From G963667425 sp963667425 [NCBI: bacterium] (lineage in GTDB: Bacteria > UBP6 > UBA1177), in NCBI GenBank assembly GCA_963667425.1, contig OY763407.1:2294001-2358000 (forward strand): a DNA stretch of 64,000 bases. Reading direction: 5' to 3'. The notes under the pieces are model-generated. The model had not been told where the DNA came from. It saw nothing but the letters and a program-made list of their open reading frames with translations, and ran no database searches. Below, one piece after another: positions 1-64,000 of the stretch (position 1 is the first letter of the stretch; each line of letters begins with the position of its first letter). The translations under genes were made by a program, and so were the position numbers.

Positions 1-434
1 TCTCCATTCAAGCTATAGATTATAACGCTGGGATATTCATTTATAATCCATTCTTCTTTTTCTATAGGAGAGTCTATGTAAAACTGATCAGATTTATCAT
101 CGAAAGAGCTTTCTTTATTTGTAATTTTTATAAAAGAGACTCTGTTTTCATATCTTTCTTTCATTTTTTCAATATAAGTATCAAGCTTTCTGCATGGTTC
201 ACAATTTTCTATTGAAAAATCTATAAAAAGAAGTTTGCCTTTGGCAACTTGCTGTAGTGATAGACTTTCATTGTTTTGAATCTTTTTTAAAAAAGGTTTT
301 TGAAAAAATTTTTCTACGGGTTTTTCAAGTGGTTTGACTGATTCATTATTGTTTTCAGGTTGTGCTACCTGTTTTACAGACGAAGCACATGAAAAAATAA
401 GTGTAAATATAAAAAGACTAATCAGAAGTTTCAT
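1..434 (-). CDS. Thioredoxin-like lipoprotein (partial, C-terminus off left edge)
   Basis: Reading leftward from an ATG at 432-434 gives about 144 residues before the window ends, so the C-terminus is missing. The N-terminus has a lysine, a hydrophobic stretch and a lipobox-like LIFSC (Cys16), which suggests an outer- or inner-membrane lipoprotein. After a linker there is a thioredoxin-type beta strand and a CEPC motif (Cys78 and Cys81) followed by a helix. This is the redox-active CxxC of TlpA/thioredoxin-like proteins. The expected job is periplasmic thiol-disulfide exchange, but substrates cannot be inferred. The start overlaps the end of the LapA-like gene by 17 bases, so the two are probably co-transcribed and translationally coupled. 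The frame is too short to appear as a complete ORF. The family call rests on CxxC context only. Confidence 0.7.
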   Translation of the reverse strand, partial: MKLLISLFIFTLIFSCASSVKQVAQPENNNESVKPLEKPVEKFFQKPFLKKIQNNESLSLQQVAKGKLLFIDFSIENCEPCRKLDTYIEKMKERYENRVSFIKITNKESSFDDKSDQFYIDSPIEKEEWIINEYPSVIIYSLNG

Positions 435-786
435 CAGTATCTGTATCTTCTTCTTCCACGGAAGTATTTGTTACATCGTTTGAAGGTTCAGTTTCTGTTT
501 GCTGAGGTTCATAAATTTCAAGCTGTTTTTTTAATTTTCTTATTTCTTTACGAAGTTTTCTTTCTCTTAAATTTACTTTTGCGATATCAAATATAAAGAC
601 AAGGAGCATTATAAGTGCACCAAAAAAGGATGCCAAGACACCAAAAACGCCTACAGACATAGGAGCTGTTTCATAAAAATAGAAGTCTACCGGAATCTGT
701 GTGGGATTGAATAGGGAAAAAAGATATGTAACTATTAAAACGGCAACAATCATTAACATTGTTTTAAGTTTTGCAAGGAAATTCAT
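418..786 (-). CDS. LapA-domain (DUF1049) inner-membrane protein
   Basis: A 122-residue protein with two membrane segments (about residues 8-27 and 45-68). They are separated by a short loop containing the Asn-Pro and Pro-Val-Asp-Phe positions typical of the LapA domain. A charged coiled-coil (about 72-95) and an Asp/Glu/Thr-rich tail follow. In Enterobacteria LapA helps control LPS assembly together with LapB; no lapB is visible here, so only the domain can be claimed. The gene overlaps the downstream thioredoxin-like lipoprotein by 17 bases. A 172-189 base divergent spacer separates it from the GT2 gene. Confidence 0.75.
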   Translation of the reverse strand: MNFLAKLKTMLMIVAVLIVTYLFSLFNPTQIPVDFYFYETAPMSVGVFGVLASFFGALIMLLVFIFDIAKVNLRERKLRKEIRKLKKQLEIYEPQQTETEPSNDVTNTSVEEEDTDTDETSD

Positions 787-902
787 GCCTGCTCCTTATT
801 TTTAACATTTAAACAACTGATTATAATGCAGAAGCGGAATTTTTCCAAAGAAAAAGCTTACGTTTTACAGATTACTCAAAAAAGTATTTCTTTTTTCTAC
901 CC

Positions 903-930
903 TTGACATATTCTGCTTATTGGATATTTT
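903..930 (+). promoter_or_regulatory. Candidate sigma-70-type promoter for the GT2 gene
   Basis: A perfect -35 TTGACA at 903-908 is followed after 16 bases by TATTTT (925-930, 4 of 6 matches to TATAAT). Transcription would begin near 937, leaving a short leader before the GTG at 959 or ATG at 974. I looked for a sigma-54 element in this spacer because of the nearby sigma-54 activator and saw none. Confidence 0.5.
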
Positions 931-973
931 TAAGACCGTTTTTTATCGTTTTTTGTAAGTGGTTGATAAAACT

Positions 974-2494
974 ATGAAAGATTTTTTTCTTTACGGTTAT
1001 TTTGTTATTTTGGCAATTCTTTCGGTTTTTGGAGTTCACAGGTATTACACAGTTCATCTTTTTAGAAAATATAAAAATGCTGTAAAAAAACCTGAAAAAA
1101 ACTTTGAAAAGAAACCGCATGTCACGATTCAGCTTCCTATTTTTAATGAGCGTTATGTTACGGAAAGGCTTATTGATGCTGTGTGTAATATAAATTATCC
1201 CAAAGAATTTCTGGAAATTCAGGTCCTTGATGATTCCACAGATGATACTTCTGATATTGCAGAAAAAAAGGTTAATGAAAAAAAGAAAGAGGGTTTTGAT
1301 ATCTCATTTATTCACCGTAATGATAGAAGTGGTTTTAAAGCTGGAGCTTTAGAGGCCGGTCTTAAGGTTGCAAAGGGTGATTTTGTTGCTATTTTTGATG
1401 CTGATTTTATTCCGCCTACTAATTTTCTTGAAAGTACAATAGATTTTTTTACTGATAAAAAAATTGGTATGGTTCAGACAAGATGGGATCACGAGAACAG
1501 AGGCTTTTCCATTCTTACAGAGTGTCAGAGTATTTTACTTGACGGTCATTTTATGCTTGAACATACGGCAAGAAATAGAAGTGGCAGGTTTTTTAATTTT
1601 AATGGTACTGCAGGTATATGGCGAAAAGAAACAATTCGTGATGCCGGCGGCTGGCAGCATGATACTTTAACTGAAGATCTGGATCTCAGTTACAGAGCTC
1701 AGATAAAAGGCTGGCAGTTTATTTATCTTCCTGAAATTACAGTTCCGGCTGAACTCCCTGTTGAAATGAGGGCTTTTAAATCACAGCAGTTCAGGTGGGC
1801 AAAGGGAAGTATTCAGGTTTTTCTTAAACTTTTTCCAACTATTTTAAGATCTAATCTCCCTTTTAAAGTTAAACTGGAAGCTTTTTTTCATCTTGCAGCT
1901 AATTTCGCATATCTTCTAATGGTTGTTTTATGCTGTATGATGCCGATGAATATTTTTTTTCGTTATGGAAGTGATTCTGTTAATTTGAAGTTTCTTGATC
2001 TTCCGATTTTTTTCTTTGCAACTGCTTCTGTTTTCTTTTTTTATTTTTATTCTGAATTTATAGTTTTTAGAGAGACTGCTTCTGTTAAAGATAGAAATAA
2101 ACTGCCGGTTTTCTTTTATATTCCTTTTACAATTGCTATAGGTATAGGACTGGCTGTAAATAATGCAAAAGCAGTAATTGAAGCACTTCGAGGGAAAGTT
2201 TCTCCTTTTGTAAGAACTCCGAAATATAATGTTATTGCAGGAGAGAGTGTAAAAAACTCTGTTGTTGTAAGTAAAGTGTCAAAAAATATTTACAGTTTTA
2301 AGGGTTTAGATTTGACAACAATGATAGAGCTCCTTTTCGGTTTATATTTTTCTTTTACAGTATTTTTTGCTTTTTACATCAAAAGTTATACTTCAGTTCC
2401 GTTCCTGATGCTTTTTCAGATAGGTTTTCTTTACACATCGCTGCTTTCTATTTCAGGAAAGTTTCGTAATTTCAGACGTCAATCTGCTTTTTAG
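974..2494 (+). CDS. Processive family 2 glycosyltransferase (cellulose synthase-like)
   Basis: A polytopic membrane glycosyltransferase of about 506 residues. Numbering from an upstream GTG at 959, a first membrane segment (about 10-28) precedes a GT-A domain. That domain has the paired aspartates of DDS (91-92), the metal-binding DAD (147-149), the catalytic TED (238-240) and QxxRW as QQFRW (276-280). These are the signature residues of processive beta-glycosyltransferases such as BcsA and CsbB/mannan-type synthases. Four or five membrane helices follow (about 310-495). No PilZ domain is fused. The likely role is polymerising or extending a cell-surface polysaccharide at the inner membrane. 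Start choice is uncertain: ATG 974 gives a cleaner membrane-anchor N-terminus, and GTG 959 is in frame. The 3' end overlaps the convergent histidine kinase gene by 23 bases. Confidence 0.85.
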   Translation: MKDFFLYGYFVILAILSVFGVHRYYTVHLFRKYKNAVKKPEKNFEKKPHVTIQLPIFNERYVTERLIDAVCNINYPKEFLEIQVLDDSTDDTSDIAEKKVNEKKKEGFDISFIHRNDRSGFKAGALEAGLKVAKGDFVAIFDADFIPPTNFLESTIDFFTDKKIGMVQTRWDHENRGFSILTECQSILLDGHFMLEHTARNRSGRFFNFNGTAGIWRKETIRDAGGWQHDTLTEDLDLSYRAQIKGWQFIYLPEITVPAELPVEMRAFKSQQFRWAKGSIQVFLKLFPTILRSNLPFKVKLEAFFHLAANFAYLLMVVLCCMMPMNIFFRYGSDSVNLKFLDLPIFFFATASVFFFYFYSEFIVFRETASVKDRNKLPVFFYIPFTIAIGIGLAVNNAKAVIEALRGKVSPFVRTPKYNVIAGESVKNSVVVSKVSKNIYSFKGLDLTTMIELLFGLYFSFTVFFAFYIKSYTSVPFLMLFQIGFLYTSLLSISGKFRNFRRQSAF

Positions 2495-4457
2495 GAATAG
2501 TTACAGTAAATTCTGCTCCATTTTCGGAATTTTTGGAAAGAGATATTTTTCCATTCAGAATTTTCAGATTTTTTCTGCATATGGCGAGTCCAAGTCCGTT
2601 TCCATCCTGTTTTGTTGTAAAAAATGGTTCAAAGATATTTTTTTCCTTATCTTCGGGAATTCCTTTTCCGTCATCTTTTACCGTTATTCTGAGCATTTTA
2701 TTCTGCTCTATAACATTGACCAAGATAAGGGATCCTTTGTCTGATTTTTCAATTGAATGTATGGCATTATTTATGAGATTTATAAGAACCTGCTTCAGTT
2801 TATTCCAATCTATGTAAAAAGTCCCTTTTGTGTTGTTCTGGAATTCTATTTTTATGCTGCTGGTTTTGAAAATATAGGAAAGCTCGGTAAAAAAAGTTTT
2901 GAAAGTGTTCTTTTCTGCTGATGGTTTTGTTACTCTTCCATATGTTAGCATTTTTTCTACAGTATCATTAAGTCTTCTGAGTTCTTTTCTTGAAATATCA
3001 AGATATTCCATATCAAAATCTTCAATATTTTTTAAAGACTCTGATAAAACGTCCATATTGAACATAATAGATGTCAGAGGTGTTCTGAGTTCGTGAGCAA
3101 TAATTGAAACCATCTTTCCAACTTCCTGAAAATATTGTGTTTCCTGAAGATGCTTTTCTCTTTCAACGATGTCTGATATAAGAATAAGTCTTGTCAGATT
3201 ATGAATAGCTATATTGGTAAAAGAGATTATGTGTTCAGTGAAAAACTGTTTTATTTCTCTGCCGGAAAATATAAATAGAGCTGAAATAGATTCGTCTTTA
3301 TAAAAAGGAACAATAAATTCTGCATCAAGTCTTTCAAATTCTGCAAATAGTTCAGGAGTAATTCTTGTAGATGTTTTCAGCATGAAAGGGACATTGTTTC
3401 CCTGAAAAAAAGTTGTCAGATAAGAGTTTTTTTCTTCAGGGGAGTACTGTATGGAAGAGACTTCTTCTTCGGTCAATGTATTATCAAATGCAATAAATCT
3501 GAAAGACTCTATATCTTTAAATGTCTGATAAAGATGACGTTCAAACATGGAAAAAAAATCTTTGTAATTTGATGTTTCGGCAGCTTTTGTTCTAAATATA
3601 GCTATGGATTTTTGTATGTCTATTTGCCTGCTGTCAAAATAGTTGTATATAAATATTGATGCATATGCGGTTGCTGCTGAAAATGTTAATGTTCCAATAA
3701 TAAGGCCGATTGTATAAGGGACAAAAAAGTCTACTGAAGAGAAAAATTTTATAAATAGTGCTCTGTATGGAGAAAGAGCCTGGAGCATGATTGTCATAAG
3801 AAAAGAGAAGAAAATTATGAGCTTTAATATATTATGATTTAAAGATGTTTCAGTATTAAGCCGTATGGACATAAAATGATATATAAAAATATATATAAGA
3901 GGGGATATAATAAGAGAATATAGTTTAAACGTATTTATATTATAACTTTCTATGACAGTAACAGTAAACAGTGGTAATGTAAGCGTTAAAACTGCAACTG
4001 CAAAATTAAACAAAGAAACTATAATTCTTTTTTCAGATGAGATATATTTTCTTTTTCTTATGATAAAAATAACATTAAGCAGAAAAAAGAAAATCCCTGA
4101 TATTAAATATAAAAGAGAAGTTCTTTCCATGGTGAAAAAAAGATAAAATAAAACACCGCTTACAGCAAGAATAAGTGAAAACCACGGTTTATTAAGTCTG
4201 GTGGAACGTGGAAAAGAGTAAATAAAAGCGGTTGACATAATTTGAAAAACTATAGATACGATGAAAAAATATCCTGTTTTAAAAGGAAAGTATTCAACCA
4301 CTATGGCGGAAAACACAGCTTGGTGAAAAGATGAAAAAAGAACGAAAAAAGTATTATCAAGTCTAGCTTTACCTTTCCATAAAATATACCATCCAATAGA
4401 AAAGACAGTTAATATCTGAAAAATTTGAAATAGAGAATCAATCTGTAGTGATGTCAT
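2472..4457 (-). CDS. Membrane sensor histidine kinase, PrsK-like
   Basis: A 661-residue kinase. Roughly the first 275 residues contain eight or so hydrophobic helices, followed by a GAF-like cytoplasmic region (about 295-430). The HisKA dimerisation domain carries the phospho-accepting His455 in HELRTP. A HATPase domain has an N-box (NLINNA), the G1 motif DDGKGIP and the G2 motif GNGLGLAI. This order matches PrsK-type kinases that control exopolysaccharide export in PEP-CTERM systems, though no PEP-CTERM genes are visible here. It overlaps the upstream response regulator by 20 bases, making a co-translated two-component pair. Flanking GT2 and WecA-like genes point to surface polysaccharide control. 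The signal sensed is unknown. Confidence 0.85.
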   Translation of the reverse strand: MTSLQIDSLFQIFQILTVFSIGWYILWKGKARLDNTFFVLFSSFHQAVFSAIVVEYFPFKTGYFFIVSIVFQIMSTAFIYSFPRSTRLNKPWFSLILAVSGVLFYLFFTMERTSLLYLISGIFFFLLNVIFIIRKRKYISSEKRIIVSLFNFAVAVLTLTLPLFTVTVIESYNINTFKLYSLIISPLIYIFIYHFMSIRLNTETSLNHNILKLIIFFSFLMTIMLQALSPYRALFIKFFSSVDFFVPYTIGLIIGTLTFSAATAYASIFIYNYFDSRQIDIQKSIAIFRTKAAETSNYKDFFSMFERHLYQTFKDIESFRFIAFDNTLTEEEVSSIQYSPEEKNSYLTTFFQGNNVPFMLKTSTRITPELFAEFERLDAEFIVPFYKDESISALFIFSGREIKQFFTEHIISFTNIAIHNLTRLILISDIVEREKHLQETQYFQEVGKMVSIIAHELRTPLTSIMFNMDVLSESLKNIEDFDMEYLDISRKELRRLNDTVEKMLTYGRVTKPSAEKNTFKTFFTELSYIFKTSSIKIEFQNNTKGTFYIDWNKLKQVLINLINNAIHSIEKSDKGSLILVNVIEQNKMLRITVKDDGKGIPEDKEKNIFEPFFTTKQDGNGLGLAICRKNLKILNGKISLSKNSENGAEFTVTIPKKQIDV

Positions 4458-5835
4458 TCTTTTTTAATCCATATTCTTCAATTTTTTTATCCAAAGTCGG
4501 TCTTGTGATTCCAAGTATGGCAACGCTTTTTCCCTTATGCCAGTTCATGTTTTCAAGAACATATGAAATATAGTTTTTCTCTAGTTCTCTGAGAGGAATG
4601 AATCTGGAAAATGCAAACTGATCTGAAGAAGAGTCATCAATTTTTTCCATGTTTGTATCACAGTCAATAAATGGTGAAATTTCTTCTCTTGTTATTAGTG
4701 GATTTTTTGTTCCTATTGCTGTTTTTATTATGATATTTTCGAGTTCTCTTACATTTCCCGGCCAATCATATGCTTTTAAAAGATCCAAAGCCTCTATTGT
4801 TATTCCTTCAACATTTGTTCCCATGTCATGATTTGCTTTTTTGATAAAATGGGCAGAAAGCAGATCTATATCTTCCTTTCTTTGTCTTAACGGAGGAATT
4901 GAAAGAGTTATAACATTTAGACGATAATAAAGGTCTTCTCTAAAAAGGCCACTTGCTACCATTGATGAAAGATTTCTGTTTGTTGCGGCAATAATTCTTC
5001 CTTTAAATCGTTTGGCTTCAGAGCTTCCAATAGGATAATATTCTCTCTCCTGAAGAATTCTCAGAAGTTTTGCCTGAAACTCAAGAGGCATTTCGGAAAT
5101 TTCATCGAGAAACAATGTTCCTTCATCTGCGGCAGCCAATTTGCCTTTTCTATCATTATCTGCACCGGTAAAACTTCCTTTTACGTATCCCATAAGTTCG
5201 CTTTCTATTAAATTGGAAGGAATGGCGGCACAGTTTACGGGTACAAAAGGAAAGCTTCTGTTTTCGGAATTATTATGAACAGCTTTTGCAACGACCTCTT
5301 TTCCTGTTCCACTTTCTCCTGTTATAAGTACGATGGCTTTATTTGAAGAAACTGATGCGATACTTTTATATACATCTATCATAGCCGGAGACCTTCCGAT
5401 GAGAGATGTTTTCTGAAAACCTTCATTATCAACAAGAAATCCGATTCTTTCAGTTGAAAGAATTCTTTCAAAAGCTTTTGTAACAGTATCTATTAGCTTT
5501 TCAAGAGATATTGGTTTGGAAAGAAAATCAAAAGCACCGAAACTTATAGCCTTTAAAGCTGCGTCCATGTCTCCGTATGCAGTTATGGCAATAAAAACCG
5601 GAGTAGTTGTTCTGTTTTCCTTTTTTATTTTTTCAAGAAGTTCCAAACCGTTCATTATCGGCATATTTATATCCAGAAGAACCAGCTGTGGCGAGAAAGA
5701 TTCTATTTTTTCGTAACCGTCAAGCCCATCTTTTGCTGTTTCGACAACAAATCCTTTGGAACTTAGAAGTTTTTCATAACTTCTTCTTATAGAAAGGTCA
5801 TCATCAATGATAAGAATTTTTTCAGTAAGTGACAC
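4438..5835 (-). CDS. NtrC-family sigma-54 response regulator, PrsR-like
   Basis: A 465-residue activator. The receiver domain (about 5-122) has the acidic pocket DDD (11-13), phospho-acceptor Asp55 and Lys107. The AAA+ domain has Walker A GESGTGKE (173-180), Walker B LFLDE (241-245) and a C-terminal Fis-type helix-turn-helix (about 425-460). The sigma-54 contact loop reads GSFTGA (220-225) instead of the usual GAFTGA. The start is GTG at 5833-5835, set by AAGGAGG immediately upstream. It forms an overlapping pair with the kinase. A 16-base palindrome lies about 30 bases upstream and may be an autoregulatory site. The target promoters are not identifiable by eye. Confidence 0.9.
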   Translation of the reverse strand: MSLTEKILIIDDDLSIRRSYEKLLSSKGFVVETAKDGLDGYEKIESFSPQLVLLDINMPIMNGLELLEKIKKENRTTTPVFIAITAYGDMDAALKAISFGAFDFLSKPISLEKLIDTVTKAFERILSTERIGFLVDNEGFQKTSLIGRSPAMIDVYKSIASVSSNKAIVLITGESGTGKEVVAKAVHNNSENRSFPFVPVNCAAIPSNLIESELMGYVKGSFTGADNDRKGKLAAADEGTLFLDEISEMPLEFQAKLLRILQEREYYPIGSSEAKRFKGRIIAATNRNLSSMVASGLFREDLYYRLNVITLSIPPLRQRKEDIDLLSAHFIKKANHDMGTNVEGITIEALDLLKAYDWPGNVRELENIIIKTAIGTKNPLITREEISPFIDCDTNMEKIDDSSSDQFAFSRFIPLRELEKNYISYVLENMNWHKGKSVAILGITRPTLDKKIEEYGLKKNDITTD

Positions 5836-5864
5836 AAATGCCTCCTTTTTATAAAAAACTTAGT

Positions 5865-5880
5865 AAAGTATATATACTTT
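5865..5880. promoter_or_regulatory. Perfect 16-bp palindrome upstream of the response regulator
   Basis: AAAGTATATATACTTT is its own reverse complement. On the minus strand it overlaps a possible -10 (TATACT) lying 15 bases after TTGATT, and sits 30 bases before the response-regulator GTG. This position suits a dimeric repressor or autoregulator. AT-rich palindromes can arise by chance in this composition. Confidence 0.35.
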
Positions 5881-6045
5881 AAAATAAAATCAAAAAAACT
5901 TATTTATAAATATTTTTCTGCTCTTTATTTAAAAGCAGACTGGAAAGTATTTTTAAACATTATTTTCAGTTTATAAAAACATTTTGATTTTACCATTCAA
6001 TTCAACTAAACTTAAATGCGATTTTAATGAGAGGATTGTTGAAAA

Positions 6046-7428
6046 ATGAAAACCTTTTTTGCCGGTTTTATAGTCTCTTTTATTGCTGTTGCAGCTCTTA
6101 CTCCTTTTCTGATAAAAGTTGGGAAAAAGTATAATCTTATTGATGAATCTAATAGAAGAAAAGTTCACAGAGGTGCAATTCCAAGAATTGGAGGAGTAGG
6201 AATAACAATTGGAACATTGCTTCCAATAATTGCTCTTTCTTTTGTCGGCAATGATCCTTCACATCTTTTTTTTGATGGACCTGAAAACGCACTTGTTGTT
6301 ATTGGCGGTGGTTTAGCTATTGCTCTGATGGGGCTTTTTGATGATATTTTTGGAGTTCCTGCAAAAATCAAGCTCCTTTTTCAGTTTCTTCTTGCCGGAA
6401 TGGCATATTATTTCGGTTTTTCAATGGCGGTTTTAAATACACCTCTTGGTCCTTTGGATATGGGTTTTTTTGCTGCTCCTGCAAGTATTTTATGGATTGT
6501 TGGAATTATAAATGCGTTTAATTTGATTGACGGTCTTGATGGATTGTCTTCAGGAATCGCTTTTTTTGTTTCTATAACTCTTTTTATAATGTCTATTTAC
6601 CATGTTCAGATGTTTCCTGCTATCGTTTCTTCCTGCCTTGCAGGGGCTGTGGCAGGTTTTCTGATTTATAATTTTAACCCTGCAAAAATTTTTATGGGTG
6701 ATTCCGGGTCAATGTTTATCGGATATCTTCTTGCAATAGTCTCTTTAAAAGGTGCTTCGAAGGGAGGAACTCTTGTCAGCATTCTGATTCCACTTATGGC
6801 AATGGGTGTTCCCATTCTTGATACTGTTATGGCTTTTGTAAGAAGAATTATTAGAAATCAGTCAATATTTTCCGCAGACAAACAGCATATTCATCATGTC
6901 CTTCTTTCAAAAGGGTGGACTCAGCGTAAGGTTGTAACTGTTTTATATGGTGTTTCTCTCGTTTTTGCTCTTCTGGCCATGCTTACAATATTTATGCACG
7001 ATATGGAACGATTCCTTATATTTATGGTTTTTATAATCATCGTTGTGATTTTTATTTCAAAGCTTGGTTATATGGAAATGATTCAGAGTCGATACAGACT
7101 TCGTAAACATAATCCTCTTGAGGAAGAACTTGTTAAGTTTTTTGCAGATAAATTCAGTCTTTTTTCAAATAAAGATATTTCTCAGGCACTTATCGGTTTT
7201 GATAAAATAGAGGGGCTTACAATGCTCTCTGCAAAAGGAGATCTTCTTTTCAGTTATGGAAAAACATCTTCTTCAGAATTTCTTGATGTTGAAGCTGAAA
7301 ATGATTCTTATCTTCGTCTTTACTGGAATGGTATAATTCCAGCTATAACATCTAAAGAATCAGCAATGTTTGAAATAATAGCAAAAGTTATGCTTCTGAA
7401 TGTATCTCGGAAAGAAGTTAATGAATAA
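6046..7428 (+). CDS. Undecaprenyl-phosphate sugar-1-phosphate transferase (WecA/TagO/MraY family)
   Basis: A 460-residue polyprenyl-phosphate N-acetylhexosamine-1-phosphate transferase with about ten membrane helices. Recognisable motifs are the metal-binding DD (99-100), the loop NAFNLIDGLDGL (156-167), GDSG (about 223-226) and the cytoplasmic HIHH (about 285-288) typical of the WecA/TagO branch. The reaction transfers sugar-1-phosphate from a UDP-sugar to undecaprenyl phosphate, starting a lipid-linked glycan. A C-terminal extension of roughly 100 residues after the last helix is longer than usual and its function is unknown. The neighbouring GT2 and two-component genes support a surface-glycan role. 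The end overlaps the start of the alcohol dehydrogenase gene. Confidence 0.88.
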   Translation: MKTFFAGFIVSFIAVAALTPFLIKVGKKYNLIDESNRRKVHRGAIPRIGGVGITIGTLLPIIALSFVGNDPSHLFFDGPENALVVIGGGLAIALMGLFDDIFGVPAKIKLLFQFLLAGMAYYFGFSMAVLNTPLGPLDMGFFAAPASILWIVGIINAFNLIDGLDGLSSGIAFFVSITLFIMSIYHVQMFPAIVSSCLAGAVAGFLIYNFNPAKIFMGDSGSMFIGYLLAIVSLKGASKGGTLVSILIPLMAMGVPILDTVMAFVRRIIRNQSIFSADKQHIHHVLLSKGWTQRKVVTVLYGVSLVFALLAMLTIFMHDMERFLIFMVFIIIVVIFISKLGYMEMIQSRYRLRKHNPLEEELVKFFADKFSLFSNKDISQALIGFDKIEGLTMLSAKGDLLFSYGKTSSSEFLDVEAENDSYLRLYWNGIIPAITSKESAMFEIIAKVMLLNVSRKEVNE

Positions 7429-8572
7429 GTTTTTGTTTCACATGCCTACAAAGGTTTATTTTGGAAAGGGCGAATTCTTACAATGTGCAGGTAAAATAAA
7501 GGAAGTGTCAACAAAAGCTGTTATTTTAACAGGCAAAAATTCTGCATTAAAAAACGGTTCTGCTGTAACACTTAAAAAACTTTTAAATGATAAGAATATT
7601 GAAGCCGAAATAATTTCAGGTATTTCTACAAATCCTGAAAGAGAGTATATCAATACTCTTTCAAAACAGATAAAAAACAGATTTGATTCTATTATCGCCA
7701 TGGGCGGAGGTTCTGTTATTGATGCCGGAAAAGCAGTTGCTGTTATGGCAAAATCTGAAAGTGAAGATATTTGGGATTTTGTGATGCATAGTGGAAAAAA
7801 ACCTAAAAAAGTTTTATCTGCGCTCCCTTTAATAGCTATTCCAACGGTAGCTTCGACAGGCTCTGAAACAAATGGACTTGCGGTTATCTCTTCAGATAAG
7901 GAAAATGCAAAACTTGAGCTTTTTTCAGAACATCTTTTCCCCAAAATAGCAATAATAGATCCTCTTCTTACAGAAACAGTTCCTGAAAACATAAAAGTTG
8001 CTGGTGCGGCAGATATTTTCTCGCATGCAATGGAGGCCTATCTTTCTTCTTCTCTAAATTATTCTCCGATAGATGACGGTTTTGCCGAAACAATCATGAA
8101 ATCAGTTCTTTTATCAATAAAGGATAGAAACAACATAGATATTGAAACTCTTTCCTGGGCTGCTGGGCTGCCACTTACAGGTATAACGTCAACTCTTAGG
8201 ACAGGTCCTTTTCCTCTTCATATAATGGAACATGTTCTTTCATCATTTACGGGAATTCATCATGGAACAGGGCTTGTTTTTCTGCTTCCTTTTTACCTTG
8301 AGAGAATAAAAAATGAAAGACCGGAACGTTTTGCTTCTTTTTGCAGGAATGTTTTTTCAGAAAATGGAGATTCTGTTTTAGAGAAGATTTCCGATATTTT
8401 TAAAATAGAAGTTGAGTGCTTAAAAAGTATTTTTAAAGATACAGATGCGGCTCTGATGGCAGAAAGAGCTATTTCCGTTTATGGTAACAGATTTGGAAAC
8501 ATAGGTCTTAAATGTTTTGATTATGATGGTGTTTTTTCAGTTTTTACAAGATTTTTACAGCAGATGGTTTAA
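7421..8572 (+). CDS. Iron-containing alcohol dehydrogenase
   Basis: A 383-residue group III alcohol dehydrogenase, which interconverts alcohols and aldehydes or ketones using NAD(P)H. The nucleotide-binding GGGSVIDAGKA lies near residue 90. The conserved TxASTGSE segment follows. The metal ligands are seen as Asp and His in AADIFSHAMEAY, and two further His in MEHVLSSF and GIHHGTG. I prefer ATG 7421 because CGGAAAGAAG lies just before it, rather than the in-frame ATG 7400 which has no ribosome site. The start overlaps the wecA-like stop by 8 bases. The substrate is unknown. Confidence 0.85.
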   Translation: MNKFLFHMPTKVYFGKGEFLQCAGKIKEVSTKAVILTGKNSALKNGSAVTLKKLLNDKNIEAEIISGISTNPEREYINTLSKQIKNRFDSIIAMGGGSVIDAGKAVAVMAKSESEDIWDFVMHSGKKPKKVLSALPLIAIPTVASTGSETNGLAVISSDKENAKLELFSEHLFPKIAIIDPLLTETVPENIKVAGAADIFSHAMEAYLSSSLNYSPIDDGFAETIMKSVLLSIKDRNNIDIETLSWAAGLPLTGITSTLRTGPFPLHIMEHVLSSFTGIHHGTGLVFLLPFYLERIKNERPERFASFCRNVFSENGDSVLEKISDIFKIEVECLKSIFKDTDAALMAERAISVYGNRFGNIGLKCFDYDGVFSVFTRFLQQMV

Positions 8573-8574
8573 GT

Positions 8575-9917
8575 ATGAAAAAAATTGTGTTTCTGATTTT
8601 TCTTTTCTTTTCTTTTCTTTCTCTTTATGCCACAGAAAATAATTGGGCTTTTTCTTTTTATCTTCCTAATGATTCTATGAATAGCGGCTGGACGGAAAAC
8701 AAAGATGATTTTAGAAGTTTTGGTGTGGTTCTTGCGTTTGAAACTCCTTGGAATATCTATTTTAATACAGAGTTTTATGGTCTTACCGCAAGACCTGATG
8801 TTAGCAGAAATGAACTTCAGGGAACTCGAATTGATGAACTTTATCTTTCTATTGCAAAAAAATATGAACTGGTTATTAATAATTATAATTCTTTTCATTT
8901 GATTCCATCAATAGGTTTGTTTGTTTATGGAAATCTTGGTGGTTCTGTAGTTCAGAATAAACTTCATGAAAATGTTAAACTGCCTGATGTTTCAATAGAT
9001 TATTCCAAAGATTTAGGATTTCTGCCTATTTTAGGTTTTAATTCAGTTTACAGTATTTCTCCGTTTTACAAGAATTATCAGCTTCCTTTTTTTGAATCTG
9101 ATATAGCTTTTAAATATATTCCTTCATATGCTTTAAAAATGGAACTCTTAGAGAGAGCAAAGTTAAAAGGCAGTTCAGGAGATACACTGTTTGTTTCTTT
9201 TGGTTTCAGAAACGATTTTATATATATAAATGATGATACTGTAGAAAAAACAGCGGACAAGGAACGTGGCTTTATTGTAAAATACGGAATAAACGCCGGT
9301 GTTTTATATTTTCTTAATGAAATAGATTTAACTACAAGAAATTCAATTGGAAGTGTAGGTGTGAAATGGCGTTTTGGAAATAATAAAAGAGTCTTTCAAA
9401 AAAGTGATTTTTCTTCCGAAATAGGTTTTTCGATGGGGTTTGATGAAACAAAACTTGGCTTTTATAAATTTAGACTTTCTCCATGGGAAAACAATCGTTT
9501 TAATCTGGTTTTAGATCTTAGATACGGTAATGAGAAAAAGATGATTTTCCTGACTACAGAAATGTTATGCAGGTTTTAAGCACAGGTATTGATGCTTCTC
9601 TTTTTAAACCGGAAAAAAATCTCATGTTTAATCCGTTTGTTTCAGGCATGCTCTCTTTTGTAAGAAAAATAGTTACGGATGTAAACAGAGATAATACATA
9701 TTTTTACATGTCTCAGGCTGTTATGCTGGAAGCAGGATTAAGAATAACTAGAGAGCTCCCATTTATATCTTCAAATACTCTATATGGAATTGCTCTTTCG
9801 GACACGGTTTTTCTTCCTTTGGCCGGCTATGACGAAACAAGAGAAAAAGGAACAGTGCATCATATAGGATTCAATAATTTTATTGGTGTTTCGTTTATTG
9901 CCTACGTTGATTTTTAA
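8575..9917 (+). pseudogene. Secreted beta-barrel-like protein split by a frameshift
   Basis: Two reading frames appear to be one gene. The first (8575-9579, 334 residues) starts with a signal peptide (cleavage after about LYA, residue 20) and then has alternating, aromatic-rich strands like an outer-membrane barrel. It stops at TAA 9577-9579. The second frame (9567-9917, 116 residues) continues the same strand-rich style and ends in Phe, as many barrels do. One additional T in the run 9574-9577 would join them into a protein of about 448 residues. The internal ATG 9567 has no good ribosome site. The break may be a sequencing error, a true mutation or, less likely, programmed slippage. It is translationally close (2 bases) to the alcohol dehydrogenase. 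No family is recognised. Confidence 0.55.
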
Positions 9918-10687
9918 CTTTTTTCCTTTGCGGCAAAATTAAGTGTCAGGTATACAACGAAAAATGGTGAAAAAATGGCCATAAAAAAGATACCTATAAG
10001 AGGAATTAGTCCGAATATAGCAGGAATAACACCGGCTCTGAAAGAAAATCCAGGATATTTCTTTAAAAAACCAATTTTTTTCATAAGTGGCCAGCCTCTT
10101 CTTGATGCTGCATAATCAATGAAAATTAAAGTATTTGAATAGGCATAAAGAAGAAATGCTATTATCTGACCTGCGACTGGTATAAAATTTATGAAAAAAA
10201 TGACAATTGAAAGAATAGCCATAAAAAGGGTAAGAATAAGAGCTTCGGTAACATCTTTTAAAAGCTGTCTCAATGAAAAAGGGACATCCTTTGTTTTCCC
10301 AAAAAACTTTTTTTCCGACAGTGCCGAAAAAAAAGAATAAAAAGGAGAGATGATTATGTATGCCGTAAAAAATGCAACATAGAAACTTATCATCCAGACA
10401 AGCAGTTTTGAGATAAATTGAAAAATTATGATAAAGAAGCTTAGAATGTAATCATACCATACAGTTATTTCATGCGTGTATTCTGATAAAGGAATGTTTT
10501 TCTGAATAAAAGCAAGTATTGAATTTGCTGAAAAAAATGCTATTACAAAATGAAGAACAGCAATTATAAAAGCCATAAAGAGAATAGTTTTGTTCTCTAT
10601 CAGAAATTTTAAAGTTCTTCCTGGAGATACTTTATCAGACTTTAATCGTTGTAACTGTGATTTTTCTTGAATTTGCTTCTTCTCCAT
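9914..10687 (-). CDS. EI24/CysZ-like inner-membrane protein
   Basis: A 257-residue protein with about six membrane segments after a charged 30-residue N-terminus. The hydrophobic pattern, a central loop with Phe-Phe-Gly and the segment NFIPVAGQIIAFLLYAY match the EI24 domain that includes bacterial CysZ. CysZ members conduct sulfate, but no cys genes lie nearby, so transport of sulfate is not asserted. ATG 10687 is supported by a strong AAAGGTGG five bases upstream, although this makes a 53-base overlap with the end of tsaE. The 3' end overlaps the convergent barrel gene by 4 bases. Confidence 0.75.
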   Translation of the reverse strand: MEKKQIQEKSQLQRLKSDKVSPGRTLKFLIENKTILFMAFIIAVLHFVIAFFSANSILAFIQKNIPLSEYTHEITVWYDYILSFFIIIFQFISKLLVWMISFYVAFFTAYIIISPFYSFFSALSEKKFFGKTKDVPFSLRQLLKDVTEALILTLFMAILSIVIFFINFIPVAGQIIAFLLYAYSNTLIFIDYAASRRGWPLMKKIGFLKKYPGFSFRAGVIPAIFGLIPLIGIFFMAIFSPFFVVYLTLNFAAKEKS

Positions 10688-11099
10688 GTTCCACCTTTAT
10701 TTCAATTCTTGGCGCATATTTTTTCCATGCAGATGCAAACATGCTTGCCCATTCGACAATCACCACGCCATCTGCTTCGTGAAGTATTTCAAAGAAGTCG
10801 GCCATTTCAAGCTCTTCTTCTTCAACAACTCTGTAAAAATCCCAATGATAGACAGGGAAAATTCCATCATTATAGATGTTCATTACTGTGTAGGTAGGGC
10901 TGCTTATATTTTCTCTTTGGACTCCCATGCCTGTTGCAATTCCTGCTGTTATGATGGTTTTCCCGGCACCAAGGTCTCCATCAAGGAGTATTAAGGTTCC
11001 TTTTTTCAGTTTTGCAGCCAGTTTTTTGCCAAAAAGAAATGATGCATCTTCGTTTTCAGTATAAATTATTTGGGTTTCTTTTGATTTGATTGTTTTCAC
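10635..11099 (-). CDS. tsaE: tRNA threonylcarbamoyladenosine biosynthesis ATPase TsaE
   Basis: A 154-residue P-loop ATPase. Walker A GDLGAGKT is at 41-48, followed by SPTYT, the HWDFYR segment and VEWAS, all diagnostic of TsaE. It works with TsaB and TsaD to install t6A at position 37 of ANN-decoding tRNAs in the cytoplasm. The start is GTG (11097-11099) with GGAGAG five bases upstream. It overlaps nnr by 44 bases at its 5' end and the EI24 gene by 53 bases at its 3' end. The nnr-tsaE neighbourhood is common in bacteria and supports both calls. Confidence 0.93.
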   Translation of the reverse strand: MKTIKSKETQIIYTENEDASFLFGKKLAAKLKKGTLILLDGDLGAGKTIITAGIATGMGVQRENISSPTYTVMNIYNDGIFPVYHWDFYRVVEEEELEMADFFEILHEADGVVIVEWASMFASAWKKYAPRIEIKVEHGEEANSRKITVTTIKV

Positions 11100-12549
11100 T
11101 CAGTCTCTCCATTCCAGTGGGAATACTCTCAAGCAGTTTTTCAATGGAATGATACCTTGTAGACGCTGTTTCTTCAAGTAAAATTCCGCACTCTCTATGT
11201 AAGAGTAGAGCATTTATAACATTTTGAGTGTCATTTTTACCATTCATCATAGCAGCAATTATTCCTGTAAGCATGTCTCCTGTTCCTCCGAAAGCAAGAG
11301 CTTTAGCACCTGAAGGTATAATATAAAAGTTTTCTTTGCTCTTTATAACTGATGCACTGTTTTTTGCTGCGAGAATTGATTTTTGTGATAGCGGAAATTT
11401 TTCCACTCTTTCAAAATATGACAAAGAATCATTTTTGATTATTCGTTTAAGTTCTCCAGGATGGGGTGTGAAAACCGTTCTGAAATTAATATATTTAAAG
11501 AGAAGTTTTTCATCTTCAGCAAAAAGATCAAACATTCCGGCATCGGCAACAGCAAAGCCTTTGGTTTCAGGTATTTTTTCAATAATTTCATGTTTTTTTA
11601 CAAGACCTGGACCTATAACAAAACCGCTATATTTATCAAGGTTATCTACTTTTTCGATATCTTTTAACATTAAAGCCGGAATTTTGCCTGCCAGATGTGG
11701 AATCATTTCTTTATTAAGTGCAAGAGTCGCCAAGCCTCCACCGGATGCCATAAAAGTTTTGGCTGAAATAATTATGGCACCAAGCTTTTCGTCATTTCCG
11801 GCAATAAAAAGAACGTGGCCGTTTTTATTTTTATAGCTGTCAAGCGAAATCTCTGAAAGTTTAAAATTTTTTTTTTCAAGAAGCTTAATATTGGAATTGT
11901 TTTTCAGTTTTTCAGGCATAGATATAAGTCCATGCACAATTTTCCCTGCAAAATTAATTCCATGCTCAAGAAAAAGTCCTTGTTTTAAGATTCCAAGAGA
12001 AACAGTAATGTCACTTTTTACAGCCACAGGCATTAAATTTCCTGTATTACCGCAAAGACCGGTAGGAATATCAACAGCAATGACTTTTTTTAAATGAGAG
12101 GGATAATTGTTTATAAAATTAACAGCTTCAAGTGTTTTTCCAGAAATTTCTCTTGAACTTCCTGACCCTAAAATAGCATCTACAAATAAAAAAGGTTCTT
12201 TTTTCTCAGAAAAAAAAGCAGTATCAACTGTTTTGACTCTTTCAGGAATAAGGGAAAAGTTTATTTCAGCGTCACTTCCTTTTTGATATGAGGTAATAAC
12301 AGGAATATGAAAAAGGTTCAGTTCAGGTATTCTGTCTGTAAGTATTCTTAAGAGAACTGCGCCATCCCCACCGTTCCCTCCGCTCCCTGTAAAAACGCAG
12401 ACATTATCTGAAAAACCATGAAGTTCTTCTTTTATTGTCTGATAAAGCGAAAAAGCCGCATTTTCCATAAGAATAAGAGATGATATACCTTCTTTTACAG
12501 ATAATTCATCAAGTTCTTTTGCTGTTTTATTATTGCCGACAGGAATCAT
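11056..12549 (-). CDS. nnr: Bifunctional NAD(P)H-hydrate epimerase / ADP-dependent dehydratase
   Basis: A 497-residue fusion that repairs damaged NAD(P)H hydrates. The N-terminal YjeF_N epimerase (about 1-210) has GSGGNGGDG and the conserved VDIPTGLCGNTG. The C-terminal ribokinase-like dehydratase (about 225-480) has ADAGMFDLF, the TPHPGE motif and the ATP/ADP-site GGTGDMLTG. Length is normal for the fused form. It lies 15 bases downstream of the Cys-rich lipoprotein gene on the same strand and overlaps tsaE by 44 bases. Nothing essential looks missing. Confidence 0.93.
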   Translation of the reverse strand: MIPVGNNKTAKELDELSVKEGISSLILMENAAFSLYQTIKEELHGFSDNVCVFTGSGGNGGDGAVLLRILTDRIPELNLFHIPVITSYQKGSDAEINFSLIPERVKTVDTAFFSEKKEPFLFVDAILGSGSSREISGKTLEAVNFINNYPSHLKKVIAVDIPTGLCGNTGNLMPVAVKSDITVSLGILKQGLFLEHGINFAGKIVHGLISMPEKLKNNSNIKLLEKKNFKLSEISLDSYKNKNGHVLFIAGNDEKLGAIIISAKTFMASGGGLATLALNKEMIPHLAGKIPALMLKDIEKVDNLDKYSGFVIGPGLVKKHEIIEKIPETKGFAVADAGMFDLFAEDEKLLFKYINFRTVFTPHPGELKRIIKNDSLSYFERVEKFPLSQKSILAAKNSASVIKSKENFYIIPSGAKALAFGGTGDMLTGIIAAMMNGKNDTQNVINALLLHRECGILLEETASTRYHSIEKLLESIPTGMERLSENNQIKRNPNNLY

Positions 12550-12564
12550 TTCACATGTACTTTT

Positions 12565-14169
12565 TTAATTTTTTATAAGAGTTGCGCTGCATCCACCATT
12601 CTTTTGTTCCATAGTCATGACAACAGCAGTTATTGATGCATCAAATTTTATAATGAAACCGAAAACTATGTCATATTTTCTTGCTTCTTTTTGTGTGAAG
12701 GTTCCTGCAGGCAGTGTCGCATCTGTAACAACGATGTCACCATTACAGCCATCTTTAGGGATAAATTCTGCCCCCATGCCTGTTGTAACCAAAGTACAAT
12801 CGGAAGTAAGAACTGTCCATTTTCCTTCAATTTCTGTACACATACCTTCATATTGAGGTTTACATTCATAATCTTTGCATACCCAGCCATCATCACATTG
12901 AAGATCAAGCAGACAGCCTTCGGAGCTTGCAGCAACACATTCATTATAAGTTCCATTGTTTTCACAACGCATGCCGTCGCCACAGTCAGCATCAATGTAA
13001 CACTGATTTCTGCTTTTACACATTCCTATAAGTCCGGCGGTCAGATCACAATATTCATCTGTATCGCAGCTGGAATCTTTTGTACAAACACCGCCGACGC
13101 TTGTCTGACATGTCATAATATTTCCATCTTCAAGACATCTTTTAAGAGTTCCGCAATCTTCATCTTTGGAGCATTCATTTGCATAAATGCATTTTCCTAA
13201 AGTACATTCAAATCCAAAACCGCATTCGGTATCAGAAGTACATGGAACTGTATCTACGCATTTATATATGTTATCTTCAAGTTTACACTCTTTGCCTGCT
13301 TCACATTCATCGTTTGATGTACATTCATTCATAGAACGACATACACCAATAATTCCTCCTATAGTTTCACATACAGAACCTGTGGAGCAGTCCGAATCTG
13401 AAGAACATGTTTGTGGCGATGTATTTAGTTTGCACTCTTTCCAGTTTTCAACAACTGTACAAACTTGCGTGGTTGAACAACCTGAATCAGTCTCACACTG
13501 ATTCGCGCTTTCACATTTTGTTGGCGTTACAGATGTATCACATTTATATCCAAAACCACAATCTTCATTAGCACTACACTCATTATTTTCGTTTGCACGG
13601 CATTCTTTCCAGTTGTCAACCGTTACACAAATTTCACCATTTAAGCAGTCTTCATTTGAGGAGCAGTCACCATAAGCTTCACAAAAATTTATCGTTGCTG
13701 AAGTGTTGCATTTATAGCCGAATTCACAATCTGAATTTTGTTCACATGATGAAGGATTCTGCGCACATTCACTCCAATTGCCGGCATCGGAACAGTAATA
13801 ACCTTCAGGGCAATCAGAATCCTGTGTACAGTTGGATCTTTTTTCGCATTCTTCTGACTCATTGCAGCCATAACCTTCAGGACAATCTCTATCTTCAGCA
13901 CAAATAAAATCTGCATCCAAAATTTCTGTAATATCGCTGTCTTCTTTTTCTTCATCATTCTTATCTGTACTTACATCTGAATCTGTTATGTTTTCTTCTT
14001 CTGTATCTGCTGTTTCATCGGGCATCGCTGTTGAATCAGGTGGTTCATTGGTATTTGTATCCGTATCAGTTGTATTTGTGTTATTGTTTGTATTTCTACC
14101 GGAACTGTTTTCACATGAAATAAAGAAAAAACCTGCAATAACGATTAAAAACAATGAAAAACAACGCAT
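12565..14169 (-). CDS. Cys-rich Dickkopf-like repeat lipoprotein
   Basis: A 534-residue exported protein. A signal sequence ends in a lipobox-like FISC (Cys19), followed by a low-complexity Asn/Asp/Thr/Glu linker (about 23-80). About 13 Cys-rich units (about 82-450) follow, with the pattern Cys-x(4)-Asp/Glu-Cys-x(5)-Cys, often ending in Glu-Cys or Lys-Cys. An 80-residue unrelated C-terminal domain has its own Cys residues. Such disulfide-rich repeats are common in surface proteins of Myxococcota-like bacteria; function is unknown. A good GGGGAG site precedes ATG 14169. Related EC/DC repeats recur in the 995-residue protein at 52347-55334. A disulfide-dependent extracellular role is an inference. 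Confidence 0.8.
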   Translation of the reverse strand: MRCFSLFLIVIAGFFFISCENSSGRNTNNNTNTTDTDTNTNEPPDSTAMPDETADTEEENITDSDVSTDKNDEEKEDSDITEILDADFICAEDRDCPEGYGCNESEECEKRSNCTQDSDCPEGYYCSDAGNWSECAQNPSSCEQNSDCEFGYKCNTSATINFCEAYGDCSSNEDCLNGEICVTVDNWKECRANENNECSANEDCGFGYKCDTSVTPTKCESANQCETDSGCSTTQVCTVVENWKECKLNTSPQTCSSDSDCSTGSVCETIGGIIGVCRSMNECTSNDECEAGKECKLEDNIYKCVDTVPCTSDTECGFGFECTLGKCIYANECSKDEDCGTLKRCLEDGNIMTCQTSVGGVCTKDSSCDTDEYCDLTAGLIGMCKSRNQCYIDADCGDGMRCENNGTYNECVAASSEGCLLDLQCDDGWVCKDYECKPQYEGMCTEIEGKWTVLTSDCTLVTTGMGAEFIPKDGCNGDIVVTDATLPAGTFTQKEARKYDIVFGFIIKFDASITAVVMTMEQKNGGCSATLIKN

Positions 14170-14360
14170 AGGATTTCTCCCCTTACTATTTTTAAAAGTA
14201 TGATATTTTATTACATAATGATAAAATAATCAAATAATTTATTTAAGGAGCGTTTGTAGTTTTTTTAATAATTTTAGAATGTTAAAAGCGTTTTTTTATA
14301 TCCATATTTTTTTCATAGTTAAAAAAATGTTTTTTTATTTAAATATCAGTTTTTTTTAAA

Positions 14361-15806
14361 TTAATTCTTGGAATTTTTAAATATTTCTTTATAAATATTT
14401 TTTATCTTCTCTGAATTATAAAGAATATCTGCTCTTGTAAGAATTAAATGCTCCCTTGTACAATCTGTTATTTCTATTTTTTCTTTCTTTTTTATTTGCT
14501 GAATAGAATCTGTAATATTAAATCTTTTTTCCAGAAGACTCATTATTTTATTATCTATTAAATCAAGTTGGTTGCGTTTTAGAGTTATTTCTTTTATTGT
14601 TTTTAGTTTTTCAAGAAACTGTCCAAAATAAGGAAATGAAATCTTTTCTTCTCCATTTAAATGAAAATCTTTGTTTTTATATAAGGCTGTTACTGCTGAA
14701 AGCATTTCCATTCTGTGATCATTGCTGTGATATTTTTTGTATCTGGTTTTTGTGCGTTCCGGAAATATGGTCAATGTGTTCTCTGTTAATTCAGTTTTGA
14801 AAAACGAGCTTATTCTTTTTATAGTTTCCCTTATTCTGTCTGATTCTTTGTTTTTAAGCCATGATATTTCTTCAAGTATTAAAGTTGTTCCTTTTAAAGG
14901 TACAATAAAAGCAAGAAAGGGTATTTCATCTATTATTTGCGGTATAATTTCTTTTGTGCAGGTTATTTTTTCCTGTTTTACTGTATCTGAATATTTAAAT
15001 AAAACACTGTTGTCTTTAAACTCTAAGTTATATCCGCACTTTTGGAGTATTTTGAATGGCATAAGCCTTGTTTCATCAACAACTATTTTGTTGAATTCCA
15101 TATCTGTTTTGGCAGAAATTGCAGCTGAGATTGCAATAAACAAGGATGATGCATCTTTCGGAATAGAGTAAGCGTATGCTTTTAATTTTTGATTTAGCGG
15201 TTTAACTGTTATGTTTTCTGTTTTTTCTGCTGTTATTTCGGCACCCATTTCTTTTAGGATAATTTCTGTGTAGTTTCTGGTTTTTCCGCAGTTTTTAAGG
15301 TGTGTTCCATTTTCAAGAAGCGATAATATTAAAAAAGATTTTAATTGCGCACTTTGAACAGGAAGAGTTACCTCACTTAGATTTGGTGTTTCAGATATCT
15401 TTTCTATGGTAATTGAATTTTGCCTTACACTAACTTGAGCTCCAAATTCTTTCATAAAACTTATAAATATCGAGTGATTCCTTGCAAAAAGAGAGTTGTC
15501 ACCTGTAATCGTTATCGGTTTTTTCAGATGCAGTGCAATTCCCAGCATTATCCTCATTGCTGTAGCTGAGTTTCCTGCATTTAATATAGGATTTGTATTT
15601 GTCCATGAACCGGTAATTGTTATTTTGTCTTTTTCTGTAGAAATTTTTTTTCCGCAGGATTTTATTATCTCAATGGCACTTTCAGCATCGGCAGATATTT
15701 CTGAATCGCATTGTAATACTACGTTTTCGTTTGTTAAAAGTGAAAAAAGAAGAGCTCTTATCAGGAAACTTTTATCTGGAGGAAGAAATTTTTCCCATTT
15801 AAACAT
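14361..15806 (-). CDS. aroA: EPSP synthase fused to chorismate mutase (AroA-AroQ)
   Basis: A 481-residue fusion. Residues 1-390 are 3-phosphoshikimate 1-carboxyvinyltransferase: PPDKS (9-13) with Arg17, GNSATAMR (78-85), SAQLKS, the catalytic DEIPFLA and KESDRI. Residues about 395-478 look like an AroQ chorismate mutase helical domain, retaining two Arg, a Lys, and the D..RE signature in KRNQLDLID, EKRFNIT, KKKEK and ITDCTREH. Chorismate mutase is more often fused to DAHP synthase or prephenate enzymes. The enzyme would join shikimate-3-P with PEP, with the mutase acting after chorismate synthase. The glycine equivalent to E. coli Gly96 is Ala81. The start is only 8 residues before PPDKS, a short N-terminus, and overlaps the DAHP synthase stop by 8 bases. 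Confidence 0.88.
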   Translation of the reverse strand: MFKWEKFLPPDKSFLIRALLFSLLTNENVVLQCDSEISADAESAIEIIKSCGKKISTEKDKITITGSWTNTNPILNAGNSATAMRIMLGIALHLKKPITITGDNSLFARNHSIFISFMKEFGAQVSVRQNSITIEKISETPNLSEVTLPVQSAQLKSFLILSLLENGTHLKNCGKTRNYTEIILKEMGAEITAEKTENITVKPLNQKLKAYAYSIPKDASSLFIAISAAISAKTDMEFNKIVVDETRLMPFKILQKCGYNLEFKDNSVLFKYSDTVKQEKITCTKEIIPQIIDEIPFLAFIVPLKGTTLILEEISWLKNKESDRIRETIKRISSFFKTELTENTLTIFPERTKTRYKKYHSNDHRMEMLSAVTALYKNKDFHLNGEEKISFPYFGQFLEKLKTIKEITLKRNQLDLIDNKIMSLLEKRFNITDSIQQIKKKEKIEITDCTREHLILTRADILYNSEKIKNIYKEIFKNSKN

Positions 15807-16590
15807 TGGCTATTTTCTGCATTTGTTTATGAAGCTCTATAAATTCTTCTACAGAAATTGTCTGAAAACTGTCTGAAAGAGCCTGCGAGGGGTTTTCATG
15901 AACTTCAAGCATTATTCCGTCAACACCAAGAGCTGCAATGGCTTTGCTTACAGATGTAATATATGATGCATTTCCGACACCGTGACTTGGATCTACAATT
16001 ACAGGAAGGTTCGTTCTGCGTTTTAAAACAACAGGATCTGCTATATTGATGCAGTTTCTTGTTGAGTTATCAAAAGAAACGATTCCTCTTTCACATAGTA
16101 TTATATTTTTGTTACCTTCAGAAACGATATATTCTGCAGCATCAAGAAATTCTTCTATTCTTGCTGAAGGTGCTCTTTTTAGTATTACAGGATGCGTTGT
16201 TCTTCCAAGCTCTTTAAGCATTTCGGAATTGAACATGTTTCTTGCGCCTATTTGTATGATATCTATGTTTTTCAAAAATTCATCAAGCTGTCTTATATCT
16301 GTCATTTCAGAAACAGATTTAAACCCGAGTTCATCTGCGGTTTCTTTCATTATTTTAAGACCTTTGGCTCCTAATCCCTGAAAAGAATAAGGAGATGTTC
16401 TTATTTTATATGTACCGCCTCTTATGATTTTTATTCCTTCATTGACAAGTTTTGATGCAGTTCTAAAAAATGAATCTTTTTCTTCTATACTGCATGGTCC
16501 GGCTATAACGTTGAACTTTTTGGAAAATCCCAGTTTTTTTAAATCGGGAGTTATTAATCCGCTATCTTTCTTTTCTACAAGTCTGTTCAT
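15799..16590 (-). CDS. aroF: 3-deoxy-7-phosphoheptulonate synthase (type I-beta, unregulated)
   Basis: A 263-residue DAHP/KDO8P-type aldolase that condenses PEP with erythrose-4-phosphate as the first step of the shikimate pathway. The motifs are AGPCSIE, GGTYKIRTSPYSFQG, the metal and phosphate site LKRAPSA, CERG and the C-terminal VDPSHGVG with HENP. It lacks any fused ACT, ferredoxin-like or chorismate-mutase regulatory domain. Its neighbour downstream carries the mutase domain instead. It starts by ATGA overlap with the RNase PH stop, so rph-aroF-aroA form one unit. Confidence 0.92.
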   Translation of the reverse strand: MNRLVEKKDSGLITPDLKKLGFSKKFNVIAGPCSIEEKDSFFRTASKLVNEGIKIIRGGTYKIRTSPYSFQGLGAKGLKIMKETADELGFKSVSEMTDIRQLDEFLKNIDIIQIGARNMFNSEMLKELGRTTHPVILKRAPSARIEEFLDAAEYIVSEGNKNIILCERGIVSFDNSTRNCINIADPVVLKRRTNLPVIVDPSHGVGNASYITSVSKAIAALGVDGIMLEVHENPSQALSDSFQTISVEEFIELHKQMQKIANV

Positions 16591-17294
16591 TTAGAAACAA
16601 CCTTCTTCATTTCTGTTATTATATCTGCCACTGCCAGTTTTGACTGAGACAAAAGATCTATAAACTGACTGTCTGTGAGAGGCTCTTTTTCTGCTGTGCC
16701 TTGAACTTCAATTATTGCACCATGTTCATCAAATACAAAATTCATATCTGTTTCAGCAATTGAATCCTTTTCGTAATCCAGATCTACAACAACGTCATTG
16801 TTGATGATACCTGCACTTATAGCTCCAATCCATCTTATTAAAGGGTTCTTTTCGCACTTTTTCTCAGCAACTAGACGTTTGCCTGCAAGATAAAGAGCAA
16901 CCATTCCTCCGTTTATTGATGCAGTCCTTGTTCCTCCATCAGCCTGGAGAACTTCTGCATCGACGGTCATTGTTATACCGGGAAATAATTTTCTGTCAAC
17001 GGCCATTCTTAAAGACCTTCCTATAAGTCTTTGAATTTCTGCTGTTCTTCCTCCTACACCCTTGCGTTCTCTTGCTTTTCTTGTTAGCGTTGATGCCGGT
17101 ATAAGATTGTATTCAGCTGTTAGCCAGCCTTCATTTTTGTCTACATATCCAGGTACTTTTTCTTCAATTGATACTGTTGCAAGAACTTTTGTATTTCCGC
17201 ATGAAATGAGTACTGATGAATAGGGGTTTTTTGTAAAATCTGTAAGGAACTCAATGTTTCTCATCTTCTTGTCTCCAAAAAATGCTTCGCACAT
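16587..17294 (-). CDS. rph: Ribonuclease PH
   Basis: A 235-residue phosphorolytic 3'-exoribonuclease that trims tRNA precursors. Core motifs are present: LATVSIEE, GWLTAEYN, KARERKGVGGRTAEIQRLIGRSLR, the catalytic-site VLQADGGTRTASI, and the DLDYEKDS metal site. The N-terminus aligns in length with standard RNase PH if ATG 17294 is used, but the usual Arg and Gly-Arg of the first motif are replaced. A better ribosome site (GGAG eight bases before) favours the internal ATG 17264, giving 225 residues. The start is therefore uncertain. It heads the rph-aroF-aroA unit. Confidence 0.9.
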   Translation of the reverse strand: MCEAFFGDKKMRNIEFLTDFTKNPYSSVLISCGNTKVLATVSIEEKVPGYVDKNEGWLTAEYNLIPASTLTRKARERKGVGGRTAEIQRLIGRSLRMAVDRKLFPGITMTVDAEVLQADGGTRTASINGGMVALYLAGKRLVAEKKCEKNPLIRWIGAISAGIINNDVVVDLDYEKDSIAETDMNFVFDEHGAIIEVQGTAEKEPLTDSQFIDLLSQSKLAVADIITEMKKVVSK

Positions 17295-17379
17295 TTTAAC
17301 AGCTCATTCTGAAATAACAATTTTATTTACAAAGAAACTCCCAGCATATATAATAAACAGCATTTTTTAAAGGTGGCAG

Positions 17380-18318
17380 ATGTATTACAGGTTGCTTTTT
17401 TATGGTTTTTTATTGTTTATATTGCCTAACGTCCTTTTTGCAAAATTAGATACAGCTGTACTCAGAATTTGTTTTGAAAAGGATAATAAGCCTTTCATGA
17501 TAAGCACTAAAGATGCTGATATTGCAGAAAAAGAGCAGTTTGTTCCCAATAAAACGGGTGATTCTTTTATAAGAAAATTTTCTTTAAAAATGGATGGAAC
17601 CCCATTTTTTACATATAGACCTTATAGTGATAATTGTGTCTCAGTAATAAAAGTTACTCCGGGTGTGCACAGGTTTTCTATAGATTTTAAATCAGTTGAA
17701 TATACGTCTCTTGAATCTGAAAATACTATTTCACACAATTTTAAAGCAGATCTGCTCTATGATGGTACTTTTAAAATAGTTCAGGGTGCAACAGCTACAG
17801 TTGAAATATCTCAATCCAGAAATAAGGTTTCATTGTATCAGTCTTTAGATAACAAGCCTGTTGAAGGCTGTGAGGAAAAATGTGATATTCCTGCAGATAT
17901 TCCTGTTTATTTTGTTACAAAAGCTGATGATTCAGAAGTTTCATGTCCTGTTGAATATACTTTGATATTGAAAAAATCTGAAAGAAATAATCTTGAATGC
18001 TACAATGATAAAACAGTTCGGAGCATTCTTCAGAAAGTAGTTTCCGAAAATAAAGTTATATGTAAATCCAATTCTGAATATGCCCACTTTAATGTTTATG
18101 GCGAAGGCTGCGTCATTACGGTTGAGGCTGACCCGACAGGTTTGAGAATAAAAGAACCTGAAATCTTTATGCTTCCTTTGGAAAAACAGTCAATAAGATA
18201 TTTTTTTCAGGTAGGCAGTGAAGAGGAACAACCATATGTCTTTTCTGCTGAGCACAAGGGAAAACAGATAATTCCTGTAAAAGGAAGTGTTATTAAATTT
18301 AAGGAGATAATAAACTGA
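17380..18318 (+). CDS. Secreted protein of unknown function
   Basis: A 312-residue protein that I do not recognise. A signal peptide (about 1-21, ending VLFA) leads to a strand-rich region, probably of two or three beta-sandwich-like domains, with several Cys (for example CEEKCDIP near 165). No repeats and no second membrane segment are seen. It begins 85 bases from the divergent rph start, with AAAGGTGGC upstream, and overlaps the purN start by one base (TGATG). Its strong AAGGAG near the end serves purN, so the two are co-translated. Periplasmic or surface location is inferred from the signal peptide. Confidence 0.6.
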   Translation: MYYRLLFYGFLLFILPNVLFAKLDTAVLRICFEKDNKPFMISTKDADIAEKEQFVPNKTGDSFIRKFSLKMDGTPFFTYRPYSDNCVSVIKVTPGVHRFSIDFKSVEYTSLESENTISHNFKADLLYDGTFKIVQGATATVEISQSRNKVSLYQSLDNKPVEGCEEKCDIPADIPVYFVTKADDSEVSCPVEYTLILKKSERNNLECYNDKTVRSILQKVVSENKVICKSNSEYAHFNVYGEGCVITVEADPTGLRIKEPEIFMLPLEKQSIRYFFQVGSEEEQPYVFSAEHKGKQIIPVKGSVIKFKEIIN

Positions 18319-18926
18319 TGAAGGTTGCAATTTTTATTTCCGGAACCGGAACCAACATGTTGGCTCTGGCAAAACACTTTTTTAAAGGAGCTCTTCCATC
18401 TGTAAAAGAGATAGCTTTTGTTCTTTCAAACAAAAAAAATGCTGAAGGACTTGTAAAAGCTGAAGAAATGGGAATAAAAACAATGGTTCTGAATCAGGAT
18501 AAAAACGATACCAGAGAAAGCTATGATATGAGACTTCTGGATATTGTTCGTAAAAACAATATTGATATTATCGTTCTTGCCGGTTTTATGAGAATTCTTT
18601 CACCTTTTTTTATTAAAGAATTTACAGGAAAAATAATTAATATTCATCCTTCTATTCTCCCTTCCTTTAAAGGTTTAAATGCTCAGAAACAGGCTTATGA
18701 TGCAGGGGTTAAAATATCAGGATGTACAGTTCATTTTGTTGATGAATCTCTCGATGGCGGTCCGATAATTCTTCAAACTGCTGTGGAAAGAAAACATAAC
18801 TATTCAGAAGAAGATTTCAAAGAAGCAATACTTGCAGAGGAGCATAATACTTTTTATAAAGCTCTTGAAATTGTTGCATCAAAAAGGTATAACATTTTTA
18901 ATAATTTTGTTGAAATAAAGGAGTGA
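18318..18926 (+). CDS. purN: Phosphoribosylglycinamide formyltransferase
   Basis: A 202-residue GAR transformylase using 10-formyl-THF in purine synthesis step three. Seen motifs: FISGTGTNM phosphate loop at the N-terminus, VLAGFMRILSPFF, and the catalytic NIHPSILPSFKG with Asn-His, plus the Asp in DGGPIIL. Normal family length. AAGGAG lies 11 bases upstream and the start overlaps the previous stop. It is separate from purC/prs in this window. Confidence 0.95.
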   Translation: MKVAIFISGTGTNMLALAKHFFKGALPSVKEIAFVLSNKKNAEGLVKAEEMGIKTMVLNQDKNDTRESYDMRLLDIVRKNNIDIIVLAGFMRILSPFFIKEFTGKIINIHPSILPSFKGLNAQKQAYDAGVKISGCTVHFVDESLDGGPIILQTAVERKHNYSEEDFKEAILAEEHNTFYKALEIVASKRYNIFNNFVEIKE

Positions 18927-18931
18927 AGAAA

Positions 18932-20089
18932 ATGAAATTTAAACTTTTCATGCTCTCTTTTCTGTCTGTTGCTGCAATGGTGCTTGGTGCAAACTATCTA
19001 TTTGTAAAAACAGCAGATAAGGAATTGACAACCAATCTTGAAGACAACGTTATAAAAGCTGCTTCACTTTTTAATCATATAAATAGAGCAGACAGTTTTT
19101 CAAGAATTAACGAAGCAGAGGGACTTGCGGCCAAAGATGCTTTTCTTGATGTTTTTGATATGGATAAATATGCGGAAAATCCTGAAGAAGCATCAAGACT
19201 AATAAGGATTGAACTTGATATTATCAATAAATATGATGATGATGCAGATATAATTTTTGTTACAGATATGGATGGAATGGTTGTTGCAAAAAATCTTGAT
19301 CAAAGTATGAGAGGAATGATACTAAAAGAAATTCCAACTATTTCGAGAGCTCTTGCTGGTAAAAGCTCCGAAGATATTATGGAAATAAAGAGAGCTTTTT
19401 ACAGAACAACAACTGTTCCTATAAGAAAAGATTGCAAAATAGTAGGAACAATGACTTTCGGCAACAAATTTGATTCAGAGATGGCAGAAGCTGATTTTAT
19501 GGTTCTTAATCATGAAAACAACTCTGACTCTATAAAAAAACCACTTTATTTTGCATATATGGATCTTAAATCAAAAAATCTTATTGCTTCTAACATGCCT
19601 ACAGAAATTCATTCTGCACTTAGAACAATTATAAATTCTGACAGCAATTTTTCTTCAGAATTTTTTAAGGATGGAAAAAAAACACACTCTTTTGCTACAG
19701 AAATGAATAATGGTAACTATTTCGTTTCTCTTACAAAATATCAGAAAAATAGTGATAAAGAGATATTTTTTGTTGTTGCAGGATCTGTGGATGATGCTCT
19801 TGCAGGTTTTAAAAGTAAAAAAGAGAAGTTTATGCTTTTCTCTATACTTATTACATTACTTGGACTTATTGCCGCATTTATTCTTGAAGAAAAATTCATG
19901 GCTCCGATTAACCGTTTTATGGAAGGAATGCTTGAAATTATCAGTGGTAATAAAGATTACAGATTCAGCAGTGATGCAGATGACCTTGAAGGGAATCTGA
20001 ATCAGAATGCAAATTATATGATTTCTGTCCTTTTAAATGAGGAGAATGTTGATAAACCGGATGAAGACGATAAAAAAGGAGATGAATAA
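18932..20089 (+). CDS. Membrane protein with Cache-like sensor and HAMP-like linker, no output domain
   Basis: About 385 residues with an N-terminal membrane helix (about 5-25), a periplasmic alpha/beta region of some 270 residues, a second helix (about 296-316) and a HAMP-like segment with an acidic tail. The extracytoplasmic part contains IIFVTDMDGMVVAKN and a later TVPIRKDCKIVGTMTFG, resembling Cache-domain strands. No kinase, GGDEF or methyl-accepting domain follows, so signalling would need a partner. ATG 18932 is chosen because AAAGGAG (18917-18923) sits eight bases upstream; a GTG at 18923 overlaps that site. It lies between purN and ssb. Confidence 0.6.
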   Translation: MKFKLFMLSFLSVAAMVLGANYLFVKTADKELTTNLEDNVIKAASLFNHINRADSFSRINEAEGLAAKDAFLDVFDMDKYAENPEEASRLIRIELDIINKYDDDADIIFVTDMDGMVVAKNLDQSMRGMILKEIPTISRALAGKSSEDIMEIKRAFYRTTTVPIRKDCKIVGTMTFGNKFDSEMAEADFMVLNHENNSDSIKKPLYFAYMDLKSKNLIASNMPTEIHSALRTIINSDSNFSSEFFKDGKKTHSFATEMNNGNYFVSLTKYQKNSDKEIFFVVAGSVDDALAGFKSKKEKFMLFSILITLLGLIAAFILEEKFMAPINRFMEGMLEIISGNKDYRFSSDADDLEGNLNQNANYMISVLLNEENVDKPDEDDKKGDE

Positions 20090-20091
20090 AA

Positions 20092-20610
20092 ATGGCATCA
20101 GCTTTTAATAGTTTAAATAAAGTTATGATAATGGGATCTCTTGGAAAAGATCCTGATCTCAGACACACAAAAACAGGAATTCCTGTTACCACACTTCTTG
20201 TTGCAACTTCTGAAAGTTATAAAAATCAGGATGGTTCAGTTACTGATAAAACTACATGGCATAATATTGTAACTTTTAGAAATATGGCTGAAAGCTGTTC
20301 AAATTATCTTAGAAAAGGATCTCTTGTTTTTGTGGAAGGAAAGCTTCAGACAAGAAACTATCAGGATAAAGACGGAAATACAAGATATGTAACTGAAATA
20401 ATTGCTGAGACCGTTAAATTCCTTGACAGGAAAGGTCAGGAGAATGAAAAAAATTATGAACCTGGAGGTTATAATCAGCAACCAAGACCTCAGCAGAACA
20501 ACTATCAGAAGCAAAATTACTCTCAACAGGGATCTTATAATTCTCAGCCATCACAAAATGAGCCGTTTGTTCCTGATTTTGATGATGGTGATGATGAGCT
20601 TCCATTTTAA
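20092..20610 (+). CDS. ssb: Single-stranded DNA-binding protein
   Basis: A 172-residue SSB. The OB-fold (about 1-108) starts NSLNKVMIMGSLGKDPDLR, includes the TTWHNIV strand and GSLVFVEGKLQTRNY. A Gln/Asn/Tyr-rich linker (about 122-158) leads to the acidic tip DDELPF, the docking peptide for replication and repair partners. The tip is canonical. Starts two bases after the previous gene with GGAG upstream, and ends two bases before hemW. Confidence 0.96.
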   Translation: MASAFNSLNKVMIMGSLGKDPDLRHTKTGIPVTTLLVATSESYKNQDGSVTDKTTWHNIVTFRNMAESCSNYLRKGSLVFVEGKLQTRNYQDKDGNTRYVTEIIAETVKFLDRKGQENEKNYEPGGYNQQPRPQQNNYQKQNYSQQGSYNSQPSQNEPFVPDFDDGDDELPF

Positions 20611-20612
20611 AC

Positions 20613-21743
20613 ATGATTCATTCCTCAGACCCTTTCGGAATATATATTCATATTCCATTCTGCAATTCTAAATGCAGATATTGTGATTTTTATTCTATAG
20701 ATAATTTTAATAAAGAAGTAGTTTCTCTTTATGGTCAGCGGGTTCTTGAAACTGTTTCTCAGGCAATGATTGTTAATAAGGGAACTCTGGTCTCTATATA
20801 TATTGGAGGAGGAACGCCTTCAATAATGCCGGATACGTGGTTTGTGAATCTTTTTAAAATATTTGCAGATACATTGATATGTTTAAATGATATAGAAATA
20901 ACCGTTGAAATTAATCCCGCCTACATAACAAAAGAAAGACTCTGTTTTTTTAAATCAATAGGAATAAACCGGTTCAGCATAGGGATTCAATCTCTTAATA
21001 ATCCGCTTCTTTTGAATATAGGGAGATCATATTCTTCTTCTCAGGCGCTAAAAATTATCTCGGAAGCTCGTGATATTACAGAAAATTTGTCGTTGGATAT
21101 GATATATGGTTTTTTATTTCCTGAAAGAGATATAAAGCAGGAATTTAAAGCACTTTTAAGTGAGGCGTTGCCTGATCATTTTTCTGTTTATGCCTATACT
21201 CCGCCGTATCATTCAAATGCTCCTGAAATGGCAGATGAAGATTTTGTAGCCAGAGAAGAAGATTTGGTTAAAGAGATACTTATTAATAAAGGTTTTAGCC
21301 GTTATGAAGTTTCAAATTATGCAAGAAATGGAAAAGAGTCGGTTCACAATAATCTTTACTGGAAATGGGCAACCTATATTGGAATAGGCGCTGGTGCGCA
21401 TTCTTTTTTTAAAAAGGAACTGGAAAGAGCTTACTATGAAGATAATGTACTTTCCTTTATAAAGAGTCCGACTCTTTTAAGAAGGCAGGTTGAGAGGAAA
21501 GATGCTTTAAAGGAATTCTTTATGATGGGGCTCAGAAGGAAAGATGGAATCAGTGCTGCATCTGTTAAGGAAAACTTTCAGAACAGTCTTGAAGAGATTC
21601 TGGAAATAAAAGAAATTGTGTCTCTCAGAGATAATGGAATGATTTTTCTTAACAATCAGAATGTAGCTGTTACGGAGAAAGGATTTAATTTCCTTTCGGA
21701 TATTACTCAAAGTTTTTTCGATGCGATAGAAAGGATAAAATGA
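20613..21743 (+). CDS. hemW: HemW-like radical SAM heme chaperone
   Basis: A 376-residue radical SAM protein of the coproporphyrinogen-oxidase-like HemW group. The [4Fe-4S] motif is CNSKCRYC with the trailing Asp-Phe, followed by YIGGGTPS and GIQSLNN. The C-terminal wing includes EVSNYA and a GAGAHSF segment. HemW proteins bind heme and were formerly annotated as oxygen-independent coproporphyrinogen oxidase; true HemN has an extra N-terminal motif not seen here. Lies between ssb and rnhB, overlapping rnhB by 4 bases. Confidence 0.88.
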   Translation: MIHSSDPFGIYIHIPFCNSKCRYCDFYSIDNFNKEVVSLYGQRVLETVSQAMIVNKGTLVSIYIGGGTPSIMPDTWFVNLFKIFADTLICLNDIEITVEINPAYITKERLCFFKSIGINRFSIGIQSLNNPLLLNIGRSYSSSQALKIISEARDITENLSLDMIYGFLFPERDIKQEFKALLSEALPDHFSVYAYTPPYHSNAPEMADEDFVAREEDLVKEILINKGFSRYEVSNYARNGKESVHNNLYWKWATYIGIGAGAHSFFKKELERAYYEDNVLSFIKSPTLLRRQVERKDALKEFFMMGLRRKDGISAASVKENFQNSLEEILEIKEIVSLRDNGMIFLNNQNVAVTEKGFNFLSDITQSFFDAIERIK

Positions 21744-22357
21744 TAGGAATGGTAGATAAAGCTCTTCTTAAAGAAGGGTTTGTTGTTATAGGAGTTGATG
21801 AAGCTGGCAGAGGTCCATTATTTGGTCCTGTAACAGTTGCTGCGGTTTCTCTTTTTAAAGAGATAGATGGCCTTAATGATTCTAAAAAACTTTCAGAGAA
21901 AAAAAGAAATGAGCTTCTTCCTCTTATTGTAAAGAACAGTTTTTGGGCTGTATATTCTGTTTCAGCCAGCATGATAGACAAGAAAAATATTCTTCAGGCA
22001 ACTTTGTGGGGTATGAGAAAAGTTGTTTCCAAAGTTGCCAATCAAAACAACAAAAAGTTCAAAGTGTTAATAGATGGCAACAGATATCTCGATTCATTCG
22101 AAAATGAAGAGACTATTGTAAAAGGGGACAGTATAAGTACAAATATTGCAGCAGCATCAATAATTGCAAAAGTTTACAGAGACAGAATTATGTATCGCTG
22201 GAATCTGGTTTATCCTGAGTATAATCTGGACAAAAACAAAGGATATCCGACACATGATCACTATGAAGCTATAGAAAAGTACGGAATTACTCCGCAGCAT
22301 AGAAAAAGTTTTAAACTTATAAAAAAAACTGACCCAAATCAATTAAATCTATTTTAA
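21740..22357 (+). CDS. rnhB: Ribonuclease HII
   Basis: A 205-residue RNase H-fold enzyme that removes ribonucleotides from DNA duplexes. The catalytic Asp and Glu are in GVDEAGRGPLFGPV near the N-terminus, followed by DSKKLSEKKR, a later VLIDGN and AKVYRDRIM. Length is standard. It starts within the stop of hemW (ATGA) and ends one base before the next gene, so it is part of the same operon. Confidence 0.95.
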   Translation: MIGMVDKALLKEGFVVIGVDEAGRGPLFGPVTVAAVSLFKEIDGLNDSKKLSEKKRNELLPLIVKNSFWAVYSVSASMIDKKNILQATLWGMRKVVSKVANQNNKKFKVLIDGNRYLDSFENEETIVKGDSISTNIAAASIIAKVYRDRIMYRWNLVYPEYNLDKNKGYPTHDHYEAIEKYGITPQHRKSFKLIKKTDPNQLNLF

Positions 22358-22358
22358 C

Positions 22359-23894
22359 ATGTTTAAAGTACTTCTTATTTCACCTCCGGTATTTGATTTT
22401 TATTTTACACCGGCAAGGTGTGAGCCTTTAGGCCTTTTATATATAAGGGAATCACTGAAACAACTTGACGATGTTGATGTTTTAATTTACGATTCTCTTC
22501 TTTCAGGTAAAAAAAAGGAGCAGTTGTGGCCGGAAGAATTTAACCATCTTCGAAATATTTATAAAAAAGATTTAAGTGCTTTTTCTCTTTTTTCGTCATA
22601 TAAAAGATTCGGAGACAGTTTTAATAAAATTACGGCATTTATTGAAAAAGAAAAACCTTCAATTATAGCTATATCTTCAATGTTTACTCCGTATCATGAT
22701 GATGTTGAAAATCTTATAAAAGAAATAAAAAAGAATTTTAATATTGAAATTGCAGTTGGAGGCTGGGCTGTTGAAGCTGAGCAGGAAAATTTGTTTAAGA
22801 AATCGTCAGCTGATTATTTTCTGCTTGGTGCAGGAGAAAATTCTCTGACAGATTTGGTTAAGGCAAGAAAAAAAGGAAATAATGTCTCTGAAGTGCAAGG
22901 TATAATTTACAGAAAAGATGATAAAGTTTTTAAAAATCCACCAAGGAGACTTGAAAAAGATAGTTTTGAACTGTTTCCTGAAAGGGCAGGAAGTTATTAT
23001 TTTAAAAGAAAAAAGATTTCCCGCATGACCGTAAGCAAAGGATGTGTTTTTAAATGCGAATTCTGTGCAATACATCGTCAGAATAAATTCATGTGCAGAA
23101 GCCTTGATTCTGTTGAGAGAGAAATGCAATATCTTGCTGAAAATGGCTCTGAAATAATAAATTTTGAAGATGATAACCTTTTTTTCGACAAAATCTGGAA
23201 TAAAGGTTTTATAGAGCTCCTTTCTAAGTTTAATAAAAAATATGGAATAACTTATACGGCAATGAACGGCATTACAGCGGCAAATCTTGCGCCAATTGTA
23301 GAAGAGGTTATTGATGCCGGTTTTATAGAGTTTAATCTTTCTCTGGTCAGTGGAAATAAAGAAATTGCAGAAAAGATACATCGACCTCTTTTTGCTGAAT
23401 CAATTGAAAAAATAGCAGATGCTGCAAAAGGAAAGGTAGATACACTTGTTTTTTTAATTCTTGGATTGCCTGATGCGACCATTTCTGCCATATTAAGCGA
23501 TATTTTTTTTCTGGCAGCTCTTCCTGTCAGAATTGGAGTTTCTCCTCTTTATCTTTTACCTGGAATTGATATTTTCGAAAAAATGGGAATTCCTGAAAAA
23601 AAAAGATTATGCCGAGGTTCTGCTTTATACCGGTTTGGAGAGAATTTTACGAGAGAAGATATATTTTCTCTCTGGAAATTTGTAAGAATGATAAATTATA
23701 TAAAAGAGAAACCTTTTTGTGATAAAACTGATGATAATTATGAATTTTTTTCCAAATCACTTAAAGAAAAAGTATGGTATCTTAAAAAAGAAGATGGAAA
23801 GTGGGAAAAATATCTTCCTTTTGAAATAGATCTTCCGCACCAGGTAACAATCTGCAAACTGGATGGAACAAAAGAGGATATAGTTTTTTATTAA
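22359..23894 (+). CDS. B12-binding-domain radical SAM protein
   Basis: A 511-residue protein. The N-terminus resembles a cobalamin-binding fold with the typical RCEPLGLLYIRESL start. The radical SAM core has CVFKCEFC (about 230-237) and the ED-rich segment INFEDDNLFF. About 150 residues of unidentified C-terminal sequence follow. Members of this class methylate or rearrange unreactive carbons in lipids, tetrapyrroles or antibiotics, but no substrate can be inferred. It is the last gene of the purN-ssb-hemW-rnhB run; 118 bases separate it from the FHA gene. Confidence 0.8.
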   Translation: MFKVLLISPPVFDFYFTPARCEPLGLLYIRESLKQLDDVDVLIYDSLLSGKKKEQLWPEEFNHLRNIYKKDLSAFSLFSSYKRFGDSFNKITAFIEKEKPSIIAISSMFTPYHDDVENLIKEIKKNFNIEIAVGGWAVEAEQENLFKKSSADYFLLGAGENSLTDLVKARKKGNNVSEVQGIIYRKDDKVFKNPPRRLEKDSFELFPERAGSYYFKRKKISRMTVSKGCVFKCEFCAIHRQNKFMCRSLDSVEREMQYLAENGSEIINFEDDNLFFDKIWNKGFIELLSKFNKKYGITYTAMNGITAANLAPIVEEVIDAGFIEFNLSLVSGNKEIAEKIHRPLFAESIEKIADAAKGKVDTLVFLILGLPDATISAILSDIFFLAALPVRIGVSPLYLLPGIDIFEKMGIPEKKRLCRGSALYRFGENFTREDIFSLWKFVRMINYIKEKPFCDKTDDNYEFFSKSLKEKVWYLKKEDGKWEKYLPFEIDLPHQVTICKLDGTKEDIVFY

Positions 23895-24012
23895 AAATAA
23901 AGAAGATTTTTTTTGTATATAAATCAATAATTATTGAGACAAATGCTTCAAATTCTTGAAAAATTAGATTCATCTGTTAAAATGCTCTGAATTAGTGCTA
24001 ATAGAGGTATAA

Positions 24013-25143
24013 ATGGGAAGATTTGATAAAATATTAAGCCATGAACAAAGTGAACATCATTCTAAAAATGTTTTTGTTTTTGTAGAAGGCGATTATAAAG
24101 GCGGAACATTTGAATGTCCTAATAACGGTAAGATTTCTTTAGGAAGAGATCTTGCTGGAGATGTCGTTCTTGTTGATAATAACGTTTCAAGAAATCATGC
24201 ATCTATTTTTTGTAAAAACGGTAAAGCTTTTATAAGAGATCTTGGAAGCACTAATGGAACAAAGCTTAATGGTGAGAATATAGTATCAGAAGAAGATTTT
24301 GAGCTTTATGCCGGAGATCTTATAACTATGGGCGCTTCTGTTTTCAGGTACGGCAGAGAGGATTTTTCTATATTCAGTGATGTGGATGAATCTGAAATAG
24401 CAATAGATATTGAGCCTGAAATTTCTAAACACACAAAAAAGGACGATACTGCTGCAAGTATTGCAGACAAGTTGCTCAGTGAAGTTGAAATGTCAATTGC
24501 AGAGGAGATTTCAAACTCACATAAACCGGCAGCTGATGCTGAGATAAAAGTTCCTGCTGAACTTTCTTCAGGAACTCTTAAAGACAAAGCTTCAGGTATT
24601 GTTGCTGATAAAATAATAAAACTTGGTGTTCCAGGCGTTTTAAGAGCTTCTATTGATGCTCCTTTCAATGAAAAAATAAAAATTGATTTTTCACCTAAAG
24701 GTATTGCTTCTGCAGAATCTCTCACACATCCATCATCATCTCCGGCAAAAACATTTGCAAGATTTCTTCTTTCATCGGATGGAAAATTTTCTTTTTCCAG
24801 AGATGGTGGAGATGATAGAAAAAGTTCTCCTGAGCTTATGGAACTTCTTGCTCAGGCAAATGTTGAATCCAAAATGCTTCAAAGATACAAAGATATAATC
24901 TCTTTTAACAAGCTTTTAATTAAAAGACCTCTTATTACAAAGCTGTCAATGCTTTCAAAAGCAGAGATTGACACTTTTCAGTTTATGATCAATGCTGATT
25001 CTGTGATTCAGTATCTTGATTCTTTTAAAGATGTTGATGAGTTTATTCTGCTGGATCAGATAGATAAAATGATGGCAAGGAATTATCTTGAAGCGCCTAA
25101 AGGTGCGCCTGCGCTGGAACTGGAAGATATTTTGGATATATGA
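24013..25143 (+). CDS. FHA-domain protein with long C-terminal extension
   Basis: A 376-residue cytoplasmic protein. An FHA domain (about 18-100) retains the phosphothreonine-binding pattern: GRDLAGDV, the NNVSRNHASI core and DLGSTNGTKLNG. About 270 residues of low-similarity, partly helical sequence follow, without a membrane segment. FHA domains read Thr phosphorylation, so a Ser/Thr kinase is the natural partner; the kinase-WD40 gene at 44355 is one candidate but not a neighbour. AGAGG lies six bases upstream of ATG. The next gene is a GYF_2/AgmX-type membrane protein, eight bases downstream. Confidence 0.78.
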   Translation: MGRFDKILSHEQSEHHSKNVFVFVEGDYKGGTFECPNNGKISLGRDLAGDVVLVDNNVSRNHASIFCKNGKAFIRDLGSTNGTKLNGENIVSEEDFELYAGDLITMGASVFRYGREDFSIFSDVDESEIAIDIEPEISKHTKKDDTAASIADKLLSEVEMSIAEEISNSHKPAADAEIKVPAELSSGTLKDKASGIVADKIIKLGVPGVLRASIDAPFNEKIKIDFSPKGIASAESLTHPSSSPAKTFARFLLSSDGKFSFSRDGGDDRKSSPELMELLAQANVESKMLQRYKDIISFNKLLIKRPLITKLSMLSKAEIDTFQFMINADSVIQYLDSFKDVDEFILLDQIDKMMARNYLEAPKGAPALELEDILDI

Positions 25144-25150
25144 GGTTAAT

Positions 25151-25972
25151 ATGCATTTTTGGGTTTATCATAAATCAGCAAAACAGTTTTTAGGTCCTTT
25201 TAATGAAAATACTATAGTTGACTTCTGTATATCAAATAAGGAAAGTGCATCAAGTTTTTATATTTGTGTTAACGGAAAGCAGAATCAGATGGAATGGTCT
25301 GCTTTTGCAGCAAAATATGCTTATCTTTTTGAAAACAAGGCAACTGAAAGAGAACTTCGTGAAACAGCAAATGAACTTTCTGAAGATGAAGATTTCACAA
25401 CACCTAAATCTCCTTTTATAAAAATACTTATTATTGTTATTCCTTTGCTGGTGCTTATAGGTGTTGCAGCTTTTGTTCTACTTGATGCCGGCGCATCCGA
25501 AAAAGAGCTTCCTGTTAAGGAAAGCAAATCTGCTGAAGTAATAAAGAAAGCTGAACCTGTTCAAAAAAAGGAAGAGAAAATTTATCCTGATAAAAGATCT
25601 GTTCTTCCATCTGATGAGAATTTTTCTGAAGCTGCTGCTTCTAAAAAAGAGCTTTATGCTGCATGGAAAGCAAAAAAGCCTTTATCAAAAGAGCTTTCTC
25701 CTCAGGATATAAAAACAGTAATGGATTCTTTTATCCCTTCTCTGACAGAATGCTATAATTCAAGAACTGCGGCAGGCGATAAAAATCTTAATGGAACAAT
25801 CAATATGAAGATAAAAATACTTGGAACAGGAGTAGTTTCTGGTGTGATTTTTACCGACGATAAATATAAATCGACCATTTTTGGCGATTGTGTTTCAGAT
25901 GCTCTGAAAAAACATGCTTTTCCGACGTTTAAAGCTAAAGAACAGATATTTACATACTACTATAATTTCTAA
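25151..25972 (+). CDS. GYF_2-domain membrane protein with AgmX/PglI-type C-terminal domain
   Basis: About 273 residues. The N-terminal 60 residues resemble the GYF_2 domain (FWVYHKSAKQFLGPF and a later Trp). A linker, one membrane helix (about 98-120) and a Lys/Glu/Pro-rich stretch follow. The last about 90 residues match the AgmX/PglI C-terminal domain: a conserved Cys pair (LTECYNSR, FGDCVSDAL), a G-V-V strand and a terminal phenylalanine run. In Myxococcus such proteins are tied to gliding and surface assembly; here the role is unknown. ATG 25151 is favoured by GAGGT (25142-25146). It directly follows the FHA gene, and aroE begins at the next base. Confidence 0.75.
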   Translation: MHFWVYHKSAKQFLGPFNENTIVDFCISNKESASSFYICVNGKQNQMEWSAFAAKYAYLFENKATERELRETANELSEDEDFTTPKSPFIKILIIVIPLLVLIGVAAFVLLDAGASEKELPVKESKSAEVIKKAEPVQKKEEKIYPDKRSVLPSDENFSEAAASKKELYAAWKAKKPLSKELSPQDIKTVMDSFIPSLTECYNSRTAAGDKNLNGTINMKIKILGTGVVSGVIFTDDKYKSTIFGDCVSDALKKHAFPTFKAKEQIFTYYYNF

Positions 25973-26689
25973 ATGATAGTTTACCTCTGGGGATTTCCTC
26001 TTCATTTTTCTTTTTCTCCAATGTTTCAGATGACTGCCGCAGCAAAAGTAGGAATAAATCTTAACTATCTTTTATGCAGAGAACCTTTGGAATTTTTTAA
26101 AGAAAAATTACTGGATTATGATTGCATCGGAGCAAATATTACAGCTCCTTACAAGGAAAAAGCTTTAACTTTGGTTGATGAATTAACTGAAAATGCTCTT
26201 AATTCAGGTGCAGTCAACACAATTTACAAAAAAGATGGAAAACTTTACGGTGATAATACAGATGGTGAGGGACTCTGTATGTGGCTTGAACAAAGCGGTT
26301 TTATGGAAAAGAGCATCTCTCTTCTGGGAAATGGCGGTGCCGCAAGAGGAATTGCATGGTCGCTTTTTAAAAGAGGAATATCTGTTACAATTTACGGCCG
26401 CCATGAAAAAGGATGGGAATCTCTTTTCGGTTCTTTTAAAAATATTTCTTCTTTTTCTGAAAAAGAAATAACAATAAACTGCATTACTGAGAAAATAGTA
26501 GGGGAGAGAATATTGAACATAAACTATTCTGAATCAAATCTTTCTTCTTCAGCAGGAGGAATGCTTGCTTATCAGGGTTATTATTCTTTTTTGAGATGGT
26601 TCAATAAAAATGTTGAACCTGATTTTTTTATAAAAACTCTTTTTGAATGCTATAATTCAATCAATATTCTTCCTTTTCTAAAGAAATAA
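25973..26689 (+). CDS. aroE: Shikimate dehydrogenase, short form
   Basis: A 238-residue NADPH-dependent enzyme reducing 3-dehydroshikimate. The shikimate-site Ser-x-Ser appears in HFSFSPMFQ, the catalytic Lys in NITAPYKEKAL, Asn and Asp in GAVNT and DNTDGEG, and the dinucleotide loop in LLGNGGAARG. It is shorter than the usual about 270 residues because the region that normally holds a Tyr-Asn-Pro motif is compressed. The C-terminal GGMLAYQGYYSF fits. The catalytic set is intact, so activity is expected. It starts one base after the preceding stop and is remote from aroF/aroA. Confidence 0.85.
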   Translation: MIVYLWGFPLHFSFSPMFQMTAAAKVGINLNYLLCREPLEFFKEKLLDYDCIGANITAPYKEKALTLVDELTENALNSGAVNTIYKKDGKLYGDNTDGEGLCMWLEQSGFMEKSISLLGNGGAARGIAWSLFKRGISVTIYGRHEKGWESLFGSFKNISSFSEKEITINCITEKIVGERILNINYSESNLSSSAGGMLAYQGYYSFLRWFNKNVEPDFFIKTLFECYNSINILPFLKK

Positions 26690-26794
26690 AAAAATATATA
26701 TTGACTCTCAAAACTTTGATTTAAAGCTTAAAGATTATTAATTTACAATGGCTTTGCTCTTATGTTATGAGTTTAAGAGATTTTGCTTAAAAAC

Positions 26795-26822
26795 TTGTAA
26801 AAAAATATCTGTTCTTTATAAA
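26795..26822 (+). promoter_or_regulatory. Candidate promoter of prs-purC
   Basis: TTGTAA (26795-26800) and TATAAA (26817-26822) are separated by 16 bases, placing transcription near 26829, 32 bases before the prs ATG. The spacer between aroE and prs (171 bases) holds no other obvious signal and no recognisable purine riboswitch. Confidence 0.45.
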
Positions 26823-26860
26823 TAGGTGTCTCAAGTTTTACATCTTTTAAGAGGTTAACA

Positions 26861-27892
26861 ATGAGTTATGTTGAAGATCGCGGGTTTTTAGGCATTTTGA
26901 GTTGTAACTCAGGTCATGCATTCAGTGAACTTGTAATTAATAATTTGAGTTCCCTTTACAGAAAATCAGGACGAGATGCAAGGTTCAGAATGATTGATTC
27001 CAGTGAAGTTCATTTTGCCAACGGCGAAATTAAAACTGTAATAAATGAGCCTATACGAGGTGCTGATATTTATGTTATACAGTTAATAGATGATCCTTTG
27101 TCAGATACAACGGTTAATGATAACCTTATGGCTCTTGGAACAGCTATAAATGCGGCATACAACAGTGATGCAAACAGTGTCACCGCAGTTATTCCTCAAT
27201 TTCCTAACTCAAGACAGGAAAGGAGAAAAGGGAGAGAAAGTCTTACTGCCTGCCTTGTTGCTTCATTCCTAGAAATGTGTGGAGCTAACAGGGTTTTGAC
27301 TATGGATATTCATGCCGAGGCAATTGCCGGATTTTTTAAAAAGGCAAAAATGGATAACCTGCACGCTTCAAGTGCAATAATAGATCATCTTAAAAAATCA
27401 AGAACTCTTACATATGAAACAGTTTTTGTTGCTCCTGATGTCGGTTCTGCCGAGACAGCAAGATTCTATTCAAGAGAATTACAGACAGATATGGCAATAG
27501 TAATAAAGGAAAGAGATTATTCCAAGCCATCAACAGTAATAGAAACAAGACTTGTTGGAACAGTTGCGGGAAGAGATATCATAATTATTGATGACATGAT
27601 AGCAACAGGTGGAACTCTTATCGCAGCATGTTCAAAACTTAAGGAGCTTGGCGCAAGAAGAATAGATGTTGCTGTAACTTTTCCGTTTTTTAATTCCGAA
27701 GCTGTTAACAGAATTGATGCTGCAGTTAAAGCAGGTGTAATAAATTCTGTTACAGGAACAAATGCCGTTTTCAGAGGAGATATATTTAAGGGAAAATATT
27801 CATGGTATCATGAAGTTGATGTTTCCTCACTGTTCGCCGAAGTAATATATAGAATTAATCACATGGAATCTATATCAGAAAACCTGCTTTAG
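26861..27892 (+). CDS. prs: Ribose-phosphate pyrophosphokinase (PRPP synthetase)
   Basis: A 343-residue enzyme making PRPP from ribose-5-phosphate and ATP. The sequence is divergent in the first half (PNSRQERRKG replaces the common YARQDRK), but keeps FANGEIK, the VLTMDIHAEAIAGFF metal site, VAPDVGSAETARFY, and the PRPP loop DDMIATGGTL near 245. Length is slightly above the usual 315. AAGAGG lies six bases upstream of ATG. It is paired with purC ten bases downstream, a sensible purine unit. Confidence 0.9.
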   Translation: MSYVEDRGFLGILSCNSGHAFSELVINNLSSLYRKSGRDARFRMIDSSEVHFANGEIKTVINEPIRGADIYVIQLIDDPLSDTTVNDNLMALGTAINAAYNSDANSVTAVIPQFPNSRQERRKGRESLTACLVASFLEMCGANRVLTMDIHAEAIAGFFKKAKMDNLHASSAIIDHLKKSRTLTYETVFVAPDVGSAETARFYSRELQTDMAIVIKERDYSKPSTVIETRLVGTVAGRDIIIIDDMIATGGTLIAACSKLKELGARRIDVAVTFPFFNSEAVNRIDAAVKAGVINSVTGTNAVFRGDIFKGKYSWYHEVDVSSLFAEVIYRINHMESISENLL

Positions 27893-27901
27893 GAGAAAAG
27901 C

Positions 27902-28789
27902 ATGCTTAGGATAGAAACTGTCAGAGACAAAAAAGTTCTTATGGAAAGCGAAATACCTTTTCTTAAACTTTTTCAGAAAGGAAAAGTAAGAGAAGTCTAT
28001 GAAAAAGATGATTATCTTGTAATTGTTGCCACAGATAGGATTTCAGCCTTTGATGTTATAATGAAAACAGGAATTCCTTTAAAAGGTGCCTATCTTACGG
28101 CTCAAAGTTCCAAGTGGTTTAGGGAAATAGAAAAAGCAGGCTGGAAGACACACTTTATTTCTGATGATCTTAATGAGATAGCAGATATAATAAAAGAACC
28201 TGAATTAAAAAAAATAGAATGGCTTAAAGGGAGGGTTATGCTCGGTAAAAAGGCAAAGCCTCTTCCAATAGAAGCTGTTTGCAGGTTCAGAGTTTTCGGT
28301 TCTGCACTTTCCGCACTTAAAGATGGTTCATGGATATGGGATGCTGTAGAACTTGAAGATAAACTTGAATCAGGAGTGAGAATAAAAAACGGTCCAATTT
28401 TTACTCCAACAGAAAAATCTGAAACTGATGATAAAATAACTTTTGAGCAGATGACCAAAATGATTGGTGAAGAAACATCTTTAAAAGTTAAGAAAGGAAC
28501 CTGTGAAATATTTGAATACTGTAATAAGCTTGCAGAAAAAGAGATGTCATTTGAAATTGCTGACGGGAAAATAGAGTGGGGCTTTATAGATGATGAACTT
28601 GCCGTTATAGATGAAGCTTTTACATCTGATTCTGCCCGTTTTATTCCTGACAAATCAAAAGAAGCTTTCAGACAGTGGCTTGTTTCAAATAATTATAAAG
28701 GCAAAAGTGTTGAAATTCCTGAAGCTATAGCATTTGAAGTATCTGATCTTTACAGATCGCAATGCTTACAGATGGGTATAGAAATATAA
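27902..28789 (+). CDS. purC: SAICAR synthetase
   Basis: A 295-residue phosphoribosylaminoimidazole-succinocarboxamide synthase of the longer, ADE1-like form. It has KGKVREVYEKDD, ATDRISAFDVIM, the GRVMLGKKAKPLPIEAV region with RFRVFGSALSAL, and DEAFTSDSARF near the C-terminus. It ligates aspartate to CAIR. AGGAG seven bases upstream and a ten-base gap from prs indicate one operon. No truncation is seen. Confidence 0.93.
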   Translation: MLRIETVRDKKVLMESEIPFLKLFQKGKVREVYEKDDYLVIVATDRISAFDVIMKTGIPLKGAYLTAQSSKWFREIEKAGWKTHFISDDLNEIADIIKEPELKKIEWLKGRVMLGKKAKPLPIEAVCRFRVFGSALSALKDGSWIWDAVELEDKLESGVRIKNGPIFTPTEKSETDDKITFEQMTKMIGEETSLKVKKGTCEIFEYCNKLAEKEMSFEIADGKIEWGFIDDELAVIDEAFTSDSARFIPDKSKEAFRQWLVSNNYKGKSVEIPEAIAFEVSDLYRSQCLQMGIEI

Positions 28790-28897
28790 GAATCAGCTTC
28801 AATCTATCTTGTTAAAATAGTCTCATTTATTTAAATAATTTGCATTTCAAATTAATTATTATACAGTTAGGTATGTTTTATTGTTAACGAGGCTCAA

Positions 28898-29953
28898 ATG
28901 AAAAAGATTTTCCTGCTTTTTCTTATCTTTTTATTCTTTTCGGTGAAAGCGTATGAATTCAAACATTCTCTTCTTCCTGAAGAGTTGCCTCCTAAAAAAA
29001 TAGAAACATTTGAATATGCGCCATATACCGTTCCTGAATTTGGATTAGAGTTATTAGCAATGCTTGGAACATGGGTTATAAATCCTTTTGCAGGTTTGTG
29101 GTTTCTGGAAATGATTCTTGATGACGCTACACCAGAATTTTTATCTGTTTTTCCAGCAACGAGTACTTTTGGGATTGTTCTTACAGGTAATCTTGTTTTT
29201 AAAAAACATGGTTCTTTTTTGGCAAGTGTAGGTGGTGCTTATGCTACATTTCTTCCTTTCTACTCTCTAGCTTTTGTGGCAAAAAATATTTCAGATAATC
29301 CTGATCTTGCCGCTACTTTTACAAAAACTTCTTTTATGATGATTCCTGTCGGTGGATTTTTAGGATATGTTTCAAGTCAGAAAGAGAGGCAATTTGATAG
29401 CGGTTCACTTTGGACGGATGTTGGAGGAACTCTTTTAGGCGGGATTGCGGGAATGGCTTCATTTACAGGTATAAGCAAAAAAGAGTTTAAAAAACATCCT
29501 AATTTTTATGCTCTTACAGTTTTGGGTTCTACAATTCTAGGCAGCGGAGCAGGACTTTCTCTATCAAGGACTTTTATAGCAGATGAGCCTGATAATGCAG
29601 GAACCTGGCTTGGTGTTTTTGGAGGAACAATTATAGGTGCCGGACTTTTTTATCTCTTGTCTGTTATTCCTGATAAAAATCATGAATCTGAGGAAGAAGA
29701 GGATTATACCATTGTTATTTTCACTGATTACGATGATGTATATTCCATTGGAGGTTCTATAATTATTGGTGCTGTTCTTGGAACAATTATTGGTTATGCT
29801 ATTACTCACACCACAGTTCCAGGAAGAGAAACAGGTAAAAAAGCCAATATTTCAATGACACTGCTTCCTCCAACAGTATTTCCTGAAAGGGTTCCGTTTA
29901 TAGAAAAAAAATTTACCAGCTGGAGTATCTTAAATCTTAGTGTAAATTTCTAG
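28898..29953 (+). CDS. Paralogous Gly-rich secreted/membrane protein, copy A
   Basis: A 351-residue member of a three-copy family that I do not recognise. A signal peptide (about 1-18) precedes YEFKHSLLPEE. Several Gly/Ala-rich hydrophobic segments are spread through the sequence, with conserved blocks GYVSSQKERQFDSGS, IADEPDNAGTWLG (after residue 225) and ITHTTVPGRE. The C-terminus is LLPP...PFIEKKFTSWSILNL. Unlike copy C, it has an acidic insertion (ESEEEEDY) near 265. The alternation of short hydrophobic segments suggests a membrane or glycine-zipper protein. Copy B starts ten bases downstream. 108 bases separate it from purC. Confidence 0.7.
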   Translation: MKKIFLLFLIFLFFSVKAYEFKHSLLPEELPPKKIETFEYAPYTVPEFGLELLAMLGTWVINPFAGLWFLEMILDDATPEFLSVFPATSTFGIVLTGNLVFKKHGSFLASVGGAYATFLPFYSLAFVAKNISDNPDLAATFTKTSFMMIPVGGFLGYVSSQKERQFDSGSLWTDVGGTLLGGIAGMASFTGISKKEFKKHPNFYALTVLGSTILGSGAGLSLSRTFIADEPDNAGTWLGVFGGTIIGAGLFYLLSVIPDKNHESEEEEDYTIVIFTDYDDVYSIGGSIIIGAVLGTIIGYAITHTTVPGRETGKKANISMTLLPPTVFPERVPFIEKKFTSWSILNLSVNF

Positions 29954-29962
29954 GAGAGCTGA

Positions 29963-31060
29963 ATGAAAAAAATAATATTTGTTTCTTTAATCTTTTTTTC
30001 TTTTTATCTGCTTTCCTATTCTCACAATTTTAATGTAAATGGTTTTATGGCAGAATCTTTGGATAATGATGATAGTTCTTTGTTAAAAAATGATAATTTT
30101 TCTCAATCGCTTTCTCTTTTGCCTGATGAGTCGAAGAATATATATGCGCCTTACTCAGGTAAAGAATTTGTTGCTGAGACATTCACAGTTGGATTTTTAA
30201 CAGCGATAAGTTTTATTCCTTTTTATAATGCTCAAAAGAATATTGATGAGAGTAATTTGGGTGAGGATTTTAATTCTGTTTTAATGACTTCTTTTTTACT
30301 TCCTTTATATACAATTAGCGCCCCTTTGCTGGTTTATTTGATAGGAAACTTTAGCTTTAAAAGGGATGGTTACTTTCTTGCCGCATATGCTGGAGAATTA
30401 GTTGTTACCTTTCCTTTTGGTCTTGCTACTAAAGCTGTTAAAGATAAGGAAGTTTTCAACTCTCTTATAACTGCAATGGTGGTTTCTCTCCCTTTCGGTA
30501 TTATGCTTGGTTATGTTTCTTCTCAGAATGTCAGGCAGTTTGATTCGGGCTCTCTTTTAAATAATGCTTCAAGTATTTTTATAACGGGTGCTGCCGGTAT
30601 TGCTCTTGTAGACTTTACAAGAACAACATCTCTTGGTGAAAGATCTCTTCTTCATGCCGCTCCAGCTTTTGCTGCTGTAACAGCAGGGGCAGCACTTTCG
30701 CTTCTTATTTCAAGGAATCTTATAGCGGATGAGCCAGATAATGCAGGAACATGGGGCGGTGTTTTAGGTGGTACGCTTATTGGCGCCACTGCAGGTTTTC
30801 TGGTTGGAGGAGGTATTAAGCTTATAAGAGGAGACAGTTATTTAAAAGAAACCGCACCTGTTGCTGTTCTTTTTGGTGCGCTAATTGGAAACCTTGCAGG
30901 ATTTGCTCTTACTCACACAACTGTTCCAGGGAAAGAAAATGCAACAAAAGAACTTGTTTCGTTAAAAATACTTCCTCCGACAGTTAATTATGAAAGAATT
31001 CCGATAATAGAAAAGAAGTTTACCAGCTGGAATATTTTAAATTTAGAGCTAAAGTTCTGA
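29963..31060 (+). CDS. Paralogous Gly-rich secreted/membrane protein, copy B
   Basis: A 365-residue paralogue of the preceding gene. Signal peptide about 1-20. It shares GYVSSQNVRQFDSGSL, LIADEPDNAGTWGG, LTHTTVPGKE and the closing LPPTVNYERIP-FTSWNILNL block. The N-terminal 100 residues are most divergent between copies, so the conserved core is the C-terminal 200 residues. Tandem arrangement with copy A (10-base gap) suggests duplication. It ends exactly where pdxJ on the other strand ends, with no spacer. Confidence 0.7.
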   Translation: MKKIIFVSLIFFSFYLLSYSHNFNVNGFMAESLDNDDSSLLKNDNFSQSLSLLPDESKNIYAPYSGKEFVAETFTVGFLTAISFIPFYNAQKNIDESNLGEDFNSVLMTSFLLPLYTISAPLLVYLIGNFSFKRDGYFLAAYAGELVVTFPFGLATKAVKDKEVFNSLITAMVVSLPFGIMLGYVSSQNVRQFDSGSLLNNASSIFITGAAGIALVDFTRTTSLGERSLLHAAPAFAAVTAGAALSLLISRNLIADEPDNAGTWGGVLGGTLIGATAGFLVGGGIKLIRGDSYLKETAPVAVLFGALIGNLAGFALTHTTVPGKENATKELVSLKILPPTVNYERIPIIEKKFTSWNILNLELKF

Positions 31061-31780
31061 TTATTCCGAGATTATTTTTATCATATCTCTGACGGCTGCT
31101 TCAAATCCTGTAAAAAGTGCTCTTGAAACAATAGAATGACCTATATTAAATTCATCAATTTCATCAATTTCGACAAGTCTTTTAGCATTCTCGTAATTGA
31201 TTCCGTGTCCGATATGAGTCTTTAAACCTTTGGAAACTGCAAATTTAGAGGCTTCTTCAATTATTTTAGCAAAATGTTCAGCTTCCTTTTTATTTTTTGC
31301 TTCAGAATATCTTCCTGAATTTATTTCTATTGCATCAACTTCAAGTTCAAGAGCTTTTTCTATCTGATTTTTATCCGCATCAATGAAAAGACTTACCTCT
31401 ATTCCGGAATCTTTTAGATCTTTACAGTATTTTTTGAGAAAACTGTTAGCAGGATGAAGCAGATCAAGCCCGCCTTCGGTTGTAAGTTCCGCTCTTTTCT
31501 CAGGAACAAGTGTACATGAATCAGGAAGATATTTAAGAGCCATCTCTTTTAACTCTTCTGTTGCAGCCATTTCAAGATTAAGCTTAATATTAATGGTTTT
31601 TTTCATAACTTCAAGATCTCTTTCCTGTGTGTGCCTTCTATCTTCTCTTATGTGCAGTGTTATATTGTCTGCGCCTGCCTGTTCGGCAATCATTGCTGCA
31701 AAAACAGGATCAGGATATGAACCAAGTCTAGCCTGACGGATTGTAGCCACATGGTCAATGTTTACTCCAAGTCTGTGCAT
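31061..31780 (-). CDS. pdxJ: Pyridoxine 5'-phosphate synthase
   Basis: A 239-residue TIM barrel that condenses 1-deoxyxylulose-5-P with 3-amino-2-oxopropyl phosphate to make PNP. It begins RLGVNIDHVATIRQARLG with the catalytic His, then ADNITLHIREDRRH, the Glu of EINSGRYSEA, GLKTHIGHGINYEN and EFNIGHSIVSRAL. GGAGG lies eight bases upstream. It stands alone, convergent with copy B and divergent from copy C, thus splitting the paralogue cluster. Confidence 0.95.
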   Translation of the reverse strand: MHRLGVNIDHVATIRQARLGSYPDPVFAAMIAEQAGADNITLHIREDRRHTQERDLEVMKKTINIKLNLEMAATEELKEMALKYLPDSCTLVPEKRAELTTEGGLDLLHPANSFLKKYCKDLKDSGIEVSLFIDADKNQIEKALELEVDAIEINSGRYSEAKNKKEAEHFAKIIEEASKFAVSKGLKTHIGHGINYENAKRLVEIDEIDEFNIGHSIVSRALFTGFEAAVRDMIKIISE

Positions 31781-31964
31781 TTCATGAACCTCCGTTTGTT
31801 AACACGCCCGATTATAGAATTTATTTTGTCTCTAATCAATAAAATGTGATTTTACATATAAAAACAGGTATCATGGTTAAAAATGTATGCTTTTGTTTCC
31901 AATAACTTGCTTTTATTTTACCACTGTTGTAGATTTGCACATGTTTTAAGAAAAAAGGTTGATT

Positions 31965-32969
31965 ATGAAAAAGATAGTTACATTGTGTTTGATATTCTTT
32001 TCATTAAATCTATTTGCATATGAGTTCAGTCATTCACTTTTATCAGAAAAGGAACAAAGTAAAGAAAAGAATGAATTTACTATAATTCCTGAAACAATAG
32101 AATATTCTCCTTATAAAGGAGGAGAGTTTCTACTGGAAAGCCTTGCTATCACAGTTATAACTATTTTTAGCATTTTTGGTGCAAAAGAGGATGGTATTTA
32201 TATTTCAGCTATGGTTTCTCCACTTGCAGCTTCTTTTGTAGGAAACAAAATTTTTGATAGAGAAGGTTCTACTGTGGGTGGTTATTTAGGATTTTTTACT
32301 CTGTATGGAGCTTACGCTTTGGGTTCATTAATAAATAACGGAGATGATACTAAATCAGACAATTTTATGTTTTTAAGTATTTTTTCTATTCCGGTAGGTG
32401 TAGTTATGGGAAATGCCATTTCTCAGAAAAAGAGCCAGTTTGACAGATGTTCACTGGTTTTTAATACGTTGGGAACTATAGCAGGAACTATCTTTGGTTT
32501 AAATATCACCTCGGAAATAAAAGAGGCTCCTTTTTATAAAGATGATTCATATAAATATTATCTTCCAGTTCTTTTATCAACTACGTTATCATCAATGGCG
32601 TTTCTTTCAATTTCCAGGAATCTTATTGCAGATGAGCCTGATAATGCTGGAACATATCTTGGCATTGGGCTTGGAACTCTATTTGGAGGTTTGCTGGGAA
32701 CAGGATTGGCAAGAGTTCTGGTAAAAAATAATACCGAAGATTCATATCAGGAGCTTGTTTATCCTGTAGGTGCAGGTATTGGAGCATTACTTGGGAGCAT
32801 TGCCGGTTTTGCAATAAGTCACACGACAGTTCCTGGAAGAGAGATGAAAAAGGAGAAAGAGTCAATTTCTGTAACACTTTTGCCACCATCTATGACACCG
32901 GAAAAAGTTCCTTTCATTGAAAAAAGATTTAACAGCTGGAGCATACTTAATTTAAAAATAAGTTTTTAA
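31965..32969 (+). CDS. Paralogous Gly-rich secreted/membrane protein, copy C
   Basis: A 334-residue third copy. It starts at ATG 31965, with AAGG eight bases upstream; an in-frame TTG at 31959 is less likely. Signal peptide about 1-18, then YEFSHSLLSE as in copy A. Shared blocks are SQKKSQFDRCSL (one Cys replaces Gly), SRNLIADEPDNAGTYLG, ISHTTVPGRE and LLPPSMTPEKVPFIEKRFNSWSILNL. It overlaps the convergent serine hydrolase by 4 bases. A 178-184 base spacer from pdxJ presumably holds its promoter. No known family is recognised. Confidence 0.7.
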   Translation: MKKIVTLCLIFFSLNLFAYEFSHSLLSEKEQSKEKNEFTIIPETIEYSPYKGGEFLLESLAITVITIFSIFGAKEDGIYISAMVSPLAASFVGNKIFDREGSTVGGYLGFFTLYGAYALGSLINNGDDTKSDNFMFLSIFSIPVGVVMGNAISQKKSQFDRCSLVFNTLGTIAGTIFGLNITSEIKEAPFYKDDSYKYYLPVLLSTTLSSMAFLSISRNLIADEPDNAGTYLGIGLGTLFGGLLGTGLARVLVKNNTEDSYQELVYPVGAGIGALLGSIAGFAISHTTVPGREMKKEKESISVTLLPPSMTPEKVPFIEKRFNSWSILNLKISF

Positions 32970-33925
32970 TTTAATAGTTCATCAAATATGGCGGAGCGAT
33001 ATTCTTTTATAAGTCTTTTTGAATTTTCATCATCTTTTATATGTGTTCTGTTTGTGAGAAGAACAGCAATGTTTCTTTTTTTTATATCAATAGCGAAGGC
33101 AGTTCCTGTGTAACCTAAATGTCCTCTTATATTTTGGTTTGGTTTTGTTCCATAGTTGCTCGGCAGGAGCGTTATTCTGTCAAAACCTATTCCTTCTGAA
33201 ATGTTAGATATAAAGAACTCTTTGCTTAATAAATTTTTTAAATAAGTTACAATATCTTTTGCTGAAGAGAACAGTCCTGAATGCCCGGCTTTGCCAAACA
33301 GATACCAGCAATTGTCATCTTCGACTTCGCTGTCACAAATTTTTTGTCTTGGCTTTGAAAAGCCTGTTTTTACACATTTTTCTTTTGGATTAAAAATAAT
33401 TTTGCTTGATGGAGATATTTCATTTAAAAATGATGACCATATTTCATTAAGATTCTTTTTAAATAGATTCTCAAGCAGAAATCCAAGTAAAATGAAGTTC
33501 AGATCACTGTAAACCGGAAGATTATCATTTATGGTTTCATTAATTCTTTTGATTATTTCTGTTTTTGAGTTTTTCTGTGATATGCGCTCTTTTTCAAAAA
33601 AAGGAAGCCATGCCGGAAATCCTGATCTGTGAGATAAGAGATCTTGAACAGGAATTGAATGGTTCATTTCCGGCAAAAATTTATCTAAAGTATCTAATGG
33701 GCTAATTTCTTTGTCATAAAACAGTTTATAGTAAACTGGTGCTATAAAAAGAGCTTTTGTAAGTGATGCAAGATCAAAAAGAGTTTTGTGGGTTATTTTT
33801 TCGCTCAAGGAACTGTCAATGCAGCCTGTAAAAAAAGAGAAGTTTTTATCTCCTTCTGATTCTATCTGACACGCTGAAAAAAGCGGAATTGTTAAATATT
33901 TTTCAGTAACTTTATTTATACTCAT
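32966..33925 (-). CDS. Serine beta-lactamase-like hydrolase (class C/PBP4-type fold)
   Basis: A 319-residue serine hydrolase of the beta-lactamase/transpeptidase-like family. The catalytic Ser-x-x-Lys is SLTK (about 52-55), preceded by FDLAS. The Tyr motif appears as YSDLNFILLG near 145, and a GHLGYTGTAF segment near 280 stands for the KTG-like motif. There is no signal peptide or membrane segment, so a cytoplasmic location is predicted, unusual for a peptidoglycan enzyme. Substrate could be an ester or a small peptide; no antibiotic role is implied. Stands alone, downstream of the ior terminator. Confidence 0.82.
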   Translation of the reverse strand: MSINKVTEKYLTIPLFSACQIESEGDKNFSFFTGCIDSSLSEKITHKTLFDLASLTKALFIAPVYYKLFYDKEISPLDTLDKFLPEMNHSIPVQDLLSHRSGFPAWLPFFEKERISQKNSKTEIIKRINETINDNLPVYSDLNFILLGFLLENLFKKNLNEIWSSFLNEISPSSKIIFNPKEKCVKTGFSKPRQKICDSEVEDDNCWYLFGKAGHSGLFSSAKDIVTYLKNLLSKEFFISNISEGIGFDRITLLPSNYGTKPNQNIRGHLGYTGTAFAIDIKKRNIAVLLTNRTHIKDDENSKRLIKEYRSAIFDELLN

Positions 33926-33936
33926 TTCTATACTGA

Positions 33937-33963
33937 AAAACTCCGGCTAAATGCCGGAGTTTT
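33937..33963 (-). terminator. Rho-independent terminator of iorA-iorB
   Basis: An 11-bp stem (AAAACTCCGGC pairing with GCCGGAGTTTT) with a 5-base loop lies 21 bases downstream of the iorB stop, followed on the minus strand by a T-run. It separates iorAB from the downstream serine hydrolase gene. The stem is A/T at its base, so weak bidirectional action is possible. Confidence 0.9.
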
Positions 33964-33983
33964 AATCAAAATGGTTTTAAATT

Positions 33984-34565
33984 TTAGCAGTTTTCTTCTG
34001 CAAATTTTCTTCCTGCTCTAAGACATTTAAGATTTTTTTCTATAATCTCTTCGCCTTTGCTTGCAAATGTTGCTTTAATACCTTCTTCAAATTTGTTAAA
34101 TGGTATTTCCATAAAATATGATGCGGCTCCAGCCATAACCATGTTCATTCCTCTAGGATTTCCAAGGTCTTTAGCAATTGAATCTGCATCCATAAGTAGT
34201 GAACCTTTAACATTTTTGATTTCTTTAACAACATCTTCGTCCTGAGGATAGTTTGATATGTTTTTAAAGGGAGTGCTGTTTGTTATAAGTCGTCCTTTCC
34301 CGGAAAGGTATGGAAGATAACGGAGAGACTCCATTGGTTCAACTGAAAGTATTATATCGGCACCATTTATCGGAACGAGATCTGAAAAAATTTCTTTGTC
34401 TGAAAGTCTTAAATGGGATTGAACATCTCCTCCACGCTGACTCATTCCGTGAACTTCAGCCTGTTTGAGGTAAAGACCTGCATCAAGTGCAGCATCTCCG
34501 ATAACTTTTGCAATTGAGAGGATTCCCTGTCCACCGACTCCGGCAAGAATTATATCATATTTCAT
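33984..34565 (-). CDS. iorB: Indolepyruvate:ferredoxin oxidoreductase, beta subunit
   Basis: A 193-residue gamma-type pyruvate-ferredoxin-oxidoreductase domain that partners IorA. GVGGQGILSIAKVIG begins the fold, followed by VHGMSQRGGDVQSHLR, both standard for IorB. The complex decarboxylates aryl pyruvates made from aromatic amino acids and reduces ferredoxin, giving aryl-acetyl-CoA. It lies one base after iorA and is followed by a strong terminator, so iorAB is a two-gene unit. Confidence 0.93.
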   Translation of the reverse strand: MKYDIILAGVGGQGILSIAKVIGDAALDAGLYLKQAEVHGMSQRGGDVQSHLRLSDKEIFSDLVPINGADIILSVEPMESLRYLPYLSGKGRLITNSTPFKNISNYPQDEDVVKEIKNVKGSLLMDADSIAKDLGNPRGMNMVMAGAASYFMEIPFNKFEEGIKATFASKGEEIIEKNLKCLRAGRKFAEENC

Positions 34566-34566
34566 A

Positions 34567-36186
34567 TTATGCCTCCCTGTTTTTATTTGCAGATTTTGTT
34601 TTTCTTCTTAAGGTCTGCATACATTCTCTTTGAGGAATGATAACTGAAACGCCATTGTATTCAAGCTCTTCCTTTATTATGTTTACAAATTCATCATGTT
34701 TTGGCTTTACAGGATTTACAATTCTTATATGATCTTCTTCAACACCAAGACCTTTTACTATCTTCACAAGTCTGGTTTCAGCGTGTGATTTCTGTCCGCC
34801 TGTCATTCCTGTTGTTGAATTGTCAACAATAAAAACAATAATGTTTGTCTTTTCTATAACTGCATCTAAAAGACCGGTCATTCCGCTGTGGCAGAATGTT
34901 GAATCTCCGATAACTGCGCAAGCTGGAAAAAGCCCTGCATCGGCCGCACCTTTTGCCATTGTTATTGATGCGCCCATATCTACACATGAGTTTATTGCTT
35001 CAAAAGGAGGAAGTGCTCCAAGTGTGTAGCAGCCTATATCTGAAAAAACGTGTCCGTCACCGTAAACAGCCTTTATTGCTTCGTTGATTGCGTTATATGT
35101 GTCAATGTGACTGCATCCAACGCAAAGTGCCGGAGGTCTTCCTGCAACGATAGAAGGAATTTCTTTAGGAGCATCAACTTTTTTTCCAAGTGCAACTGCA
35201 ACAGCTGAAGGGGTAAGTTCTCCGTCTCTTGGGAGCTCACCGCTCATTCTTCCCTTTATTTTTCCGCTCTCATCAAGAAGTCCTCTTATCATTTCTTCAA
35301 CAAGAGGCATTCCTTCTTCAAGAATAAGTATTTCATCACATTCTTCCATGAGCTTTTTTACTGATTTTGTCGGAACAGGATACTGACTTATCTTTAATAC
35401 AGGATACGGACATTCTTCGTTGACATAGTTTTCCATAAGATAATTGTAGCCTATACCGCATGCTATAATTCCAAGTGTCTTGTCTGAAGCGTCAATATAC
35501 TTGTTATATTTAGATATTTCAGATTCATGTTCAAGAAGTGCCTGCTTTTTAAGAAGGTTTGCATATCTTTTTCTTGCTATTGCAGGAAGAAGGACAAACT
35601 GTCTTCCATCTTTTGGAAGCGCAAGTTCGTTTTGTTTTACAGATTCATTTACAACAACTCCTGATCTTGAATGTGCAAGCCTTGTCGTTATTCTCATTAA
35701 AACAGGGAGTTCATATTTTTCTGAAAGCTCAAAACCGTCTTTCATCATGTTATATGCTTCCTGCTGATTTGAAGGTTCCATTATAGGGATAAATGAAAAT
35801 TTGCCGTAGAACCTTGAATCCTGCTCATTTTGTGAAGAATGCATTGACGGATCATCTGCACTTACAACAATAAGTCCACCGTTTACTCCTGTAACACCTG
35901 AATTTACAAAAGCATCAGCTGCTACATTAAGTCCAACATGCTTCATGCATGCCATTGCTCTTTTTCCGGCATAAGACATTCCAAGAGCTGATTCAACAGC
36001 TGTTTTTTCATTTGCCGACCAGTCAGAATGGATTTTTCTTTCTTTGGCAGCTTTTGATTCCTGAATATATTCAGTAATTTCTGTAGAAGGGGTTCCAGGG
36101 TAAGCGTAAACACCTGAAAGTCCTGCATCAATAGCGCCCTGTGCAATTGCTTCATCGCCAAGCAACATTACTTTTTTTTCTGTCAC
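34567..36186 (-). CDS. iorA: Indolepyruvate:ferredoxin oxidoreductase alpha subunit without C-terminal ferredoxin domain
   Basis: About 539 residues. The N-terminal pyrimidine-like domain begins LLGDEAIAQGAIDAG, with YPGTPSTE. The TPP domain has CVGCSH, IGDSTFCHSG and DNSTTGMTGGQ. The usual IorA is about 600 residues and ends with two CxxCxxC ferredoxin clusters; this one stops shortly after VIIPQREC, so that domain is absent. Electrons must leave another way or through a separate ferredoxin. The start is GTG 36184-36186 with GGAGG (36192-36196) five bases upstream, rather than an in-frame TTG at 36198. Confidence 0.88.
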   Translation of the reverse strand: MTEKKVMLLGDEAIAQGAIDAGLSGVYAYPGTPSTEITEYIQESKAAKERKIHSDWSANEKTAVESALGMSYAGKRAMACMKHVGLNVAADAFVNSGVTGVNGGLIVVSADDPSMHSSQNEQDSRFYGKFSFIPIMEPSNQQEAYNMMKDGFELSEKYELPVLMRITTRLAHSRSGVVVNESVKQNELALPKDGRQFVLLPAIARKRYANLLKKQALLEHESEISKYNKYIDASDKTLGIIACGIGYNYLMENYVNEECPYPVLKISQYPVPTKSVKKLMEECDEILILEEGMPLVEEMIRGLLDESGKIKGRMSGELPRDGELTPSAVAVALGKKVDAPKEIPSIVAGRPPALCVGCSHIDTYNAINEAIKAVYGDGHVFSDIGCYTLGALPPFEAINSCVDMGASITMAKGAADAGLFPACAVIGDSTFCHSGMTGLLDAVIEKTNIIVFIVDNSTTGMTGGQKSHAETRLVKIVKGLGVEEDHIRIVNPVKPKHDEFVNIIKEELEYNGVSVIIPQRECMQTLRRKTKSANKNREA

Positions 36187-36443
36187 AAATGCCTCCAATA
36201 TCTGAAACTATAATAATTTTTGTTTTAACTAATTTACATTTGCAGCTGAATATAAAAGAGCAAATGTTTTCTTTTCTATTCTTTTTATATTAGCACACAT
36301 AAACACTATTTCATTTCATGTTTTTGATGAAAAGTCAAAATTTTATGTAAATAATATTATTTTTCTTTAAAAAAATGCTTTTAAGCAAAAACAATCAAAC
36401 TTTTGTATTAAAACTTTTTTGAAGAAAAAAAAGACAAAAAAAA
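36187..36443. other. AT-rich non-coding spacer between iorA and tRNA-fMet
   Basis: Besides the iorA ribosome site at 36192-36196 and the T-runs after the tRNA (minus strand, about 36421-36443) I see no gene, riboswitch or clear hairpin. The T-runs could end tRNA transcription. iorA may have its own promoter here, but no consensus match stands out. Confidence 0.6.
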
Positions 36444-36519
<76 letters not shown>

Positions 36520-36539
36520 ACCTCAACGAATGCAGGTGT

Positions 36540-36567
36540 ATAATAATTAAGATATTTCTTTTGTCAA
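36540..36567 (-). promoter_or_regulatory. Promoter of tRNA-fMet
   Basis: On the minus strand TTGACA (36562-36567) is separated by 16 bases from TATTAT (36540-36545). Transcription would begin about 13 bases before the mature 5' end of the tRNA. It is the best match to a housekeeping promoter that I found in the window. Confidence 0.75.
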
Positions 36568-36677
36568 CTATTATTTTCCATTTCTTTTTATTTAGATATG
36601 TTCCTTAGATTTTTTTATTTTAAATTTAAGAGAAAAAGTTATACTTAACAGTCTTTTAGGCTATTTGAGGAGTGAAA

Positions 36678-37337
36678 ATGAGGCTCTTTATTTTTTTATT
36701 TCTAATTTTATTTGGTTTTTTTCTTTCTGCAGATGTACTTTTGTTAAAAAGTGCTGATGGTTCAGTTATTCCAGGTCTTGCTTTAAGCTGGCAGGAAAAG
36801 GATGGCGGTGTATTGCTTAATATTGATGAAAAAGTTGATATTGTTCTTTTAAAAAAGACTGTTTCAGAACTTTTTCCTGATATGAGGGTAGAAGTTATGG
36901 GGCAGAATCTTTTCTTTTCCAGTGTGAAACTTGATACTTTACTACCGCTGATTTCTGGTGTAGATGTTGATATTCAGATAGAAGATTCTCCTTTTAGTGT
37001 AAATAAAAAGTATGATTCTGTTAATGCTGATTATCCTGATTCTGCAGAAAAATTTTCAAAAGCAAAAGTACTTTCTGTTGATTTTGATGAAAAGAATGGA
37101 AAATTTCGTCTTGTTCTTGATATAAAAACGCCATGTGGAAGTTGTTCTTTTAATAAAATTAAAGGAAGAAAATATGCGTTTATTCTTTTAAAAGAAAAAG
37201 ATGGCAATTATTCTTATGATGAGAACAGAAAAACAGCAGATATCCTTTTGATTCAGAAGGGTTCTTTTGTTGATGTCTCTTTTCTTAAAAAAATCGATGA
37301 TGGTTCTTATGAGATAGATGAGCTTTATATGAAATAA
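36678..37337 (+). CDS. Small secreted protein of unknown function
   Basis: A 219-residue protein that I do not recognise. A signal peptide covers about 1-19 (ending FLSA). The mature part is mixed alpha/beta and contains one TPCGSCSF motif near 155, with Cys spaced as in redox or metal sites but not a thioredoxin fold by eye. ATG 36678 is supported by GAGGAG (36667-36672) six bases upstream; an in-frame GTG at 36672 overlaps that site. A possible -10 TATACT lies at 36640-36645. The gene stands alone, ended by a bidirectional hairpin. Confidence 0.65.
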   Translation: MRLFIFLFLILFGFFLSADVLLLKSADGSVIPGLALSWQEKDGGVLLNIDEKVDIVLLKKTVSELFPDMRVEVMGQNLFFSSVKLDTLLPLISGVDVDIQIEDSPFSVNKKYDSVNADYPDSAEKFSKAKVLSVDFDEKNGKFRLVLDIKTPCGSCSFNKIKGRKYAFILLKEKDGNYSYDENRKTADILLIQKGSFVDVSFLKKIDDGSYEIDELYMK

Positions 37338-37367
37338 TAAAAAAGCCCCAAAAGGGGCTTTTTTATT
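37336..37367. terminator. Bidirectional intrinsic terminator
   Basis: A 14-bp stem with AAAA loop (AGCCCC-AAAA-GGGGCT core), flanked by A and T runs, sits between the + gene ending at 37337 and gcvPB ending at 37366 on the minus strand. Both transcripts would end in a T-run, so it can serve both directions. Confidence 0.93.
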
Positions 37368-38841
37368 AGCTTATGCAGGTCGTGCACTGCGTTAGAATCG
37401 GTTTTCTTGCAGCGGTTGTTTCATCAGGTCTTGATACGCTTGTTACAAGCGGGGCATTTTTGATGTTTTCAGGATCATTAATTGATTTTTCGTATATTTC
37501 TCTCATTGCAAAAATAAAAGCGTCAATATCGTCTTTACTTTCATTTTCTGTAGGTTCAACCATTATGGCTCCGTGAACTATAAGAGGGAAATATATTGTA
37601 GGTGGATGATATCCTCTATCAATAAGTGCTTTAGCAATGTCTAATGTTGTTACGTCATTTGGCATTTTGCTGTCATCAAAAACTGTTTCATGAAGTGTTC
37701 CTTCTGGATATTCAACGTTGTAAATATCTGAAAGAGATGCTTTTATGTAGTTTGCATTGAGAACGGCATTTTCAGCGATTTCTCTTATATGCTCTTTTCC
37801 CATTTCTCTTATGTAAGTGTATGCTTTTAGACACACTCCAACGTTACCATAAAATGATCTTACCATACCCATGGATTCATTGTTTTCGTTAAATATGTAA
37901 TTTTCTCCATTTTTCACAACAACAGGATTTGGAAGAAATTTTGTAAGTTTTTCTACAACGCATACAGGTCCGGATCCTGGTCCGCCACCACCATGAGGTG
38001 TTGAGAAGGTTTTGTGAAGATTATAGTGAAGAACATCTATTCCCATGTCTCCTGGTCTTGCAACACCAAGAATTGCATTCATATTTGCTCCGTCACCATA
38101 AACAAGAGCCCCTGCATCATGTACAAGTTTTGTTATTTCACATATTTCTGATTCAAAAACTCCAAGAGTGTTGGGATTTGTAAGCATCATTGCTGCTATT
38201 TCGTCATTTAAGAGTTCTTTAAGAGCAGAAAGACATACTTTCCCTTTTTCATTGGATTTGAGAACAACTACATCATACCCATGCATTGCGCAGCTTGCAG
38301 GATTTGTTCCGTGTGCACTGTCGGGAATTATTACTTTTGTCCTTTTGAAATCTTTTCTGCTTTCATGATATGCTTTGATTATCCCAATTCCTGTATATTC
38401 ACCGTGTGCTCCTGCGGCAGGATTAAGTGTTGTTCCTGCAAAACCGCCTATTTCTGCGAGCATGTTCTGGAGTTCATACATCAGTTTGAGTGTTCCCTGT
38501 GCATATTTTTCAGGTGTTTCCGGATGAAGATTTGTAAATCCTTTAAGTCTTGCAACTTTTTCGTTTATTTTAGGATTATACTTCATTGTACAGCTTCCAA
38601 GTGGATAGAAACCGCCGTCAAGTCCGAAATTGTATGTTGAAAGTCTTGTATAGTGTCTTACTGCATCAAGTTCTGAAACTTCAGGAAGATCAAGTTCTTT
38701 TCTTCTCATTTCTTCAGGAATGAGATTTTCGGCGTTTTCGAGGTTTTCGAGAGGAAGAGAATAACCTTTACGACCCGGTTTACTTCTGTCATATATTGAA
38801 CCTTCAGCAAGTTTAAGATCTTTTATTCCAGGATATCTCAT
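37366..38841 (-). CDS. gcvPB: Glycine dehydrogenase (P protein), subunit 2
   Basis: About 491 residues, the PLP-binding half of a split glycine decarboxylase. The PLP lysine is in HYNLHKTFSTPHGGGGPG, with the preceding DGANMNAI aspartate. GcvPB joins GcvPA to decarboxylate glycine and load the aminomethyl group onto GcvH. The start is ATG 38841 with GGAGG six bases upstream, two bases after gcvPA; an upstream in-frame start at 38865 would overlap gcvPA. It ends in a CTTC pair, unusual but minor. Last gene of the gcv operon. Confidence 0.95.
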   Translation of the reverse strand: MRYPGIKDLKLAEGSIYDRSKPGRKGYSLPLENLENAENLIPEEMRRKELDLPEVSELDAVRHYTRLSTYNFGLDGGFYPLGSCTMKYNPKINEKVARLKGFTNLHPETPEKYAQGTLKLMYELQNMLAEIGGFAGTTLNPAAGAHGEYTGIGIIKAYHESRKDFKRTKVIIPDSAHGTNPASCAMHGYDVVVLKSNEKGKVCLSALKELLNDEIAAMMLTNPNTLGVFESEICEITKLVHDAGALVYGDGANMNAILGVARPGDMGIDVLHYNLHKTFSTPHGGGGPGSGPVCVVEKLTKFLPNPVVVKNGENYIFNENNESMGMVRSFYGNVGVCLKAYTYIREMGKEHIREIAENAVLNANYIKASLSDIYNVEYPEGTLHETVFDDSKMPNDVTTLDIAKALIDRGYHPPTIYFPLIVHGAIMVEPTENESKDDIDAFIFAMREIYEKSINDPENIKNAPLVTSVSRPDETTAARKPILTQCTTCIS

Positions 38842-38842
38842 T

Positions 38843-40195
38843 TTATCCTCCAATGATTTCTGCAAGTGTTTTTACGTAGCTATCTATTTCCTCATAAGAA
38901 TTAAGCTCTGTAACTGTAACTGTTAAGGCATTGTTTAATTCAGGAAAATATTTTGAAAGAGAAATTCCTGCAAGGATTCCTTTTTCTGCCATTTTGTCTG
39001 CAACCTGCTTTGCATTTTGAGGAAGCAGAATTGTAAATTCATTGTAGCTTGAAGCTGAAAATGCTTTTACAGCTTTGGTTTCTGCCACTATTTTGTTAAG
39101 CATATACTCTTTTCTTTTAAGATTCATTAGGGCAACATCTTTTAATCCATTTTTGCCCATTATTGAAAGGTACATTCCAACAGCAAGTGTCATAAGTCCC
39201 TGGTTTGAGCAGATATTTGATGTGGCTTTTTCTCTTTTTATATGCTGTTCTCTTGCTGCAAGTGTAAGTACAAAGCACTCTTTACCTTTTTTATCAACTG
39301 TTTTGCCAACAAGTCTGCCAGGCATTTTTCTTATATGTTTTTCCGCTGCTGAAAATGTTCCAAGTCCTGGACCTCCGAAATTAGGGGCAAGTCCGAGTGA
39401 CTGTGCTTCTCCAATTGCTATGTCTGCTCCGAAATCTCCAGGTGCTATCATTGCGCCAAGCATTGTCATTTCTGTAACAGCTGCAATAACAAGGGCTTTA
39501 TTTGCTTTAGCTATCTCTGATATTTTAAATACGTTTTCCATTGAACCAAAATAGTTTGGATACTGGAAGAGTACGCAGATGGTATTTTCATCTATTTTTG
39601 AAAGCTCAGATTCCTTAATTGTTCCTGTTGTGGCATCAATATCAAGAATCTCTATTTCTTCAATGATATTTGCAGCATATGTTCTTATTGTTTTTATATA
39701 ATGCGGATGAACGGTTCCTGCAATAACTGCTTTTTTTCTTTTACCGTTTATTTTAGATGCCATAATCACTGCTTCTGCGGCCGCTGTTGCACCGTCATAC
39801 ATGGAAGCATTTGTAACGTCCATTTTCATAAGTTTTGAGATCATTGTCTGAAACTCAAATATGGACTGAAGTGTTCCCTGACTGATTTCAGGTTGATATG
39901 GTGTGTATGCTGTGTAAAACTCGCTTCTAAGAAGCATCTGATCTATTGCTGCCGGTGCATAGTGTGCATAACATCCTCCACCTTGGAAGTTTGACATTTT
40001 GCTTCCGGTATTCATTTCTGCAAGCTCTGACATTAATGAGTCAAGTTCCATCTCACTCATTGCTGTTGGAAGATTGAGCTGGTTTTTTAAAAGGACTTTT
40101 TCAGGAATAGGGGAAAAAAGCTCGTCAACAGAATTAATTCCTATTTTTTCAAGCATTTCCTTTCTTTCCTGATCAGTAACAGGCAAATATCTCAT
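38843..40195 (-). CDS. gcvPA: Glycine dehydrogenase (P protein), subunit 1
   Basis: A 450-residue N-terminal-half subunit of split glycine decarboxylase, with the typical start RYLPVTDQERKEMLEKIG, FQGGGCYAHY and the SQGTLQSIFEFQT segment. It has the aminotransferase fold but no catalytic lysine, as expected for subunit 1. A strong AGGAGG (about 40204-40209) precedes ATG. A hairpin with T-run lies upstream, between it and gcvH. Two bases separate it from gcvPB. Confidence 0.95.
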   Translation of the reverse strand: MRYLPVTDQERKEMLEKIGINSVDELFSPIPEKVLLKNQLNLPTAMSEMELDSLMSELAEMNTGSKMSNFQGGGCYAHYAPAAIDQMLLRSEFYTAYTPYQPEISQGTLQSIFEFQTMISKLMKMDVTNASMYDGATAAAEAVIMASKINGKRKKAVIAGTVHPHYIKTIRTYAANIIEEIEILDIDATTGTIKESELSKIDENTICVLFQYPNYFGSMENVFKISEIAKANKALVIAAVTEMTMLGAMIAPGDFGADIAIGEAQSLGLAPNFGGPGLGTFSAAEKHIRKMPGRLVGKTVDKKGKECFVLTLAAREQHIKREKATSNICSNQGLMTLAVGMYLSIMGKNGLKDVALMNLKRKEYMLNKIVAETKAVKAFSASSYNEFTILLPQNAKQVADKMAEKGILAGISLSKYFPELNNALTVTVTELNSYEEIDSYVKTLAEIIGG

Positions 40196-40219
40196 TTGTA
40201 AAACCTCCTACTAATAAAA

Positions 40220-40240
40220 ATGGGAGCAGAAAGCTCCCAT
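40220..40240 (-). terminator. Intra-operon hairpin with T-run between gcvH and gcvPA
   Basis: On the minus strand the 8-bp stem ATGGGAGC/GCTCCCAT with a 5-base loop is followed by TTTTT, 11 bases after the gcvH stop and just before the gcvPA ribosome site. It looks like an intrinsic terminator or attenuator and could lower gcvPA-gcvPB relative to gcvT-gcvH. RNA stabilisation is an alternative role. Confidence 0.6.
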
Positions 40241-40251
40241 AGAATTCTGGG

Positions 40252-40647
40252 TTATTCCTGCTCTTCAAGGAATGCGGCATACTCCGTTGCAGACATAAGC
40301 TCATTAAAAGCTTTGCTGTCATCAGCTTTTATTTCAAAAAGCCATCCTTCACCGTAACAGTCATCATTTACATTTTCCGGAGCATCTTCAAGATCTTCAT
40401 TTACTGCTGTAATGGTTCCTGATACTGGAAAGAATATATCTTCTGAAGATTTTACAGTTTCAACAACACATTCTGTATCTCCTGCTTCAACTGAAGAATC
40501 AAGTTCAGGAAGTTCTACAAATGTAACGTCTCCAATATGTTTTGAAGCATAATCAGAGATTCCTACTCTGTAAGTATTGTTGCCAAGGTCTTCAACCCAT
40601 TCATGTGTGTCTTTGAAACGAAGTTTTTCAGGAATATTGTAACTCAT
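40252..40647 (-). CDS. gcvH: Glycine cleavage system H protein
   Basis: A 131-residue lipoyl carrier. The lipoylated Lys66 is in VVETVKSSEDI, followed by FFPVSGTI. The HEWVEDL start and the GWLFEIKADD end are typical. It shuttles the aminomethyl group between P, T and L proteins. No L protein (dihydrolipoamide dehydrogenase) gene is in this window. It lies 16 bases after gcvT. Confidence 0.96.
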   Translation of the reverse strand: MSYNIPEKLRFKDTHEWVEDLGNNTYRVGISDYASKHIGDVTFVELPELDSSVEAGDTECVVETVKSSEDIFFPVSGTITAVNEDLEDAPENVNDDCYGEGWLFEIKADDSKAFNELMSATEYAAFLEEQE

Positions 40648-40663
40648 GGTTTTCCTCCTACAA

Positions 40664-41776
40664 TTAATCTAAAAATATAGCCATTTTTTTTCTTGATGTT
40701 CCTTTTACAAGTGGTGTTGCTGCTGTAACAGTTTTAAATGAACGTCCTTTTTCATTTAAAAGTTCTATTTCTGTTCCTTCAGGAAGTTCTTTTTCAACTC
40801 TTACATAGCCTGCCGGTTTCTTTTCAAGTGATACGGCAAGTATTTCACTGGTTAGAATTCCTATTTCTTCACCATTTAATATGACTTTGCTATGATCTCC
40901 TGCTTTTCTTCTTCCTTCTGTTATTACTGCATATGAAAAGTAATCTCCTTCTGATTCTTCAAGGGCATCTTTTCCTATAAAATCATGATCTCTGTCTATT
41001 GCAAATTCCCATGGTGTTCCTACAACAGGAATATCAGGACGAATTTCATGTCCATGAAGAGGAAGCCCTGCTTCAAGTCTGAGTGTATCTCTTGCTCCGA
41101 GTCCGCAAGGTTCTATTCCATATTTTGCACCTTTATCAAGAAGCATTTCCCATATTTCAGCAGTATCATCTATATCACAGTAAATTTCAAAACCTACTTC
41201 ACCGGTATATCCTGTTCTTGATAATATTACTTTTTTTCCGCCAAGGTCAAAATCAGGTATAAATCTGAAGAATTTCATTTCCTCTATAGATTCTTTTCCT
41301 GCAACTTCTGCTATTATTTTTGGTGCTGAAGGACCCTGAAGGTCAAGCTTTCCTGTTTCAGGACCTATGTTTTCAACTTTTACATCCCCGAAAGCCTGCT
41401 GTTTAAGCCATTCGTAATCACCATCCTGTGTGCCTGCATTTACTACAAGCATCCATTTTTCAGCATTATATCTGTAAAGAATACAATCATCTATAACGCC
41501 ACCTGCTTCATTAAGCATGAAATTATAAATAGCCTGACCATCTTCAACTCTTGATATTTTATTTGTAAGAAGTCTGTTCCAGTATTCAAATGAATCTTTT
41601 CCTGTAACAATGAATTCTCCCATGTGACAAATATCGAAAAGTCCTGCATGTTCCCTTGTTGAATTATGCTCTGCAATTTGTCCTGTTTTATACCATAAAG
41701 GCATTTCCCAGCCCCCGAATTCACCAATAGTAGCCCCGAGTTTTACGTGGGCTTCGTAAAGCGGTGTCTTTTTCAT
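40664..41776 (-). CDS. gcvT: Glycine cleavage system T protein (aminomethyltransferase)
   Basis: A 370-residue THF-dependent aminomethyltransferase releasing ammonia and forming methylene-THF. Landmarks are KTPLYEAHVKLG, FDICHMGEF, the folate-site NFMLNEAGGVIDDCI, SRTGYTGEVGFEIYC and GLGARDTLRLEAGLPLHGHE. ATG 41776 is used because AGGAG is six or seven bases upstream; an in-frame TTG precedes it. First gene of the gcvT-H-PA-PB unit. Methylene-THF output links to the nearby thyX and to purN. Confidence 0.95.
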   Translation of the reverse strand: MKKTPLYEAHVKLGATIGEFGGWEMPLWYKTGQIAEHNSTREHAGLFDICHMGEFIVTGKDSFEYWNRLLTNKISRVEDGQAIYNFMLNEAGGVIDDCILYRYNAEKWMLVVNAGTQDGDYEWLKQQAFGDVKVENIGPETGKLDLQGPSAPKIIAEVAGKESIEEMKFFRFIPDFDLGGKKVILSRTGYTGEVGFEIYCDIDDTAEIWEMLLDKGAKYGIEPCGLGARDTLRLEAGLPLHGHEIRPDIPVVGTPWEFAIDRDHDFIGKDALEESEGDYFSYAVITEGRRKAGDHSKVILNGEEIGILTSEILAVSLEKKPAGYVRVEKELPEGTEIELLNEKGRSFKTVTAATPLVKGTSRKKMAIFLD

Positions 41777-41800
41777 CAAACGCTCCTGTTTTTGAAAGGT

Positions 41801-41830
41801 TACGGTAATAACTACGGTAAACTATATATA
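41801..41830 (-). promoter_or_regulatory. Putative gcv promoter -10 with overlapping direct repeats
   Basis: TACGGTAA occurs twice (41801-41808 and 41813-41820), 12 bases apart. Just upstream on the minus strand is TATATA (41823-41830 region), a reasonable -10, with a weak TTGCAT at 41845-41850. The repeats would lie over the transcription start, where a regulator could act. I saw no glycine riboswitch in the 179-base spacer. Confidence 0.3.
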
Positions 41831-41958
41831 AAAAAAAAAGACCAATGCAAGGAAAACTTGGAAAATATTTTGGTAAAAGTGAAAAAAATATTTCTTTAAA
41901 CAGATAAAACTATGTTTTTAGTTGAATTAATTTTGTAAGTTAAAGAAAACAGGTATGT

Positions 41959-43422
41959 TTAAAGATTCTTTATCTTTTCTTCAAAGCAGCTTTTTCCGCA
42001 AAGCATCATAGATACAAGTGGAGAAACTTTTTCTGCTTCAGCTTTGATAAGTTCCGATATGTGTCTGATGTCCCACTGTGCATGCTGATCCTGTCTTAAG
42101 TTTACGAAATTATATAATCCTCTTGCATTTATTCTAAACATAATTCTTCTTCTGTGGGCATTTGTAAGTACGTATGATGCGGCTTTGGGGAAATCTTTTT
42201 TGATTTCATGAAAAAGCTCGGCGCTTTGTTCTGTGATATCAAAGAAAATTCTTTCCATACCTATTTTTTCTATACTTGGCGGAAGGGTTACGCCTAATGA
42301 AGGATCATATTCCTGAATCAGCTGAGTTGACATCCTGTGTCTTTTTATTTGTGCATAACATGTAGCACTCACTATTAGTTCAAATGCATAATTCACTTGC
42401 TCAAAAGCTCTCAAAACAGAGTCATAGAAATTTCTGTATTTAAGTGATGCGACGACGAGTTCTTTTTCTTCTCCGAAATACATGTTTTCGACAGCTTTTA
42501 CACATGTTTCCCAGTTGTGTTCAGTGTTGTCGAAAAGAATTGATGCACACAGTATGTTATCCGGGTTTTTTGAATGATGAATAAGTCTTACAGGTAGTGA
42601 AGGGGATGTTTCCTCTTTTAATTTTTTTAATTCAATTTTGTGCTTTTCAGCTATTTCTGCAAGCAGTTTGGATGTTTTTGTTTCGTAATCGGAAGGCTTT
42701 ACATATTTGATTACAGATGGCGCCATTTCTTTAACGAGGTCATATAAACCTTTTCCAAGTTCACTTACTTCTTTTATATCGGAAACCATGAATCTTTTTA
42801 TCATGGATTCAAGGCTTCTGGCATTTATTGTCATTCCAAACTGGGATGTTGTAGCAAGAGGAAGAACATAGCGGGCATCTTCTTTTGCCAGATTCTCAAG
42901 TTCCAGTTTTCCTTTTTTTGAATTTGCAATTTCAGGATTTTCACTGAAATGAAACTCTTTTAATTTAGAATAAATAAGGTTGTATGCTTCAATCTGTTTT
43001 TTTACCATATCTACAAACATTGGTTCATATTTTGTCCCTTTTATTTCTTCGGGAACAATGTAGTCTTCACCAATTTTAATGTATCTTTGTGATTTTTCGG
43101 TAAAAGAAGCCATCCTGAAATGCTGAACAGCTTCAACTGCAAGACGGGAGACATCCAAAACATCAAAATTAAATATTGCATGTTCAGCAACAGAGGAGTG
43201 TCCTAAACCAAAAATTATGGTTTCGTTTGATTTTCTTGCCATATCGACTGATTCTCTGGCATCTGCTCGAAGCTGGTCAATATCTCTCGGATCTCTTGAA
43301 ATTCTTGCATATGCTGCACTTAATGTTTCAGGTGTCAGATTATCTTTATTCCAACCGGATTTTTCTTTAAGTTCTTTTAAAATTTCACTGTCGACGTTGT
43401 AACCTGCAAGTGATAACTTCAT
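41959..43422 (-). CDS. thyX: FAD-dependent thymidylate synthase with two ThyX-like domains
   Basis: A 487-residue protein, about twice the usual ThyX. Domain 1 (about 65-245) has QHFRMASFTEKSQRY (100-114), which keeps the Ser and SQRY end of the family signature but not the RHR. Domain 2 (about 320-460) has RHR (361-363) but not the following Ser pattern, and has NLRQDQHAQWDIR (441-453), the other signature. Together they contain one full set. ThyX methylates dUMP using methylene-THF and FAD. This suggests an intramolecular pseudo-dimer. The gene is alone on the minus strand upstream of gcvT. Confidence 0.82.
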   Translation of the reverse strand: MKLSLAGYNVDSEILKELKEKSGWNKDNLTPETLSAAYARISRDPRDIDQLRADARESVDMARKSNETIIFGLGHSSVAEHAIFNFDVLDVSRLAVEAVQHFRMASFTEKSQRYIKIGEDYIVPEEIKGTKYEPMFVDMVKKQIEAYNLIYSKLKEFHFSENPEIANSKKGKLELENLAKEDARYVLPLATTSQFGMTINARSLESMIKRFMVSDIKEVSELGKGLYDLVKEMAPSVIKYVKPSDYETKTSKLLAEIAEKHKIELKKLKEETSPSLPVRLIHHSKNPDNILCASILFDNTEHNWETCVKAVENMYFGEEKELVVASLKYRNFYDSVLRAFEQVNYAFELIVSATCYAQIKRHRMSTQLIQEYDPSLGVTLPPSIEKIGMERIFFDITEQSAELFHEIKKDFPKAASYVLTNAHRRRIMFRINARGLYNFVNLRQDQHAQWDIRHISELIKAEAEKVSPLVSMMLCGKSCFEEKIKNL

Positions 43423-43478
43423 CTCTCTTTCCTTTGAAAATTTGCAAAGCCGTTTTTAGAAAAACAGAAAAGGTCATA

Positions 43479-44300
43479 TTAGTCAAGATATCTTTCTTTT
43501 ACCATGCTGACCCATCTGTCAAGAAGGACGGAAAAGACATTTCCTCTATCGATTTGAACCTGATGTCCTGCTCTGTCAAGAACATAAAGCTGATGATCCG
43601 GAAACATAGGTAAAATAGTATCAATGTCTTCATATCCGGCAACATTATCATGTCTTCCGGCAACAAAAAATGCGAGTCCATGAAAAACATCGGTATCAAT
43701 TTTTTCCTTGAAGGCATAATTTTGCCTTTTCATTTCTTCTATAAAGCCTTTATCTGCACAGGTTATTCCTGAAAGAACTTCTTTCTGAAAACGATAGAAA
43801 TTATCTGGAACCTGATTAGTGATAGCTTCAGTAAATTTTTTCTTTTCGTAATCTCCAAGTGTTGAAAGAAAATCCTTGTCAATATCTGTTATGATAAAAT
43901 CACCAAGTTTTCTTTCCGATTTTATAGGCTTTATTATTGGCGCAATAAAAAACATGGCATTTATCCGTTCTTTAAAACGTTTTAAAACACCTCTTGCAAT
44001 GTATCCGCCATAGCTTTCGGCTGCAACTGAAAATTTGTTTTCACCTAAAACATCATTAATAAAAGCTTCTACAGTATCAAGCATGTCATCAGCAGTTCTC
44101 ACTTCTTTAGAGGCCGGAGAGTTTCCCATACCTGGAAGGTCAAAGTATATCCTCTTAAAACTTGTTTCTTTTTCAACAACCGGTTCCATACATCCCTGCA
44201 TAAGACGTTTGTCAGCATAAGTACCATGAATCATGAGAACAGGATATCCTTCTCCAACTATTTCATAATCTATGTATGAATCCTTGTAAGAAAACTTCAT
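43479..44300 (-). CDS. Alpha/beta hydrolase
   Basis: A 273-residue alpha/beta-fold hydrolase. The oxyanion HGT appears in LMIHGTYADK. The nucleophile elbow is AESYGG (Ser about 97), with Ala at the first position of the usual Gly-x-Ser-x-Gly. Asp is in GRHDNV and His in RAGHQVQ, completing the triad. No signal peptide, so cytoplasmic. ATG 44300 has GAGGTG upstream; the in-frame TTG at 44315 lies in the ribosome site. Substrate unknown. Only about 50 bases separate it from the divergent kinase gene. Confidence 0.83.
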   Translation of the reverse strand: MKFSYKDSYIDYEIVGEGYPVLMIHGTYADKRLMQGCMEPVVEKETSFKRIYFDLPGMGNSPASKEVRTADDMLDTVEAFINDVLGENKFSVAAESYGGYIARGVLKRFKERINAMFFIAPIIKPIKSERKLGDFIITDIDKDFLSTLGDYEKKKFTEAITNQVPDNFYRFQKEVLSGITCADKGFIEEMKRQNYAFKEKIDTDVFHGLAFFVAGRHDNVAGYEDIDTILPMFPDHQLYVLDRAGHQVQIDRGNVFSVLLDRWVSMVKERYLD

Positions 44301-44354
44301 GAACACCTCTTTCAAAAGTATTGTAAAACAATAAATAATATGTAATATTACGGC

Positions 44355-47300
44355 ATGAAAGAAAAAAACTCAACAGAAATCTTCACTACCATCTCAATTG
44401 AGCTTGAAAAGGACGAGAAAGCTTCTGTTCCTGAAGGGTTTTATGAAAATGAAATTCTTGAGTTTGAGCAGAAGGGACACTACTCTCTAAAAAATGAAAT
44501 CGGAAAAGGAGGCACAGGAAAAGTTTTTTTAGCTGTTGATAACTTTATAGGAAGAAGCGTAGCTATAAAAGAGCTTCTTTCTTTTTCAAATTCAAAACTG
44601 CACCATCTTTCGGTTAAAGAAATAAGAGCAAGAAACAGATTCCTGAAAGAAGCAAAAATTACAGGACAGCTTGAACATCCAGGCATTGCGCCTGTTTATG
44701 AAATAGGCAGAAAACCTAATGGGAAGCTGTACTATGCTATGCGCCTTGTCAAAGGAAAAACGCTGTCTCAGGCAATTCATGAAGCTGAAAATATAAATGA
44801 AAGACTCAGACTGCTTACACATTTCAGAGATATTTGCAATACAATAGCTTATGCTCACAGTAAAAATGTAATTCACAGAGATATAAAACCGGCAAATATC
44901 ATGATTGGAGAATTTGGTGAAACGGTTATGCTTGACTGGGGGCTTGCAAAAGTAAAAGGAGAAGAGGATGAACGTGCAGAAGAACTGGAAGAAGGGATAA
45001 AGCTTTTAAAACTTGATATAGATGTTACTGTTAAAGGCAAAATAATGGGAACTCCTGCCTATATGTCTCCTGAACAGGCACAGGGTGATATTGCTTCGGT
45101 TGATGAGCTTTCGGATATTTATTCTTTGGGAGCTGTTTTATATGAAATTATTTCCGGAGAAATACCTTATTCAGGGAAAACAGCAGAAGAGATTCTTCAA
45201 AATATAGAATCATCTAATATTCCTGATATAAAAGCACTTTTACCAATTGTCCCGCCGGAATTATGTGCTATTCTGCAAAAAACTTTTATCAAGGACAGAG
45301 ATGAAAGATACAGAAGTGCCCTTGAACTTTCAAGAGATATTGAAAATTACATGTCAGGACATAAAGTAACAGCTTATGAATATAGTTCTGTTGAACTTAT
45401 AAAAAAGTTCTTTATGAAAAACAAGACAATTTCTGTCCTTGTTGGCTTCATAATTGTTATACTTATTACAACGACGATATTAATTTCTGTTTCATATGCG
45501 GAATCTGTTAAAAAGGAAAAAATTGCTCACTATAATCTTTCACTGGGTTATGAAGCATGGGCGCGTCAGATGATTCTTTCTGAAGAATATGAAAAAGCTG
45601 CTGTTTTTGCTGCCGCTTCTCTTTTTAACAATCCATACAATCCCTATTCTCCTCTGAAATTCAGAGATGTTTCCGCATTTGGAAGCAGATTAATAAATGA
45701 AAAAACCTTAACTGGCCGTTCTTTATATTATATTGCGGCACTTAAAAGTGCTGATACACTGGTTTCCACATTTTATCCGGGAACTGTTCCAAATGATATA
45801 AAAGTACTGCCGGATGAAAGGACTGCTGTTTTTGGTGGGAGAGACAAAACATTAACTTTTTTTGATATAAATAATGGAAAAACGCTTTTTAAACTTACAG
45901 GCCATGAGGATGAAGTTTATTCTCTGGATCTTTCAAGTGATGGAACAAAGCTTTTAAGCGGTTCGTGGGATGGTTCTGTAATATTGTGGAATGTTGCTGA
46001 AAGAAAAGAGCTTCGTCGCTATGTGTTTCATAAAAATGAGATTTATAAAGTAAAAATTTCTCATAATGGAAAATTTGGAGCTTCAGGAGGTTCTGATAAA
46101 ACAGTTGTTGTTTTCGATCTCTATTCAGGAAAAATCATTCATACATTAAAAGGACACACAAAAGGAATCAGTGATCTGAGTTTTTCTGCAGATGATAAAT
46201 ATCTTCTTTCATCAGGTTATGACGGTGTTCTTTACAAATGGAATCTGGAAAATGGCGAACAAGTTGCCAAACACTATTCTTATAATAATGTTCCAATATC
46301 TTTTGCTCAGTTTACAACCGATGATAAAAATGTTGTTGCCACAGATTATAATGGTAAAATAGCAATATTGGATAAAGACAATTTTTATACTCAGAAATAC
46401 TATAAACTTAATGAAGCTATTTTCAGTGCATCACTGATTTCAGGTACAGGAGAAATTCTTGTCAGTGGAACCGATAATGTTTTAAAAAAGTTTGATTTAA
46501 ATAGCGGTAAATATGAAAACGCCTACCGTGGACATGATAAACTTATAAATGCTATTTCTCCGATTTATGGAAAAGAATTTCTGATAACGGTATCCAGAGA
46601 TGAAACTATAAAAGTGTGGAAACAGAACTCAACTAAGAAAATTAAAACTTTCAAAGGTAAAACTGCTGTTATTTCAGATATAAAACTTTCTCCGGATGGG
46701 AATGTTCTCATTGCTTCAGATAGAGATGGAAATATATTTCTCTGGAGAAAAGATCAAAACTGGAATGGAACGCTTATAAATGCTCATGATAAAATAATTG
46801 AAGCAATAGATTTTTCTCCAGACGGAAAATTCTTTGCATCAGGAAGCTGGGATAAAACCGTAAAGGTCTGGAGTAGTTTGACGGGAGAACTCTTAAAAAC
46901 AATAAAATGGAAAAATAATGCTGTTTATTCTGTAAAGTTTTCACCTGATTCAAATTATCTTGCTTTTGGAACATGGGACAATGTCATAAAAATTGTTGAC
47001 TGGAAAAATGACATAACTCTGAAAACAATAAAAGCACATACAAACTCAGTTCAGGCAGTGGATTTTTCAACTGACGGAAAAAAACTTATATCCGTATCAA
47101 GAGATGGCGAAATAATAGAAAGCGATCTTATTTTAGACACCAACAAAGTTATTTTGAAATCAAATCAGAGAATTACAGATGTAGCTGCTTCTCCTGATAA
47201 TGATACAATAGTTTTTTCTTCAGATAATGGACTTGTCACAATCTTTAACCGGAAAGGTAAGAAAACAGAGCTTTCTACAGGCTGCCCTACAATAAATAGT

Positions 47301-47576
47301 GTCTCTTTTTCAGAAGACGGTAAATATATTACAGCATCAGGGTGCTTTACGTCTATTTTTACTTCGACAGGAACAACCGTTCTTTCTATTCCTCTTAACT
47401 CTGTGGGTTATGCTTCTCTGCTTTCGAATGATAATAAGTATATATATACTTCTTCCGGAAATGAAATATTAAAGCTTCCTTTTGATAAAAAGATTTGGGA
47501 AAAAAATCCGGAAGAGCTTATAAAAGAAGGAGAAAAAAGGGCTGGTAAAAGTTTGTCTGGCTTTTATCTTAAATAA
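44355..47576 (+). CDS. Ser/Thr protein kinase with extracytoplasmic WD40 repeats
   Basis: A 1073-residue one-pass membrane protein. The Hanks-type kinase domain (about 40-340) has the glycine loop IGKGGTGKV, the lysine in VAIKELL, HRDIKPANIM, DWGLAKV in place of DFG, and GTPAYMSPEQAQG. A membrane helix lies near 358-380. From about 460 to 1060 there are WD40-type repeats (about 13), with GHxxxVYSL, SGSWDGSVILW and similar units, most likely a propeller pair on the outer face of the membrane. Such kinases sense signals through the propeller or build scaffolds. Ligand and substrates unknown. No clear ribosome site is seen upstream of ATG 44355. It ends 2 bases before the convergent DUF4956 gene. 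Confidence 0.88.
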   Translation: MKEKNSTEIFTTISIELEKDEKASVPEGFYENEILEFEQKGHYSLKNEIGKGGTGKVFLAVDNFIGRSVAIKELLSFSNSKLHHLSVKEIRARNRFLKEAKITGQLEHPGIAPVYEIGRKPNGKLYYAMRLVKGKTLSQAIHEAENINERLRLLTHFRDICNTIAYAHSKNVIHRDIKPANIMIGEFGETVMLDWGLAKVKGEEDERAEELEEGIKLLKLDIDVTVKGKIMGTPAYMSPEQAQGDIASVDELSDIYSLGAVLYEIISGEIPYSGKTAEEILQNIESSNIPDIKALLPIVPPELCAILQKTFIKDRDERYRSALELSRDIENYMSGHKVTAYEYSSVELIKKFFMKNKTISVLVGFIIVILITTTILISVSYAESVKKEKIAHYNLSLGYEAWARQMILSEEYEKAAVFAAASLFNNPYNPYSPLKFRDVSAFGSRLINEKTLTGRSLYYIAALKSADTLVSTFYPGTVPNDIKVLPDERTAVFGGRDKTLTFFDINNGKTLFKLTGHEDEVYSLDLSSDGTKLLSGSWDGSVILWNVAERKELRRYVFHKNEIYKVKISHNGKFGASGGSDKTVVVFDLYSGKIIHTLKGHTKGISDLSFSADDKYLLSSGYDGVLYKWNLENGEQVAKHYSYNNVPISFAQFTTDDKNVVATDYNGKIAILDKDNFYTQKYYKLNEAIFSASLISGTGEILVSGTDNVLKKFDLNSGKYENAYRGHDKLINAISPIYGKEFLITVSRDETIKVWKQNSTKKIKTFKGKTAVISDIKLSPDGNVLIASDRDGNIFLWRKDQNWNGTLINAHDKIIEAIDFSPDGKFFASGSWDKTVKVWSSLTGELLKTIKWKNNAVYSVKFSPDSNYLAFGTWDNVIKIVDWKNDITLKTIKAHTNSVQAVDFSTDGKKLISVSRDGEIIESDLILDTNKVILKSNQRITDVAASPDNDTIVFSSDNGLVTIFNRKGKKTELSTGCPTINSVSFSEDGKYITASGCFTSIFTSTGTTVLSIPLNSVGYASLLSNDNKYIYTSSGNEILKLPFDKKIWEKNPEELIKEGEKRAGKSLSGFYLK

Positions 47577-47578
47577 TT

Positions 47579-48265
47579 TTAAAGTTCAACTGTCGTTTCC
47601 TGAAGCATAAGGCTTACGCCATTGATTTCACTTATTTTTTTTAGGTCTGAGACAAGTTTTTCATTGGAACTGCTTTTTCTTATCTTTATGTGATATGCAT
47701 ATTCAAATTTTTTACCCTGACAGATCTCTTTTAATGTTATAAGTGCAAAAATTTTGCAGTGCTTTTTCATTATTAAAGCAATTTCTGCTGAAATGTGCTC
47801 GTTTTCAGTATCTATATTAAATCTTAAAATACCATCATAAAAAGAGCTTCTTGTCATTTGTGAAAAATATAAAAGAAAAGACGCTGACATAAAAATCAGT
47901 GTTCCAACCATTCCGGCGGCAAAAGCACCAACACCACAGGCTATTCCGCTTGCAAGAGATGCAAACATAAAAATAATATCTCTCGGATCCTTTAAATTTG
48001 TTCTAAACCTTATTATTGCAAGCGCACCAATCATTCCAAGTCCTCTTGCCAAACTGTCTCCGATAGAGTGCATAACTGTTGCAGCAACAATTGAACCCAG
48101 CATTATTGCCTGAACAAAATTTCTTGAATATGAAAGGCCTTTAAATGTTTTTACATATGTAAAACCTATTGCAAAAGAGAGAACAAATGAAAAAATTATA
48201 GCAAAAACCACATTAAGAAGAGATATTTTCTCAAGAGAGTTCTGCATAAAAAAAAGATCTATCAT
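47579..48265 (-). CDS. DUF4956 membrane protein
   Basis: A 228-residue protein with four or so membrane helices (about 18-125) and a soluble C-terminal domain. The block ARGLGMIGALAIIRFRTNLKDPRDI is the DUF4956 signature. In bacteria these proteins are genetically paired with VTC-domain polymerases, as here (the gap is 8 bases). The soluble end (about 145-225) resembles a regulatory alpha/beta fold. AGGAGG lies four or five bases upstream. Function is not established; a role in polymer translocation or control is inferred from the pairing. Confidence 0.82.
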   Translation of the reverse strand: MIDLFFMQNSLEKISLLNVVFAIIFSFVLSFAIGFTYVKTFKGLSYSRNFVQAIMLGSIVAATVMHSIGDSLARGLGMIGALAIIRFRTNLKDPRDIIFMFASLASGIACGVGAFAAGMVGTLIFMSASFLLYFSQMTRSSFYDGILRFNIDTENEHISAEIALIMKKHCKIFALITLKEICQGKKFEYAYHIKIRKSSSNEKLVSDLKKISEINGVSLMLQETTVEL

Positions 48266-48273
48266 TTTTCCTC

Positions 48274-49077
48274 CTATATATCAAAAAGATCGTTGTTACT
48301 GAATCCAAAGCGGTATTCTTTCATAACATTAAGAATTCCGTTCATATATTTTGAGAAACTTCCTCTAGTTAAATTAAATTCTCTTATAAGATCTATCATC
48401 CAGAAAGGAACATTGGAAGTGTAACATTTTAATTCAAGAATAGTATTGCACCCTTCTTCAAAAATTGTTTCCGCATCATAAGGCACCATTCTTGAATTAT
48501 CAGGTGTGACATTAAATGTGTTTTCTTCCATACACTTTAGCCCTATATCAAATGTCACTCTGGCATAGTCATCCATATCACTTATAAAAGCTTTTCTTTT
48601 GTATTGTGTAAGAATTTTAGGTTCTGCATTATATGAAATAACAAGAGATTTAAAAAAATCTATGTTTTTATTTTCTGAATTTTTTAAACCATGATTTTCT
48701 GTAGAACCAGCGTGAAAAAAATGATCTATAGATTCAGAACCGTAACAGAAACGTGATTTCTTTATTATCTCTCCGCTTTTTTGTTTTATCTCAAAGAAAT
48801 ATGGCGCTTTAGGTTTTTCGCCATAAGATCTGATTCTAATATTAAATCGATTTTCGCATCTTTCTATTCTGTTTTTTAAAAAAGTAAAAAAAGGGGTGTC
48901 AAAATAAAGATTATTTATCTGATAAAAAGAATCCTTCTCCTTTTCTGAATATTTATCAAGAGAACAGTATGGAAGAATAAAATCAGAAATAGGTTTAATC
49001 ATATCAAAAGGGATATGATATTTAAGCTCATATCTTTCAAGTATTGGTGGAATGGCTTTTTGAGAAGACCTTGACAT
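48274..49077 (-). CDS. VTC-domain polyphosphate polymerase-like protein
   Basis: A 267-residue VTC domain, related to the catalytic part of yeast Vtc4. Basic tunnel residues are kept: ERYELKY (Lys19), RIRSYG (Arg81, Arg83), EIKQK (96-100), KKSR (106-109), a later QYKRKAF and ARVTFD, and Glu in ILELKCYT. No membrane segment is present. It would polymerise nucleotide-derived phosphate into polyphosphate or act on another anionic polymer; activity is not proven for bacterial members. It sits between a TolC-like protein (4-base gap) and DUF4956 (8-base gap). Confidence 0.85.
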   Translation of the reverse strand: MSRSSQKAIPPILERYELKYHIPFDMIKPISDFILPYCSLDKYSEKEKDSFYQINNLYFDTPFFTFLKNRIERCENRFNIRIRSYGEKPKAPYFFEIKQKSGEIIKKSRFCYGSESIDHFFHAGSTENHGLKNSENKNIDFFKSLVISYNAEPKILTQYKRKAFISDMDDYARVTFDIGLKCMEENTFNVTPDNSRMVPYDAETIFEEGCNTILELKCYTSNVPFWMIDLIREFNLTRGSFSKYMNGILNVMKEYRFGFSNNDLFDI

Positions 49078-49081
49078 TTAA

Positions 49082-50314
49082 CTACCTTTTATTTGTCAGA
49101 TAATTTTGTTCAGGATCTTTTGATATAATTCCGCTCATTTCAATAAAAGCTATGTATCTATTGTATATATTGAAAGTTATTATTAGCTGCTTCATGTCAT
49201 CTGAAACAATATTTTCTTTAAGCTTGAGAATTGTAAGAGGATCCATTCCTTCTATTGATATATATTTATCAATAGATGAAGATAGGTCATATTTTTTTCT
49301 TCTCTCTTTTAAAAAATAATATTGTTCGCCAAGGCGTTTTATTGCATTTATATTTGAGATTAGTTTGTTTCTGTATCCGTTTTTTATATTCTGATATTCA
49401 ATTTTTCTTTCAATTAAAGTGGCTTCTTTTTTAAATAAAGATAATGTTTTGTCTTTTATAAGAGGTATATCAAGACCTATTTCAAGAGAAATTGATTTTT
49501 CAGGAAACGCATAGTCTTTTGAGTTGTAATTAATAGCAGCAAAATTTATAATTTTTTTTCTCTTTGCTTTTTCAAGTTCCAGAGATGCTTCCGCTGCAAT
49601 CATTTTATTTTCTTTGTAGTCAATATTTATATTTTCAATTTTGCTATCAAAATCAAACTTTTCTATTTCTGCTATTATTGACTCTACTTTTGCAATGTCT
49701 TTGATAAGAAAATTTACTTTTCCTATCCCACCATTCTGCTCTACAATTGTGCCTTCAAGTGCAGCTAAATTATTCTCTATTTTTATTATTTCAAGCTCTA
49801 TATCTGTTATTTTGTCTTCTGTTTCTAAAATCTCTCCCAAATGATTTTTGCTTGAAATAGAATCACTCTTTTTTAAAACAGCTACTTTGTCATCCATTAT
49901 TTCTTTAAGTTTTAATAACAAAGTTAAACGACTTTTAAATTCAAGATATTCAAGTACAGTATAATATCTTTCAAGAACTACTTTATTCTGCTCCATTATA
50001 TATTCAAATTTTGAATTTTGCTTAATATTGCCAATAAGTATTTTTTTATTATAAGATTCTCCCCAGCCTCTAAAATAGAATCTAAGAGAATACTTTTCTC
50101 TGAAAAAATCAAATTCATCTGTTTCTGTTCGAAATTCTACTTCATTTAAAAAAGGGGTATCTTCATCTTTTTTCTCCAGAGCTTTTACAATTTCTTTTTT
50201 TCCTTCAACTCTATAATCGTATTTAAATCCTGACACATAGCTTTCAATAGTGATTTCTTCTGAAAGCAAAATAGAAAGATTTAACAATAAAAGCAGTGTG
50301 AAAATCTTTTTCAT
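49082..50314 (-). CDS. TolC/OEP-like outer-membrane efflux protein
   Basis: A 410-residue exported protein. A signal peptide (about 1-18) is followed by mostly long coiled-coil helices (about 105-250 and 290-350) with a strand-rich segment (ISLEIGLDIPL, near 275) between them. A closing YNRYIAFIEMSGII resembles TolC-type ends. Sequence-level similarity is weak, so the call rests on architecture and on the HlyD adaptor immediately upstream, with a one-base overlap (TAATG). Would form the outer channel of a tripartite exporter. No inner-membrane ABC or MFS pump is seen in this operon. Confidence 0.6.
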   Translation of the reverse strand: MKKIFTLLLLLNLSILLSEEITIESYVSGFKYDYRVEGKKEIVKALEKKDEDTPFLNEVEFRTETDEFDFFREKYSLRFYFRGWGESYNKKILIGNIKQNSKFEYIMEQNKVVLERYYTVLEYLEFKSRLTLLLKLKEIMDDKVAVLKKSDSISSKNHLGEILETEDKITDIELEIIKIENNLAALEGTIVEQNGGIGKVNFLIKDIAKVESIIAEIEKFDFDSKIENINIDYKENKMIAAEASLELEKAKRKKIINFAAINYNSKDYAFPEKSISLEIGLDIPLIKDKTLSLFKKEATLIERKIEYQNIKNGYRNKLISNINAIKRLGEQYYFLKERRKKYDLSSSIDKYISIEGMDPLTILKLKENIVSDDMKQLIITFNIYNRYIAFIEMSGIISKDPEQNYLTNKR

Positions 50315-52227
50315 TAAATGTCAAGCTCCATAAATTTTGAATTAAGCTCTTTTCCTTCGTCGAAAAATATAAAAAAACTATTCTTGTCTTTAGCTATTCC
50401 TTCAGGCTTTAAATTGTCAAAACGTCTGATAAGATCTGCTTTAAGATTTTTTATTCGATAAAATGAGCCACTTTTTTCCTTTTTAGAAGATGTAGTAATG
50501 TAAAGCACTCCATTATCGTTATATATATCTGAAACTCTTTCATTCTGTGGTATATTTTCCAATGTCAGTATTTCAGTTTCATTTTGATCAAGAGGTTTTT
50601 CGTTTATAATTTTCTCAATGTTTTTTATGACTAAGATGACAGGTTTTTCATTATATTTTGGCGTTTTAAAAGCAATCAGCAGGGTGTTCTCTTTTATTGT
50701 CATTCCTTCTATGTCAAGGCTCTTTTTATTAATTGCTTTTGAAATAAATTCGTTTAATGGGCTGGGAGCAATATTTGCAATATTCTGCAATAATTTAAGA
50801 AAATCGATCTTTTTTTCTAAAACAAAATAACTGTTATCTCTTTTTATTAAAGCAAGTATTTTACGTTCTTCTTTTAGGTTTAGTTTTTTAGAAAAATTTA
50901 GAGAAGATAAAATAAAAATTCTATTTTCGTCAAATTTTACAATAGACTCCAAATCATTTATTTTGTCTAAACCTTTAATCTCTGCTTCTGAATTTACATT
51001 TCCGATTTTGTTTATATAGAAAAGAACAGGCTTTTTCTTTTCCGTGTCATCTGATATAACCAGAAAACAATCTTTTTCCTTATCATATACAGCTCCGGAG
51101 GCTTCTATTCCTTTCTGATTAATTATTCGGACAGGTTTATTTACTTCAATAGCGTTTAGCTCATTTTCAGCAATAGATTTTCCAATTGTTTCAGCAATAT
51201 TTCTCATGGGATTCTTTTTGTAGTAGATAAAAACTTTTTCTCCTAATATAAGCTTGTTCGTTTCAGGTATTTTTACCGTTATTTCTCTTCCCCAAAGCTG
51301 AAAATCAGGTCTTTTTAACAGTCTGACAGGGTAGGGGACAATTCTGTTGCCTAAACCCACAATCAACCCCTTTATGTTTTTTTCTCTATCAGAAGAAACA
51401 ACAGTTACTTCATCATTAAGAGAAATTTCGGAATACAGTGACTCATGAATATATCCTTTAACGAAAGAAGGTCTCTTCTGTAAAATGGATAGTATGGGTG
51501 TAAAAGGTGCAATTTTTTCTCCTCCTCTGAAATAAACATTACCAATAATTCCCTGAAAAGGCGCATATATTGCCAGACTGTTATTTTTGCTTTCAAGCAT
51601 CTGGAGCTCATCTTTAAGATTTTCTATTTTTAATTTTATAGGAGTATCACCGTTTTTTAGAATTTCATTGTATATTGTCAGTGTAGTTCCGGCTTCTCTT
51701 TTTTTATCCTTTATTTCCTGTTCTAAAGCTTCAATTTCAAGAACCATTGGGCTTTTAAGTTCAGATTTGTCTTTTTTATTTAATTTGAAACTTTTTAAAC
51801 CAGATGAAAGTTCTTTATTTATTCTAAGCTGATTCTCTATGGATTTTATTTTTGAACCAATTTCATTTAATGAGGCTTGAAGTGCAATTTTTGTTTGAAG
51901 CATTTTTGAATTTATTTCGACCTTATCAAGTCCTTTTTCAGATTCAAGTTGAAGAAGTTGATTGTTAATATCTGAAATTCTTAAAACAAGCTCAGGATTA
52001 ACAAGTTCTGCTAATTTTTCTCCTTTTTCAACATGTTGTCCTTCTACAACAAGAATTTTTTTTATTTCAACGGAACTTTCTGAATTAATTATAGTTTCAC
52101 TTGACTCCGCCATTCCCTGAAACTGTGTCGCTTCTGAATTTGCATAAGAGTTTATAATAAAAAGCAGAACAATAAGAATTATTATGAATATATAAAGAAG
52201 CTTGGTTCCTGTTACTTTATCCGGCAT
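50314..52227 (-). CDS. HlyD-type membrane-fusion protein fused to DUF3616-like propeller
   Basis: A 637-residue single-pass protein. One N-terminal membrane helix (about 9-28), then an HlyD adaptor: lipoyl half-domains (about 40-75 and 225-260, with the APFQGIIG strand), a coiled-coil hairpin (80-220) and a beta-barrel domain to about 355. The C-terminal 270 residues resemble a DUF3616/SdiA-regulated-type beta-propeller, with SGAVYDKE, DDTEKK, a DLES motif, DIEGMT and PEGIAKDKN. I know of no HlyD with this tail. It should link the inner membrane to the TolC-like protein downstream. The 119-base spacer upstream separates it from the Cys-rich gene and may hold its own promoter. Confidence 0.7.
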   Translation of the reverse strand: MPDKVTGTKLLYIFIIILIVLLFIINSYANSEATQFQGMAESSETIINSESSVEIKKILVVEGQHVEKGEKLAELVNPELVLRISDINNQLLQLESEKGLDKVEINSKMLQTKIALQASLNEIGSKIKSIENQLRINKELSSGLKSFKLNKKDKSELKSPMVLEIEALEQEIKDKKREAGTTLTIYNEILKNGDTPIKLKIENLKDELQMLESKNNSLAIYAPFQGIIGNVYFRGGEKIAPFTPILSILQKRPSFVKGYIHESLYSEISLNDEVTVVSSDREKNIKGLIVGLGNRIVPYPVRLLKRPDFQLWGREITVKIPETNKLILGEKVFIYYKKNPMRNIAETIGKSIAENELNAIEVNKPVRIINQKGIEASGAVYDKEKDCFLVISDDTEKKKPVLFYINKIGNVNSEAEIKGLDKINDLESIVKFDENRIFILSSLNFSKKLNLKEERKILALIKRDNSYFVLEKKIDFLKLLQNIANIAPSPLNEFISKAINKKSLDIEGMTIKENTLLIAFKTPKYNEKPVILVIKNIEKIINEKPLDQNETEILTLENIPQNERVSDIYNDNGVLYITTSSKKEKSGSFYRIKNLKADLIRRFDNLKPEGIAKDKNSFFIFFDEGKELNSKFMELDI

Positions 52228-52346
52228 GCCTGTTTAACCTCTTAAAAGTGTCTAAGAAAATTAATATTTGATTGTATTTGAAGATTATGGAAATAGTGTG
52301 GACAAAAAAAGGTTAGAATATGATTAAATATTTATTGTTAAATAAA

Positions 52347-55334
52347 TCAGAAAATAAGATTGCAGCCGCACCCTTCAGCTTTGTCGCATGGAGTACCGAA
52401 ACACTTTTCATTACATGATGGATTGCTGTATTCACATTCAGATGAAATTTGTTTTGAATATATTGGTAGTCCAAAAGGTGTTGAAGAAGATGATGTTCTA
52501 ACACCTCCTGTAGGTATGTAAAAAATAAGACTGTAATTGTCCGGCACTTTAGTTTTTACTGTAATAATGAAATTTTTACTTTCATTTTGCAGAAGAATTT
52601 CCGATATTTTATTAAAAGTAACGGTGTCTGTTTTTTCAAATGATTCTATAATCTGAAGCTGTTTATCATTTTCGTCAACAATATTATTCTTATTAGTATC
52701 AAGATACAGCGATATTTTTGTTATATTTTCTCCATAAATACCATGGTTTTCAGATGTTACAAGGCTTAAATCAATATCTTTAAGTGTGGTCTCTTCATTT
52801 TTTGAGATTATGGAAAAAGACAAAATTTCATATTCTCCACTCAGATTTTCGGGAACAGGAGGCTGATTATCTGTCTTGGTTACAAATAATAGTTTTGAAG
52901 ATTCAGGAATAACAGTGAAAGATTCAAATATTAGTTCATTTTCTATATCAACGCTGTTTGAAACTTCATCATCAATTCTTATGCCTGTCCGGCCTGCAAT
53001 AAAAGGGGTAAAAACAAATGGATCAGGTCCTGTTTCAGCGGATGTCCGAAAATTTGCCAAAACGAGAAAGTAAATCATTTCATTTGTAGGGAAAGTTTTA
53101 TTTATTGCGAATTCAACGCTTCCTCCTATAAGATAGGGGGCAGTTGATATTATTTCTTCATTTTCATCAGCGAGTCCATTTCCATTTTTATCATATATCA
53201 GACGAAAATCTGAAATATGTTCTCTGAGATCTTCTGTGCCTGTTTTAAAATCAAGAAAAACAGAATAAAAATAAAAAGCAGGGTTCATTTCTGTTTTTGC
53301 TTCAGGAGCTATGGCTATCTGAGCAAGAAGCAGGTTGTCTCTGTTTTCGTTAAGATATATAGGATTTCCATTGTTTGACGGACTGTTTTTTCCTTTTTTT
53401 ATATGAAGCACAAGATCTCTTTCGAGACATTCGTCTCCTTCACAGTTTGGCTTGTATACACAGATATTGTCAAGACAGACTTCTCCTGAAGAACAGTGAG
53501 TATCTTCTGTACATTCGACAGAGATACAGAATCCATCTTTGCAGGCTTTTTTTTCCGGGCATTCTTCTGAAGATTCACATTCAGGTTCATCAAGTCTTCC
53601 GCATATTTCCATATCAGGATTTCTGCATATTGAAAGTTCCGGACAGTTTGGATCCATTGTAATTTTTAATGGTACATTTGTGTTTGTTCTGTAAATGGCG
53701 GAATCTTCTTCAATTGATGCGGCAGCTGTAATAAATTCTCCTTTATCCCACGCTGAAACGCCATCAGGTCTGTCAACTTTAAAGCGTATTACAGCCGTGT
53801 CGCAGGTGGTTTTTGCTGATTCCGTGCATGGTTTCATTTCAAATGGAAGTAAATAGCCTTCTTCCAGAGGAAATTCTTTGTCTGTTTCTTCAATTTTTTT
53901 CCATTCTGTAATTTTTCCATTTGTTCTATATTTTATTTCTGTACTTCCTGAGATGTATTTTTCCTGTGACAGAAGTTCTTTTTTTACTAAAATGTTTTTT
54001 GCTGTCTTTTCTCCCCAGTTCTGAATTTTTATTGTGTAGTAAAATGCTCTTTCCATACATACTTTAAATGGATCCTCTGAGCAGCTGCATATATTAAGTT
54101 CTCTTTCTTCAGGAATATCAAAATCTGCGGCTCTTGTATCTACACTTAAAACAAGAAGATTTGTTAATATGACATCCTGATTCGCACTGACTTTGAGGTC
54201 CAGATCTGTATCTCCTTCCTTTAGGTGTCCTTTGCAGTTTTCATTTGAAACAAGAAAAGTGTCCACATCCATGGCATACTGAATTGTTTCTGTGTTAACT
54301 TCTGCTGAATTTCCTCCTATTCCCCCGAGACAGAATGGTTTTGTGTTGTCATCATCATCCCAGTAATATCTGCTGGAAATGGAGTTGTATATTTCCGTAT
54401 AACTTCCCTTATCGGGATTGCATCTGTTTGACAGAGTTTGCCATTCGAGGTTGGGATCGCCTCTGAAGAAAAGGTTTTCCATGTATGTTCCTGGAATTAC
54501 ATTGTCGGGATCTCCTTCAAAGACCATCAATGTTAGTTTAGCATAAGGATTTTCAGGAAAAATGAAATCTGTAACATTTATTTCGGCTTCATTATGCCAG
54601 AAAAGGTCTGTACCGTTATATATATAAATGTTTTTAGGTCGCATTTTTTCATCTGCCGAGGAATAAACAAGAAGTATCGCCCACCCTGAAACCATTGTCG
54701 AACTTAGCATGTAAGTTTTGTCTTCTGTGCATTCAAGGTTTGAAACAGTGTATGTTCCTGCTATAAAGTCTGATAAATTCTCAAACCCAAGGTTGCTTCC
54801 CTGTTCATAGATTTTTTTAAAAAAATAGGTGATATCCATTCTATAGGTAAAATATGCGATATTATCCTGAGAAATTATCTTTTTCACACTTTCATATTTA
54901 AAACTGTCAGGGTCTCCAAGATAATGTGGATCACCTTCTATTTTTTCAGAAAATTCCATAGAGCTGTATAATGTGTTTTTAAATTTCAGAGTTATATTAT
55001 TATCAACCTGATCGGCAAATTTTGATGGATCTACGGCGCTTGTCCATATAATAAATGCTCTTTCAATATACGCATCTGTTGGAAAATATTTTGATGATAG
55101 TTTGTAGCTGCTTGAAGATTTGCAGTTGTCCGCCTGCGGGTTTCCTGAAGAATCATTTATGGAGTCTTTATTTGATAAAAGAGATTTAAACAAAACAAAG
55201 TAATCCATATTATATTGTTCCCACTTAAGTTCTTCGCCGTCATATGTGGAAACGTTTGGACCCAGAAGAGATGCTCCATTTATCGTAACAGTAATTAAAA
55301 GAATAAGTACTGCTGTAACATCTCTTACTGACAA
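52347..55334 (-). CDS. Large Cys-rich secreted surface protein
   Basis: A 995-residue exported protein. The start is TTG (55332-55334) with AAGGAG eight bases upstream. A signal peptide (about 1-21) leads to about 380 residues of unknown strand-rich sequence, a DUF11-like region (about 400-590), then a short Cys block with EDTHCSSGEVC and ECSSEEC-type repeats near 600-660. A later region has two Asp-rich EF-hand-like calcium loops, DKNGNGLADENE (about 745) and DTNKNNIVDEND (about 905). The end is Cys-rich. It lies 5 bases after the C-terminal protease. Function unknown; cell-surface adhesion or structure is possible. Confidence 0.7.
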   Translation of the reverse strand: MSVRDVTAVLILLITVTINGASLLGPNVSTYDGEELKWEQYNMDYFVLFKSLLSNKDSINDSSGNPQADNCKSSSSYKLSSKYFPTDAYIERAFIIWTSAVDPSKFADQVDNNITLKFKNTLYSSMEFSEKIEGDPHYLGDPDSFKYESVKKIISQDNIAYFTYRMDITYFFKKIYEQGSNLGFENLSDFIAGTYTVSNLECTEDKTYMLSSTMVSGWAILLVYSSADEKMRPKNIYIYNGTDLFWHNEAEINVTDFIFPENPYAKLTLMVFEGDPDNVIPGTYMENLFFRGDPNLEWQTLSNRCNPDKGSYTEIYNSISSRYYWDDDDNTKPFCLGGIGGNSAEVNTETIQYAMDVDTFLVSNENCKGHLKEGDTDLDLKVSANQDVILTNLLVLSVDTRAADFDIPEERELNICSCSEDPFKVCMERAFYYTIKIQNWGEKTAKNILVKKELLSQEKYISGSTEIKYRTNGKITEWKKIEETDKEFPLEEGYLLPFEMKPCTESAKTTCDTAVIRFKVDRPDGVSAWDKGEFITAAASIEEDSAIYRTNTNVPLKITMDPNCPELSICRNPDMEICGRLDEPECESSEECPEKKACKDGFCISVECTEDTHCSSGEVCLDNICVYKPNCEGDECLERDLVLHIKKGKNSPSNNGNPIYLNENRDNLLLAQIAIAPEAKTEMNPAFYFYSVFLDFKTGTEDLREHISDFRLIYDKNGNGLADENEEIISTAPYLIGGSVEFAINKTFPTNEMIYFLVLANFRTSAETGPDPFVFTPFIAGRTGIRIDDEVSNSVDIENELIFESFTVIPESSKLLFVTKTDNQPPVPENLSGEYEILSFSIISKNEETTLKDIDLSLVTSENHGIYGENITKISLYLDTNKNNIVDENDKQLQIIESFEKTDTVTFNKISEILLQNESKNFIITVKTKVPDNYSLIFYIPTGGVRTSSSSTPFGLPIYSKQISSECEYSNPSCNEKCFGTPCDKAEGCGCNLIF

Positions 55335-55339
55335 GTTTT

Positions 55340-58270
55340 TTACTCCTTGTTATTTTCGCCTTTTGTGTAGAAAAAGTATTTGATTTCCGAATTTCTTTTT
55401 TCTTCGTCACTGCTTTTGGAAATAACAGTGATTCGATTTGACTTTTCCGTAAAGGAAAGGGGAACTTCTATTTTTATTGTTCCATTCGGCTGTTTTTGAA
55501 ATTCATTCGGATCTGTCAGTCTTGCATAATATATTTTTTTGTCGTTCATAAAGACAAGCACATCTTTTGTCTCTTCTGAAACTTCAAAAGTTATCATTCC
55601 ATCTTTTGAATCTGTTATGACAGGGTTTTCATCAACAATTATTTGAGGCATATGAACGTCATACTGTATATTAAGTGTGAACGCTTTTTCTTTTTCACTT
55701 TTTTCCACAGCTGCTATATTGGAGTTCTTTACCCACAAACCGTTATTTATTCTGTAGTATTCGCCGCATTTTCCATCAGTTTTTGTTGTAAATGGATTTG
55801 AGACTGATGCTACAATTGTTTTTGCCGCTGCGGTTTTGTAGAGAGGTGTTTTGCTGTTTATTGATATTTCTTTTTCCGCATTTTCAAAAATGCAGCCTTT
55901 AAATTGTGAAACAGGAAGCGAAAATCCTGCTGAAAAACGGGTTTTGAAATCATAAACAGAGAGTACAAGTTTAATTTTTTTATCACTTTCAGCATTTGAA
56001 GAAATTTTGAATTCAAAATCGAATTCTTTTTCTTCACCCGATTTCATTTTGATAGATTCGCTTCCTTTTTTGATGAAAACAGCATTACTTGATGTTGTGT
56101 TAAGTATCATTATTCTTCCGTCGTAGATTTCTCCTTTTCCTTCATTTTTAAGCCAGATATGAAGTTTCACATCTTCGTTTTCTTCAAGGATTCCATTTTT
56201 GTTGCCTGAAACTTCTTCTATTGTGTAATTCATTGTTGTTTCAGGCATTTCTACGTTTTTAACTTCAAAAATGAATTCTTTGGACAAAAGTTCCTTACCT
56301 GTTCCGTTTTGAAAGAAACGAACAGTTACAGGTTCTTTTCTCCATGATGCATTTTCTGTTATTTTTACAGGAACATCTCTTACAACGTTTTTATCAAAAG
56401 CACCGAAAATAATCTCTTCATTTTTTAGAGAAGGAATTTCTGTATCAAGGTAAGCTGTAATATTTTCTATCTTTTCAGGATATGAAAGTTTAAATTTAAG
56501 ATGATTCTCCTTACCGGCTTCCAGTATTTTAGGAGATATTAGTTCAACTGTCAGCTTTTCAGGGTCGATATCTTTTACAGATGTCCTTTCATCCCAGTTT
56601 ATTTCAAGTTGCTTTAATTTTTCAGAGATGGTTTTCCATTCCTCATCTTCAATTATTTTTGATGTTGCAGTTAAGGATGAATCTGATTCTTTTGTTTCTG
56701 TAGCTTTTTTAATAAGTCGCAGAGTCAGCTCTATTTCTTCATCTGATATGAATTCATTGACTTTTCTTTTTCTCCTTTCTTTTATCAGTTCTTCCATTTC
56801 CTTGTATTCTTTAAAAAACCTTATTGTTTCAAGCGGTTTTTCTATTTCTTTAGGTGCAAATTTACTTTCTATATGTTCTGCAAGATCTTTTTCTTTGCGC
56901 ATAAAGGAATCAGTTTTAAATATAGATATTTTTCTTTTGTCAATGTATACAGGAAGGTATTCTATATTTGGGGAAACTCCAACTGATTGAATTGAAATAT
57001 TTCCAGGGGTCAGGTACTGATCTATTGTCAGTTTCAGTCCTCCACCTGAAGGAATTCTGAAAAGATTCTGAACAGATCCTTTTCCAAATGTTTTACGTCC
57101 TACAACTGTTGCTCTGCCATTGTTTTTGAGTGCGGCAGTAACAATTTCCGCTGCAGAAGCACTTCCTTCATTTGTCATTACTATAATAGGAGTATCTGTT
57201 ATGTCTTCTGTTTGTTCTTTTGCTTCAGTTGTTTCTATTGCGTCTCCTCCAAATCCATTGACTGTCGCTACAATAACTCCTTTGCTTAAGAATCTGTCTG
57301 AAACTTTAATTGCCTGAGATAAAAGACCTCCAGGATTATTTCTGAGATCAAGAATAATATAGGAAAGTCCTTTTTTCTGAAGTTCTTTAAGAGCCGCATC
57401 CATTTGAGAGTATGTGTTTTCCTGAAATCCGGTAAGTTTTATATATCCAACTCCCAGAGCAGGCATTGCCGAAATAACTGACTTAACTTTTATAATAGCT
57501 CGTACAAGATCCATTTTTATTAGATCTGGAACGCCTTCTCTTTTTACATAAATTGTTATTTTTGTTCCAGGGTCTCCTCTCATTCTGTCAACAGCTTTGT
57601 TGAGCGTCATGTTGATAGCACTTTCATCATCTATCTGTACTATTATATCGCCTGCTTCAACACCTGCTTTTTCTGCCGGAGTTCCTGCCATTGGACTTAC
57701 AACTGCAATTTCTCCATCATCATTCATAGATATTACTATTCCGAGTCCTCCGAAATTTCCTTCTGTGGATGATGTGAAATCATTGAATTCTTCAGGTGTG
57801 AATATATATGAATGAGGATCAAGTTTGTGAAGCATGCCATTAATGGCTGCATATTCCACATCACTGAGTTTTCCGTCATCTTTAGGTATGTAGTTTTCTT
57901 CTATTTTGCTGTAAACCTGACGCAGAACTATTCCCACGTCCCATATGTCTTTAAGTCGCTGAACTGGAATTGTGAATTTTTTATTGTAGATCTGAAGTCG
58001 TACATTTTTATCTGTTTCATTATATGATGCAACTATTTCAGGAAATCCATCCTGAAGAGCATCAAGAGAACCAATCAGAAGATCTGATGGCTGAAGCTTT
58101 GATTTGTTGAGATATCTTGTTTTTACAGCATTGATTGTAAACAATGTTGTCTCAGCTTTTGAAATGGAAAAATCTTCATCTGTTCTGTTAAACTGATCAA
58201 AAATTCCAGCTTCGAGTAATGTGGCTACAAAAACAATAAATAGAAAAGCAATAAAGACCTTTTTGCGCAT
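55340..58270 (-). CDS. S41 C-terminal processing peptidase with long C-terminal extension
   Basis: About 976 residues. A signal/membrane anchor (about 1-22) precedes a conserved N-terminal region, a PDZ domain (about 170-255) and an S41 protease with the catalytic Ser in NEGSASAAEI (about 370) and Lys in TFGKGSVQ (about 397). After about residue 440 there is an extension of more than 500 residues, including CARDB-like beta-sandwich segments (GNKNGILEENEDVKLHI near 700). CtpA proteins are typically 400-550 residues. ATG 58270 is used, supported by GAGGAG seven bases upstream; an in-frame TTG at 58306 is weaker. The Cys-rich gene 5 bases downstream may be a substrate. Confidence 0.85.
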   Translation of the reverse strand: MRKKVFIAFLFIVFVATLLEAGIFDQFNRTDEDFSISKAETTLFTINAVKTRYLNKSKLQPSDLLIGSLDALQDGFPEIVASYNETDKNVRLQIYNKKFTIPVQRLKDIWDVGIVLRQVYSKIEENYIPKDDGKLSDVEYAAINGMLHKLDPHSYIFTPEEFNDFTSSTEGNFGGLGIVISMNDDGEIAVVSPMAGTPAEKAGVEAGDIIVQIDDESAINMTLNKAVDRMRGDPGTKITIYVKREGVPDLIKMDLVRAIIKVKSVISAMPALGVGYIKLTGFQENTYSQMDAALKELQKKGLSYIILDLRNNPGGLLSQAIKVSDRFLSKGVIVATVNGFGGDAIETTEAKEQTEDITDTPIIVMTNEGSASAAEIVTAALKNNGRATVVGRKTFGKGSVQNLFRIPSGGGLKLTIDQYLTPGNISIQSVGVSPNIEYLPVYIDKRKISIFKTDSFMRKEKDLAEHIESKFAPKEIEKPLETIRFFKEYKEMEELIKERRKRKVNEFISDEEIELTLRLIKKATETKESDSSLTATSKIIEDEEWKTISEKLKQLEINWDERTSVKDIDPEKLTVELISPKILEAGKENHLKFKLSYPEKIENITAYLDTEIPSLKNEEIIFGAFDKNVVRDVPVKITENASWRKEPVTVRFFQNGTGKELLSKEFIFEVKNVEMPETTMNYTIEEVSGNKNGILEENEDVKLHIWLKNEGKGEIYDGRIMILNTTSSNAVFIKKGSESIKMKSGEEKEFDFEFKISSNAESDKKIKLVLSVYDFKTRFSAGFSLPVSQFKGCIFENAEKEISINSKTPLYKTAAAKTIVASVSNPFTTKTDGKCGEYYRINNGLWVKNSNIAAVEKSEKEKAFTLNIQYDVHMPQIIVDENPVITDSKDGMITFEVSEETKDVLVFMNDKKIYYARLTDPNEFQKQPNGTIKIEVPLSFTEKSNRITVISKSSDEEKRNSEIKYFFYTKGENNKE

Positions 58271-58317
58271 TTTATTTCTCCTCTCAAGGGATATTTCGTG
58301 TTCCAATTAAAAACTCC

Positions 58318-58959
58318 TCAAAGTGCAATACCAAAAACCTTATTAAAAAGAAATTCTATTCTTCCAATAAGTATGGACATTCTCGACATGACAGTATATC
58401 CAAAAGCTGTTCCAAGAGCAATCATGATATAGATCATTCCTATATTTCCAGCATTTTTTACAAAAAAATTGCTTTTATACGTTCTTAGGAAATTGAGCAG
58501 AACGGTTACAACTCCTACATAAACGATGATATTGTTAACAGATGTTGCCCAGTCAATATTCCCTGTTTCTGTAAAAACTACAAATCCGAATATATTTGAA
58601 CTTATCTGAAGAATAATATATGAACGGAGATAGTATATAAAATTTACTCCGGCGTATATTCCTACAGCAAATGCTATGGGTATTTTTGATATCCATCTGG
58701 TTTTCTGATTAAAGGAGAGGAAAAGTGAAAGTCCGAGAAAAAGAGGGACAAGATAGATCAGCTCGCCCCTTAAAAGCGGTTCAAAAAGTTTCGGTATAAG
58801 AATATCATAAAGCCATAATGAGAAAAAATATCCTGCAGAAACACCTATAAAAAGTGCCTCTGCAAATTTATAAAAAATGTTGTCTCTAAAAAGTATACTG
58901 AAAACAGAAACTGTTAAAAAAGCTCCTATCCAAATATTTATATCCGTAGAGATATTCAT
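58318..58959 (-). CDS. Integral membrane protein of the MutL-like/DUF6754 cluster (213 residues)
   Basis: A 213-residue protein with about six membrane helices and short loops. It ends TVMSRMSILIGRIEFL, a block I recall from a membrane protein in Chloroflexota neighbourhoods with DUF6754. LIYLVPLFLGLSLFLS and FIGVSAGYFF also match that memory. No catalytic motif is visible. It overlaps the next upstream gene by 4 bases and is followed by the protease gene 48 bases downstream. The function is unknown. Confidence 0.65.
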   Translation of the reverse strand: MNISTDINIWIGAFLTVSVFSILFRDNIFYKFAEALFIGVSAGYFFSLWLYDILIPKLFEPLLRGELIYLVPLFLGLSLFLSFNQKTRWISKIPIAFAVGIYAGVNFIYYLRSYIILQISSNIFGFVVFTETGNIDWATSVNNIIVYVGVVTVLLNFLRTYKSNFFVKNAGNIGMIYIMIALGTAFGYTVMSRMSILIGRIEFLFNKVFGIAL

Positions 58960-59813
58960 TTTTTTCTTTTTCCTAAAAAAAATATTACGTTCGTAAGCAC
59001 AATAAGTGCTATCAGCAGAACATGAACAGCAACCTGAACACGCATTGTTTTAACAGCTTTATGTTCTTTTTCAGGAAGTTTTAGCAAAAGTTCATAGTCG
59101 GCTGCGCCTTTTAATCCGGCAAGAAATGCATCAATTTGTTTGGACTGAACAAAAGGATATACATTGGCAACGATTGATGCAGTTGTTCCTGCTAGAACTT
59201 TCGTTGTCAGACCTCTCCCTTTTACAAATTCTTTATAAACAACAGGAATATATATCGCATCGATAAATCCTGAAGAGAAATCTATGATTGAATTTACGTT
59301 CATAATGTCAGGATTTAGTGTTATAATTTCCATTTCTGATGTTTTATGTCCGTAAAAATCTTTTGGAAATGTCATTTGAAAATCTGCCATAAAAGATTCA
59401 ACAGCAATAATTCCGCCTGTTATATAACCAAGATTTACATAATCTTTTCCGTAAATTAATCCCTTTTCTCCTGAAGCTCCGTTTTTTATATTCTTTTCAA
59501 CAACTTTGTGAATAATGCCGGGGCCTTCGGGTGTAAGAGAGACAAAAATCATTTTTATGTTTCTGGCCATACATTGTTTTACAGAAGCTTCAAGCATTGG
59601 ATCCAGCTCTGTGTTTGATGAAAAATCGTACTCTACGGAGAAAAGAACTGTTGATTCAGGAGGGATTGATGATATTTTTTCATAAAACTGATGTGAAAGC
59701 TTACTTGGTGCAATTGTAACATCTATTTTCATTATTTCGGCAACAACTATCACTGTAAGCAGAAGAATATATAGATGGATTGGTTTTATTTCCAGTTTAG
59801 GTTTATTTTCCAT
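58956..59813 (-). CDS. Membrane protein with large extracytoplasmic domain (about 285 residues)
   Basis: A protein with one N-terminal membrane helix, an alpha/beta extracytoplasmic region (about 40-250) and a final helix near the C-terminus. The central domain contains VLFSVEYDF, IFVSLTPEGPGI and YGKDYVNLGYITGGIIAV, reminiscent of sugar- or nucleotide-binding Rossmann-like folds but not identifiable. I favour ATG 59813 (GGAG six bases upstream) over ATG 59825, which would overlap the preceding gene by 23 bases. Part of the DUF6754-like run. Confidence 0.6.
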   Translation of the reverse strand: MENKPKLEIKPIHLYILLLTVIVVAEIMKIDVTIAPSKLSHQFYEKISSIPPESTVLFSVEYDFSSNTELDPMLEASVKQCMARNIKMIFVSLTPEGPGIIHKVVEKNIKNGASGEKGLIYGKDYVNLGYITGGIIAVESFMADFQMTFPKDFYGHKTSEMEIITLNPDIMNVNSIIDFSSGFIDAIYIPVVYKEFVKGRGLTTKVLAGTTASIVANVYPFVQSKQIDAFLAGLKGAADYELLLKLPEKEHKAVKTMRVQVAVHVLLIALIVLTNVIFFLGKRKK

Positions 59814-60903
59814 CATCTTCTCCATCGTAAGGACGTTCTATTCCAAGTAAAAGTTTTAAGGAATAAAAACAGATACCTAAACCGGTTGATATAAGAATTG
59901 CTCTTTGTGCAGACATGTTTGGTACAAAAAGAAGCCAGTCAAGAAGTGCACTGAACTGAAGTTCTTTAATTTCTGCTGTATCTGCAACTATTTTTCCAAA
60001 AGAAATATGCCCTAAAAGAACAATTGTTGCAGAAATGACAAAAACAGTTGCAAAACTGTTTTTAAGCCGGAATGATTTAAAGATGATAGCTATTATAGAA
60101 AATGCAAGAAGTGCAAAAAAAGCTGTGGAAAGTGGTTTGTAAAAAACATCAAAAATCCATGTAAGACTCTGTTTCCTGTCTGTTTTTCTTATAGATAAAT
60201 CCTGTTTTATAAGAGTTCTGATCCTGATTTCAGCCGTATTGCTAAATCCATATAAAGAAACAGATTTTCTAATTTTTGTGTTTTCTATTACAGAATAAGC
60301 GATGTCCTGTGAAAAATTATCAATTCTAAGTGAAAATTCTTTAATATTCTTTGCATCTTTTCTAAAAACAGAATTTTCCATAAGTTTAGGATCAAGCTTT
60401 GAATCATCATTAAAAAAAGAAAGATACTGCTGAAGTGTAAAACCACTTTCTTTTAATTCTTTTTCTTCAGGAATGTAATAAGGAGCAATATCTTTCGATA
60501 TTAACAGAGTAAGTTTTTCTTTAGCCGGATGAAAAGAAAAATAAGGGTCATTGGAAATTGCTTCTGCAACAATTTTTCTTACCAGTTCAGGTTTTCCTGC
60601 AAAATAGTTTGCAGAGTTAAAAATAGTTCTGTTCCAGTTTATGAAGCCTGCCGAAACTGTTATAAAAAAGGAAATAATAATAACAAGAGAATATATTTTG
60701 CCGTTTCCATTTTCACTTTTTAATCTTTTAAGATTTTTATGCAGAAGATTAAATACTCCAAGCATAAGAGCAAAAACTGATATAAGTATTACCCAATTTC
60801 TCAGTATTTCAGCATATTTATCAAAAAAAGATGTGAAAGACTGCATAACAAAGAAAAAACCTAAACTGACAGCTGTAAATAGGGGAAGATATTTCTTTAT
60901 CAC
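59803..60903 (-). CDS. Membrane protein of the MutL-like/DUF6754 cluster (366 residues)
   Basis: A 366-residue protein with about three N-terminal membrane helices, an extracytoplasmic region (about 110-240) and four C-terminal helices. The last block KPLSTAFFALLAFSII...ILLGHISFGKI and the end LLGIERPY agree with the LGIERSY-type ending I recall from Chloroflexota homologues. The start is GTG at 60901-60903, with GGTGGA upstream and a 4-base overlap with the previous stop (GTGA). Function unknown. Confidence 0.62.
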   Translation of the reverse strand: MIKKYLPLFTAVSLGFFFVMQSFTSFFDKYAEILRNWVILISVFALMLGVFNLLHKNLKRLKSENGNGKIYSLVIIISFFITVSAGFINWNRTIFNSANYFAGKPELVRKIVAEAISNDPYFSFHPAKEKLTLLISKDIAPYYIPEEKELKESGFTLQQYLSFFNDDSKLDPKLMENSVFRKDAKNIKEFSLRIDNFSQDIAYSVIENTKIRKSVSLYGFSNTAEIRIRTLIKQDLSIRKTDRKQSLTWIFDVFYKPLSTAFFALLAFSIIAIIFKSFRLKNSFATVFVISATIVLLGHISFGKIVADTAEIKELQFSALLDWLLFVPNMSAQRAILISTGLGICFYSLKLLLGIERPYDGEDDGK

Positions 60904-61595
60904 GATTCCACCATATTTGCTATTGTTATTACAACACCTGAAATAACAATGAAAAGTATTATGAGAATTTTTACAATATCTGATGCCAGAATTGCCGCTT
61001 TTTCATAAATATTTTCTGATAATGCTGCCGGTAAATTAAACATGTCCTCTCCCATAACAGTTACGTTTGTTGATGTTATGAAAAATGGAAGCTGATCATT
61101 ATTTGCAGTACCTGCAAACTGAAAGGTTTTATCAAGAGATGCCGATTCACTCATAAGAAATGATTCTGCACCAAAGAGTCCCATATAAATAACAGTTTGA
61201 AGCTTTTCTCTTTTTATTTTACCGGAAACATATGCCGCAAGAGCAAAAGGTTCCATTGAAATATAATCAGCATTTACGAGTGCTTCATCAAGCACTTTAA
61301 ACATAAATGGAGAGCCTGATACAGCGGAAACTTCAATTCCGTATTCTTTTGAAAGCTTTATTATTTTCTTAAGAAATGAAATACTCACCATGGACTGTGG
61401 ATCGGTGATCTCCCCTGTTCCTGGAACATAAAGCAGCGTTCCTCCTGTTTCTGAAAGCAGATATATGATTTTTTTCAGATTTTCCACTCTATCCATATCG
61501 AGATCTATGAGTATTGATAAATTTCTTTTTATAATGTAAACCGCCAGAGTATAGCTTATTATAAGTGTTGCAAGAAGAAGCATTTCAAGAAACAT
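60900..61595 (-). CDS. DUF6754-like membrane protein
   Basis: A 231-residue protein with an N-terminal and a C-terminal membrane helix and a soluble domain between them. The segments GGTLLYVPGTGEI, YISMEPFALAAYVSGKI, MGLFGAESFLMSE, QLPFFITSTN and MGEDMFNLPAALSE match the pattern I remember for DUF6754 (the usual GEELFAAGAYLS becomes GEDMFNLPAALS). No enzymatic residues can be assigned. It overlaps both neighbours (1 and 4 bases). The family call is from memory, without a search. Confidence 0.6.
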   Translation of the reverse strand: MFLEMLLLATLIISYTLAVYIIKRNLSILIDLDMDRVENLKKIIYLLSETGGTLLYVPGTGEITDPQSMVSISFLKKIIKLSKEYGIEVSAVSGSPFMFKVLDEALVNADYISMEPFALAAYVSGKIKREKLQTVIYMGLFGAESFLMSESASLDKTFQFAGTANNDQLPFFITSTNVTVMGEDMFNLPAALSENIYEKAAILASDIVKILIILFIVISGVVITIANMVES

Positions 61596-63238
61596 TAGTT
61601 TTCCTCTCTACATCTCATATCCATGACAAGACCACATAAAGATGGATCAAGCCTTACTTCATTATTCCACTCCGGCTTCATGAAAAAGCTTTTTTCTGAA
61701 GTATATATTTCTATTTCATCTTTTTTAAGAGAAAACAGTTGTGCATATTCATCATTTCTTATTCTTATGTTGAAAATGGAGTCTTTTCCGGTCTTTTTAG
61801 TGACAGGAGCAAAAACATATCCCATATTTGCGAGAAAGGCATCTCCTGTTGCAGAATAATTTGAAGCTTTTGTTTTTGCCATGACTGGCGCTACAGCACT
61901 TAAGGCAGACTCTCTATCCCAAAGAATTTTTGTAAAACCTGAAGGAAAAAAACTATCTATCAACGTGAGAATTATTTGCCTTTCTGAACCATTAGCGAGA
62001 AGAGGATGTCTTCCCGTCAGAATAATTGTATCAATTTCTTTTGATGTAGGGCTTTTTCTGGTTCCTCTTACCTGAAAAGCTGTTGAAGGAAGCCTTGGCT
62101 GCTCTGTATCTCTTATTGAATCGACATATTTTATATGTTCATTGACAACCGTTGTTATAAAAACTTTGAGCATTGAAAAAGCTTCTGCCTTATCTGCCGA
62201 GGTATATGCTGAGAAGCTGCTTTTTACAATTCTTGAAGCTGTCATAGTAAGTTCTTCATCCGAAGCATTTGAAGAAAAATAACGTCTCATTAAAGATATC
62301 GTATCTTCTTCTATTTTGCCATTTGTGTTGAATATAGTGTCAGAGTATCTTGCAAAAAGCGAATATTTTCTGACTTCTTCATTTTTTGGTTTGTAAAAGG
62401 ATGAAATATAAGCTCCATCTTTGTCCAGTTTTATAACTTTCAGATGTTTAAGTTTCTTTTCATAAAAGAAGCCTTCAATAAAAGAGGTTATAACAGATAC
62501 ATCGGAAAGAAAAGGAGCGTTTTCCTTCCATAAAGTTTTCCCTTCTGATATTTTTTTCAAAAGAAGAGAAGATACGATGGACTTTATTCCTTTTATACAA
62601 CCTTTGAAATTAAGTTCTTTAAAAGATGGAAGAATGTTCTCTTCAAAAAAAACTTCTGCTTTTCTTGATGAAAAAATGTTTTTTATAAGTGGCACATTTT
62701 CGCTGTTACCTACGTAAAGAACTTTTGGGTTCAGGTTCTTATCTTCATTAAAAATGTATAAGTTGCAGAAATTTTCTGATAAATTTATTATATGCGATGA
62801 GTTCGTGTTTTCAAATCCACCTGAAACTATGAGCATGTCATCATTTTTATTTTTCTTAATTGTTTTTTCATAAACCTCTTTTGATGTATATGCTGACGAA
62901 AGAGTCAGTCCTATGTCAAGAGCAGCTTTTTTTATGCTGTTCAATGAAAAAATAGTTGAACCAAGAAGAGATGCTTTGATAAAATCGCCATACGCTACAA
63001 CAGTAACAACATCTTTTTTTTCATCAATAAAAAGATTTTTATCCAGATAAGAGTCTCCGGTTCTCAATGATACAGTTTTTAAAGCTTCTCTTATAAGTTC
63101 GGCAGAAAAATTGGTACTGTCAATAGTGAAAACTATCTTGAAATCAATAACGTTTTTATCTCCTTCTTTTATCAGATGAAAAATTTCAAGAGTTCTTAAA
63201 GAAATATAGATAACAAGGAATTTGTCTTTCTGCTGCAA
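61595..63238 (-). CDS. Divergent MutL/GlmL-like ASKHA-fold protein
   Basis: A 547-residue soluble protein. The start is TTG (63236-63238) with GGAG seven bases upstream. The C-terminal third holds IILTGRHPLLANGSERQI, SGFTKILWDRESALSAVAPV, GDAFLANMGYVFAPVTKK and GLVMDMRCREEN. These parallel the conserved end of glutamate-mutase-L-like ATPase proteins (GlmL/MutL) found in Chloroflexota. The N-terminus lacks a clear phosphate-binding loop, so ATPase activity is doubtful. It probably is a cytoplasmic partner of the membrane proteins encoded downstream. Overlaps the DUF6754-like gene by one base. Confidence 0.55.
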   Translation of the reverse strand: MQQKDKFLVIYISLRTLEIFHLIKEGDKNVIDFKIVFTIDSTNFSAELIREALKTVSLRTGDSYLDKNLFIDEKKDVVTVVAYGDFIKASLLGSTIFSLNSIKKAALDIGLTLSSAYTSKEVYEKTIKKNKNDDMLIVSGGFENTNSSHIINLSENFCNLYIFNEDKNLNPKVLYVGNSENVPLIKNIFSSRKAEVFFEENILPSFKELNFKGCIKGIKSIVSSLLLKKISEGKTLWKENAPFLSDVSVITSFIEGFFYEKKLKHLKVIKLDKDGAYISSFYKPKNEEVRKYSLFARYSDTIFNTNGKIEEDTISLMRRYFSSNASDEELTMTASRIVKSSFSAYTSADKAEAFSMLKVFITTVVNEHIKYVDSIRDTEQPRLPSTAFQVRGTRKSPTSKEIDTIILTGRHPLLANGSERQIILTLIDSFFPSGFTKILWDRESALSAVAPVMAKTKASNYSATGDAFLANMGYVFAPVTKKTGKDSIFNIRIRNDEYAQLFSLKKDEIEIYTSEKSFFMKPEWNNEVRLDPSLCGLVMDMRCREEN

Positions 63239-63239
63239 C

Positions 63240-63488
63240 TTATTTCTCCATTTCTTTTAGAAAAAAAGAGAAGTTTTCCTCTTTTGCAAATATAGTTTGC
63301 AATTTGCTGATGTTACTTTTCCGGAAAAAAATGGAGAGAAGCGGTTCTGATATATCAAACAATGATTGGAATGCTGAAAAAGGGAAAAAGATAGTTCCCA
63401 TAAAAGATGTTACTGGTTGTGCAAAAGTTTTGGAGTTCAAATTTTTTGCAATTTCTTTTATTATATTTTCGTCATCTTTTGTTATCAT
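63240..63488 (-). CDS. Small protein of unknown function (82 residues)
   Basis: A short reading frame between the PilZ gene (4-base ATGA overlap) and the MutL-like gene (1-base gap). It is mostly helical, with a hydrophobic FMGTIFFPFSAFQSLFD centre, and no Cys. The overlaps at both ends argue that it is real and translated. Nothing similar is recognised. Confidence 0.55.
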   Translation of the reverse strand: MITKDDENIIKEIAKNLNSKTFAQPVTSFMGTIFFPFSAFQSLFDISEPLLSIFFRKSNISKLQTIFAKEENFSFFLKEMEK

Positions 63489-63892
63489 AGGTCTGTGTCA
63501 AAGAAGAGCGGTTCTTTCTTTTTTAGAAATTTATCGATAATTACTTTATCTTTTTCTGATAAATTGACGAACTGAAGTCCCATCCCAGGTTCAATACTGG
63601 CATCTGAAGAGGAATCTTCACTTCTTATCCATGCCACTTTTGCAACAAATTCAATCGTTTCATTTTCAAGTTTCATATTTATTTTAAATTCGGTACCTAT
63701 GTCAAAAGTTTGTCTTGTCGCAATAAAGAGACCGCCATTACTTATGTTTTCAGTAAAACCGTTAAAAAAGTTATGTGGACCCGTTAATGTTACTTCAAGT
63801 TCAGCATCAATTCTGGGTGCACGTCTCTGATTATTAGAAAAGATAACATCATCTTTTTGTCTCTGTTGAAGATCCAGATTTGAATCTTTCAT
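63485..63892 (-). CDS. PilZ-domain protein
   Basis: About 135 residues. The PilZ c-di-GMP site is visible: the Arg-rich RRAPR (about 23-27) and NISNGGLF (D/N-x-S-x-x-G). The rest fits the TIGR02266-type PilZ of Myxococcus-like bacteria. ATG 63892 is supported by GGAGG five bases upstream, rather than the GTG at 63904. It opens the overlapping operon leading to the MutL-like and DUF6754-like genes, hinting at c-di-GMP control. c-di-GMP binding is inferred from the residues only. Confidence 0.82.
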   Translation of the reverse strand: MKDSNLDLQQRQKDDVIFSNNQRRAPRIDAELEVTLTGPHNFFNGFTENISNGGLFIATRQTFDIGTEFKINMKLENETIEFVAKVAWIRSEDSSSDASIEPGMGLQFVNLSEKDKVIIDKFLKKKEPLFFDTDL

Positions 63893-63908
63893 TTCTTCCT
63901 CCACGAAA

Positions 63909-64000
63909 CTACTGTTCTATATTAAATTCAACTCTTCTATTTTTTGCCTGACCACTTTTTGTTCTGTTGGATGCAATAGGTTTATCCGGTCCATAGCCTA
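63909..64000 (-). CDS. OmpA-family C-terminal domain (partial)
   Basis: The right edge cuts this gene. The last 30 residues are visible and contain GPDKPIASN and NRRVEFNIEQ before the stop, the typical end of an OmpA peptidoglycan-binding domain. Only 16 bases separate its stop from the PilZ start, so it could be co-transcribed with the downstream cluster. Confidence 0.75.
   Translation of the reverse strand, partial: GYGPDKPIASNRTKSGQAKNRRVEFNIEQ

What the first reader, a model, noticed from the sequence alone, without database searches (positions are those of the whole stretch)
58318..63892. PilZ-led operon of MutL-like, DUF6754-like and membrane proteins of unknown function
Seven overlapping genes include a divergent MutL/GlmL-like protein, a DUF6754-like protein, two polytopic membrane proteins and one with a large outer domain. 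I recall a comparable set in Chloroflexota, but know no function for it. Its attachment to a c-di-GMP-type PilZ gene and to a C-terminal protease and a Cys-rich surface protein suggests a surface assembly or secretion machine under second-messenger control.
Basis: partly seen in the sequence, partly recalled or inferred. Interest (0 to 1): 0.8.

Follow-up and report, generated by a model that had tools for sequence, protein, structure and literature searches.

The report
Divergent MutL–DUF6754 membrane protein module
A block of five neighbouring genes, kept in the same order in very distant bacteria, probably makes a membrane complex of unknown job; here its enzyme-like part seems to have lost its catalytic residues and the block sits inside a cell-surface operon.

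Summary
The operon is real. Five genes (MutL-like, DUF6754, membrane proteins P3, P4, P5) overlap or abut on the minus strand. The same five, in the same order, lie in MAGs of an Acidobacteriota-type phylum (27-36% identity for the four membrane proteins). Profiles of these five, built only from those MAGs, each rank their window partner first of 969 frames (E 5e-5 to 2e-42). In 396 genomes of that phylum DUF6754 and P4 ring in the same 5; P5's only strong hits are those 5 (four are close relatives).

The module's MutL is a clade apart from glutamate-mutase GlmL; the window copy is a very long branch of it without intact ATPase motifs, so probably a pseudo-ATPase scaffold. PilZ is not core: no PilZ was found in four genomes with the module. 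An envelope export/assembly machine is plausible but unproven (about 0.3). Single-sequence structure models failed; paper searches for three family names found nothing.

The parts
63909..63998 (-). last 29 codons plus stop of an OmpA-type peptidoglycan-binding protein (gene runs beyond the window)
   Evidence: translation; PDB OmpA-family protein E 1.2e-6; YiaD/OmpA lipoprotein model E 3e-8; Pfam gave no hit on so short a piece
63485..63892 (-). PilZ domain protein (TIGR02266 type), 135 aa, with RRAPR and NISNGG (RxxxR and [D/N]xSxxG motifs, rule recalled)
   Evidence: sequence, start
63240..63488 (-). 82-aa protein; possible counterpart of the small protein (113-135 aa) that precedes MutL in the other genomes (unproven)
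   Evidence: same position; profile aligns residues 8-80 of the frame to 30-102 but E 1.3, third of 969 frames; 116 of 1000 shuffles reach its pairwise score
61595..63238 (-). MutL/GlmL-related ASKHA-type protein, 547 aa, ATP-binding motifs not intact
   Evidence: E 5e-5, best of 969 frames; motifs; tree
60900..61595 (-). DUF6754 protein, 231 aa: TM, domain predicted cytosolic, TM
   Evidence: E 9e-34; E 1.3e-31
59803..60903 (-). P3, polytopic membrane protein, 366 aa, with about 140 residues more than its 228-aa relatives, between the segments that align to their TM3 and TM4
   Evidence: (E 2.5e-34)
58956..59825 (-). P4, TM - about 225-residue domain, predicted outside - TM, 289 aa
   Evidence: (E 2.7e-38)
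58318..58959 (-). P5, polytopic membrane protein, 213 aa
   Evidence: (E 1.6e-42)
55340..58306 (-). long S41 C-terminal processing protease with PDZ (MXAN_5808/TIGR03900-like); same unit by distance, not part of the conserved module
   Evidence: (TIGR03900 647.9 bits, cut-off 660.95)
52347..55334 (-). Cys-rich exported protein, 995 aa; last gene of the tight unit (119 bases to the next gene)

Best explanation
Shown: genes 58318-63238 are a divergent copy of a conserved five-gene set, MutL-DUF6754-P3-P4-P5, that also exists, with intact MutL motifs and one extra 374-aa protein, in MAGs of another phylum. Inferred mechanism: P3 and P5 form a membrane core; DUF6754 puts its domain on the cytosolic side, P4 (and the insert in P3) put domains outside. 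The MutL-like protein docks on the cytosolic side. Elsewhere it would hydrolyse ATP and drive or reset the complex; in the window organism it would act as a scaffold, as the GspL cytoplasmic domain is thought to do in type II secretion (recalled). In this organism the complex is tied to an OmpA-type peptidoglycan anchor, a PilZ switch, a processing protease and a Cys-rich exported protein, so it most likely serves export or assembly of an envelope/surface component, switched by c-di-GMP here but not in general.
For: Synteny and homology of the five genes. DUF6754 and P4 ring in the same 5 of 396 genomes, P5 strongly in the same 5. Module MutL is a separate clade that takes in the window protein (support 0.995) and has no GlmE/GlmS in 5 of 5 fetched stretches, while 11 of 12 other MutL stretches have both. 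GlmE family rings in 0 of 6 genomes with module genes. Motif change: DCGSTTTK aligns to TIDSTNFS, DIGGATTD to DKDGAYIS. Envelope setting in the window: OmpA tail, S41, exported Cys-rich protein in one tight unit.
Against: The window's S41, PilZ and Cys-rich proteins have no relative in nine stretches around module genes elsewhere (the OmpA tail could not be tested that way, its window control failed), so they may be mere neighbours. Four of the five positive genomes are close relatives, so co-occurrence is not five independent events. No secretion ATPase, pilin or secretin matched in the unit. No structure: both single-sequence models are poor (mean pLDDT 42.7 and 38.4). The motif loss rests on one sequence and an alignment of 18% identity, and part of the second motif (D..GA) is kept. 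The window's place in the tree is on a branch of 3.2, where long-branch error is possible. Topology is from hydropathy and K/R counts. That the five proteins form one complex is inferred.
Confidence: 0.33

Rival explanations
1. The module is a membrane transporter or channel for a small molecule or ion, gated or reset by the MutL-type ATPase; the surface genes in the window are only operon neighbours.
For: Two polytopic proteins with conserved charged residues (P5: DN..YK.AE); in G051 the flanking proteins that were scanned are metabolic enzymes or unknowns; no S41, PilZ or Cys-rich relative near module genes elsewhere.
Against: No credible match to a transporter family in Pfam or NCBIfam for window or G051 proteins (weakest-level hits only, such as CrcB E 0.22 and an acyltransferase E 0.022 for P3); two large conserved non-TM domains; tight coupling to envelope genes in the window.
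Confidence: 0.3
2. The module is a sensing or signalling complex: P4 outside senses, DUF6754 and MutL relay inside, PilZ adds c-di-GMP input.
For: Sided domain layout and a PilZ with both c-di-GMP motifs in the operon.
Against: No known output domain; no PilZ match in 4 genomes that have the module.
Confidence: 0.17
3. The MutL-like protein is a GlmL-type reactivase for a B12-dependent mutase, and the membrane genes are incidental.
For: PF13941 / GlmL family match.
Against: No GlmE/GlmS in 5 fetched module MutL stretches or in the 64-kb window, against 11 of 12 other MutL stretches (two of the five are only about 6 kb long); PF06368 in 0 of 6 genomes with module genes; separate clade; motifs not intact in the window copy.
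Confidence: 0.03
4. A membrane quality-control complex that feeds or regulates the S41 protease.
For: S41 gene 11 bases downstream with an SD-like GGAG in the gap.
Against: No S41 relative in nine stretches around module genes elsewhere.
Confidence: 0.12

Closest known systems
MutL/GlmL family (PF13941; glutamate mutase accessory ATPase)
   Same: Homologous over about 340 residues; module copies in G051 and G153 keep DCGSTTTK and DIGGATTD
   Different: Module clade is separate, has no mutase genes nearby, lies with membrane genes; the window copy's motifs are not intact
DUF6754 (PF20539)
   Same: Window protein scores 117 bits against a cut-off of 27
   Different: Shorter than the 406-aa G051 form, lacking its exported N-terminal region; the domain's function is unknown in any case
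GspL / PilM of type II secretion and type IV pili (recalled; one search listing seen, no paper read)
   Same: Actin-like-fold cytosolic protein attached to an inner-membrane platform; in GspL the fold serves without ATPase activity (recalled)
   Different: No sequence link found; no secretion ATPase, pilin or secretin match in the unit; P3/P5 are polytopic
MXAN_5808-family S41 peptidase (TIGR03900)
   Same: Matches model positions 12-967 of 973
   Different: 647.9 bits, just under the cut-off of 660.95; not part of the conserved module

Membership tests
MutL/GlmL (PF13941) | family profile match | tested here: met
   E 1.2e-10, 41.2 bits, cut-off 27, but only residues 103-235
MutL/GlmL (PF13941) | ASKHA phosphate motifs | tested here: not met
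   DCGSTTTK aligns to TIDSTNFS, DIGGATTD to DKDGAYIS; both intact in G051, G153 and the parts of G157 and G158 aligned there
GlmL proper (mutase accessory) | gene near GlmS/GlmE | tested here: not met
   none in the window or 5 module MutL stretches; 11 of 12 other stretches have both
DUF6754 | PF20539 over cut-off | tested here: met
   117.1 bits vs 27
MutL-DUF6754 module (defined here) | MutL, DUF6754, P3, P4, P5 in this order, same strand | tested here: met
MutL-DUF6754 module (defined here) | 374-aa protein between MutL and DUF6754 | tested here: not met
   no frame in the window matches (best E 1.2, none)
MutL-DUF6754 module (defined here) | small protein upstream of MutL | tested here: inconclusive
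   82-aa frame, E 1.3; 116 of 1000 shuffles reach its pairwise score
c-di-GMP-binding PilZ | RxxxR and [D/N]xSxxG motifs (recalled rule) | tested here: met
   RRAPR, NISNGG read in the sequence; binding itself not testable here
Type II secretion / type IV pilus platform | assembly ATPase, pilin-like proteins, GspL/PilM match | tested here: inconclusive
   no such match for the operon proteins; the rest of the genome is not held
TIGR03900 S41 peptidase | curated score 660.95 | tested here: not met
   647.9 bits, close to it

The most novel reading that the evidence does not exclude
A previously undescribed class of envelope machine: a branch of an ATPase family known for rescuing B12 enzymes was recruited to a four-protein inner-membrane complex, and in one lineage the motor became a catalytically dead scaffold while the complex was wired to a c-di-GMP switch, a peptidoglycan anchor, a processing protease and its cargo.
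Probability: 0.25. Interest if true: 0.85.

Novelty: new variant of a known kind. Interest (0 to 1): 0.58.

Why it matters
A GlmL-related protein is tied to the same membrane proteins in two distant groups, and of those four partners the libraries searched here name only DUF6754, without a function. That makes a clean genetic and structural target: gene order kept at about 30% identity suggests that the five proteins work together. The window copy, with its altered motifs, is a natural experiment on whether ATP hydrolysis is needed at all. The 'known kind' in the novelty section is the conserved but uncharacterised DUF6754 gene set, not a system of known function.

Tried and rejected
Direct scan of genome contigs with the window DUF6754: 92 pattern matches, none confirmed; the window's own genome is not held. 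Four scans of viral contigs with two DUF6754, one P5 and one P4 alignment: no relative confirmed. tblastn: window DUF6754 in plasmids, G051 DUF6754 in plasmids and phages, G293 P5 in plasmids: none. PDB by sequence for DUF6754, P4, P5, MutL and the 374-aa protein: best E 0.019, judged chance; P3 and the 82-aa protein were not searched there. AlphaFold2 on single window sequences of DUF6754 and P4: mean pLDDT 42.7 and 38.4, so no fold search was run. DUF6754 against P4 and P3 against P5 by hhalign: no relation. Defence systems (PADLOC): nothing credible, best E 0.026. Ornithine aminomutase family: rang nowhere, so uninformative.

My first count linked MutL to the module too strongly (5 of 38 genomes); the larger sample shows MutL over the cut-off in 22 of 396 (40 at E up to 0.001), 17 of them not of the module. 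I fetched 12 of those 17: 11 have GlmE and GlmS in the stretch, one (L060, a 6-kb contig) has neither. G188, G196, G219, G241 and G263 were not fetched. The 82-aa protein looked like the small protein of the other genomes by eye but failed the test. G153 looked MutL-only, but its contig ends just after MutL and carries the start of the 374-aa gene (E 4e-26), so it very likely has the module. Four weak P5 matches (E 4e-4 to 7e-4): one of the four was read (G088) and looks like NADH dehydrogenase subunit L by eye. A local search for an OmpA-like tail near module genes is void, because its control in the window failed (frames under 40 residues were left out).
Full report
What is there. The window's last 6 kb hold a run of minus-strand genes whose ends overlap or nearly touch: PilZ, an 82-aa protein, a MutL-like protein, DUF6754, and three membrane proteins here called P3 (366 aa), P4 (289 aa) and P5 (213 aa). 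Family scans name only PilZ, MutL (one stretch) and DUF6754. The unit is longer than the finding says. Upstream of PilZ, 16 bases away, the window ends inside a gene whose last 29 residues, GYGPDKPIASNRTKSGQAKNRRVEFNIEQ, match OmpA-family peptidoglycan-binding domains (28 PDB sequences at E up to 0.1, best 1.2e-6; NCBIfam YiaD-type model 3e-8; Pfam gave no hit on so short a piece). Downstream, 11 bases after P5, starts a 988-aa S41 protease close to the MXAN_5808 family, and 5 bases later a 995-aa Cys-rich exported protein; the next gene is 119 bases away.

Is the gene set conserved? The window DUF6754 is too divergent for the direct genome scan. PF20539 rang in 0 of 1 (that MAG), 2 of 149 genomes of the phylum, 4 of 18 of the order of a positive genome, 5 of 396 of the phylum and 1 of 41 of a class; these samples overlap. 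The five are G025, G051, G157, G158 and G293. Around the hit in G051 the order is small protein (135 aa), MutL (615 aa), a 374-aa protein, DUF6754 (406 aa with an exported N-terminal region), P3 (228 aa), P4 (286 aa), P5 (301 aa). The set is complete on one contig in G051 and G025 and split by contig ends in G157 and G158, where the G158 MutL frame is also broken. G293 has P3, P4 and P5 behind DUF6754 at one copy and a second, truncated copy; no MutL match was found in G293. G153 has MutL, the small protein and the start of the 374-aa gene at a contig end.

Homology test. Profiles built only from those genomes were run against all 969 stop-to-stop frames of 30 or more codons in the window. The best frame was the expected one for DUF6754 (1.3e-31), P3 (2.5e-34), P4 (2.7e-38), P5 (1.6e-42) and MutL (5.4e-5). 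The small-protein profile put the 82-aa frame third at E 1.3, and the 374-aa profile found nothing better than E 1.2. Pairwise scores against 200 shuffles agree: the five expected pairs have z from 14.9 to 45.8; the next best of the 42 pairs is MutL against DUF6754 at 3.0 (1 of 200 shuffles reaches it). Identities to G051 are 29% (DUF6754), 30% (P4), 35% (P3), 36% (P5) and 18% for MutL.

Co-occurrence. In the 396-genome sample P4 rings in exactly the five DUF6754 genomes. P5 rings strongly in the same five; four more genomes match weakly (E 4e-4 to 7e-4), and the one of the four that I read looks like NADH dehydrogenase subunit L, so a membrane-segment cross-match. G051, G025, G157 and G158 are close relatives of one order, so these are not five independent events.

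The MutL question. MutL by itself is wider: 22 of 396 over the cut-off. Of the 17 that are not of the module I fetched 12; 11 have GlmE and GlmS genes in the stretch, one short contig has neither. The five module MutL stretches and the window have neither, and the GlmE family rings in 0 of 6 genomes with module genes; one control genome rings, below the family's cut-off. A FastTree tree of 16 sequences puts the window protein with the module MutLs (support 0.995) on a branch of 3.2 substitutions per site, so long-branch error cannot be excluded. The module copies keep DCGSTTTK and VDIGGATTD; in the window these align to TIDSTNFS and LDKDGAYIS. The reading frame is intact and overlaps its neighbour, so I read it as a pseudo-ATPase rather than a decaying gene. 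The N-terminal part is poorly aligned, and one sequence cannot show that the loss is general.

Topology. Hydropathy gives DUF6754 one TM at each end and P4 one TM at each end; P3 has five segments in the window and six in G051, P5 five in the window and four in G051. In G051 the DUF6754 protein begins with a hydrophobic segment like a signal peptide, and the region after its second segment has the most K/R, so its domain should be cytosolic. P4 of the window has four K/R in its first 19 and four in its last 6 residues, so its domain is more likely outside. P3 of the window carries about 140 extra residues. The exported N-terminal region of G051 DUF6754 looks like fibronectin type III by eye; Pfam gave no hit.

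What PilZ tells. The window PilZ has both c-di-GMP motifs. But G051, G025, G157 and G158 gave no PilZ match, while G153 (13 matches), G293 (7) and 5 of 14 control genomes did. The assemblies may be incomplete, but four misses in a row make PilZ unlikely to be core; c-di-GMP control is at most a local addition. The same holds for S41 and the Cys-rich protein: neither has a relative at E up to 1 in nine stretches around module genes, while the window control finds each. Eight flanking proteins of the G051 copy and one of G293 scanned against Pfam are metabolic enzymes or unknowns.

How it may work. Shown: a conserved, co-occurring, syntenic five-gene set with one ASKHA-type protein and four membrane proteins. 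Inferred: one inner-membrane complex with domains on both sides, ATP-driven in its ordinary form and scaffolded by a dead ATPase here. Inferred more weakly: export or assembly of an envelope component, from the OmpA, S41 and Cys-rich neighbours. A transporter reading is nearly as likely.

Known or not. Full-text searches for DUF6754, PF20539 and PF13941 gave 0 papers, 'glutamate mutase L' with Chloroflexi 0, four glutamate-mutase/MutL phrases one listing that looks unrelated, and TIGR03900 with two more terms one listing. I saw listings and abstract starts only; no paper was opened, and the library lacks most subscription papers. The lineage of the window is unknown; matches to TIGR02266 (over its cut-off) and to TIGR03900 and TIGR04201 (both below theirs) hint at a deltaproteobacterial or myxococcal relative, at 28-39% GC per 2-kb block.

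Noticed in passing
window 47579-52227, minus strand: A second tight unit: HlyD-like adaptor (637 aa), a 410-aa outer-membrane-efflux-like protein (by eye, no Pfam hit), a VTC-domain protein and a DUF4956/MgtC-like protein. A paper search for DUF4956 together with VTC domain found none.
   Followed up: partly
window 28898-29953, 29963-31060, 31959-32969, plus strand: Three similar polytopic proteins with a shared C-terminal stretch (LPP[TS]...E[RK][VI]P.IEK[KR]F.SW.ILNL), the third separated from the others by a pdxJ-like gene on the other strand (pdxJ by eye).
   Followed up: no
window 12565-14169, minus strand: Cys-rich lipoprotein-like protein with many repeats, similar in style to the Cys-rich part of the 995-aa protein at 52347-55334 (by eye; no NCBIfam match).
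   Followed up: no
window 44355-47576, plus strand: Protein kinase domain fused to a TM and WD40-like repeats (by eye).
   Followed up: no
window 41959-43422, minus strand: A 487-aa ThyX that matches the 211-position ThyX model in two stretches, perhaps a duplicated-domain form.
   Followed up: no
L012 (G293:C249) 1-2268: A second, truncated copy of the DUF6754-P3-P4 genes in one genome, at 45% identity to G051 in the DUF6754 region, with a divergent gene upstream where MutL would be expected.
   Followed up: partly
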